64,000 nucleotides of DNA, taken from assembly GCA_949825025.1 (NCBI GenBank), contig OX463780.1:19791856-19855855 (forward strand), read 5' to 3'. This document shows, one piece after another, positions 1 to 64,000 of this stretch (the first letter of the stretch is position 1; each line of letters begins with the position of its first letter). The notes below the pieces were generated by a model. The model saw nothing but the letters and a program-made list of their open reading frames with translations, was not told where the DNA came from and did not search any database. A program made the position numbers and the translations under genes. The stretch is from Siphlonurus alternatus (taxonomy: Eukaryota; Arthropoda; Insecta; Ephemeroptera; Siphlonuridae).

Positions 1-490
1 GAAAAGGATTATCCCCTGTAAATAGGCAACTTGCAATAACGCGGGGCTCAAAGGGTTGCCTTTTACCCGAAACAGGCAACGTGACTTAGTTAGCGGTGCA
101 TGACAGTAAAGCTAAATTGATATTTACTAAAATTTTGAAAATCAATACGCACGCACTTAAAATTTGAATACACACACAATCACTTTTAAATGTAATATGT
201 ATAAAAAAACTTTAAAATGTTCAAAAGAATGAATTACGTGTAAAAAAAAAATAATAAATACTCACAAATTTTACGTACAACATTTAAGTAGAATACTTAC
301 TGGTGACTATAACTTTTCATTGCAAAGAATCATAAAATATACAATATTTGTATTATAAAATATAAATTGATTATATATTTTTATTGACTTATTAAAAAAA
401 AAATGTTTGTAAACAATGTTAATACGATAAATACAGTTGCTGGGTAAATTTTGTTGATAATTTGGTAGTTATTATTTCTTAGAACGGCTG
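1..490. other. AT-rich stretch, 3' side of candidate gene Z
   Basis: No coding region is seen here. A TTTATT at 380-385 reads AATAAA on the minus strand, about 105 bp beyond the stop of the candidate minus-strand gene that ends at 491, and could be its poly(A) signal. Confidence 0.4.
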
Positions 491-1542
491 TTATGCCCGC
501 AGCTTTTCGTACCAGTGGTTAGATGATCTCAGCAAGTCTTCTCCTCCACTGGGGGGCGGGCGGGTGGCCTTGGAGCTCGCGTGCTCCTCGTTAGCCGCCT
601 CCTCCTCTGCTGTCAGCCAGCCACCAACACTACAGCACCTCCACCTCGTCGCTGTGTGCACCTCCTAACACCTTTGTCACATTCGGCACCTGTCACCTGA
701 TCAACAGATCAATTCAAATTATATAAGTGTGTGTATGATGGAACTTATGAAAAAAAAAATCGTACAAATGCAAATGCATGGGAAACGTGAAAAGTATTAT
801 GTATTATACAATATTTATATATATTTTATATATTATGAATGTGCGAGAGTAGTAGTTCATTTTTGACCTTGCAGAATTCAAAATGATAAAAGAAAAAATA
901 AAAAAAAAATCACATAAAAAACTATATTTTTCTCAATTCATCATAATTATAATCTAATTAGTAATGTGGTTATATATAATTATCATAATATAATGATATT
1001 GTTGTTTTACAAGTTAATTAAAATTTAAATTATTGTTGTCAAAAGGTAATTAAAGCAGATTCGATCAATAAATTAAATATATTTCTGTGCATGCAAAGCT
1101 AATTTTAAAATATATTCTAACTATTTTAAATTAAAAATAAGCTCCGACCTTATATAATTAATCCCACACTTTTTATCATTGCGTTAACGTGTAGTTTCTT
1201 TAATTTTTAAAGATTTTTTCTCTATTAAAACTGACGCTTTTATTCGTTGCTACAAAAATTACCGCCAAAAATTATAATCCTTGAAAAATTTATTACTACC
1301 AATAAACCGATAAAATACTTACAATTTTTCTTTACAAGATATTAATTATAATCATGATTCGAGGTCGTTATTAAGAAAATAGAAATTCGATTAATGCACT
1401 CCAAGAAATACGAAAAAGCAAAATGCATTAAATTTACTTTAATATTTTCATATTATACAGCTGTCACAAAAATAATTAAACGTGTCCTCGAGTTAAGTCG
1501 AACGACTGCACAGGGATGACGTTGCGCAAGCGGACTTACCAT
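491..1542 (-). CDS. Candidate very small two-exon gene Z (58 aa, unknown function)
   Basis: Possible minus-strand gene, not recognised. Exon 1 would contribute only its start codon at 1542-1540, directly before a GTAAGT donor. Exon 2 (664 to 491) then runs open in phase 0 to TAA. The start context is good (GGC ATG, then G after splicing) and an in-frame TGA lies upstream. The 58-residue product starts M-E-V-H-T-A-T-R-W, has an acidic middle (AEEEAANEEH), a proline patch (RPPPSGGED) and ends NHWYEKLRA. It has no membrane segment. Exon 2 is GC-rich in third positions and sits in very AT-rich DNA, as real exons here do. The acceptor has a poor pyrimidine tract, and the frame is closed by a TAG just before it. 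The two islands could instead be a non-coding RNA or a promoter. Confidence 0.27.
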
Positions 1543-1730
1543 GCCACGCCCACCTTCCTTGCAGTGCGATGATCACCAAGTGCAGCACCTCGCGTAGAGC
1601 TCACGGTAAGAGCCGCGCAACAACCAACATCACGACACGAATTCCTCGCGTCTGGCGCTCGCTACGTGAGGAGCTGATGGGAGCAACAGATAGCACGTAA
1701 GCTAGCCTTGAAGCGAGTCTGTAATAATAA
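1480..1730. promoter_or_regulatory. GC-rich island, possible promoter and 5' exon of gene Z
   Basis: This island of about 250 bp stands out from flanking DNA of roughly 75-80 percent A+T. It holds a minus-strand GTAAGT donor at 1539-1534 and the start codon proposed for gene Z. A plus-strand GTAAGA also occurs near 1605, but no coding exon fits it. Read as a promoter or 5' UTR island by composition only. Confidence 0.3.
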
Positions 1731-4700
1731 TAAAAAAAGCTGGTGGACCACATCTTCTCTTAAAACCCAGCCTTCGAGCCTACAATTTTATCTTATAAGC
1801 ACCATGCGGTGACATGGAATTACTTATTTGACCTTTTATAATATATATACTTCTGAGAAAAAAAAATATATATATTATAATATTTAATATACATTTTTTG
1901 TTTCCCCAGTAAATTGAAATGTTTGTATTTTAATTTTTTGTCCACTTCCAAATTTAGATTTATTTTATTTTACCGTATATAAAGTTTTTATGCATATAAA
2001 AGACTATATATTTTCTTCCCTCTGGTGTACGTTTCCTGGAGCGAAATTTCACGGTCAAGCACCCGAACTTCCGATTATTAATTAAACAGTTAAGTTCACA
2101 TCACTATCTCAACGCCGCTTATCAATAAGATTGTTTTTAATATTTGAAGTGACAGATTTGAGGAATGTAAATAAACATGTTGTGATATATATGACCCTTT
2201 TTTTTATAATTAATTGTGTTGAAACTTTACTGTTTACACCTTAAATGAACCACAAGATAAACATTAAAAATAAAATATAATGAAATTGAGGGAGTAATAA
2301 ATAATGAAAAAAAGTCAATTATAGAGCAACAGTTAAAATTAAGTTCACATGGTAAACTGCTATATATATATATATATAATTATATGCTTCCCATCTCATC
2401 CAAAAATATGAATAATTAATAGCGCCAGCCCGCTTCTCTTCTCAAATTTGCAAATCTGCAACGTCCTTTCTTCCATTTGTTCATGAAGACATACAATGAA
2501 TGAATAAATTACTTTAATTAAATTACTAAAAAATCAGTCAGAACTCGATACAGCAGGACCTATACAGTATATTATAAATACTTAAATTTTTATACTAAAC
2601 GAAAATCATTTCAGCAGACTATAATTATTACAGAATATTAATATACCAATTAATTCTCTGTAATTATTATAACTATCAAATCTGATTAAAACCATCACAC
2701 CGTCTTTATTGCAGCTCAGTAAATTTCAGCTGTGCTCAGATAATCAGATTGTCCTTTTTATAATAATTGTTTCAATCAAAATTTCAAATCGTCCTTAAAA
2801 TCTTATAAAATTTTCTAATTGGACCGTAAAGTATTGGAGGGATTGTATATTTTAAAAAAGGGGTGTTCGTATAAAGATAAAGTTTATATATAAACCCTGA
2901 ACTGTGTAGATTTTCTGCACAGTTGCCTTAAATATGCATCATGCACTTAATTACAATTATAGATAAAAGGTCAATCGTGCAGGAAATGGGCAGTGTTTAT
3001 GAACAGACCTAATACTATATAATAATAATAAAAAGTTAATAACTTAACTTAATAATAATGAAGTTACTTCAACTTCATATGACATAGACTGATTCGAAAC
3101 GTCATAACATAACTGACCACCCTGACAAACCGTTTCAATGAATCATGTGTCACGATAATAAATAATAACACAATTCTCTGATCTCTCCTTGAAATCTTGG
3201 CAAAGTTCCAAGTAACGCTAATGTGACATTTCTGTTATGACAGAAAGAAATATTATCACAATCTGCTTACATGCATGCAGAGTACTTTAACTTTCATCTA
3301 TGAATTATTGTACACTTACAATTAATTAATGTTACAACTCTAACAAGCAACGAAGTGAGCCGATGAACTCCCATATATAATTATATTGAATAGCCTGAAC
3401 ACCACTGGAACTAAATATAAATAAAAACTTTTATGTTAATTTTTTATTCAATTTGTGTATTTTTTTTTATTTTTTTACAAGGATATACACCCCTACGAGC
3501 TTGTGGAGCTCGAGGTGGAGTAATGGGTATCACTGCACTGGGTAGAAAGCAAGACAAATTTACCCCAGAGAGGGAGTAACTTAATTTTTACTTGAAACGG
3601 TCACCCATCCAAGTATTAGCTTGACTTCGGTGATCTAACGAGAACCGGTCAATGCACTGCATGCGTCACGCTTAGTAATGTATACATCAATAACATGGAA
3701 CTGAATGGAGCAGCTATTATAAAATGCAAAAAAAAAAGAGAGAATTATGTTGTTTTCTGTTTTACAAAATAATACTAACATTAATTTTATTTTCACAGTG
3801 CAGCTAAAAATATTATTGAAATATAATATAAAATAAAAGGCACACAAAGATGAATTCCCTTTTCAGATTATATTTTAACGAAACTGTAGAATTATATTTA
3901 CTAGCTAAACCCTGTATTACACGATACAATGTTGCATAACATTTTTCCTTAGAAGAAAATTTAATCTCAATTAATACTTAATACAATTAAACAAATGAAT
4001 TTGAAGTTGTCTTGTAAGGAAAAATTGTTTTCAAAATTGCACCGTGGCTTAAAGTTAAAGTATATAGACTTATTTTTTATTAATGTAATTGTAACTATTT
4101 CATGGTAAAAAATTAAAATAAAAATAACAATTTAAAAATATTGAATAAATCGTCGTTTTAACACAATAACCGGTACGTATATATAATGATTAAATATCAT
4201 GCATTTTCATGCATGCTGACGTTGCATGGAGTTTGAAAGTATTTTCATCGAGAACGAAGATTCTGAAAACAAAGCAACATTCCCAATAAAATTAATAAAT
4301 ATATAATACAGCAACAAAATATTGCATCAAATAATACTATATGCATGTACGTATAGAGGTGGCGTCAATCTTATACCAGAATATATGTAATTGTTTCAGT
4401 AACGTTAATTGTTATTTCTTCTTACAAACCAGGTTTATTGCCTTCAAGGCAGTCTATCTATATATCCAAATCGATACGCTACAATTTAGTAATCAAAAAA
4501 CGTATAGTTCAATAACCTCAAGTACTTGACTTGAGGTCGGCTCTTTTGATGTCCGTGCCACAAGAAACCACCAAACCTCCTGGCCTGCTGTCATCTCTGT
4601 TCGGGTGTTTCCGAGAAAATTCGGACCAATGAGGATTTAGGTAGTAAAATTTCCGCCAGTTAAAAACAGCGTTGGAAATCTGATGGTGCTCAATTTGATG

Positions 4701-5339
4701 TGGTAGTTGTAGTTCTTTACGTTCTACCGCGCACGTCTTTCTTTCATGTGGGAAGCCCACGTCAACAATCGCGTAACAATCACTCCTCCCCAACCTCCCA
4801 ATTCTTCTAACTATCAAAGCAGTGCTGCTGGTCATCTGTGAGTATAGTGCAACAAACAAAAAAATAAGTGGATTTTTTTTGTTACTTTTTTATTTGTGTT
4901 GTTATTTTTTCTTATTTTCTTTTAATAAAAAATACATATATAATTACATAAAAAAAACTAAATTGTATTATATGCTTAAAATCTAAAGATATCATTGAAA
5001 CAATTAAAGTTTGAATAATGTACAGCAGAAACATCTTATGGAGCTTACTTTATTATATTAATTGAACAGGCTTCTGTTTACCACTATATATTAAGGAGAG
5101 AGAGAGAATGTTAAATTAAATATATTACTCATTTATATGATTATTATTATATATTTATAACATGAAATTATTTGATATAATATTATAATTATATACTGTA
5201 TAATTGTATACAGTATATAAATTATATAATATATCATGCTTTATATATTATACTTAATTTAATTAAATAATCTGCTATACTATATTTTATTTTACATGCC
5301 CATTCAATCACCTCAAAATTTAGATATTTATATACGTCT
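1731..5339. other. Intergenic AT-rich DNA
   Basis: I see no gene here apart from a 5S-derived SINE remnant (3457-3672) and an unexplained open stretch on the minus strand (4860-4518). The latter starts beside a short hairpin (cctcaagt/acttgagg near 4515-4535) and matches no family I know. Confidence 0.5.
3457..3672 (-). repeat. 5S-rRNA-derived SINE, internally deleted copy
   Basis: Read on the minus strand, the element starts near 3672 with a head related to the 5S rRNA internal promoter, including GATCACCGAAGTCAAGC and the remnant ACTTGGATGGGTGACC. It ends in a T-rich run on the plus strand (its poly(A) tail) next to the shared 3' motif TGTATATCCTTGTAAAA. Compared with the copies at 25460 and 44256, it has lost about 150-200 bp of the middle. 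Confidence 0.7.
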
Positions 5340-5579
5340 ATTTTCTTATGATGATTCGAACGTAACCCACATTCCCTGTGGTGACCACATTGCTGAGTCC
5401 ACATTAGTCACGTGACTCCTCCTCTAGGTAACCATGACGACCCACGAGATAAGACGAGCTGAGATAAGACAGGAGAATCCTCGTCAGGGCGTCGTCATCT
5501 CCACACTCGCCGAGAGGAAAGTGCGCTCAATCAATTGTCGCTCCATCACCGCACCTTTCTGTAACAACAATTTACAAAT
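5340..5579 (+). promoter_or_regulatory. Promoter and 5' UTR island of gene A
   Basis: This GC-richer block lies directly before the gene A start codon. Visible motifs are a palindromic E-box TCACGTGA (5408-5415), two GATA-type motifs AGATAAG (5447-5453 and 5462-5468) and an imperfect X-box-like GTAACCATGACGAC (5428-5441) about 150 bp before the ATG. Sites are inferred from motif matches only; no TATA box is evident. Confidence 0.4.
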
Positions 5580-8500
5580 ATGCGGCTAGTAAGAGGATTT
5601 GCTGTGTACACCGTGGTGTCTTTAGGTAAGTGGAGTTTCATTAATTATTGTACTAAAATAGTTTGTAAATATATTTAAATATTATTTATAGGAAAGGATT
5701 ATATATGATGGTGCGTTAATGGTGCTTTTATAAATAAATTATTAAATTGTGTCTATGCCAAAAATTTACTGAAATAAATTGTTAAATAACAAATTATATT
5801 TCTTATTATATATATGTATCATTCAATCAGTATAAATTATTTCTTTAATTTCAAACGTATTCTAAACAAATTATTGCAAGTAAAAATAGAAAAAAATATA
5901 TATTACTTTCTTTTCCAAAATGTAAAATAAACTTTCTCTTGAATTTTCAATTTCTAGAATACCAATTTTAAATTACATCAAAATTAGATCATTATGAACT
6001 AAATGCTATTTTAATGGAATTTCAAGAAGAACTTTTGACTTCCAAATACACTTTGACATCATATGAATTAATAAATGGTATAATATACTGTTTTTCCAAA
6101 TTAGCAAAATTTATATATGAACTTTTTATTATGTATTTATTTAACTGTAAAAAATTTATATGGGAAATTATTGAGTCGTTGTTGCACTTATTGCAGTTTA
6201 TTATTATAGTTGCTTGCAGTAGTATTTTATATTTCTTTAAAAAATATAAAAAATTCTCGTTAATAATCACGCTAAACATTTTGATCATTCCATACCATAA
6301 TTCATAATAATAATTATTATATTAATAATTCAATTTTTAATCTTTGTCTTGCAATTATATGTTTAATTGATTTAATTTTAAAGCTGCATGACATTAAAGA
6401 ATTAATCTCACAGTATAAAATCTCCCTTCCTTTTGTAATAGTATATATAGAGTTAAAAAATATTTTAATTTTCATGCTTTTAATCAAATGCATGCAAAAC
6501 CAACTTTAAAACTCTAAATTATTGCATAAAATTCAAGCATATTTTAGACATGATTCAGCTCATGTTTCAGGAATGATGGAAGTGCGTGTTAGAAAAGTAG
6601 TAATAAAACACGTCATTGTAGATATGACACGCCTTGTCTCTGTTTATGACCTTTGCAGACGGTGCCACTATTAGCAGGAGGCAAGTTAGAGCAAACCTAA
6701 AACGTTATAACATCCAGGATCATCAGTTTTCCCATCAGTACTAAGCTCCTTATCGTGGTGTTGCTCAACTTTGCGAAAGTTATTTGTCAAAATAGAGCCA
6801 TTTTATCCACAACATTTAAGACATATACACACAGCCATGGAGTTGCCACAAAATATACATTATTTAATCCCTAAATTTGATGATATTGTAATGTAATGAA
6901 GTAGAAGAAATTATTAACTATTATTAAATGGTTGAAATTTTAATCGATTATTATATACAAATAAAAAAATAATAAATTTGAATTCATAAATATAATCATG
7001 AAATTGTTATTTATGTGACACAATGTGAAATATATTTTATGTGATGGCTGATGAGTAACTATATGATCTAATTGTGAAATATCTTGTCATGACAGTTAAA
7101 TAATGCAAAATATTTAGCAAATAATAATAAAAATAAAATAAAACAATTCAATATTGTGATCGTGAAGTTTATTTGAAAGTATTACTATATTATATATGTA
7201 GATTAAATTTTCATAACGTATCAATGGCATTTTCTTACTAATAATTTAAATTTTCCGATTTTCATGTAATTATTATTTTTTTCTAGAAATCACTTTGTTT
7301 TAATGTTATTTTGTTTATTTTTTATTATTATTTTTTTTTTTTTTACAAAATATTGCAAATCATATTTTTGATGCCTGCATGTGTTTTTTTTTAATCTAAA
7401 AAAAAAAAAATAAATTTGCTAAAAAAACATTTATTATTTCATTTTCAAATTTTGTATAATGCTTAAAATGACTTTGTATTATATATATATAACCCAGGCC
7501 CTTCTTTATATAACACGGTGTAATATGGAAGGTCCTGCATGCAGGGTGTATCCCGATACCTCTTACAAATAAAGTACAATGTACGCTCCGGGATATATTC
7601 CCTCAAATAGTATTGTTCGAGCAATACATTGACGCTTGATCAGGGAATTTATCCGGGGCGACGACTGTACGCCATCAATTTTATAATCATCATTTCTGAT
7701 TACACATTTTCCTTGAATGCGACTCACGTAATGAATGACCTTCGTTTGATATTGATGTGAATGAGTCAGATATTTGAATACTAGAAGGTGTCACGTACGT
7801 GTTATAGAATAGAATGACGACACAAACTGGTCTGATTGATTTCAGTACTCCTGTCCGTGCTTATGGATGGGGTGGAGGGAAGAAGAAAAATCTTGCGAGG
7901 ACGTAAAACCATTACCCGGACCTACTACAGTAAGTATCTATGAAAGCAAAACTTAATTGTATCGCGACTGTTTTCTTTCTATTAAGGTAGAAATAACACG
8001 CCCAATGTTAATAAAAATCCCATTCATGAAAATTATGAAAAAAATTTAAAATGCCTTATCAGAAGGTAAAATATCAGCTATACAAAAACGAGCTAGTTTT
8101 TGAGTTATTAACTTTTAAAGTTGACTAATGTAACATGGAAGTTCCATTTCTCCATGTTACATTAGTGAACTTTAAAAATTAATAACTCGAAAACTAGCTC
8201 GTTTTTGTGTACCTGATATTTTAGCTACTAATAAGGTATGTAAAGGAGAACAATTTAAATTTTTTTCATAATTTTCATGAATGGGATTTTTATTAACATT
8301 GGGCGTATTATCTCTACTTAAATATATTGACGAGTAAATTGTTTTGCCATCAGAAAAAACGGAGTATTAGGTTGAATGAGATATCCTTATTCACGTCATC
8401 CTTTGAGTTTATGTATTGAATTTTGTTGCGTGTTTTTTCACTAAAAAACAAAAAAAATATCATTAAATATTGTTGTTATTAGTGCATTAATTTACTTAAA

Positions 8501-10759
8501 TGTCCTGCGAGCAGAGTTAGAAAAATAATCAGTAAATGGGGGAGGGATGGAGAAGACAGCAGAGACGGAGCACTTTTCATCAGTATTTCGTTCTGTTCTG
8601 TTATACTGGAACAAAATCAGAGAGGCTCTATAACCCACTCACAAATTTCCTTTTATGCCAAGGATGATCGAGTATAACGAGGATGACGTATACCGAGTAT
8701 CAAGAGGATGAAATAGAGAGTATCACGAGGATAGGGCATCCCTCTGCCTAGCTATTATTATCCTCGTGCAAATCCTTACCTGCCTACTTAAGATTTATCA
8801 AGCTTATTTATTATTTAGAAATTACAATGTATCGTAATTAAAATAAGGGAGAGAATTTTGTTATTATATAATATATAATATTAATTGACATTAATCTGTA
8901 ACCTTTTAAACCGGGAAAATATTGAGTAATTTTAGTATTTTCAATAAACGAAAGAATCATAAAACCGAAATATCCCTCAGCTTTTATACTTTTGAACTTC
9001 ATTCTTCACAACATAACTTTTTAAACGAATCAAATTATTCTTTGCAATTAATTAATTAATAAATCGTGGAAATAAAAACGGTTGTGTAGCCAATATAAGT
9101 GTTTTAAAAATAGAATTATAAATATATATTTATTGTACACAGATAATAATTATTGGTTGCGATTCACGAAAGAGTTACCCAGAAAGTTATCTAGCTTATC
9201 AATTTTTTAGCCTCTTTAATTGCTTTTCTTTGAGTTGTTTATCCAATGTTCCATAATCGATGCAGGAAAATCCATATGTTTATCGTTATCATTTAAAGTT
9301 GAACGTACGTTCTTTAATCAATCATGTATAATAACCACGGTGACACGGTGACACCCGAGAGCTAAATCAATTCTCAGTTATCAGGCTGTACGATTGGAAA
9401 TGAAGTGATAATTAAGTCTCTGTAATCAAAACAAGCCATTCGGGAGACAATTAAGCATGGAGCACTAATTATTGCTTGTTATGATTGTTAAGAATTAATT
9501 ATGAACAAAAGAACTCGCGTGCTTTTCCAATATTTTGTAAAATAAATTGTTTCATAAGAAAAAAATCTTATATTATCTCATTGTATTTATGAAGTAAAAA
9601 ATGAATAATTGTTCATCTGCATGCACTATTGGTTTGGTATAGTTAATATTTGTTTTAATATACATCAATTTTGAATAAAAAAAACTATTCTTATCAGTTA
9701 ATAACTACCAAAAACAATTTTACATGCTTTAATATATAAAGCTCCTTAAATAGCTATAGGATACTGATAACATTGTGTTTTATTTGAATGTAGGATTTAT
9801 ACAATTTATTTTAAAAGAAAACGTATAAAATAAATATATTTAATTGTTATCTCCAGCTATCTCAAAGCATGTGTTACCTCGAATCTTCAAACCAACTTAC
9901 TGGATGTTTGTTCGTAGAAGATTCAATACTGCCAGAGGGCAGCTTTATTACAAAATTTTTAAATTTGTTTGTATTTTTGACGTACTGTAGTTTTGATGAA
10001 ATTCTAAATCTTTTCATCAAATAATCTGATGTAGCTCACAAGAACTTACAAAGAGAGGACCCTTGATTACAAAATCAATATTAAACTGTTAGTATAGTAA
10101 AAGTAGTTTGGTTAATACTTGGTAGCTAAAAACATCTAAAAGTTTGTTACAAGTTAGATAACGACCATTTGACCTTTATATTTTACAAAGTCGGTGTTTC
10201 TTTCTCATTCCCAAATTCCAGATATAATTTATACCATTGTGTTATATAAAAAAATGATCTCATCTCTCATGAACTTTTTTTTTTTAATATTGATTTCAAA
10301 AGTTTTTTCACTGAATAAGGGGGATTATACCAAACCTATATTATATTATATTGATTGTAATAAATCTAGCAACCCGTGCAGTCCTGATGACTTTGTTTGT
10401 GTCTTTCTCCCTCGTCCTTCCCGAGCTGATGCTGAACGCCGCGCGGAGTTATCTTGTGCAGTACTATAGCTGTTCGTGGATTTGAACCGCCTATAGATAA
10501 GCTTGAATGGAGTATCGACCTCATTTTTTTTATTGCAGAAACGGATAGAGGGTGCAAAGTTATGCTATACCCTGATTTTTTTTGTAGTGATAATGTTAAT
10601 GTGTTTGTGTCCCCAGAGCCCCCAGCAATCCCCGCCTGGTCCATCGTGTTGATCGTGGGAGGAGTCATCGTGCTGTTTGGGGCCGGGCTGTACTTGGTGA
10701 TGAACCGCTTCGTGCTGGGCAGCAGTGACGAGTCGGAGCGAGAGTACCTTGGACCCTGA
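5580..10759 (+). CDS. Gene A: small type I membrane protein, 90 aa
   Basis: CDS join(5580..5625, 7846..7929, 10617..10759); both introns are phase 1 with GT-AG ends (2220 and 2691 bp region sizes, second starting at 7930). Exon 1 encodes [15 protein letters not shown]. Exon 2 completes a signal peptide ([12 protein letters not shown]) and adds a basic ectodomain of about 20 residues ([16 protein letters not shown]). Exon 3 carries a single TM helix (about residues 51-71, [17 protein letters not shown]) and a short tail [13 protein letters not shown] secreted N-terminus and cytoplasmic C-terminus are inferred. The tail ending resembles that of gene D, and the exon and phase layout is shared with B, C and D. 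An AATAAA at 10996-11001 follows the stop by about 240 bp. The start has A at -3. Not recognised from any named family; function unknown. A TTAA-flanked palindrome lies 56 bp after exon 2. Confidence 0.72.
7575..7680. repeat. Imperfect inverted repeat in gene A intron 1
   Basis: The segment around ACGCTCCGGGATATATTCCCTCAA is mirrored about 50 bp on by TCAGGGAATTTATCCGGGGCG. It may be a decayed palindromic element. No target duplication was found. Confidence 0.3.
7986..8317. mobile_element. TTAA-flanked palindromic MITE, copy 1
   Basis: This 332-bp element is nearly palindromic along its length. Left end GGTAGAAATAACACGCCCAATG is mirrored at the right end, and the arms meet near 8140-8160. 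TTAA flanks both sides (7982-7985 and 8318-8321), the target duplication of piggyBac-type transposition. It has no coding capacity. It lies in gene A intron 2, only 56 bp downstream of the exon 2 donor. Confidence 0.75.
9070..9149 (+). repeat. Short dispersed repeat, copy 1
   Basis: About 80 bp beginning AAATAAAAACGGTTGTGTAG is repeated in the same orientation at 12281-12362, with only small differences in the A+T-rich 3' part. Origin unknown; a SINE or MITE fragment is possible. Confidence 0.55.
10370..10500 (-). repeat. Possible tRNA-like SINE fragment
   Basis: On the minus strand, GGCGGTTCAAATCCACG (near 10490) resembles a pol III B box. A GC-rich body of about 110 bp follows, ending near 10370 at an AT-rich tail. 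No clear A box is present and there is only one copy here, so this is a weak call. It lies in gene A intron 2, just before exon 3. Confidence 0.3.
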
Positions 10760-10995
10760 ACATTTTCATTCATCGTTTTACATTGATAAAGCCCTGCAGT
10801 ATAACTTTGAATATAATTAAATATATAAAGATCATAAGCTAAAATGCCAGATAATTTGCCAAGAAGACTACCTTGCAAGTTTTAGTATAATAACTCTTAT
10901 TAGAAAATTGGAATTGTCTGGTATTGGAGCTGATGATCGTAATGAAATGTTAAATGTTTCAAAAAATATATAGATTCAGAGTAATTACTACTTTA

Positions 10996-11001
10996 AATAA
11001 A
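10996..11001 (+). terminator. Poly(A) signal of gene A
   Basis: AATAAA lies about 240 bp after the gene A stop codon and is the first such hexamer downstream. Confidence 0.5.
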
Positions 11002-12178
11002 GTATACCTCTCACTTAAATGAATTTTTTAAAAGTTAATTTATACATTTATTGTTTATACTGTCTTGTTTACAAGAAATCTATTTCTTATTTTCAAATAA
11101 CAGGATTATCCGTTTCTTTATTATTTCACCTGCACTGTACTGTACATAAAAATATTACGTAAAAAATAATTTTCTTATTAAGTATAATATTTAAATATTT
11201 CATTTCAAATATTTAAATATTTTAAATAATTAAATATTTTATTGCAAATACTATAAAAATATTTCAAAATTTTTTTTATTATTATTTAAACCAAGTATTT
11301 TCATCACGAATTATTATTCTCAAATATTTAATGAAATGATTTAAATTATAAAGATTAATTTAGTTTTTTTTTTTTTTGCACTATTGTTATTGTTCATAAA
11401 CATTTAACACGTACATCATAACTCCCATTAAAAAAAACATTACTCCCACTTGGTTTTAATACATTTCAAACTGAAAATGTAGTGTTATGTCATTTTTTCT
11501 AATTAAGATAATAATTGTGTGTTTTAGGTTCAATTTTTGTACTTTTGTGTGATGTTATTGAAATAAAAAAACAGAAAACTATTAAACTTAATTTAAAGTT
11601 TCCTTTTTTTTTTTTTTTTAATCTTCTTAATATTTTTACGATATAATATACCAAATTAAAACTGCAGTGTATATCCTGGTATCAAAAGAAAGGAAACATA
11701 TAATTTACACTTTTAAGTAGACGCATATAAGAAAAACACATTTTGTTCAGTGACTACTAATAATGCAATCAAGGTTGCATGCTAATATTGGAAAATCATT
11801 ATCGTTTGATATTTAATATTTGAATAATAATTTCCTTGATTCAAAATTGGTTAGATTGAGTATTTTGAGAAATTATGACGTGATCTACTTGCAAGCTTTG
11901 TGAAATATTGATTCAGATTACGTGTTGTATGCAGTTGTTACGTCACACTGCTTTGTCAGGAGATAAGCTTATCTTCAGTTGCACCATAAACAAGCATGCA
12001 GCTAGGCTGGTGTAATCTGGGGCCAAGCAAACAAACAATAAACTCTCGCCTACAGCATTATCAAGAGCGGGGATCTTCCATTAATAGCCTGGGAGGAGAT
12101 CGTTCCAAATATATATATAACAACAACCAATTCCCCTAAACAAGATAATCATTATAGTAAATCGATCCTCAATTCCAA

Positions 12179-12199
12179 TCTCTCTCTCTCTCTCTCTCG
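12179..12199. repeat. (TC)n microsatellite
   Basis: Uninterrupted TC dinucleotides, about ten units. Confidence 0.9.
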
Positions 12200-12280
12200 C
12201 TTGGTCCACAATATATACAACGTCTCAATAGCAATTGAAAGCTACGTATTCTTACGCCGTCTCTTTAAAGCCTATATCTT

Positions 12281-12362
12281 GAAAATAAAAACGGTTGTGT
12301 AGCCAATATAAGTTATTTAAAAAATATATAGTTATAAATATATAATTATTGTATACACATAT
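12281..12362 (+). repeat. Short dispersed repeat, copy 2
   Basis: Second copy of the repeat at 9070-9149, sharing ACGGTTGTGTAGCCAATATA and the following A+T-rich stretch in the same orientation. Confidence 0.55.
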
Positions 12363-12378
12363 AAATATTTTATATATT

Positions 12379-12382
<4 letters not shown>

Positions 12383-12441
<59 letters not shown>
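12383..12441. repeat. (TA)n microsatellite
   Basis: Nearly pure TA repeat of about 58 bp. Confidence 0.95.
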
Positions 12442-12445
<4 letters not shown>

Positions 12446-15400
12446 AAAAATTTATGTCCATCATTTACATATAATTTACAATCGAAATATTGTATTTTTT
12501 TTCGATCTTAATTGCATTAATGTAAAAAATATTATCATCAAAATTAGTTAATATTTCTCAAAATATACTGTTAAATATATATAAATATTTGTAACATCTT
12601 TCAATCGGAAAGTAATTAAAGGCATAATTATAACTATACAGACAATAGAGTTATTATGGCTACCTGCAAATTCATGTTTTAAGAAATTTAAAATAATATT
12701 ACTGACTTTAAACAACATTTCTTAATAAAAGTTAACTATTGTAATTAATACTTCACAATATGTATTACATAATAATGTATTATTAATTATGCTCTTTCTG
12801 CTTAATAAACAATTCAATGCTTAAGACTTGAAGTATTACACTTTATTTTTGGCATAATCTGCGTACAGTACAAACACTTCAAACACAAAGTCAAAAGATT
12901 GAGCTGTTCACGTCGCTCGATCGCCTGGCGGCTGTGACCCGCTCTTCACGAACGCGCTACAGGTTGCATAACTTCACGGCGTTGTGAGGAATGCGAACCG
13001 CGTATAATGAGACGTTTTAACAGAGAACTAACAGCCCGAAGCTTCGACATGGTGTTAAATTTTCAATAGAATGAAATTCTTGTGAGTAAAATAAACTTCA
13101 ATGTCAAATTCTACCACTATATAGTTCAACAAAAATTTAAATTATAATTACAAAAGCCGCAAGTCTTTATCATTATAAAGAACAAAGAAATATAAAAAGT
13201 TAGAATACAGGTTAAGTTCTTAATTAGTATAAACTTATAGCTTGAAATATGAAAAGAGAGGCCAGAAATCTCGTATTTCTAGCTACTTGTGGGAACCTTT
13301 TACAGCTGTGCTGTAGAATATGAGTTTGAAATCTTCAACCAGGACATATCCAGGATACTCCATGCAACTGTAATAATTCTTCCAGTATATATTATATTTA
13401 CTGATTTATTAAGTAACTCAGTAACGAACCTTTATGAATATATAAGCGCATTTTGGAGCAATTAGTAGACACATGAATATTAATTGATATTATCCAGGAT
13501 AGGGTTAGTTCTTGTTTTAAAGTATTATAAATTTATATTTATTATATTACTGCAAAGTTCAAATAGCTCAAATTTGAGAAAATAGCTAATCCATTTCAAT
13601 AAATATTTGATACAAGTAGAAAGCAGACAAAATATAAAAATTGCTACTACCTATACGCAATTAAGAGGATATATGAAGAATAAAAATGCCCATACACAGT
13701 TCCATAAATCCTGAAAATAGAAAATATGTTTTCCAAAATTTTCAACAAATATAGTCCAGATTAAAATAAGACACCGGCTGAAGTTATTAACATCCACATC
13801 CTCATCCACACTGGACTACCAACATACCAAAATAATTTGCACTAAAATTTAAGAAAGTGAAGAATATAGTGTTTTAAGCTTAAATATATCAACAAATCGG
13901 TATTGAAATTGATATACAGTTATAATATAATTGCATATAATAATCAATATAATAAAATGCTGCATATAATAAATAAAAAAATAAAATTTAGAAGTATTTT
14001 ATTTACTTCATGTCACTGATATGGCGCAAATCACAGTCCTGCGGTATTTGACTAACAGCAAGGTTACCGCTAAAATCCGTGCAGATCGCTTTACGTGAGC
14101 TGATACTGAGCCTGATAGTGTAACTGATAAAAATGGCGGAACTTGGGTGAATATTAGATTAGACTTATCTGCAAATTAATGCTGTTATATACACACTCTC
14201 AGAATATCTGCAAATTTTTAGTTTGTGTACTGCAACGTAGTTGAAAATAGGAGATGATAAGGTAGCAGTATTTTTTTGGAAATATGCCAGGAAATTTAAT
14301 GTTATAGCACGGAGAAGTATATTTAAATTATACATTTTGAAACATTGAGTTTGTTTTAACTAACGTTCTATATATTTTTTCAGGTAGCTAAAATATAATT
14401 AATAATAAATTAATGTTTAAATTTTTGTTCTTCAAAGTAATTAGGGGAGAACATAATTGATGGACATTTACTTTTTTTAAGTTCTTGCAGACAACTTCTG
14501 CTCAAGCTAAATCCACGGTGTATATTCTATATTTAGCGCGTCTCTCAGCACGTTTTACGAGTGTGTAATGTACTATACATCACTGATGTATGTTGAATAT
14601 ATCCATCCGTGAATACCCACGTGAACTCGTCAATGTCAGACAAGACTGAAGAATGTGAAATTACGGCGAGTAGAATAATATAACATTTTACGTTAAACTC
14701 CATCAACAAGAGGCATGTAACTAATAATGTTCACACCCAATCAATCACTTTAAAGTAACTGCATGATAAAGTCGTGGATAACTACAGTATTTTTTTTATA
14801 CGACCTGGAGTACTTGAATATCTACAAAATGACAAACTTGTCAGTCATGGTTTTTAGCTGTTTTAAAATTTAGATTGTAAAACTTACGTAATTATGATGC
14901 AGTAAATTTATATTTGCCTCGTTACGAATTTTTTTTTTAATCAGTTGTTATAATCTACCTACTTTTAGAATTGTAGTGGTTGTAGATATAAATATTTCTC
15001 AATAATCTCAAATAATTTTGTTATCTGATTTATGTTTTTTACTTATTTGGACAAATTTCTAAGGCAACCGTCTGCTTTCATAAAAATTAAAGAGTTTAGA
15101 CGTAATAAAATGTTAAATTGATTTTGAAAATTTTGAAAATGCTGCAATGATTATAGCTTCAAGACAAAGTATCTTAATTACATTTATATAAGGTAACCGT
15201 AGGCTATTCATTAAATTTACGTTATTTTTTTTATTGTTTATTTATTTACATCCGACTATCGAGAGTATTTGACGTTTCGAAGCAAGTGTTTGACAAATCA
15301 ATAAACTGAATAAATATTTATTATAGTATAATATATAATTATATTTACATAGAATTCGTTCGTATAGTGTATTAGTGGCCACAGAAAGTTTATGATTTAT

Positions 15401-16480
15401 TAGATTTTTTTAATGCGATGCAATAATTGCAGTATTTTGTTATAATACTCAATATTTTTTTCCATTTAAGAGAAAGCAAAAATATTATAGCGCATATTAT
15501 TTTTACTATCACTGAAGGAAAAAACAACTTAAATGACATAGGGTTTCAAATGTTTTTATACGTAAACGTTTACAGAAATGTCGATATTTTTTCCCTTTAT
15601 TCTTCATAAAAATAGAAATCATATCAATATGTTATATTATATTCTATACTATCAATATTAAAGCTACATATGTTTGCTCTCTTGAATTGTAACTTTCTCT
15701 CGATCTACCCTGACTAAAGTTCATCGCTCCGTTCTCCATTTTTATCTTTACTAAAGAGCACCCTCGGGTTGATCTCCCAATCTGCCATGCAATGTAGATA
15801 TAAACTTTTTAATTTTATATCCACTTTGAATTATAAACCAATTGCATATTAATCTCTTCTTCTCAGGATGTATACAATACTCTTCTTCTCTTAAAAAAAA
15901 AAAAAAAGTGACGCGAGATTCGAATATTGCATTTTGATGCATATATGCATGTGAACTTTTATGAAGGTCATCAATGTTGACGCCGCTATTTTTTGTGACC
16001 GCAACGCTTGCACGATATTAGATACTATTATAACGGTAACAACTCATCGTGATTTTAGCACACTTGCTGTGAAATTTGCGTTTTCAGGAGAATTAATTCA
16101 CCTTGTTGCGACGGTGCATCAAGATATCGCGATGACAATATCGCGGTGTCATCAAAGATGGTTAACTAAAGAATTTCACAGTAACTGCACAATATTCAAG
16201 TCACGTCAATCTAAAAAAATATGCCCATGTAAATCTACCTTTTAGCATTACCTTTTCCTCAACTGAAGCCGATCGTGGCAAAGGAGGGGCCTGTGAATTT
16301 CCCCTTAACTGCTGAGCTATTGCGTGGTTGCCAAATATTTTCAATGTCAGAGTAGCAAATTTTTTTGGTTACATTTGCTATATAGTAATTACTTCCACGA
16401 ATTACGTACACAGCAATAGTATGTATACAAATGTTAATCACTAATAATAAAAATATCATAAATTAATGTTAAGGCTGAAC

Positions 16481-16806
16481 TACGCATACATTAATAAGTA
16501 TTAAGAGTTAATACTAGCTCTACTGCGGTTGCGTGGGTTGCGTGACAAGACAGCAGCGTTTGAATCCGCGTGCGGCACTTCCTTTAATCCTAATTTTACT
16601 GTTGTATGGTTGTACACAGCTGCAAGACACGTATACGTAGTCACTTTTCCGGTAAAGCCAGCCATCGTTGGGCACCAGCAGCTCTTCATCATGCAGTTTG
16701 GCAAGGCTGTAAAGACAATAATTAAGCCGCGAAGTTGAAGCGAAACGTAGTGCAAAATAGTTTCAAACTTTATATCAAGTGAAATAACTGAAGAAGACGA
16801 GTAAAA
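16481..16806 (+). promoter_or_regulatory. Likely 5' UTR and promoter island of gene B
   Basis: GC-richer DNA directly upstream of the proposed gene B start codon. Open frames occur on both strands (16529-16738 and 16812-16501) but look like composition effects. No TATA box or clear core element is seen, so the call rests on position and composition. Confidence 0.35.
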
Positions 16807-17554
16807 ATGCAAGTTGTGAGTTTGATATGTAATGACTTAAAATTAGGAAGGTTCCCAATTGTTTATATTTATGTTTATTTAGGTAAGTACATTAATTTTT
16901 ATACCTTTATGTTGATTTAGTGTTAAAAAAGTGCAAAGTTAATGAACTTTCATCTATATATAGCTATAACCATGGCATAAAAAATACAAATTAACAATTT
17001 ATTATTAAAAAATTCTTGATGAAGAACATTTTTCTTATTATTTATCGTAATTAAAAGAGATATTGATGACAACATTATGATTTACTATGGCCAATTTCCA
17101 ATTTACCAACCTTGATGGGCCCCTAGTTTTGGCGCCAGGGTGTCTAGACGCCCGCCTTGCGTGCAGGCAAACACACCCCTCGCGGCGTGACGCCACCACA
17201 GCTGAGATCGATCACAAGCTCTTTTAATAGAAAGTGACGTCACGATGTGTGTGAACTTGGCCATGTGATGAGACTTGACCTCAGAATAAAATATTATAAA
17301 TATACAGTATGACTACCTATATACATGAATTATATATTACAAGATAAATTTTTTAAACTTTTAAAGAATTTGCTGTTTATTATATATCTCAGTGCAAACT
17401 CTATCATTGAAGGCTATAGACGCTATATAGACAATATAATGACTAAAACGTTGGCCTACTGATTTGATTTGTTTATTAATTTCGTTATTGGATCCAATTA
17501 ATACAGAAGTTCCAGTACTTCCATTTGTTGGAAAGATTGCAAATTACTCTTAAT

Positions 17555-17649
<95 letters not shown>

Positions 17650-20483
17650 CAGTGCTGCTGTGCGCGTTGTACATTTTTTTGAAGAAAAATAACTTAAATT
17701 TAATTATTTTAATGTATTTCCATTGTCATTGTTGTCCTATAATTAGGTTCAAGCCTTTAATCCCAATAATAAATTACATAAAATATGTAATATCATTAAA
17801 ATAGATACTTAAGAGATTTACATTTATGAGGATACAGATATTACAGATGGTAAAGAAAATCTATAATATAACTTATTAATAATAAGTATTTAAAGTGTGC
17901 TGAATTAATTAAAGTTTGTCCTCTGATTCGACCTTGCAGTGCTTTCGTCTCTCGTGCTCCATGGAGCTGAAGCCAAGGGAGGTGGAAGGGGAGGCGGAAG
18001 AGGAGGTGGGAGGTCCAAGAGCAGGGGATTCTATCATGGCTCGGGCTATCGTTCCGGCTATCGTAAGTTAATTTACTTCACCATTATTGCAAGACTTTTA
18101 AGTTTTTAATTCAGCATCCATTTATTTTAAAAGAGAGTGACTCTGTATGAATGTTCAAAAGTCAGTAAATAATACGAATTAAATGCAGAAACGAGGTAAC
18201 CAAACTCGAGAAATAATTGTTAAATGATTTTAATTCATTTATCATAAATGATCAATATAATTAAAAAGCTCTCATGTATTCAAAAACAGAAAAATTATTT
18301 ACTGAGAATTGAAATGTGAAAATATATTATTTTTAACGTTTATAAAAAAAAAAAAAAAAAAAAAAAAAATATGCGTAAATATTTAAAGAATTTAAAATAC
18401 TATATATGATTTTGCTTTATTTTTTTATATATTTTTTCCACTATAGATGTCAAGAAAAAAAAAAAGAATTCAAAATCTGCTAGCAGCTTTGTATAATATG
18501 TAATATTGTATACAAATCAAAGGATTGGTCTAGCTGGAAATATTTTGGAGAGATTTGGGAGTCCGACCCCCACCCACAAATTTTTACTGTGTATAAATAT
18601 CCATGCCTGATAGTCACTCTGGACACTCTGCATAGACAGCTGTTCATAATACTTTCCTAATTATATCAAGAGAGAGGAAGATGTAGATTTGTAATTTAGG
18701 GGCGGTAAAAATGTCATCACTTTTATAATCAACACCACCACGTACGCCTTCGTACTCTCCATAGATTTGTTCTACTAAGCTGTCCCGAGGTGTTCATACT
18801 TAATTAACAATTGTCTTTCAGATGGCTCGGAATTGTCTTGGTTGGCGATCCTGATGATCGTGTTGCTGTCGTTATTCGCTGCCTTGTGGGTGATAGTTTG
18901 CTTGTGCTCAGCCTGGACGACCTTACAACAAGAATTTTCAAATGAGCGGCAGGCCGCAGTCACAGAATTTCTCGCGAGCCAGCAAAGACTCCAAGAACCA
19001 GAACAACAAAATCTAAGCTACGTCTAAAGCTCAGAGGTGTCATGTAACATAATATAACATAAACTAATTAAAGTGTCTTACAGATGGCAGCGGCTCCTCG
19101 ACCAGCGATATGCCGTGGTGGAAGATCCTACTGATCTTCTTGCTGGTGATTTTTGTCGCCATCATGCTCGTGTGTATCTGCTCAGCTTGGTCATCAAGCT
19201 CCAACGACAAAGAAAACGAACCACAGGCCCGCGCAGTCTCCGAGTTCCTCGAGAGTCAGCGAAAACTCCAAGAAGAACAACAACATCGACAACAAATTCT
19301 AAATTACGTCTAGGAAAGAAAGCCTCGTTCAAAAAGTCATGTGTCTCCATAGAATGTTATAATAATATAATATAAGTAACCTATAGGCATGTAGTGCTCA
19401 TATTTCTACTGTCTTGAGGTGTTCTTGTGAAAAAAAATAACATAAATTAATTTTTAGAGTGTCTTGGAGTGTTTTGGAGATATATAGGACAACACTTTGT
19501 CGTTGTGGAAAATCACACTGATTCCTTTGCTGCTGATATTGTTGGTCTTCATGCTTATTGTGTGTATCTGCGCAGCCTGGGCAAGATACAACTACGAACA
19601 AAACGAGCGACTGGCCGCGGTCACCGAGTTTCTCGAGAATCGTCGATTACTGCAAGAACAAGTACACCGTTTAAGCTATACGTCTAGAAATTTTAAGGGA
19701 AGCGTCATTCAAAAAGTCATGTGTCTCCATAGAATGTTATAATAATATAGATAACGTCCGCAAATAAGTAACCTAGCGCTCTTCCTGCTGTCCCGAGGTG
19801 GTCATGTAAACAAATAACATTAACTAATTTTTACAGATACCGGTGGAGGTTCCAGTGGAAATTCCAGTGAATATTCCAGTGAGTTCTCGGACAGAACTTT
19901 GTCGTTGTGGAAGATCATGCTGATCCCGTTGATGGTGTACTTCATGATCATCGTGATTGTGGTGATCTGCGTAATCTGGGCAAGATACAACTACGAACAA
20001 AACGAGCGACAGGCCGCAGTCACCGAGTTTCTCGAGAATCAACGAAGACTGCAACAACAAGTACACCGTTTAAACTACGTCTAGAAAGGAAAGCGTCGTT
20101 CAAAAAGTCGCGTGTCTCCATAGAATATTATAAAATAATATAGATAACGTCCGCAAATAAGTAACCTAGCGCTCTTCCTGCTGTCCCGAGGTGGTCATGT
20201 AAACAAATAACATCAACTAATTTTTACAGACACCGGTGGAGGTTCCAGTGGAAATTCCAGTGAATATTCCAGTGAAGATTCCAGTGAGTTCTCGGCCAGA
20301 ACTTTGTCGTTGTGGAAGATCACGCTGATCCCGTTGATGGTGTACTTTATGATCATCGTGATCGTGGTGATCTGCGTAATCTGGGCCAGATACAACAACC
20401 AACAAAACGAGCGACAGGCCGCAGTCACCGAGTTTCTCGAGAATCAGCGAAGACTGCAAGAACATCGTCTAAACTATGTCTAG
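16807..20483 (+). CDS. Gene B: small type I membrane protein with five tandem last exons
   Basis: Constant part join(16807..16882, 17940..18062), then one of the terminal exons: 18822..19027, 19084..19313, 19837..20084 or 20230..20483 (19458..19687 is frame-shifted). All junctions are phase 1. With the first terminal exon the protein is 134 aa. Exon 1 and the start of exon 2 give a signal peptide ending VLSSLVLHGAEA. The ectodomain is Gly/Arg-rich (KGGGRGGGRGGGRSKSRG) and ends GYRSGYH. The terminal exon supplies a short linker, a TM helix and a tail with N-E-R-x-A-A-V-T-E-F-L. Exon 1 is the least certain part: it is supported by its GTAAGT donor, its matching phase and its likeness to exon 1 of gene C. 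The only AATAAA near the array is at 20544. Not recognised from any known family; receptor or adhesion roles would be guesswork. Confidence 0.7.
17557..17649. repeat. (TA)n microsatellite in gene B intron 1
   Basis: Long TA run with one interruption, about 90 bp. The Tyr-Ile open frame over it is a repeat artefact. Confidence 0.95.
18822..19027 (+). CDS. Gene B terminal exon 3a
   Basis: Preceded by a CTTTCAG acceptor and entered in phase 1, which makes the junction codon CAT (His). It encodes 67 further residues: linker GSELSW, a hydrophobic helix of about 25 residues starting LAILMIVLLSLF, a VCLCSAW motif at the membrane edge, then a polar Gln/Glu-rich tail with the shared NERQAAVTEFL core. 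It ends LSYV. The S-Y-V ending fits a class I PDZ ligand (inference); the sister exons end NYV. No poly(A) signal lies between this stop and exon 3b 56 bp later. Confidence 0.75.
19084..19313 (+). CDS. Gene B terminal exon 3b
   Basis: TTACAG acceptor, phase 1, 75 residues after the junction His. Linker GSGSSTSDMP, then WWKILLIFLLVIFVAIMLV as TM helix, CICSAW at the inner edge, and a charged tail that departs from the sister copies (NDKENEPQARAVSEFLESQ) before the shared NYV end. The WWK start of the helix is shared with the single terminal exon of gene C, which makes 3b the copy closest to gene C. Confidence 0.75.
19458..19687 (+). pseudogene. Gene B terminal exon 3c, frame-shifted copy
   Basis: The sequence is clearly homologous to exons 3d and 3e, but the reading frame that encodes the TM helix (from 19497) has an in-frame TAG just upstream at 19482-19484. 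No acceptor would enter it in phase 1. Near its end, one extra T relative to 3d (in AGCTATACGTCTAG) also removes the family stop from that frame. If spliced from the only good acceptor (TTTTTAG at 19451-19457) in phase 1, translation follows the other frame, which is open to the TAG at 19685. That would give a polar, Arg-rich tail with no membrane helix. Most likely a decayed copy. A soluble isoform is the alternative. Confidence 0.6.
19837..20084 (+). CDS. Gene B terminal exon 3d
   Basis: TTTTTACAG acceptor, phase 1, 81 residues after the junction His. The linker is a Ser/Glu repeat (TGGGSSGNSSEYSSEFSD) coded by 12-bp units. The TM helix starts LWKIMLIPLMVYFMIIVIVV and is followed by ICVIWARYNYEQ and the shared NERQAAVTEFLENQRRLQ amphipathic tail ending NYV. 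Very close to 3e over the whole exon and the preceding intron, so one is a recent copy of the other. Confidence 0.75.
20230..20483 (+). CDS. Gene B terminal exon 3e
   Basis: TTTTTACAG acceptor. The junction codon is CAC instead of CAT, still His. It encodes 83 further residues. It differs from 3d chiefly by one more 12-bp linker unit (giving SSEYSSEDSSEF), by NNQQ for NYEQ after the helix, and by loss of three residues before the NYV end. It is the last copy and the only one followed closely by a poly(A) signal, so transcripts using the earlier copies may carry this exon in their 3' UTR. Confidence 0.75.
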
Positions 20484-20543
20484 GACGTGAGAGCTGTGTT
20501 GCCATTCAGATTACCTCACTTAATTTAAGGGGATGACAAGTTA

Positions 20544-20549
20544 AATAAA
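20544..20549 (+). terminator. Poly(A) signal of gene B
   Basis: AATAAA 61 bp after the stop of exon 3e. No AATAAA is found between exons 3a, 3b, 3c, 3d and 3e. Confidence 0.6.
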
Positions 20550-23500
20550 GATAAAATTTAATATTTTTCTTAAAAATTTTATATTTTATTTTTCTCGGCT
20601 GACATTATACTGTCCATAAATTGTAATTATAATTTTAATGAAACGTCACAAGTCGTGCTAAAAAGCCAGCTTGTGTCAAATGGTATTAATGACAATCAGA
20701 CTTTGGCTTACAGTTGGTGAATAATATACGCATGTAGCCATAGTATATAATATAATGTGTAGTGTTGCACGCTAAATGGTGGGCTTATGAACTCTTTTTT
20801 TTTTTTTTAATCTGACTCATTTTCAAAAAGTGGATGTATGAAATTAATAAATATTATAGGAGCGTAAAAAATCTCAGTGAGAGAATACGGAACTTTAATA
20901 TCATGGTTTTTGTCTTCATTTTCCTGTAGCCACCGCGACTCTAATGCATTTGGTTCGCCTCGTTTCTGCAAGAACTTAGTATTTTTTTTTTCTGTTTTAG
21001 CATGATTATACACACCAATATATCCTTCTTATTGTGCATGTTTACAGGGATTCACTGCACAATCTCGCGGGGAATTGAAATGCTCTTAATTAATACTTCA
21101 ATTATGGTGTATTCATGGGGAAAATATAGTAAAATATAATTTAATTATATAAAAATTTCAATTTCTTTAAATTAATATAAATTTATACAAAAAGGTGATA
21201 ATCTTTATATTTTCCGGAAAATGTTTACTGGAGAATTTCGTAATAGCTCTGTATGTTCATAAATACAGAGTGTAACACAGTCAAAATAATATATAAATGG
21301 GAATTCAGTCAATCCAGAGTCAAATATTTTCTTTATATTTTCCCCTGAAAACGTTTAGAACTCTTTGTGTACACTTATTTTAATCGGAGCTTGCTTTGCA
21401 CAGCTAGCACGTAATCAAATTTGGCTTTAATAGAGAATTGTTTGTGATTTAATAATATAAAAAAATATGAATTACTAAATATAATACTCATATTCTAAAA
21501 TATGTTATCATGTTATGATATTATATTGTACGTGTCTATATTGTATAATTATGTTGTATGTATACATGCTATGATGCCTTGTAAAACATTGCATTTGTCA
21601 ATTGACCAGCATTCAGCATTCACACTTAAAGAAGCACATTGACTTAAGTTAATTTTTATAACAATTTTGGTATGCAGTATATACGTAACACAAAACGCTT
21701 TGTTTTTAATATTTATTTCTTTTAAGAATTGCTTTTAAAATTAGAAAGCAAAAATACTGAAAACAGTTTATTTATTTATTTTTGCTTCCATGGAAAAGCA
21801 ATAAATAATAAAAAATATTAAAAGTTATGATGTATGTTATGGGTAATGGGTATATCATATATTTCCCACATTTTTTTGCAATATTAATTAAAACACGGCA
21901 AATATAATTATGCATTGCCATTTCAAGTAATTTCAAGCTATTTCGTGATAAATATGTTAATAACATATATTTTTATTATTATTTTCAGTCGTTTAATAAA
22001 GAGGCATTCTACAATAATTAAGATATTTCAATTTTAATTAGTCAAAGTAGCTAAAATTTGGCCTTATATAATATATACTTAGAGCATTGTTCGTCCTTAT
22101 ATAGCTTTGTCATTGTAATGTTGGAGAACGATGCAAAGAATCATTTGTTGCACGGTCTGCTTGAAAAATCGATTGTGACGAGGGAGGTAGAACAAATAAC
22201 AAAGGCAAATCTACGACCACCGACATATAATGTCAATGTGATCATTCTCGAATACGCTTTTAGTGTTACCTTGTTAAAATAAGAAATGTATTGAAAAATT
22301 GCTCTCTTGACTCATTTTTGTGTTATTTTTTTACAATAACGATGGGTATGTAAATTGCTGTAGTGATATATAATATTTATGAAAAATATTGATAATTCTT
22401 CACAGTTTTAGTAACAGGAACTGTCTAAAATATATGCCATGACTTAATTAATTGTATGAAAGTTATTATAATCGAAGCATTATCGAATTTACTCTCGAAA
22501 TGTATAAAAAAAAATGTTAACTAAAAATGTCAATTAATTTAAAATTGTAAGTTAAATTTGATTTACAAATTAATATATAATTATGTACTGTGACTATTAA
22601 AATAGATATTAAAATTGTAATACATAACATTGTATTTTTTTATTTTCTTCCTCATAAAATCCTATATAACTATTATAATGAAAATATATACGTTCCATGC
22701 ATGCACTTTATATTGATGACTTTATGCGGTACTAGGGCGCCATAACTTCCATTACTGGACTCTTGATAAGCAAGTACAATCATGTTGCCCTACAAAATAA
22801 TAAAACACGATCCTTTGTCAACTGCAGGAGTAACGTGCAATTTTCCAACATTTCTACTATCGTGTTCAAAAAGATATGCCCCTGAGAATAGCATACATAA
22901 AATTAAGTCCCATAAGGAGATGGGCACACCTTTTTGGTTCTGACAGTAGATAGGTAGAGTGAGAATTTTTTTCAGTTAAAAAAGTGTAATAAGTATTAAA
23001 AAAAAAAAAAAAAAAGGATGCGGTGCAGAATTATTTAAGCTATCAATGTACAAAATAATGTACTGTACAATGTATAAATAAAATGCAGTTTTTGTTTCAA
23101 TCTTTTTCCTATGGAAATTATTGATTATGTAATAAACACTTTAAAGTATTTATTTATGCATTAATAAATACGATATTATGAAGAATAGATCCATTTTCAA
23201 GTCTTAAAATTATTATACCATGTGCAGCACATTCTAAAACTCTGATGGCTTTTAAAGATTGAATTACTACAGCTATAATCTAGGATCTAGGTCTTTATAG
23301 TATTCACTGTCTTAGGTATATTGCCATTTGATAAGAGTTCCTGTTATTATAAAATGCATCAAAAAATGCAAATAAATCAATTTTATTGTCATTATATTAA
23401 TTTATTAAAAAAATACAGTACGTGCGTAGTAATTAACATTTTCTTGCACTCATTAAGTTCCTTTTAATATTGAACGAGCGGTATATTTTTATTATGGAAT

Positions 23501-24150
23501 TTGATTTGAATCTGTCAACATTTCCATATACATAAAAAACCTATCCCATGCATGGATTATTTTTATTTATCCATACCTTAAAATGTTGACTGACTTGCAA
23601 TTAAAGAAAAATGTAAAAGAAAAATAGCTTTAATTATTAAAGCAATTTATTCCAATTTTTGGGGTATTTGCTTTTCTACTCTTTTAAATACATTTTTTGA
23701 TTTTTTGTAATGTTTTTAAAGAAGAAAATATTCAATGAGATGTTATTCATTAATAATTTATAAAACCATCAAGATTTTTGTACTTGAATTCATTCTTACT
23801 GGTGGTTGTTAAAAACTGCTTATATAAAAAAATATAAGCGGGATGAGTGAGAAGGGGATGAATGGAGCAGGAGGGGGTTAAAAGGAGGTGAGGGATGGGG
23901 GGGGTAAGAATAGAGAACAGAAAAATACATCTCGTTGGCAGCACCCTCTTTATACTCTTTGTTTGCTGCTAGCAGTGCAAGCAAACAGCTGCAATTCGAC
24001 TGGTCTTGTTAGTGTTTAAGTATTGTTACAAATATATCAGAAAACGCAAGATGTTACACTCTTACGTAAGCTCTGACAGATCGAAGAAAAGTAAGATAGA
24101 ATCTACGTGCTATTTCCTGTGCAAGGCTTGTTGATGATAGCTACAGTGTA
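20550..24150. other. Intergenic DNA between genes B and C
   Basis: AT-rich, no exon supported. Small open frames (for example 20807-21013 minus and 22058-22282 plus) show no domain, splice context or composition change. Confidence 0.5.
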
Positions 24151-24509
24151 ATATAGGTGAAACAGCAGTATAGCAGCAATGTGCCTACTGCGATTGCGTG
24201 AAGAAGCTGCTGTCCTAGCGAGGGGTTCGCAAAATCTCGCTTAATTTTCTTCTCTCACTGCGATTTAGGCATTTGTAAGCAATGTTCACGTACTGTAAAG
24301 TAGTTCTTGATTAAAGATCAGTTTAAAATACGATATATAAGTGAATATCGTGTTATAATACGATGTAAATCATTTCATAGCAGTTTTCATGTGAAGACAG
24401 GTAGAGAGAAAGACAAAAAAAGAGTTTTTGTGACAGTGAGAGAGAGAGAGAGTCAACAAAGAAAAACACAGAAAAGTGTTTCTTCCAAGAGTCATTATTT
24501 TTTCATACT
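24151..24509 (+). promoter_or_regulatory. Likely 5' UTR and promoter region of gene C
   Basis: Mixed-composition stretch before the proposed gene C start, with a short GA run near 24440. Position relative to the predicted exon 1 is the only support. Confidence 0.25.
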
Positions 24510-26117
24510 ATGCATTGTTTACTCTCAAGTTCACAAGTGCAGTATAACTCAAGACGACACTTGTTTGTTTATTTTTGCACTTACTTGGGTAAGTACAATT
24601 CATTTTTATATCATAATTATAAAATATTTATATATTTTTGTTTTCAAAAATATATTATATACATAATTCTGAGTATATTATAGACACTAAATAAAATTTG
24701 AAAAATTCTTGTTTAAATTGCAATTTTTACTAAAAGAAGAGGCTAAAAAACAATATTTTGACGTGGCTGAATTCCAATTTGCTGTAATACTTGCTAAAAG
24801 GGTGCAGAGAGGGGTGCGGGGGCGTCACCCCTGCTGCCGTGTGTCTAGACTCAATGCTCGCTTTGCCCTTGATAGAGAGCATGACGTGCAAATTTCCATT
24901 ACCTTATTATTTCACAGATTTTAATGTTCACATTGATCTTGCTTTAGGATTTTATGACGGGAGTCACATCCTCTCTTGTCAAATGGAAATATAACAAACT
25001 AAGCCGAGGTACTTTAAAAAAATGCCACTAAATTTAAACCATTATAATTACATCATTTCGATTATAATACTTTGTTCAAATTGATTTATATTTATAGAGT
25101 AATATTATTTTATAATATATTTTTGGTACACCATGCAGAATGATAATTACATTTAATACATTTTATTTACTCCTGCATGAGAAGCATCTAGAAGAGTCTT
25201 TGCAATTTTAATATTACCAATGATGCTATTTATTTAAGTGTATATTCCTCATGCAGAGAGGTGTAAATATATATTATGCTTATTAATTATTCTCCAAAGT
25301 TTTATCTTTCTATAAAATTATTGAAAAATTGTAGTGAAGAAACACATTTAACATCGAAATTAGTTAAATATTTGAAACTAGACTACAGAAACTAGCAATA
25401 AAATAGTCAGTTATCCAATTTATTTTTTTTTAAATTTTTAATCAAACCCTGTTGGGTACTTTTATTTACTAATTACATACTACTTTGAAACCCCGAACCT
25501 TCCGAAACCCTAACTTGAGCGTTTCGCGGGCTCTTCCGGAACGGGGGCGGCCACGGCCTTGCAAATCCATCCCGGCATTTGCCTGCGGCTGAGGGAAACG
25601 TGGAAACCTCAGCCAGGATGGACGCTACAGCTTTTGTCAATGAACCGGAAGTGCAATGGTCCAAAGCCAGGGGAACCACATAGTGGAAAAGCGCAACGAT
25701 TTACCCCTGGGTGGGAAACGTGGTTTTTGTTGAAAATGGTCACCCATCCAACTACTAACCACGCGCGGCGTTGCTTGACTTCGGTGATCTGACGAGACCA
25801 GGTCAAGCGCACTGCGCCACACCTCCCAATTTATTTTACACAATAAACTAAAATCTATAATAATCTAGTAAGAAAATGTCTCAATTTTCCTGTAAATCTA
25901 ATAATAACATAATAAATTAATATAAGAGCTATAAATAATATAAAGTGACGTAACATTTTATAGGGGATTTTCTTAAAGAACTTTTAGCATAAATTTTAGC
26001 TTAAAAATTTTTAGTACTATAATAAGAATCACACTTTATGACAAATTTTGATACTAAAAATTTCTTGACTATAATCTATGCAATCTATGCTATACGTTCT
26101 TTGTAAACCATATTTTG

Positions 26118-26172
<55 letters not shown>

Positions 26173-29100
26173 TTTAATGTCCCGTTAACATGTTTTTGCA
26201 CGGTTGCAAAAACACTACTACCAAAATTCATTAAATGCAACTGTTATTATTTATAATAACAATAATTTATTTTTAAAAAATTCTCGACAAAGCTTCAACT
26301 GAGATATAGAGACAATGAATGACTTTTTCTATCAGGATCAATACTCCATCCAACTTAAAAAACAGTATCTTTTTTTAATTTGTTTATTCGTCAAAAAGAG
26401 GCAAATATATTATTACATAAAATTGTACAGTTTATACCTCAAGAGCTTAGAAAACTCGTAAACGGGGAACTTGAGTTCAAATTTGGTAAATACACGACAA
26501 AGTAGCAAATCACATTTAAATATCATTAGAATGTAATGCAGCCGTTTCTATTTGCCCCATATTATAGGCTCTTATGTTTTCTCTTTATTGTATTTTCAGC
26601 CTATGAAAAATTTAATATATAATAAAATAATAAACAAATTGTGACACTGCTTAAAAAATTATACATTTCAATAAGAATAATATATACAACAGATAATTAG
26701 TAAAACTAGATCAACTATCAACTTATTGCTTATTTAGAATGACATATAATTATGATTAAAATAACAAGAGCTCTATTATATTATATACATATACAACTTA
26801 AGATATAAAAAAAAAAAACAGTGAAAATATTTTATTATAATTAATATTTTTTTTTAATTATACCAAAACAAAATACCCAGCAATCCCAGCATGAATAAAG
26901 TAACAAAATAAATATTTCTATATTTTAAATTTAGCTGTAAAATTTAGTTCTGAGACACTAAATAATTTATTGTAAGTTGCTTGGTCATGTATTAATCCCA
27001 GTAGATAAATAGTCTATAATTATAACATTATTGAGGAAAAATTTATTATTATACCTTGATATCTGCATGATAATTCGAAAAAGAGTTCCAATTTCCAACT
27101 GATATATTATATTTCTTATCTGATGGACTAGCTGATGGTATCAGTTACATTATGTATAAACTTTCCAGTCGTCAAAGAAAAAGTCAATTAATTTGTTATC
27201 TTAAAACTTAATTTTATAGTTTCTATCTACAGTAAATTTTAAAGATAATAATATGGATCGTATTTCCCTTGGCATAGCTAAAATAGTAAAATTTTAAAAA
27301 AAAAAAGTGATGAGAAGTAAAAACCCAATTTCTTAATTTACAGGTAAATAATTATTATAAAATTGTGTATTTTTAATACTTGAAGTATTGTATTTTCCTC
27401 GCCTCGTTTTATGAATGCCAACTGCGTGGGAGAATACTGCAGACAACAGGTTTTATTCATTGCATCGCTGCCAATATGTTTCAATAAATGAATAACAAAT
27501 TCATTCAAATGTAACGATATTTTTATGTATGATTCTGCCTGTTTTGTGTAAAAACAAGATCACTACATTACATGTAAAGTACAAAAAATAAATAAAAAAA
27601 TGAAATAAAAAAATACAGCATAAAAATTTGATTTATTATTATTATAAACGTTGTTAATATTTTCCATTTAAATATTAAAAACATGCGTGAACATTTTAGT
27701 ATTCGTGTTGTGGACATGTTATACATGTTGTGGACATGTATTACACAGTTTAAGAAACTTCCGTCGCACCCAAATATTTTTACCTACAGCATTGGAAGGA
27801 CGGCTATAAATTAATCAGTTATATAGTGCCTGTGCTTCTATAGCCATTCATGCCAAATATTTATTTTGACGCAAAAGAGCAAACTTTGACATTTTATGGA
27901 AGGTGATTGCATCTTAAAAGCACTTTTTTTAATATACTCACAGGTGCTATACGTTAAATTCAATTTTTCTCACAAAAAAAACAACGTACGCGACGACGTA
28001 TTATGGTGTAAAAAATAACATTTTAAATACTCTTGATGATTATAGCACGTGTTATATGTTAATAGTTATTTTATTGACTATCATGTTTTTAATCCCATCC
28101 AATATAATTGTTAAATTTTATGCATATTATATAATATAATTTAAAAAAAAAACATGTATCTTCACCTAAAAAATGAGGTATTTATTTATATGTTCAAAAT
28201 CTAAATTGTAAATATAATGTAAGGCATTAAAAATAAGCTCTAGTTTTGTATTTTGTATTTTTTTTAAAGGTAGAGATAACACGGATCAGCTGGCCCAATG
28301 CTAAAAAAATCCCATTCATAAAAATTATGAAAAAAAAATTAAAATGTTCTCCTTTACATCCCCTATCAGTAGGTAAAATATGATAAAATATCAGGTATAC
28401 AAAAACGAGCTAGTTTTCGAGTTGTAAGTTGAGGAAAACGCAAATTGCATACCTATCAGGAAAACGTAGCTTTATGAGAATGAAGCCTCCAGAAGGTTTC
28501 CTCTTTGCGGATGTGCGTCACGTCAGGGAGTCGATATAATTGTGCGTGCTTGCAGTGTTGACGCCGCTGGTGCTACATGGCGCCTTGGGCCAGGGCGCCG
28601 GTATGGGAGGCGCCTCCAAGGTGGCTACCAGCTACAAGTCTTACCACTACGTATCAAGCCACAGCGGATACCGTAAGTTGCACCTAGTAACACCATTAAC
28701 CTGACTAATTAATTAGTTAATTATAAGTTTATTATAAGTCCCATGTTGTTTACTGTGAAATTATAATATTATATATGAAATTATTACATGAAAGAGCTAT
28801 GAACTTATATTTAATAATTAATTAATAATATTTTATTAAGTAGCGCAACCTATAGTAAAGTGATGGAACATGTGGAAGTACTTTTCCGTAATCTTTAGTT
28901 ATGTGAGAACTTTATATGTACTGTATTTAATATTTATGAATTTATATTCGTATATTTAAAATATTATACAGAAAAAAAATGTAGCCTCAAAAATCAGATA
29001 ATATTATATATGTATAATTAATGTCCATGTATTATGTATTTTTTGGTGCAAGATGCATATAGTATTTATAAATTAAGTAATTAAAATCATCATGATGAAA

Positions 29101-31692
29101 GATATTATATATATTATATAATATTATATATTATTTCTTATTTTTTATTTGTATTAAATATTAATTACATCTCTTGCTCTTAAATAACCAAGTTCATTTA
29201 CATTACAACAACGACGGTAAAGTTTTGTGAATTTATCTGACAAGACCTTTTATACTTAAATTTCACTCACTACTGAACATTTTAATTATATTTTATAAAT
29301 CGATTTAATAATAATTGGATTAATGATATCTTCATAAAAGTAATTAAATAACCAACACAAAAAAGGAACAAAATGACGATGACTTTTTAAAACGAAGACC
29401 AGGGAGTTCCAAACTTCAAATTTATATATAAAATCAATTTATTTAATTAATACAGTTAAGCTATGCATATTATGAATAATGATGTTACAATGTCAGATGT
29501 ACGCATTATAGGCACAATTATTATAAATTAGATCGTCAATAACGAACTATCATATTTTTTAAAAATAGCCGGCGGCCTTCTTCATTTAGTATATTATATA
29601 ATGAATATAACTCAGGCAAACTTTTACATTCTTATTTGTTAATAGAAAAATTATATAAATATATCTTTAAAAAAATGAAGAATCTCTGCTTAAAATTGTA
29701 TAATAAAAAAGTGTAATGGTAAAAAATGGAGTCGTTTCTCGTATTTCGTCGGGTGCTTTAAACATAATATTTATATATACAATATGACGATATGAAAGTT
29801 CATATAATCAGCTTGCAGCAATTTAATTGCTAAAATTTTTGACTAATTTATTAATAAAGAAAGTTTATTGCATGCTGATCATCGAATATACAAGATCATA
29901 CTATATATAATACGAAGCACTGGTTGGTATTCAGCGTTTTCTTTGGCGATCGACTCCTGCTGGGCTGCAACCAGCATTTCCTTGGCATGACAAAATCCTC
30001 CATTATATAAGTTGCAGAACTGCATTATGCTCTCACTTGCGATAAAGATTATATTTACTAATAATCAAGCTTTCTTGAACATAAAAAAAAGGAAAGTGTT
30101 AACATTATTAAGATGCTCTTTTTTAAAGTTAATGGGAAGCATCCAGAAATTTAAGCGCTATAATTACTATACATCCATCATGATTCTAAGCTATATATAT
30201 GAACTCCTCTATACCTGATGAGAGTGCTGAGTAGAATTTATAGGAAAAAAGTCTCTGGCTACTTACGTCGTTCTCTCTCATTATTGCGAAAAGCAGCACA
30301 CAATGAAGAAATTGACTGCTGACGTCATTCTTTACAGTCATAAAAATTAATCCTGCCGTTAAAGAGAAAAGGATCGAAAGTCGTACTTGATTGAGTCTGC
30401 ATGCAGCAAAAGCGTAGGTACGCAAGAGAAGTTAGAACAATGTAGTGAAAATAATTTTATGTTTTTACCTGTATGCCCTGCATGCGTCGTCATTCTTATA
30501 ATACCTGCCATGTTAAATTTCATTGTCTTATCAATACGATGCTTTGGTGTGCTCACATTCAACAGTGGGTACAGAGTGTACAAGAACTCCCTCTCCATGT
30601 TGTCCAAATATAAGGGGGAAAAAATAGACCCAACCCCTTTGCCATCTGATACTTAATTTTAATTATATATAGTTAAATGATCTCCAAAATTATTTTTAAG
30701 CTTATTTATGACTGAATCTGCATCTATAACCAAGGAAGGGGGTCAATCTCGTCTCCATATACTTATACATATAATATTATAATTATATGTTATAGATAAG
30801 GAGGTGATTTTTAGGTCTATAATGCATGCGCTTGAGGAACTCGCATGCAGCATATCTAGCGCGCAGCTCCTCAATCCATCCATGGAAGATTGGTGGAAGA
30901 GGGTGGAGGAGAAGATTTTATAAAAATCGTTACATATAATTATCTATCAATGACTGAATTACATTAATTATATAGATGTGACTCGCACTGTAAAAGAAGG
31001 CATACCTAATACAGTCAAACAAGCGAGAGTTTACGCCTAAAAATTTCCGGAAGTGATGTAAATTACGTACTTCGGATTTTATTTAGCTCGCTATTGGAAG
31101 CGGAAATCGGTAGAAAACGTGTGTCATTTCTGGAAAATTTCAGACGTGAACTCTAGCTTGTTTGACTGTAATAGAGACTTTATTGTGAGATATTTTTCGT
31201 GTTTGTGATGTATTCAGTTATTGATAGACAATATGTAACGATATTCCTCATTTAGCCAGTCGTGAGCATTCACGATGAAAACTAAATAAGATGCGATGGC
31301 CCATGTTGAAGGATCAGGCGCGGATCCAGGGGGGGGGGGGCTGGGGGAGCTGCAGCCCCCCTCCCCCCGAAATTTTGGATTTAACATGGGCAGTATAGGC
31401 ATTTCCCCACTCCAAATTTTTTTTTTTGGATCCGCGCCTGAGAAGGACCACTTTCGTCAGCTACTAATTTATTTCCCATGTCCCTACAGACTCGGCTGGA
31501 GACCGCGGTCGCAGTGAGAGTGGTGACCTGTCGTGGTGGAAGATCCTACTGATCGTGCTGCTGGTACTTCTTGTGGCGGTGATCATCGTGGTGCTCTGCT
31601 CTGCTTGGAGCAGAATCTCGCGAGAAGAGAACGAACGGGAGGCCGCAGTCACCGCTTACCTTCGAAGTCAGCGTGAGCAGCCAGCTGTCTAA
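24510..31692 (+). CDS. Gene C: small type I membrane protein, 132 aa, paralog of B
   Basis: CDS join(24510..24588, 28556..28672, 31490..31692), phase 1 at both introns. Exon 1 ends RHLFVYFCTYL and exon 2 continues VLTPLVLHGALG, together a signal peptide; gene B has RFPIVYIYVYL and VLSSLVLHGAEA at the same places. The ectodomain is Gly/Ser/Tyr-rich and ends VSSHSGYH. Exon 3 has a linker with Arg and Glu, then SWWKILLIVLLVLLVAVIIV as TM helix, VLCSAW, and a tail with ENEREAAVTAYL ending QPAV. Unlike gene B it has a single terminal exon. AATAAA follows at 31843-31848. Exons 2 and 3 are well supported; exon 1 rests on phase, donor and likeness to gene B. Start codon has A at -3. Function unknown. 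Confidence 0.68.
25460..25828 (-). repeat. 5S-rRNA-derived SINE, full-length copy
   Basis: On the minus strand the head contains TGGCGCAGTGC, then GATCACCGAAGTCAAGC and GTGGTTAGTAGTTGGATGGG, which align with the 5S rRNA internal promoter region. A body of about 200 bp follows, shared with the copy at 44256. It lies in gene C intron 1. The open frames over it are artefacts. Confidence 0.8.
26120..26165. repeat. (TA)n microsatellite in gene C intron 1
   Basis: Pure TA run ending in a short CA run. Confidence 0.95.
27706..27745. repeat. Short tandem duplication
   Basis: TGTTGTGGACATGT occurs twice about 19 bp apart. Confidence 0.6.
28268..28430. mobile_element. TTAA-flanked MITE, truncated copy 2
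   Basis: Left half only of the palindromic family seen at 7986, 33052 and 43627. It starts after TTAA (28264-28267) with AGGTAGAGATAACACGGATC and stops near the palindrome centre. It is closest to the copy at 43627. It lies in gene C intron 1, about 125 bp before exon 2. Confidence 0.7.
31012..31168. mobile_element. Mariner-like MITE with TA flanks
   Basis: 157-bp element with inverted ends CAGTCAAACAAGC and GCTTGTTTGACTG, flanked by TA on both sides (31010-31011 and 31169-31170). Similarity between the arms continues about 25 bp inward. TA duplication and CAGT-type ends point to the Tc1/mariner group. It has no coding capacity and lies in gene C intron 2. Confidence 0.75.
31315..31440. mobile_element. 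hAT-like MITE just before gene C exon 3
   Basis: 126 bp with perfect 13-bp inverted ends CAGGCGCGGATCC and GGATCCGCGCCTG, an internal G run and a T run. The 8-bp flanks (TGAAGGAT and AGAAGGAC) match at six positions, as an old hAT-type target duplication would. The element ends 49 bp before exon 3. Confidence 0.65.
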
Positions 31693-31842
31693 CAATCATC
31701 TCAAACCCTCCTATTATATACTTACCGCTATATCTCATAAACATCGCACAGGTTTTCTTCCAATTTCAAATATTTTATACAGACGCGATAACGTTAAATT
31801 GTTGCATAATATAATATTTGTTATATAATGATTAAGATTTTT

Positions 31843-31848
31843 AATAAA
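31843..31848 (+). terminator. Poly(A) signal of gene C
   Basis: AATAAA about 150 bp after the gene C stop codon. Confidence 0.55.
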
Positions 31849-33051
31849 AACCAAAATATATAGAAAATATATGATTTTAAATTTTGGACTGCAATATTTA
31901 TAAGAGTAAAAAAATAATAAAAAAAAATTAATTGGTATTAGTTTAAAATTTGGATTTGAGAAATGGAACTTTATCGCGTTTCCAAAGTATAATCCAAATT
32001 ATATAGTCGACACCTAACTATACCTCTTATACGATTACTCACAAATGAAGAAATGTTCTGCATAATTGCAATATAGTTTCCTTTATAAAATAGAAAATTA
32101 TGAACTTATTTTGTACTAGCAATCAAATCATAAAGTTTACATTAGTTTTATATCCATCTTTTTCCATGTTAATAACATAATAACTTGTGTGGCATGTTCA
32201 ATCGTTATGTATATAAACTATGAAATAACTCTACACTATAATTATATTAATTAAACGAAGCGGAAAAGACAATACATAACACCAAAATCCATTAAAATGT
32301 TTAATTAAACTAAAATTAAAGAAAAAACTGTTAAAAAGCTTAATAATTATACTTCCGTTTCGTAATTAAGAAAAAAAAATTAAAAAGAATGAAACTATTT
32401 TTGAACTTAATATACATTCAGGGTATGAACTTTTATGTTGCTTATTATAAATTTAATTTCATGCAATTTTGATGTAACGATGATGCAATTAAAGCAAAAG
32501 AAACCTTTGTCCTTGTAGAAGCTGTTCTCGCTTATATTTAATTAAATCTTGTTCGAACAGTTGTTAAATAATAATACAACTCATATATTGATATGAATCA
32601 ATGATGAGATAAAAGCTGTTTTTTGTAACTTTGCACGACATTTAAATGGTGATGATATTTCGTGGAGGCGCGGATAAGAATGCAACGATTTTGAGAAGTT
32701 TAGAAGCGCCTCTTATAATACCCAGCGTGCCAAAACGTATTTTACAGATCCTAAATCAGCAGCATGCAGGTAATTAAGTTAGGATATGTTAATGAGTAGT
32801 TACCTAACCAAAAATTCACTGGTAATAGCGGAAATATACACAAGGTTTCTGCCTCCTTTTTTAAACTTTAATATTTTTATTAATTATCCATTCTAGTTTA
32901 TATTTCCATGAGTTTATGACTATTATTATATCTATTATACATCTTATATATTTTCAACCTAGTTTTTGTGAAAAAGACGATGTTCATTTTGTCGTTTGAA
33001 TTAAATATTAGCAGATTTCTTTGGAGGAGCGATCATCAAAAAATCAATTAA

Positions 33052-33401
33052 GGGTAAGATAACGCCACCAATGTTAAAAAAAATCCCTCACACAAAAATT
33101 CTGAAAAAAATTTAAAAATGTTCTCCTCTACACCCCCTATCAGTAGCTAAAATATCAGGTATACAAATACGATCTAGTTTTTGAGTTATGAATTTTTAAA
33201 GTTGACTAATTTAACATGGAGAAATGAAACTTCCATGTTAAAGTAGTCAACTTTAAAAATTCATAACTCAAAAACTAGATCGTGTTTGTATACCTGATAT
33301 TTTAGCTACTGATAGGGGGTGTAGAGGAGAACATTTTTAAATTTTTTTCAGAATTTTTGTGTGAGGGACTTTTTTTTAACATTGGTGGCGTTATCTTACC
33401 C
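33052..33401. mobile_element. TTAA-flanked palindromic MITE, copy 3
   Basis: 350 bp, almost perfectly self-complementary. Ends GGGTAAGATAACGCCACCAA mirrored on the right, TTAA on both sides (33048-33051 and 33402-33405). Arms meet near 33220. The arms differ by only a few bases, so this copy is young or kept paired. Confidence 0.8.
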
Positions 33402-33622
33402 TTAAAGTGATACAAATACAACCCCTTGATCTCATGTCAAAATTTGAATTGATTCAATTTGTAAGTCCTCCCGTAGTAAATAAGTCCACGAGGTACGTAA
33501 TTATCATTATTGATGATTATTATGTGGCATATATATGAGCTAGGAGGTCACACCTCTCCCCTCAAAACAAGGATATACCATATTACCATCACTATAGTAT
33601 GCTCCGTACACTCGACCTTGAC

Positions 33623-33628
33623 TATATA

Positions 33629-33675
<47 letters not shown>
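33623..33675. repeat. (TA)n microsatellite
   Basis: TA run with one G interruption. Confidence 0.95.
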
Positions 33676-33677
<2 letters not shown>

Positions 33678-35921
33678 ACTTCAATATGAAATGTCCCATA
33701 CTTAAAAATCCGAGCGATTAGATCGAGAGCGCGTAATGTATTAAACTCCTGACAAGTACGCAACTTTTTAAGCACTTATGTAATGCGGGTTGTTGAAGAG
33801 ATATGTAAGGGGCATTTATGGCGGGTAATTTTAACATTTAAAAACTTTCAAATTTTTAATTTTGAATAAATCACATTTAAGAATTGAACCCTGTACTGTA
33901 TAATTTTACTGTTATAAGTTGTTATAATAAAAAGAGGCCAGAGACTGTGTGTATTTCCAGTAATACACATTCTCAATTAACCTACCAAACAGTATAATAT
34001 ATATAATTATTATATCCACATGTTCATTATATATATAAAGTGGGGGTCAATTAATGCCCTACCCTAGCTATTATCCTTAATATATTATAAAATAGTACTG
34101 TCAACTTTATGAAGAAGAACATTTAAAAAACAAATCTGCTTCAACATGCTAGATAGCATTTATTTTCATATTTTTAATCACATAGAATTTAGATAACTTT
34201 TTACATTAGTTTACAAAATATAATAACATATTATATTAAATTATAATATGAACATGATAAAATAATTGCAGATCTTCCTTTTACATTACATAGGTTGATA
34301 AACAAAGCATACATTAATTATAATAATTAACATATACTTCTATATATTATATAATATATGTAGGAACTAGATTAAATTAGACTATACATGTTAAATGTTT
34401 TTAAATGTTAAATAATCTTATAAATTTTTGTATACCTTTTTGCTGTGTTCACAAAATCTTCAGACTGTTTGGTTCCTGCAGTTTTATTATCTTTGCAGGG
34501 AAATTTTATAGAAAAGAATTACAGCAATCATGTGCTGTGGTGGGGTGTAAAGGTTTTATGGTATGGAATTTTTGGCACATTATAAGCAGTCTACCGTATT
34601 GAATTGGCTATAATAACTTAACTTTTTCTGTATTGAATATTTTCATTAAAACCCCTAAAATACTGCCAGAAATCATAACATGAATAAATAATATATAGTT
34701 TTTGAAACATTAATTTTTGAACATTATCTTTTATTTTTGCTTATTTAAATTTCATCGTATTTCAGGATATGATAAATTAGTAAAATTACAGTAATAGCTA
34801 ATAGGTTTTAAAACACTATAAATCATAAATATTTCTTTGTGGAGCCAGCAGTCACTTACATAACAAATTATGTACAATATCACGAGTCGATAAATCTCTA
34901 TCTCTCTTTGAGCTCAGTAAGTGTAAGATTGTTATTGTGAATTTTCATACTTTGCTTTCTAATTAACACAATTTACATTATATCAGTAAAAAAAGGCTCA
35001 ATATTATCGACTAAAATGAAATATTATGAAAATAATAAGCTTAATTGTAAATTCATAGTTATTGTTTTAGGCAGTGATATTAATTTAACCATCAGAGCAA
35101 TTTTCTTTTAATCCACTTTGTACCTGGTCTTTACTTCTTGATCTAGTTCTTTGTGCTGTTATAATAATAAATAAGGCCTTTAATAATGAAAAAACAATGG
35201 GCCTATATTTATATTTTATTTTTTAAACTGTGAATTAATGTAGAGAAAAACAAATATATTGATGGATATTATGTAATAAAATAAGCATATTAAAATTAAC
35301 AAATTTTATTTTATTCTCCTAACCATACATACTTCAACGCACAATACATAACAAAAAAAAAAAATGTGTTTATACAAATGAAACATGCATTACAATGACA
35401 CTTTTATTTACTAAACCTAGCTGCAATTTAAAAATCGGAAAAAAAATATATACTATAAAAATTACTTCTGTATGATATTTGCAATGACAAAATAAAAATG
35501 TAATATAATGAGCACAGATAAATTGCAGTACAATAGTCTCTCTTTCATTTATCTACACATTAAAAACAAAAATCCTATCCTGAAAAATCAAAGTTATCAA
35601 GCTAATTTACTTATAGATATGAAAAGTAATGATACAAAAACATCCTTTTAGAGTTTTTAAACAGGCCGCATTGGAAATAGATTAACTATGAAACTTAGTA
35701 CAGCATATATAATTACAAGACCATCAGTTTCAAAACTGTACAAAGTTGCCCATAAGAACAGATACACCTGTAAAATAGTCAATCTTGTTTTAAACCTAAT
35801 GGTCTCATATATTTTGTTACAGTTAACCATATTCATGTTGCATGAATAATAAGGATAACATTAATATTGTATTCACATACCAATATAAAAATCAACAAAA
35901 TGCCTATCTACAGAGTATAGG

Positions 35922-36066
35922 AGGGGTGATATTCAAGAAGAATTAAGAAGCGTTTTAGGGAGAGATATTTTAAGAAGCATTTTTTTACCTGTTACCTGGT
36001 ATAAAAAACGCTTCTTAAAATATCTCTCCCTAAAATGCTCCTTAACTCTTCGTGAATACCACCCCT
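35922..36066. mobile_element. Small palindromic MITE at the 3' end of UTP15
   Basis: Arms AGGGGTGATATTCAAGAAG and CTCTTCGTGAATACCACCCCT are inverted repeats, and the inner arms (around TTAGGGAGAGATATTTTAAG) are perfect over more than 20 bp. Flanks show no clear target duplication. It abuts the candidate UTP15 poly(A) signal. Confidence 0.65.
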
Positions 36067-36068
36067 AG

Positions 36069-36074
36069 TTTATT
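36069..36074 (-). terminator. Candidate UTP15 poly(A) signal
   Basis: TTTATT on the plus strand reads AATAAA on the minus strand, about 145 bp beyond the UTP15 stop. Confidence 0.45.
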
Positions 36075-36218
36075 AATAATCAGCACTGCTAGACAAAAGG
36101 TCTAGCCTGGCCACTCGAAAGAAAGATAATCCAGTGTAAGATAGGTAAAATAATAATTGTCAACTCTTGTCCATAAAAGATATTTTCTGATTTCTTCTCA
36201 ATACACACCTTTCTCTCA

Positions 36219-39200
36219 TTAGGTCAGGTTTAGCTCAAGGACAGAAGCTGTGGAGGACCCTGAAGGCTCTAGGGCCACACTTCTTACTGAGGGCTCCAGA
36301 CAGGTTGCTGCGGCACTGAGCATATGCAGCGCCCCCTGCAGCTCCAGCAACTTCTGTGTGAGCCGTTCCTCCTCTGTCAGTTGCCTCAGCAGACCCTCGC
36401 ACAGTCGCTCAACCTCAGGCATTCTGGCCAGGTCTTCGCCATATACCTCTGTAACAGGATGGGCAAATTAGGGTATAAGATTAAAACTTTCCTCTCTGAG
36501 ATTACTTGCAACCAAAAATAGAGTAAGTTGCATAATAAGTAGCAGGGTCTACTACATCGTGCTAACTATCTTTGTTATTTTGATAACAATAGATATAAAA
36601 ATAAGTAGTACATTACTGTAGTTAATTTTACTCCTCCAAATTATTAAAAAAAGAAAAGTTTGACTCACCCAGGAAGGTGTTGGTGACATCGATGAGGGTT
36701 GGGGTGAACTCAAACTCTCCGATGAACTTGCTGATGAACTTGAGGATGGTCACCAGTGACTCCTCCTCTCTACCAGCCAGCGCACTATGGACGCCTTTTC
36801 TCCTGCACACCACCCAGAGTAAAGTTAGTCACCTTAGTTAGACATAAACAGTATGGAGCAATTTACAGAAGGCAAATATGTCACTGACTTTTACTGTTAA
36901 AATAATTTAAATCAATGCTTTAATATTTGTAAGAGAGAACTGGCATCTGCAACAGGGGATTTGGGGAACTATAATGACCAGGATATGTTGTCTTGACTTT
37001 ATTATATTTGGTACATTGGTTCTGTAACTGTTGCTGAATAAATAATAATTTGGATTTGATTTGAATTTGTGACCCAGAAAAGCAAAGCATTTGTTGTTTA
37101 AATTAAAATGGCAAAGATAGTCAATACATAGCATTATCAATATTCTGTTGTCAAAGTGGTGAAATTACAAAGCTTTTCATTGATTATATCAGACCAGTGT
37201 TATTAATATATTGTAATTTAACATAAATTGAAGGCCAATAATTATATTTTATAAGATTGGTAAGTTGTATTTGAGCTTTGCTGCTGGAAGAATATGGCCA
37301 ATAAACATTCCCACTCCTGTTTTACTGAACACAGTTCAAGGCGGCTCACAAGAAAAATTAAATATGAATAGTTTGCTATATAGGGTGGTAATGAGTGCAA
37401 ACGACTATACTCTCATTGAAGGATGCCTACATACCTTATAAGCTCCTGGAAGACAGCAACAAGGGTCTCTGGCTTTCTCTTCATGTTGTAAGGGGTGAGG
37501 GCTACGTCGAGGGCACGGGCGTAGCGGAAGGCTCTCAGGAAGTGATCAGGCTTGCTGAGACCCTGGTCTGTCTCCTCCCCCACCACTAGGTCAGCCTCTA
37601 ATGGTGTCATGTCCACCGGGTCAGCAGGCAGAGGCTTACCCCAAGGACGGCTACGTCGAGAAACTTTGGGTCGAGGCTTCTCTGGCTCAAGGCGACGAGA
37701 GACAGAGACCAGTCCGTCAACCATGCCAACGGCAAGCACCTCGTCTCCGACCTGTAAGAACAAGGGATTTTCTTTTAAAGAACATCAATGAAATTTTTAA
37801 CAATTCATGTACTAATGAATTAGGTACATAACAATGTATACTCAAGTAAATAAATGTAACTTTGTCAGTTACAGTACTTCACATGGGAAATGTTTTGTTT
37901 GATTTACACTTGAGTGGATCTTAAATGGTAAGACACACAATTCATGTTATGGGGAATCCTGAGTTTTGATTGTTCATCTTATCTTGTGACCAGGGATCGG
38001 ATGCGGATGCGGATGCAGATGCAAGATGCACACGGATGCACAAAAATGGGCTTGCATCCGCATCTGTGCATCCCAGATGCACAGGGAAAAATGAATGCAT
38101 CCGGATGTGCATCCTAGATGCACGGGGAAAAATGAATGCATCCGGATGCATGAAAAATAAATTTGCATCCACGGATGCACGAAAAATAAATTTGCATCCA
38201 TTTAACACTTTTTTTTTCTTTTTTTTTATCAGGTTTTTTGCTAATGGCCTCTAAATAAATCTTTAAGGTATAACCTGAGAATTTGTCTGTCAAGGTCAAG
38301 AGGCGTGGCTATAGTGGCAACACTGTTTGCATTGGAATGAGCTTAAATTTTTAGGAGGGGGTGGTGACAACAGTCCTTGAGAACGTTTCCACATTTCTCA
38401 TCACATATAGGAAACGATCATCGCCACGGTTCAAAATATATGAAAACAATTCAGAAAAATAGTCTAAAAAATTAGGCTTTAGTAAAAAAAAAAAGTAAAA
38501 GAATCTGTTGTATAGTTTTTTTGCAATGCTAATTAACAAATTTAACATTGGAAGGATACAAAATTCTCATTTAAATAAATTAATTATAATTAAACCAACG
38601 GTTAAAAAATTCCGAAAAAATTCCGAGCTAATTTGACGATTGTTGTGAGTCCACCAAATTAATTTGAAGAAAATCTGTTGTAGCGAATTTTTCGTCCAAA
38701 TTTCTCAGGTTAAGCCTTAAGACGAGGCATTTTTTTAAAATGTATTTGCCACTTGTCGTTTAAAATTGCAAGAAACAAAGTCTATTATAAAAACCAAAGA
38801 TCGGATGCGGATGCAGATGCAGATGCAAGATGCACACGGATGCGCAAAAATGGACTTGCATCCGCATCCGTGCATCCCAGATGCATGGGAAAAAATTAAT
38901 GCATCCGGATGCGCATCCCAGATGCATGAAAAATAAATTTGCATCCGGATGCGCATCCATGGATGCACGAAAAATTAATTTGCATCCGGATGCGCATCTC
39001 GGATGCACGAAAAAAATGCGTGCATCCGGTCCCTGCTTGTGACAAATGGCGGCCAATCAAAAGACATACATGTATATTATTGTACTCATCTCTGTTTTAC
39101 CACTTCATGCAAATTACATTTCATACAGCATTTTTTTTTTTTTTAAATACAGTACTGTTATAAATACAACTTATTCGGTTTGAGTTTTACTGTCAGTCAA

Positions 39201-42200
39201 CACAATAATATTATTGCAGATCTACAACAATAAAAATTTAAAATAATGTACAGTACTAGAAAAATAATATCAATAACATTAGTTTTAACTTGTTTGTATA
39301 TATTATATAATTAAAGTATTATCTGCTAACATCTGCTGTTTATAAAAATAAAAACATAAAAACAATGAGATTGATTTTCAAGCAGCATAAGCCAACTCAC
39401 GCTAACTGCAAGGCTGAGAACTGGTGAGGGGAACTCGAGGGCGTGCAGAGGCTGCATGGTGGTCATGTCAATGATGCGCACTCTTCGGTCTAGTCCTCCC
39501 GAGAGCAGACGAGTTCCCCCGCTTGCGATGGCCAGGCACGTGACAGTCTTGTGGTGGGGCGAGAGACGAGCAAGCAGACGACCGCCAGCCAGAGCATCCC
39601 ACACACAAACCTCAGAGCCACCTGGAGATAATCAATTGAGTTAAACACATGAAGAGAACATCATTTTTATAGTCTCGTAGATTACACCCGATTATCACTA
39701 TTTTTCGAATCAGCTATTTGAAAATTGTGACATATATATGCTATGCCAAAGGAAATCCGTGGTTCTGATCGCATGTTATATGACCTTGATGCAGTAAAAT
39801 CAGAACACTGAATTCCTTTTAGCACAAGCTTTTGTCTATAACAGCTGGCTTGAGGAAAAATTAAAATCAAACTTAAGCTAAGACCTGCAAGATTGAAGTT
39901 TCGTTACTAAAGCTAGTACATGATAAAAATTCCCTAATACAGTACATAATTGTTTGTGTACAATTTTTCCTTTCAAAGAAAAGTTTGTCTTGTAAGCAAG
40001 ACAAACACACACATACAAACACACACACAGATGCTTACAATTTATAAGATTTTGATTTTATAATTTCCTTAAAAGGGAAGTTGGATTAATTCTTGCAAGA
40101 GAAAAAAAAATATCATGCAATCCCTGACTGTAAAAAAGAAATTAAAGAATGTGGAATGTTGTTTATTTGTTCACCTGATGAAATGAAGAGTCCTCCGGTG
40201 GGGGCGAAAAGAACGCTCTCGACAGGAGCTCCGTGGTCGACGCTCAGCACTGGTGTGTTGGTGCGAATGTCCAGCAGCGTCACACGCTTGTCGTAGCTCC
40301 CCGCAAGCACCAAGTCTGTGGAGACCGGGGAGACCGCACCAGCTCGCACGTAGTCCTGGACACAGTATTTTGATTATGGTCACTAGTAATTCTCTAACAT
40401 TCACGACACTATTATTTCAATACAGTAGCTGAACATACAGCATCAATAAATATAAATGATAGCTAATGATTAGCACTATCCCCTCTCATGCTCCAACTGA
40501 CAAAAAGATCTCACCGTGAAGTCCTCGTAGCGAGTAATGGAGGTTTCGCTTGGCATGTCCCATAATGCAACAGTCTTGTCGTCAGAGCAACTCAGAAGGT
40601 GGGTGCCGTCCGTGGTGAAAAAGCAGCGGTGAACAGCTCTGGAACGAGGGGAAAATATTTTCAAATTTGGGAGTAGACACACATATTAGTTCTATTCAGT
40701 AGTCTAGAAAATTTGAGAGAGTTTTGCAATATGGCAAATCTTTACCACAGAGGATCCTAAAATTGAAGTCAATAGTTCAATCTCTTTTCTCTCCTTGTCT
40801 ACCTCCGGTATAAGTCACTGCACTGGTCACTTTCTCTACTTCCAATCTTGCCCCCTGTTTGGTCCACCTACTTGCATGCTTATGCAGGAGAACCATCAAG
40901 TGGGCGGGTGTTGAAAGTCAAGAAGGTGACCAATGCAATGACTTATACCAGAGCTAGACAAAGAGAGTAACATAGATTGAACCTTGAACTGTTGACTAAA
41001 GGACCCTTTGTTGTAAAGAATTTAGATAAATAGACTGTACGCATTCATTAACAAGTTAGCATCCATAGCCTTTGTGTAAGCTATTGATGTTAAACTTTTT
41101 TCTTTTCTTTTTTAATTTTTGTTAAAATAAATGTACATATTATATTAATTAAAAATGTTGCTTACGCTGTATGTCCACTGAAAACCCTCAGTAAATTCTT
41201 TGAGGCAACATCAAAAAGCTTAATTTGAGCTTCGTCCCCACCGGCACATAAAAGTTTGCCATCCTGACGAAATTTGCCTCCATATGCAGTCTCACGAAAC
41301 CTATTCAAATTTTTGTAGATTGCCTTTGTAACAGGATTGTAAATCTGCACCTGTAAAGAAAATGGAAAGAAGATGGTTTTAAAATTTAAAAACAAACAAA
41401 CAGTATACATACAAGGTACAGTAATATAGTACACTGCTGGGGGAAGAAAAGGCCAAGACTCTAATAGTACCAGTCCAATGAGTTTTAAACATAGAAGCAA
41501 TTTCTTTCATCACCACGTTATGTTCTAAAAACATTATAACTATAATTTATTTCATGTCTAATGATGAATTTTTTGCTTAAAAAATTGCTTCTATGTTTAA
41601 AACTCATTTGACCAGTACTAGTGCCTTGACTTTTTCTCCCTTTAGCAGTGTATTTTATTCAAGGAGATAAATTATTAAATTATTTTAATTATTAAAAGAG
41701 GCAATGTAAAATACTAAAATAAGGTACACAACTGTATTGAATAATCAATAATCTCAACAGGCTATTATAGGCTTAACTACATAATTCATTATATGAATTT
41801 ATTAATTAAGTTCTATAAAATGACTACAGTACAGTATATAATTTATAGTCTATTATATACTAAACTGTATCGGATCATACTGTGCTACACTAACCGTCAC
41901 ATTCAATTTTGTTTGTAACGCTCTCACAATCAGTCATTGGTAGCCAGTTTTAAAACAAAGGACATCACTGGCCGAGCTGAGCCTAATGACTCCCGAGCGA
42001 TTCAGACCATAATCAAGTTAAATGTGGCGACTAGTGTATGCATAGCTTTAACCGGTATGCATACTAAAGGAGCTGTAAAGGTGCTTTCACATATTCGAAA
42101 ATCGCTACGGAAACACGCCGTAGCTACTCCGTAGCAAATGTGTTGATTTTGCTGTGGTGCACCGTAGCTGCACCTCGCGATCTTCTGCGGTAGCTGCGGC

Positions 42201-43271
42201 ACGTTCTACGGAACTCTGTAGCAAAATCAAGATGAGTTTGATTTTGCTACGGCATTCACATGATTTTCCGCCGTAGCTGCCGCAGACGATCGAGAATATG
42301 TGAAAGGCTTTCGGCATTGCCACGGAACTCCGTAGCGATTTTCGAATATGTGAAAGCACCTTAACATATTCTAAAATTGCTACGGATAACGCAGCAAAGA
42401 CGCTGACGTGGCACACCTTCGAACTTAGTGATTTCTTACTGAACATTCTACGGTTCTCTGAAGAAAAATCAACGGCAGCATTCACATTATTTTCCGCCGC
42501 ACCAGCTACAGACAAACAAATGTATGCATGCATGCTTGCGGCGTTTCCAGTATTTTCATGGTCTTCGTAAAGGTGCTTTCACATACTGTATTCGAAAATC
42601 GCTACGGAAACACGCCGTAGCTACACCGTAGCAAATGTTTTGATTACGCCATAGAGATCGCGATCTGCTGCTGCGGCGTTCTACGGCACGCCGTAACAAA
42701 ATCAAACCCATCTTGATTTTGCTACGGCATTCACATTATTTTCCGACGCAGCTGCCGCAGACGAACGAGAATATGTGAAAGGCTTACGGCATTGCTACGG
42801 AACTCCGTAGCGCTTTTCGAATATGTGAAAGCACCTTAACAATTTTAATTTTATGGTTTGTGAAAGCACAGTTGCATGCATATAAAAGTTGTGACTTTTG
42901 TGATGCACTTACCCGCACAGAACATGTTACTGCAAAGTGATGAGGTTCTAAAGGACTGAAGTCTATGTAGTCGATAGGACCAAATTCTTTCAATAGTGCT
43001 GGTGCCTGTAAACAAATAGATAATTCATGAACATTTTATTTCATACTGAACATACATAACATGTAAACAAGGACACGTGGATTTGAACAATTTTCCACTG
43101 GAGCATTTTATTTCTTTTGCAAACCTTTCAGGACAATAAAAACAAAAAAAATATTAAGAATAAACGTTACTGATTGCTTACCTCTAGTTTCTTCCAGTAG
43201 GCAGCTTCAGGTGTAACTTCAGGTTCTAATTTTGTGAACACTTTTGCATTTGTACCCTTGAAAGCCGCCAT
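36219..43271 (-). CDS. UTP15: UTP15, U3 snoRNA-associated WD40 protein (524 aa)
   Basis: CDS complement join(36219..36448, 36669..36802, 37435..37751, 39401..39621, 40175..40355, 40515..40638, 41166..41350, 42913..43005, 43182..43271). The nine exons sum to 1575 nt with all phases consistent, giving 524 residues against 518 in human UTP15. UTP15 belongs to the t-UTP/UtpA part of the SSU processome in the nucleolus and is needed for pre-18S rRNA processing and rDNA transcription. The N-terminus starts MAAFKGTNAKVF. Residues from about 40 to 345 form the WD40 propeller, with blade ends IKLFDVAS, VALWDMPS, VTLLDIRT, VCVWDALA and VRIIDMTT. Highly typical stretches are FRQDGKLLCAGGDEAQIKLF and APVESVLFAPTGGL. 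Residues about 375-510 are the UTP15 C-terminal domain (KPDHFLRAFRYARALD, HSALAGREEESL). The start has a strong context (AGC ATG G). No break or missing part is seen. Confidence 0.97.
37983..38203. repeat. GGATGC-rich palindromic repeat, copy 1
   Basis: Dense array of GGATGC/GCATCC words in both orientations, joined by AAAAATGAATGCATCC and AAAAATAAATTTGCATCC linkers. It starts with CTTGTGACCAGGGATCGG. Open frames rich in Asp-Ala or His are artefacts. It lies in UTP15 intron 6, and a related copy lies 600 bp away. Confidence 0.75.
38796..39043. repeat. GGATGC-rich palindromic repeat, copy 2
   Basis: Same family as 37983-38203. Its right end, GGTCCCTGCTTGTGAC, is the inverted form of the left end of copy 1, so the complete element appears to have terminal inverted repeats (AGGGAYCGGATGC). 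Copy 1 has lost its right end. Confidence 0.75.
40750..41010. mobile_element. Inverted-repeat element in UTP15 intron 3
   Basis: The two ends are imperfect inverted repeats over roughly 90 bp, for example GGTATAAGTCACTGCACTGG against CCAATGCAATGACTTATACC. Flanks give no clear target duplication. An old non-autonomous DNA transposon. Confidence 0.65.
41432..41650. mobile_element. Mariner-like MITE in UTP15 intron 2
   Basis: 219 bp with ends CACTGCT and AGCAGTG flanked by TA (41430-41431 and 41651-41652). Arms stay similar for about 80 bp and contain GAGTTTTAAACATAGAAGCA exactly in both. TA flanks suggest the Tc1/mariner group. Confidence 0.7.
42079..42361. mobile_element. Harbinger-like MITE, copy 1, UTP15 intron 2
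   Basis: 283 bp with inverted ends AGGTGCTTTCACATATTCGA and its complement, flanked by TAA on both sides (42076-42078 and 42362-42364). A 3-bp TAA duplication is typical of PIF/Harbinger. Internal CTACGG/CCGTAG words repeat in both orientations. No coding capacity. Confidence 0.75.
42365..42535. repeat. Decayed remnant of the same Harbinger-like family
   Basis: CATATTCTAAAATTGCTACGGA is a diverged form of the terminal repeat of the elements on either side, and ATTCACATTATTTTCCGCCG recurs inside. It fills the gap between the two intact copies. Confidence 0.5.
42571..42836. mobile_element. Harbinger-like MITE, copy 2, UTP15 intron 2
   Basis: 266 bp, same ends as copy 1 (AGGTGCTTTCACAT...), flanked by TAA (42568-42570 and 42837-42839). 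It ends 76 bp from exon 2 of UTP15. Confidence 0.75.
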
Positions 43272-43360
43272 GCTGCTATAATTTTAAATGTGGCGCTTTT
43301 TCATTTCGTTTCGAAAAATGCGAAAAATGCGAAAAATGCGAAAAATGTCATGATTCCGCA
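43272..43360 (-). promoter_or_regulatory. UTP15 5' UTR / proximal promoter with 9-bp tandem repeat
   Basis: Directly upstream of the UTP15 start, CGAAAAATG (plus strand) is repeated four times in tandem (43316-43351). A GCGCCAC close by is loosely E2F-like on the minus strand. No TATA box is seen, as is usual for a housekeeping gene. Confidence 0.4.
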
Positions 43361-43626
43361 AATTATTTTAAAAATAAAATTTGCAAGACATCGATCGAGG
43401 CATATTTTTTAGCTTTTTTAGTTTTCCTACTTCTTTCTTCCTTTCTTTCTTTCCTTTTTTTTTTTTTTTTTTTTTTTTTCTACAACGAGGTTAAATACAA
43501 AATGTACATGAATGCTTGATTTATTTATTAATTTTTTTTTTTTTTTTTAATATGAAGGTTTTATGAATAAAGTTTATGGTTATATATATGAGTTATGAAG
43601 TGATTGAAAGATGAAGATTTATTTAA

Positions 43627-44024
43627 GTATAATAGAGATAATACGGATCAGCTGGCCCAATGCTAAAAAAATCCCATTCATAAAAATTATGAACAAAATT
43701 TAAAATGTTCCTCCTCTACATCCCCTATAATATAAGTATTATAGGTAAAAAATCAGGTATATACAAAAACAAGCTACTTTTCGAGTTATTAATTTTTAAA
43801 GTTAACCAATTTAACATGGAAGTTCCATTTCTCTATGCTAATTAAATTAGCTAGTCATCAACTTTAAAAATTAATAACTCGAAAACTAGCTCGTTTTTGT
43901 ATCCTTCGATATTTTACCTGACTGATATATAGGGGATATAGAGGAGAACATTTTAAATTTTTTTCATAATTTTTATGAATGGGATTTTTTTAGCATTGGG
44001 CAGCTGATCCGTATTATCTCTACC
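43627..44024. mobile_element. TTAA-flanked palindromic MITE, copy 4
   Basis: About 398 bp, arms mirrored around 43840, with shared ends AGAGATAATACGGATCAGCT. TTAA flanks at 43623-43626 and 44025-44028. It lies about 355 bp upstream of the UTP15 start codon and could sit at the edge of its promoter. Confidence 0.78.
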
Positions 44025-44255
44025 TTAAATATGCGTGCATGATATCTCATAATAATTTTAAAATTATTAATTTATTTTATATCACGATATTTTATTATAA
44101 TATTTATTTTATTTTCTTAAATTATTATTCGATCAGGGGCTATATAGCCTATACCTTAATGTTATGGGATATAAATTTAATGCATGTTGGGTCCTCGGAT
44201 CTCGGATCGTCGCGCTCCTCAATTTACTTTTCTTGCCGCACGCACGTGTTTTTCA

Positions 44256-44290
<35 letters not shown>

Positions 44291-44664
44291 GGATACACCC
44301 CTAAGAGCTTACAGCTCGCGGCGGGGTACTGGGTAGGGATAAGGTAGGGAACGGATAGTGGCCACGGCCTGCATGCTTACGCGTCCCAGCATTCGCTGAG
44401 GTGAGACTGAGGGAACCGTGGAAAACCTCAGTCAGGACGGACACCTCTACTTTTTCTCAATGGACCAAAGCGATGTCCAAAGCCTGGGGAACCACACACA
44501 AGTACATCACTGCACTGGGTGGAAAGCGAGACGAATTTACCCCAGGGAGGGAGCAGCGTATTTTTTACTTGAAACGGTCACCCATCCAAGTACTAACCAC
44601 GCTCGACGTAGCCTGACTTCGGTGATCTAACGAGAACCGGTCAATGCACTGCGCCACGCTCGAC
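44256..44664 (-). repeat. 5S-rRNA-derived SINE, longest copy
   Basis: On the minus strand it runs from GTGGCGCAGTGC and the 5S-like GTGGTTAGTACTTGGATGGG through a body of about 300 bp to GTATCCTTGT and a poly(A) tail (the T run at 44258-44286). It matches 5S rRNA better than the other copies in the TAGTACTTGGATGGG block, so it is probably the youngest of the three. Confidence 0.82.
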
Positions 44665-46358
44665 CTCAGCATTATTATTATATTATATTATTTGCAAGCA
44701 CATGACTATTTAAACATTATTTGATATGATATTTATATATAGCGATCTGATATACGATATAAATCTAAAAAAAGAATAAGCACATTCTAAAAATACGACA
44801 GCGTAAATGTAAATATATACCACAAAGATCGAGTCCTATTATAGCTCCTCCCTTAATAATTAACCCCTGCAAGGCCAGTATACACGCAAAGCAGAATCAA
44901 TTATTCAAAATGTTTTATTTTTAACCACCATTTGAATTTATGAATATGCTGATAAGGTGTAGAAATAGACTTTGCGTCACAACAAGAATATTATTTAAAA
45001 ATATATATTACCATGTTATTCAATATTAATTTAAATATATAAATAAAAACATTTTTGCGTGCGCTAGACGATATATCATGCCATGGTTGTAGAAATGCAG
45101 CAATCGAGGCGTGACTTGACTTGACGTACGCGTGCGTATATATAATACTTTGCATAACTTTGATTGTATATAGTTACATAATTATATTATATTTTAAGTA
45201 TAATAATTACACCACGCAGTCGTAAATAATGCAAATATACACATTGTACAGTACATAATATGCCATGCATTCATAAAACTAAATTGGAAACTGCGCCGGC
45301 GGTTTGCAAGTATATTAACAAGTTTAACAATACAACGTAATAATAATATATAAATATATGCAGTTATAATATATATTTATTTTCTTTTTTGTAGAACTAT
45401 ATGTGAACTAATCGACTAATCGATATAGGAGATATAATAGGTCCTCGAATTTTTAAAATTTAAACATAATTTTGATGCCTATAATATATATAATATATAT
45501 ATATTTATATATATATATATATTATGCACTCCATAAATCTCAAATTTAACTAGGTTTAGTATAATTATATATAATAAAGGCTTAGAATTATATAGTTCAT
45601 ACTCGTGCAAATTAAGTCTCGTTTGTCAATGTTTTCTTAATTCATGATTATAATAATTTATAATATCATTTAATTATCATGTTCTATTATAATAGTTTTA
45701 ATATTATAACATCACATATAATATATCATATCCATGCAGTATATTTTAATTGATATATATTTTCTTAAATCTGACAAGTGAGTGTATATATAACAGCTTA
45801 ATTGACATTTTTTTTTTTTAAATATTATACAAAAAACTTAATGATCTATATTTAATATTGATATTTATTTTTATTTTTTATGCATCATGGCAGCGAAAAG
45901 ATTATGGTATTCGATCCCTGATGCTACTGCATAATATATTAAAACTTTTACTAATATATTTTATGCAGGGGGGCGTCGTCGTACGTACAGCCTCATAATT
46001 CATAATATAATCATAATATTATATTGAAGGCTTTCAATTAAGTTTATATGCATACACCGAAAATGCAGAAGGCGCAGGTTTTTTGTTCTTTTAATTGTTT
46101 CCCAATTAAGAAAGAAACATAAATTATTAAGTTTAGGGAAATTGAACAACATGCAAATATTATAAATGTCTATCTAATTAGCAAACTAATTCAGAAAAGT
46201 TTTATTGCAATCGCATCATTTTTTTACAACTTTGTAGTTTCCATCGTATTATATATTCGTATTTTCCGTGTACTCACAACAAAGTCCACAAATTTAATAA
46301 AAAATTGTTTCTTGTAATTTATACTTGCTCTATTTATTATATATTTTCCCTGCAAGTG

Positions 46359-46396
<38 letters not shown>

Positions 46397-46860
46397 CCTC
46401 CTCGTATTTTGTGGTAGTCCAGTTCTATCTTCGATCCGTGCTTATATATATATTTATACGCCGCGTTCTGCATCCTTCATGCAGTATATAGAAATATTGA
46501 TTTAAACCTGTATTTATATTAAGTTACGGTGGAATTGATGGATGATCGCGTGCAACTTTTAGATTCTACTCATCTATTACGTTTTATTTAGTTTTCATTG
46601 AGTACAAAATAAATATATATTTCATTCATCAATAATTCTATAAACAAGTATTCTTTTTTTATACATACTATATTATATAATCATATAATATTATGGAAAA
46701 CTCTACAGAATTCTCTCACCAATTTTATATCTCATATAGATAGAAAATACATAATGCTAAATATATATTTTACATAAAAAGGAAAACAAAAATTAAAATA
46801 AAACAAATATATTGATACATACATTTAAAGCTCAATTTAATTGTCACGTACGGTATATAG
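44665..46860. other. Intergenic DNA between UTP15 and gene D
   Basis: AT-rich. Contains only short TA runs and a long T run (46359-46396). No exon supported. Confidence 0.55.
46359..46396. repeat. Poly(T) run
   Basis: About 36 consecutive T. It could be the tail of a lost retroelement on the minus strand, but no element body is recognisable. Confidence 0.85.
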
Positions 46861-47050
46861 GTTATACGCAGGGGCACTATAGGTTGGTTGTCATGGCAAC
46901 ATGCTTGCATAGCGCCGGCGCCAGGGTGGGTGAGAAGCCCATCAGATGAGCTCGTCCGGCGCGCCCCTACACCCCCGCACCCTGCAAGCAAGCAGCAAGA
47001 GCAGCAGGCCTGCTTTATCACTGTTGCGTCGTGCAAGACGAGGAGGAAAC
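46861..47050 (+). promoter_or_regulatory. Gene D promoter and 5' UTR with an RFX X-box
   Basis: GC-rich island before the gene D start. It contains GTTGTCATGGCAAC (46887-46900), one base from the perfect palindromic RFX X-box GTTGCCATGGCAAC, 151 bp before the ATG. RFX sites at this distance are known from ciliary and neuronal genes in animals; use here is inference. Confidence 0.5.
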
Positions 47051-50000
47051 ATGGGGGTCCTGAGGCCCAGCCTTCTTGCACTCTGCGCCCTCACAATTTT
47101 GCGTAAGTATATCTTTTTAAAATGAGATAACGTTTCCTTGATGAATTTCTAACACGAAGTTCATGCAATAACTTTGTGTAGAAAGTAGAAACATTCTTAT
47201 AGAAGAAAATACACATCTTATATATTATACAGTACATATATCGATTTAATGTTTTATTATTATAATAATAATTCATTCTAATTTTAGAATATTATAATAT
47301 ATTTTAATTTCAAATTTTCATTTGTAAGCATTATTATCCATAATAATTATATTGTGTTACTTAAATTTAAAAAATATATATATTATATATATATGCGTGT
47401 TATGTCAGGAATGTTTTAATATGGACTATTTATAGTTATAAATTATAATGAAATTACGATATGTAATTTTATGTAAATTAACTTATTTTATATTTTAATT
47501 TATGTATTGTTTTTATGATAAACAATATAATTATAATTTGATTAATTTATTTTTGTAATTGTTAGTGCGTAGTTTATGTATAATGGTGTTGCAAAATAAT
47601 GTGAATCATATCAAGTATTTTATGTTAATAATTTTATTTTTAACTTACTTGTGGACTTATAATTGATTATATATTATTATACTTCCGTGTTTCATAATAT
47701 TTATTGAATTATATAAGCATGCAGGGAAAAAAGTGCGATAACCAGTGCCCATGCTATATATATTAACATAACTGTACGACAGTGTACGTAGGACGTAAAT
47801 ATATAGGATATGCACAAGTTGATTAAATTTGTTATATTTTTCATTATATTTATTATTCATCATGATTTTGCTAGATTATAAAAATATATAAATATATTTT
47901 AGGAGATTCTAACACAGCTAGTCCACGTGCACATTGTTGTGGTTGCAAAAAAAAAAAAAAAAAAAAATGAAAACTAATTAGATTGATGATGCATAATTTT
48001 GGTGACTTCATTAACTTTTGTAAAAATGTCAATGTTTTTGCCTGGAGGAAATCAACGAGTGATAATTTTACAGGCGCATATACAACCATACTTTGTTTAA
48101 AAAAATCAAGAAATTAATATTTTTTAGTGCAAGAAGATTATCGTGCAATTTACTCCTATAGCTTGTGTTTCAGTTTTTTCGGCTTGTTTGCTGGATGAGG
48201 TTGAGGCAAAGAATAAAGTCGGCAAACTCGTGAAGAATGCAGCCAAGGGCTACACAGCGCACAGTGAGTATGAATGCAAAGTAGCAGAGTGAATGTATAA
48301 TACTTAATGAAACATACCTTTATCTATAACAGGAATAAAAATCCCGAGCAACTTAAGCGTGTGGTATATAAAGTTTCATACTTTATGGCTAAATGGCTTG
48401 CCTTCTTAAACCTTTTTTTTTTTTTTTTTTGAAGCTGTGTTTAGACTGTTTAGATATATTTTTAAACTAATTTTAAATTTAAATTGATGCATTTTTTATT
48501 TTCTTTTGAGTTCCGTGACGTAATATTATCTTTAAATTCTATAAAATTTACTTTGATATTCATATATACTTTTTTACCAAACACGCAAGTAAACAATAAG
48601 CAATGGGCTTACGGGGTGTAATTTTTTTACTGGCTCAATCAAAAGAGGAGGTCGAAAAATAACCCTTAGATTTTTTTGCGATTTTTTTAGCACTGCATCA
48701 TACCTATAATGGAGATTAAAAATGTCTCTTGACCTGGAGGCTCCATCCGCAACGCCTATGACGTCACTACATTCTTTGGGTCAACTATAGAACACTTGTA
48801 AAAAATTATTGCATTGTTGGTTGTTTATTAAAAATAATCATTTGTTTCCATAGCAACGTGTTTGTTTAGAAACATTATATAGTTGACCCAAAGAATGTAA
48901 TGACGTCATAGGCGTTGCGGATGGAGCCTCTAGGTCAAGAGATATTTTTAATCTCCATTCTAGGTATGATGCAGTGCTTAAAAAAATCGCAAAAAAATCT
49001 AAGGGATATTTTTCGACCTCCTCTTTTGATTGAGCCAGTAAAAAAATGACACCCCGTAAGCCCATTCACACCTATAATATATATTTTATAAAGAGAGCTT
49101 AAATATTAAAGTAGAGTAACTTGAAATACAATCCACTTCGTTTGCTGATAAACTCTTAACAGCAAGCGAATTGTTGAATTATTACTTGCATCATAAACAG
49201 AATATGCAGCCATTTAAATTTGTCATCATTCATTTCATAATTACTTAGGCTTTATTTAAAATCACCGTCATTAATTCTTCCATTCATGCTTTATTTTCTT
49301 CTCGATATAATATACTGTATACTATCTTTTAGGCTCATTGAATGGGCGTTAGAGGGATTTTAAAGCATATAATTTAATTTACCAATACTCGGTTTGTAAA
49401 TATCTCGTGCTTAAAATCGATATACCTGGTTGGTAAATTTATAGTTTATAAAATACTTCGTCAGCGGCAACAAGTTTTGCTGATACCATAAAGGTGCAAA
49501 TAGCCTCTGCTCTCACGCTATTTGGCAAACTATTCCAGACCTCCTTTTTTTTTTTTTTTTTTTCTTCTTCTTCTTCATGGTTAACATTATTCACTTTCTT
49601 AAAGCAAATGTCATTGTATATATAAATATACAGAGTACAATTCGAATAAAGAAGTTTTTATAAAAGTATTCTGTCAGCTTAATATTAATTAAAAAGATAC
49701 TACGATACAATACATAATATGTTTTCTATTTTGCTGAATAATAATAAAAAATAGAGCTATTATATTTCAAATTGAAATTTTTCTACAGAAACTTGTGTTC
49801 TTTCTTAAAATTTGATTTTTCATTTCTATAACTATAATTTCACATTACACTACGATGCTGGGATTAAAAAAGAAAGTGTAGTTACGTTATGATTCCGACT
49901 GTCCTGAGATATGTGATATACACTCGAGCAATTAATATTAGTCCACCATGCCTGATCATCTTGCCTTGAGCTAATTGCAAGTTCAGCTTACTTGTTAGTG

Positions 50001-50516
50001 CACTATCATCACTTGAAGATGCAATGTCGGATCGCTTTGCCCCTGTTGATATGACATGTCATCTACATGCTCTATTTGGATGCTCAACAAGTTGCCTAAC
50101 CTCAAGGCGAGATCTGATGTCTTAGCAGACCCGGTAGACCGGTAAGAGAGAGGCCAGTCAGGGACATAATATAATATTAGGCATTACAGGCATCAGGTGT
50201 CACCTAGAAGGGGGCCTGCCACTTTATGTATGTGCTCTACGGGTTAAAAATTGGAGGGGCCAGTCAGGTATCCCTGACCCAGCCTTATGGTCAGTCAGAG
50301 CTTATAGCAGATATTAAGGTAATGGAGGATTCAACCTCCTTGATCACGCGTGTTTCAGGAGCTGCGAGGGCCGGCATGTCAATATTCCGAATCATCTTCA
50401 TGGTGATCGCTGGAGTGGTGGCCATCATTGCCGTGGCCGCGTGTGTCATGTTCGTGCGTCGTCGCCTGCGATCCAGCGAAAGTGAAGGATTCGGCCTACT
50501 CCACAACGGACCCTGA
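47051..50516 (+). CDS. Gene D: small type I membrane protein, 99 aa
   Basis: CDS join(47051..47102, 48174..48263, 50359..50516), phase 1 at both introns, donors GTAAGT and GTGAGT. Exon 1 MGVLRPSLLALCALTIL plus exon 2 LFSACLLDEVEA form a signal peptide. The ectodomain is short and Lys-rich (KNKVGKLVKNAAKGYTAH). Exon 3 gives a small linker, a TM helix (about residues 58-79, IIFMVIAGVVAIIAVAACVM), a stop-transfer RRRLR and a tail SSESEGFGLLHNGP. The tail parallels gene A ([12 protein letters not shown]), which marks D as its closest relative here. The start has A at -3 and G at +4. The first AATAAA downstream is at 51024, about 508 bp on. No known family recognised. Confidence 0.74.
48602..49066. 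mobile_element. Long palindromic MITE in gene D intron 2
   Basis: 465 bp whose two arms (AATGGGCTTACGGGGTGT and its complement at the ends) are highly similar over about 200 bp each. The centre near 48810-48860 is unpaired. Each arm holds one perfect cAMP response element core TGACGTCA (48759-48766 and 48901-48908). Target duplication not resolved. Confidence 0.75.
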
Positions 50517-51023
50517 GACCCTTAATATCGTCCTGCTGAGTAATCTGCTGTATGTGTTCTATGTGCCAGCCGTCAAGTAGCTACCGCTGCCTGTAAAATA
50601 TTTTATTTTATAAATATATACATAATCTTTTATAATATATATTCATGAGTATCTACATCAAATCAAAAAAATGATATAAAAACCAATCAAATTAAGAATA
50701 TTAAATTAAAAATGTAACTTTTCTTTTGTTACTATTATTATTATTATTATTATTTGTTGTACTATTTTACAGGTTGTGAAAGTATTTTTTTTTTCCCCAT
50801 TATAAAAAAGTCAATATTAAATTTAGGAAACAGGTTTACTGACCCTCATTACCTGTACGTGTATTTTATGACGAAAAAATCTCTTACAAAATTTATTTAG
50901 GCTTCTATTTTTGTAAATAGTTTAACCCATTTATTATTTCTAAGAAATACAAAAAAAGGGAACAAAATTAATTTCAAATGCCAATTTCTTCTTTATAGGA
51001 CTAAATCAGCAATTAGCAATCCC

Positions 51024-51029
51024 AATAAA
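51024..51029 (+). terminator. Candidate poly(A) signal of gene D
   Basis: First AATAAA after the gene D stop, about 508 bp downstream. Confidence 0.35.
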
Positions 51030-52720
51030 TGTATCGTCTATTTTACTACGTGAAAGCAGCTCAGAGTTTAAAAAATTATAAATATATGATAATTGATTTA
51101 TTATATTTTCCTCATAAAAATAAAGTATATGTGCATTTAGAAGTATTTTAATTTAATTCATGTTTGCATAACAAAATAGATATAATAATGGTATTAATAG
51201 GATTATATATTTTATAGATTATTGTGCAGGTTAAGATGATGTTATAGTAATTAGATAATATAATAATGTTTGTATATTTATGTACAGGTACGAATGTATA
51301 AAACACCACTAATGCTTAAATATTTGTAATGTTTATATCGAAATATGCAAACTGTAAAGTGTATATGAAGCGTAAACTACAATAAAAAACAATAAAATGA
51401 AAATATTAATAGTTATATTTCATATTATTTAGAATTTAAAAACTTTTTTTAAATATGACCATCATGAACAGTACGCGTACCACGTACTATACATGACTCC
51501 TTATGAAGCCATCGAAAGGCTGAAATTAATAAGACAACTATTAATATACTAAAAAAAAATTAGTTACCCTTATTTAATTTCCATCAACGAAGTGTGGATC
51601 GTTCTTGACTTCATTTTAATTTTCATTCAGCAGCGTTATCACTTTACCCAAGTTAAATCAAAAGTTTTCAGGGGGCTGTTGCTTTTATTCCCTTCCACCT
51701 TCCACCAGCTCCCTTTCCTTATGCCGTATATATCCAAATCTTATGCCAAAGGGACGCGACCTCCGATTTGAATCTCAAGAATTTTGATCAAACTATGAGA
51801 GTCACCCAAAAGACAACGTCAGCAGTCAGGCAACATTTTATCACACCGCGAAGGGCGTATAATTTTTCCTTGCTGTCGATAACCTTTCAAAACCTTTACG
51901 AATTACAAAATTGCAATTCTTCACTGTTAACGGGTCTTCAAAATATTGATTTCTGCTCGCGTCATAAGTAGGTGGTGAACGGAAATTGTAACGTTGTCTT
52001 ATCTAAACACAGCTGATGGCCCTCACGTAATCTCTTTCCGTTCACGAGCTGTACGCGTGCCTCAAACGTGATCGACCGGAACCGTTCCACCCATTCATCA
52101 AAATCCCATTAAGTACATATATATGTTCAATCTGAAATGCCACTGAATATGCAAAATGAATTGTCTGTATAAATATGGAAGTTATTAAAGTTAAACTATA
52201 TAGCTTTACTGCTATAAATATAATACAATACACACATATTTATTTTATTAATATATAATATAAAAGACGGATAAAGCATTAAATTCTTTTGACTATTCGT
52301 GTTGATTGAACTTATTTATATAACGTATTTAAATGTAAAGAAAAAGCTCTTTCGTCTATATTTTTAGATTAAAATCATGCACTGGCAATCAAAAAGTACA
52401 ATCAAAATATTATTCATGGAACTATAAACATGAAATAAATTTTTAGTATCATATATTATATACGCACGCAATTTACTTATAAATGTAATAGTATTATAAT
52501 ACTATACACATGACTATAAATAAATATATATACAATATAATTATAATATATATTATTTGAAAAATTATTTTCTATCGTAGTTTTTAATTTTTTAAAAATT
52601 ATGAATTGCACAGGATCGTCTATTTTACGAATAAATAAATTTAAATCTTATTTATTTTTTATTATATAATAATGAACGTTATATAAATATGTGTATAATA
52701 GGCCAAAGGTAATTTTTCGC
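51030..52720. other. Intergenic DNA between genes D and E
   Basis: AT-rich with a slightly GC-richer patch at 51650-52090 that shows no splice-compatible frame. Nothing else recognised. Confidence 0.5.
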
Positions 52721-52724
52721 GTCT

Positions 52725-52839
52725 CGTCTAGCGCATGCACACACCAAAGTTAAGCAGCCAATGGAAAGGGAGAGGTGGCTTGCTTGCTGATAACAAATGC
52801 GCCTGTTTGATGTTGGCCACGACAAGAAGCACGCGACCC

Positions 52840-52905
<66 letters not shown>

Positions 52906-53165
52906 CGCTCTTCTTTTTCTTCCCTCAAGCAGCCCGCCACACACAGTAGCGGGTCACACAGGTTGTATACTACTAAGGGGGCAGTTAGTACTTATAAACA
53001 CGCTCATAGCTTGTGAGGTCAGCTGCTGAAGATCTTATATACTAAAAAAAATGTTTAAAAAATTATAATTAACTCTAAAGTAATTACTTTATTATCGATG
53101 TATGTAGTACTCGAAAGTTTATTGGTGTTGGAGAACGATGGTTATAATGTGTCCTGTTCTCCGTG
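52725..53165 (+). promoter_or_regulatory. Gene E promoter region with CCAAT box and (TC)n tract
   Basis: GC-richer block upstream of gene E with a CCAAT motif (AGCCAATGG near 52758) and a 59-bp TC tract, which on the other strand is a GA repeat of the kind bound by GAGA-type factors in arthropods. A short upstream open frame begins at ATG 53147 and overlaps the main start. Confidence 0.4.
52844..52902. repeat. (TC)n microsatellite
   Basis: About 29 uninterrupted TC units. Ser-Leu and Arg-Glu open frames over it are artefacts. Confidence 0.95.
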
Positions 53166-62101
<8,936 letters not shown>

Positions 62102-62296
62102 CCCCTAACCCCACCAGCCTTGGCCATGTGAGCGCCTCATCTCGAATCTAGAAGCTATTTGTAGTTTTTGCTGTGAAAATTGCGCGAGAAAAAGTTGCAG
62201 CAATTACATTAATTGCGAAGCATAAAAGTAAAAACATTATTTTATGTTTGTGAAAAAAAAAAAAAAACAGAAACAGAAACAGAATTAAACAAGCAC

Positions 62297-62302
62297 AATA
62301 AA
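62297..62302 (+). terminator. Poly(A) signal of gene E
   Basis: AATAAA 196 bp after the stop, with a second at about 62310. Confidence 0.55.
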
Positions 62303-62554
62303 AAAATATAATAAACACCCTTTGAACAATTTGAGTTAAAAAAATGTACTGTGAAAATTTAGTAGAAGGGTTTTAAATTTTAATATTTATAAATTGAACT
62401 TTAGCTTATATACTCTCTTATATAATATTATAATTCTATTTATATGGCTATTTAATTAATGTTATATTAAAACTTTTTTCGTGCATAATTTTGTGTCTAA
62501 ATTATTATATATTATAATATATTATACTACAGTATAATATAATAATACCATATA

Positions 62555-64000
62555 CAGAGTGAACCACATTTCGCGTGCCAACTTTTTTCGTAAATTTGAT
62601 ATTGCAAAAATTTTCGTACAAACTTCAAACTTGGTACACTTGTAGCTGAGGGTTGTAAAAATTAGTTCAGGGTGTTAAAATTTTTATTGGACACCAATAA
62701 CACCCCTTTCAGGGGTGGTTTTTAAAAAAATTATTTTCGCCTTATGGAAATTCAATGTTAAATACAACTTTTTTTGAAATCATTGGAATTTTGCGGAAAA
62801 AGTTTCTAGCATAAGGTAATCGACCGTCCTGAACTCAGAAATAATTTTAGATTTTTTCCCCGACGCACCCCTGAGGGTGGAGACCTACCCCTAAAATCCA
62901 TTTTCCTAAAAAATTGTGCTAAAATTATGAAATTAATTTTCAAGGGGTAATCGACCCTCCTGAACTCGGTAATAATTTTAGATTTTTTCTCCAACGCACC
63001 CCTGAGGGTGGAGACCTACCCCTAAAATCCATTTTCCTTAAAAATTGTGCTAAAATTATGAAATTAATTTTCAATGGGTAATCGACCCTCCTGAACTCGG
63101 AAATAATTTTAGATTTTTTCCCCGACGCACCCCTGAGGGTGGAGACCTACCCCCTAAAATCCATTTTCCTTAAAAATTGTGAAATTAATTTCCTAGGTGT
63201 AATTGACCCTCCTGAACTCGGAAATAATTTTAGATTTTTTTCCCCAATGCAACTCTGAGGGTAAACTGCTACCCACCATATCCTTCTTTCTTAATTATCG
63301 AGTAGAAATTGCGAATTAATTTTTTTTCAGGATGTATCGAAATTTTTCAGAGAAAAAATATCCCAGACTGACCCCTTCACTTGCAGCATGACAGTGGTTT
63401 CACTCAATGTGTCCACCGTTAATTGGCGTGATGGCACATGTTGGTCCGCTCAACGTGGCCATGTGTGTAGGTGCATAGCCTCTAACATCTGAGGTGTGAC
63501 TAATTCCATGCAACGTCTGATCTCCACTTTCTGTTTGTCAATTCGTCTCAAATCTCTTCTTGTGAACATTTTTCTTCAGAAAGAGATTTGAGACCATTGA
63601 CGAGCTAAAAGTGACAGACGTTATGTGGAATTGGTTACATCTCAGTTGTTAAGGGCACACATAGCCTCGTTGTGCAGACCAACATGTGCCTTCACGCCAT
63701 GCAATTAAAGGTGAACACATCCATCGTCATGCTGCAAGTGAAGAGGTGATTTTTTTTTTATGAAAGATTTTGATAAATTCCGAAAAAAATTTAATTCACA
63801 ATTTCTACTCGATTATTAAGGAGAAAAGATATGGTGGGTAGCCGTTGACCCTCAGGGTTGCGTTAGGGAAAAAATCTAAAATTATTTCCGAGTTCAGAAG
63901 GGTAGAGTACCCCTTGAAAATTAATTTTACAATTTTATCACAATTTTTAAGGAAAATGGATTTTAGGGGTAGTTCTTTACCCTCAGGAGTGCGCCGGGGA
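62555..64000. mobile_element. Giant palindromic element, copy 2, cut by the window end
   Basis: Starts after TA (62553-62554) with CAGAGTGAACCAC and repeats copy 1 closely, including the tandem units (phase marks at 62818, 62948, 63079 and 63200; the last unit is about 10 bp shorter) and the palindrome centre near 63570. The right arm runs past the end of the window. Confidence 0.8.

Follow-up and report, generated by a model that had tools for sequence, protein, structure and literature searches.

Does a very small membrane-protein gene draw its membrane anchor from a row of tandem terminal exons while its N-terminus stays fixed? The question is raised by gene B, which lies in the 64-kb stretch of mayfly DNA analysed here (the window) and for which an earlier note had described five homologous terminal exons behind one constant N-terminus.

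Exon structure of gene B

The constant part of gene B comprises two exons on the + strand. Exon 1 (16807..16882) contains the start codon and the first half of a predicted signal peptide, ends in phase 1 and is followed immediately by GTAAGT; its product is MQVVSLICNDLKLGRFPIVYIYVYLVLSSLVLHGAEA. Exon 2 (17940..18062), with the product KGGGRGGGRGGGRSKSRGFYHGSGYRSGY, encodes the end of the signal peptide, which was called by eye and from hydrophobicity, and a Gly/Arg-rich ectodomain. The GTAAGT that follows exon 2 is the single donor of the array. In tblastn searches of the 64-kb window, no second exon 1 of gene B was matched, and the only other exon 2 was that of a paralog, gene C.

Downstream of this donor, five homologous segments are arranged head to tail. 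Both the translations and the tblastn matches within the window agreed with the initial description, the copies being homologous well beyond chance (E 1.2e-5 to 7.9e-43). Four of the five copies have their own acceptor, the same phase and their own stop. These are c1 (18822..19027, 206 bp), which encodes a short linker, a transmembrane helix and a tail; c2 (19084..19313, 230 bp); c4 (19837..20084, 248 bp), which has a long Ser/Gly linker; and c5 (20230..20483, 254 bp), which shares 94% amino-acid identity with c4 over 80 codons. All are on the + strand, all encode a helix and all are entered in phase 1 at a His codon (CAT, CAT, CAT and CAC, respectively). Their lengths differ by multiples of three. 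When joined to exons 1 and 2, c1, c2, c4 and c5 translate to open frames of 134, 142, 148 and 150 aa. The acceptor coordinates given previously for the five copies, 18821, 19083, 19457, 19836 and 20229, were exact. Gene B is accordingly a case of tandem homologous terminal exons behind shared upstream exons.

The remaining segment, c3 (19458..19687, + strand), is broken as an anchor. In the frame of the transmembrane helix a TAG precedes the helix, and a two-base length difference from c4, a short insertion, shifts the frame of the end. None of the 11 AGs in 19330-19560, each joined to exon 2, yielded the c3 helix. The AG at 19457 opens a frame of 76 residues that contains no helix; splicing of c3 at this site could make a soluble or secreted form.

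Copy-specific first exons were considered and rejected: tblastn detected no exon 1 or exon 2 between the copies, and the intervening gaps, 56-149 bp, are too small. With neither constant exon repeated in these gaps, every copy has to be reached from the donor at 18062.

Coding constraint and predicted splicing

Comparison of c4 and c5 revealed changes at 8 of 52 synonymous and 5 of 188 nonsynonymous sites (dN/dS 0.16, Fisher p 0.0016), and the two copies are under purifying selection. By their sequences they are a recent duplication, with 137 of 143 aligned noncoding bases equal between their units. Such likeness might also be left by collapsed or duplicated haplotypes, making the array an artefact of assembly. 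However, about half of the residues are different when c1 and c2 are compared with one another or with c4 and c5, and the repeat is a short unit of ~400 bp with no long duplicated contig end; we regard an artefact as highly improbable.

The older live pairs gave higher ratios: 0.54 for c1-c2, 0.74 for c2-c4, 0.82 for c2-c5, 0.99 for c1-c4 and 0.92 for c1-c5; that of c2 versus gene C was 0.38. For the broken c3 versus c4, 9 of 42 synonymous and 27 of 150 nonsynonymous sites were changed (dN/dS 0.84, p 0.66), and the values for c3 versus c1, c2 and c5 (0.55, 0.63 and 0.59) were no higher than those of live pairs. Between old copies, pairwise dN/dS is poor evidence of constraint, and by itself it proves constraint for c4 and c5 only. 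The coding case for c1 and c2 is drawn instead from the lengths of the intact copies, with their differences in multiples of three, and from the keeping of their frames. Under simulated neutral evolution, with intron base composition and substitutions as the sole changes (4000 runs per case), a c1-, c2- or c5-like frame survived with its stop in 15-16% of runs at 0.1 changes per site, in 3-5% at 0.2 and in 0.5-0.7% at 0.4. Coding constraint on all four intact copies, c1, c2, c4 and c5, is likely on these grounds.

The only canonical AATAAA between 17900 and 20800 is at 20544..20549 (+ strand), behind the last copy, where the earlier note had placed it. Variant signals are also present: AATATA occurs after each of c1-c4 (at 19051, 19364/19369, 19744 and 20137), and ATTAAA occurs at 19067, within the c2 acceptor region.

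We propose that gene B probably encodes type I membrane proteins of ~134-150 aa that have a common N-terminus and end in one of four tandem terminal exons. All isoforms would possess a signal peptide, predicted to be cleaved, and a short Gly/Arg-rich ectodomain facing outward. Assuming that the locus is transcribed and that several acceptors are used, as its sequence suggests, the donor at 18062 would be spliced to one of c1, c2, c4 or c5, which would supply the linker, the transmembrane helix, the tail and the stop. The chosen acceptor would fix the protein: upstream copies would leave with the intron and downstream copies would become 3' UTR, with a putative shared 3' end at the AATAAA at 20544 or a cut at a weak AATATA. 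Because a terminal exon needs no donor, competition between tandem acceptors would yield one anchor per mRNA, and the copies would be mutually exclusive without special machinery. The suggestion of a single transcript family is supported by the lone donor, the exon anatomy and, in part, the selection data.

A simpler possibility is that a single copy is really used, most likely c5, or c4 together with c5, the others being older or decaying duplicates of which c3 is furthest gone. The broken c3, the dN/dS values of 0.74-0.99 for c1 and c2 versus c4 and c5, and the presence of the canonical AATAAA behind c5 only are all consistent with such decay. By contrast, c1 and c2 have retained frame, phase, His, helix, tail motif and stop despite changes in about half of their residues, and at 0.4 changes per site the simulation puts chance retention of the frame at the lowest of its three levels. 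We consider single-copy use unlikely. The isoform might also be set by alternative polyadenylation at the AATATA sites, and not by acceptor choice alone, which would be a compatible variant of the model of tandem terminal exons. The AATATA behind the first four copies and the ATTAAA at 19067 make separate 3' ends possible, and long 3' UTRs would be avoided. These signals are nevertheless weak, have in part been copied along with the repeat unit and are expected in DNA of 63-72% AT, and the canonical signal is found only at 20544. Such a contribution of polyadenylation is conceivable, if not the expectation.

The acceptors are modest in pyrimidines (9-10 of 17) in all five copies, including the broken c3. 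A conserved block, GAGGTG(T/G)TCATG, sits 35-50 nt upstream of every acceptor on the + strand, at 18787..18798 for c1, at 19034 for c2, where it is one base shorter, and at 19416, 19795 and 20188 for the others. With one mismatch allowed, four array copies were the sole matches to it in the window. The block may be a splicing element or merely part of the duplicated unit. Docking and selector pairing of the Dscam type was not supported when the block before each copy, an element of our own choosing, was compared with intron 2, exon 2 and the downstream flank: of the resulting pairing energies (5 copies x 3 regions), none was better than the best of 15 shuffles, and some beat the median.

The anchors differ mainly in their extracellular linkers and helices. 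The residues ahead of the helix number 7 in c1, 14 in c2, 26 in c4 and 30 in c5, and c1 and c2 each encode two Cys residues, as against one in c4 and c5. A hydrophobic 21-residue segment was found in each of the seven terminal exons examined (c1, c2, c4, c5 and those of genes A, C and D; KD 2.5-3.6). Variation is greatest in the linker length and in the helix together with the adjoining juxtamembrane Cys, whereas the tail core around NERQAAVTEFL...QRRLQ is common to all copies, is largely kept in gene C and is recognisable in Cloeon. The tail signal would therefore be less affected by exon choice than the spacing and the anchor. The earlier view that splicing swaps both anchor and tail would fit the anchor but is too strong for the tail, the motif of which is kept in every copy.

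The gene cluster, its protein family and the history of the array

Gene B clusters with genes A and C and probably with gene D. The four genes are in tandem on the + strand and each has three exons and phase-1 introns. Gene A (5580..10759; exons 5580-5625, 7846-7929 and 10617-10759) encodes 90 aa, gene C (24510..31692; exons 24510-24588, 28556-28672 and 31490-31692) 132 aa with a His junction, and gene D (47051..50516; exons 47051-47102, 48174-48263 and 50359-50516) 99 aa. Each has one terminal exon; no extra copies for A, C or D were found in the window, so that the array is confined to gene B and paralog C has the single terminal exon formerly ascribed to it. Genes A and D are tentative members. 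In transmembrane alignments versus 300 shuffles, the best score for A was z 5.2 (A-C) and the best for D z 3.9 (D-B5), with 2.8 for A-D; because their sequence likeness to B and C is weak, the membership of A and D rests mostly on layout. The ectodomain of gene D, which is downstream of UTP15 and had no place in the earlier note, contains VEAKNK....

UTP15 (36222-41350, - strand) is located between genes C and D. Queried as hand-joined exons, its best match was in Ephemera danica (62%), followed by Neocloeon triangulifer (57%), Cloeon dipterum (56%) and then Timema stick insects and others, among the best 120 of 363 proteins at E <=1e-60; these matches point to a mayfly other than E. danica as the most likely source of the window. 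Linkage of the gene family to UTP15 may be old, as judged from Cloeon UTP15 and LOC135940821. A duplication of B and C as whole genes with long noncoding stretches was not borne out: blastn matches were mainly exon-linked, together with AT-rich ones of weak E.

Several other features of the window were recorded. An inverted-repeat element at 7969-8304, in gene A intron 2, has a copy at 28254-28423, in gene C intron 1 (blastn 72-84%), and looks like a small transposon. A second repeated element, matched by eye between 25514-25830, 44359-44627 and about 3480-3680, is presumably SINE-like; it had no Rfam match. An intron of UTP15 contains two copies of a GGATGC/GCATCC-rich repeat (37977-38201 and 38763-39056). 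Two near-alike Cys-containing reading frames (...VCRC) are found 3 kb apart on the + strand, at 60284-60457 and 63295-63489; they are possibly tandem exons of another gene. Searches of the window for RNA genes returned no Rfam and no tRNA match.

A profile search, with scoring limited to the 7991 candidates that had the most words in common, returned 39 proteins at E <=1. These included four from Cloeon dipterum: P0002, P0003, P0004 (LOC135940821) and P0007. P0002, which was in the profile, scored 5.8e-40 and P0003, from outside the profile, 1.5e-28. Gene B matched P0002 at 1.6e-3 with phmmer, and tblastn of P0002 against the window gave 2.5e-6; the transmembrane and tail regions are homologous. 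The four Cloeon proteins resemble gene B in having a signal peptide, an AKGGGRGGG-type ectodomain, a (W)WK...TM segment and a DE(R/Q).A.V...L..Q tail. In contrast to the gene B isoforms, their N-termini differ and their tails are longer, as known here from the proteins alone. From these differing N-termini, the family in Cloeon apparently grew by gene duplication and not through a terminal-exon array.

No Pfam match above cut-off was obtained for B (c5 form), C, A, the terminal-exon frame of D, P0001 or P0002, and the tested members of the family are orphans in this sense. We take the RGG stretch of gene B to resemble the Shadoo/prion family, for which a Pfam model exists. In a search whose filters drop most weak matches, that family was not among the hits listed for B (c5), C, P0001 and P0002 at E values up to 10.

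In a protein tree with the Cloeon sequences on the opposite side, c1-c5 were grouped to the exclusion of gene C (84/88), and c3-c5 formed a group at 98/99. Trees that placed C with c1, with c2 or with both were 4.0-4.2 log units worse and were not rejected (AU p 0.08-0.09). Expansion of the array after the split of B and C, as previously asserted, is moderately supported: it is favoured by the grouping, not proven.

Among related proteins, P0001, P0005, P0009 and P0033 possess similar PPPY tails and differing transmembrane segments. P0005 and P0009 share 58 of 58 N-terminal and 96 of 99 tail residues, whereas their transmembrane segments agree at 12 of 26 positions (Fisher p 1.6e-11); for P0001 and P0005 the corresponding counts are 58/58, 82/99 and 9/26. 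P0033 starts with the same residues as P0001, lacks the ectodomain and continues into a further, different helix and a tail that is similar. With segment borders set on P0005, the transmembrane segment was the least similar part in all 21 pairs of seven proteins, by a small margin where the N-terminal overlap was short (P0033 overlaps five of the other six proteins by 6 residues). It is common for transmembrane helices to diverge more quickly than the rest of a protein. Alternative transmembrane exons are one reading of P0001, P0005 and P0009; paralogs whose ends had undergone conversion would show the same pattern. A broader proposal, which we put forward tentatively and with more doubt than conviction, is that the membrane anchor is the diversifying part of the family, that exon choice couples a constant signal peptide and ectodomain to alternative helices, and that such coupling arose more than once, in the mayfly array and in the relatives, where central transmembrane segments would be swapped between identical ends.

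Comparison with known systems

The best-known splice diversity of an arthropod surface protein, that of Dscam1, affects the outside part. The earlier note had taken Dscam1 as its example of tandem alternative exons. Clusters of this type consist of internal exons with an acceptor and a donor, whereas the gene B copies end in a stop and need no downstream exon; the tandem terminal exons of pip and PGRP-LC are closer models. PGRP-LC reportedly keeps its inside part constant and varies the outside, a topology opposite to that predicted for gene B, in which the outside would be constant and the anchor would vary. If the proposed model is true, gene B would be a compact test case for the contribution of a transmembrane helix and its linker to sorting, clustering or partner choice, and a simple case for how one among tandem acceptors gets chosen.

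In the excerpted text of PMC9013439, pip is listed among duplications in UTRs and, like gene B, has constant upstream exons followed by homologous terminal exons in tandem, of which each transcript carries one (as would those of gene B). The pip product is a sulfotransferase, whereas the gene B exon encodes the linker, membrane helix and tail of a protein of ~140 aa. The same excerpts present Drosophila PGRP-LC as a membrane-protein gene that chooses among variable 3' regions, as gene B would. Competing RNA structures are reported for PGRP-LC; for gene B, no docking pairing was found in the regions compared. According to the portion of PMC1397879 at hand, exon 17 of Dscam encodes the transmembrane domain and has two variants, so that tandem alternative exons exchange a membrane anchor, as we propose for gene B. 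That exon is internal, with donor and acceptor, and its two variants belong to a large Ig receptor; the gene B exons are terminal, four are intact and the protein is tiny. Judged by titles and abstract openings, none of the papers listed in literature searches announced gene B or a mayfly terminal-exon array, or tandem terminal exons and alternative anchors occurring together in so small a protein whose ectodomain is fixed. Each of the two components is already known, tandem terminal exons from pip and PGRP-LC and alternative anchors from Dscam exon 17.
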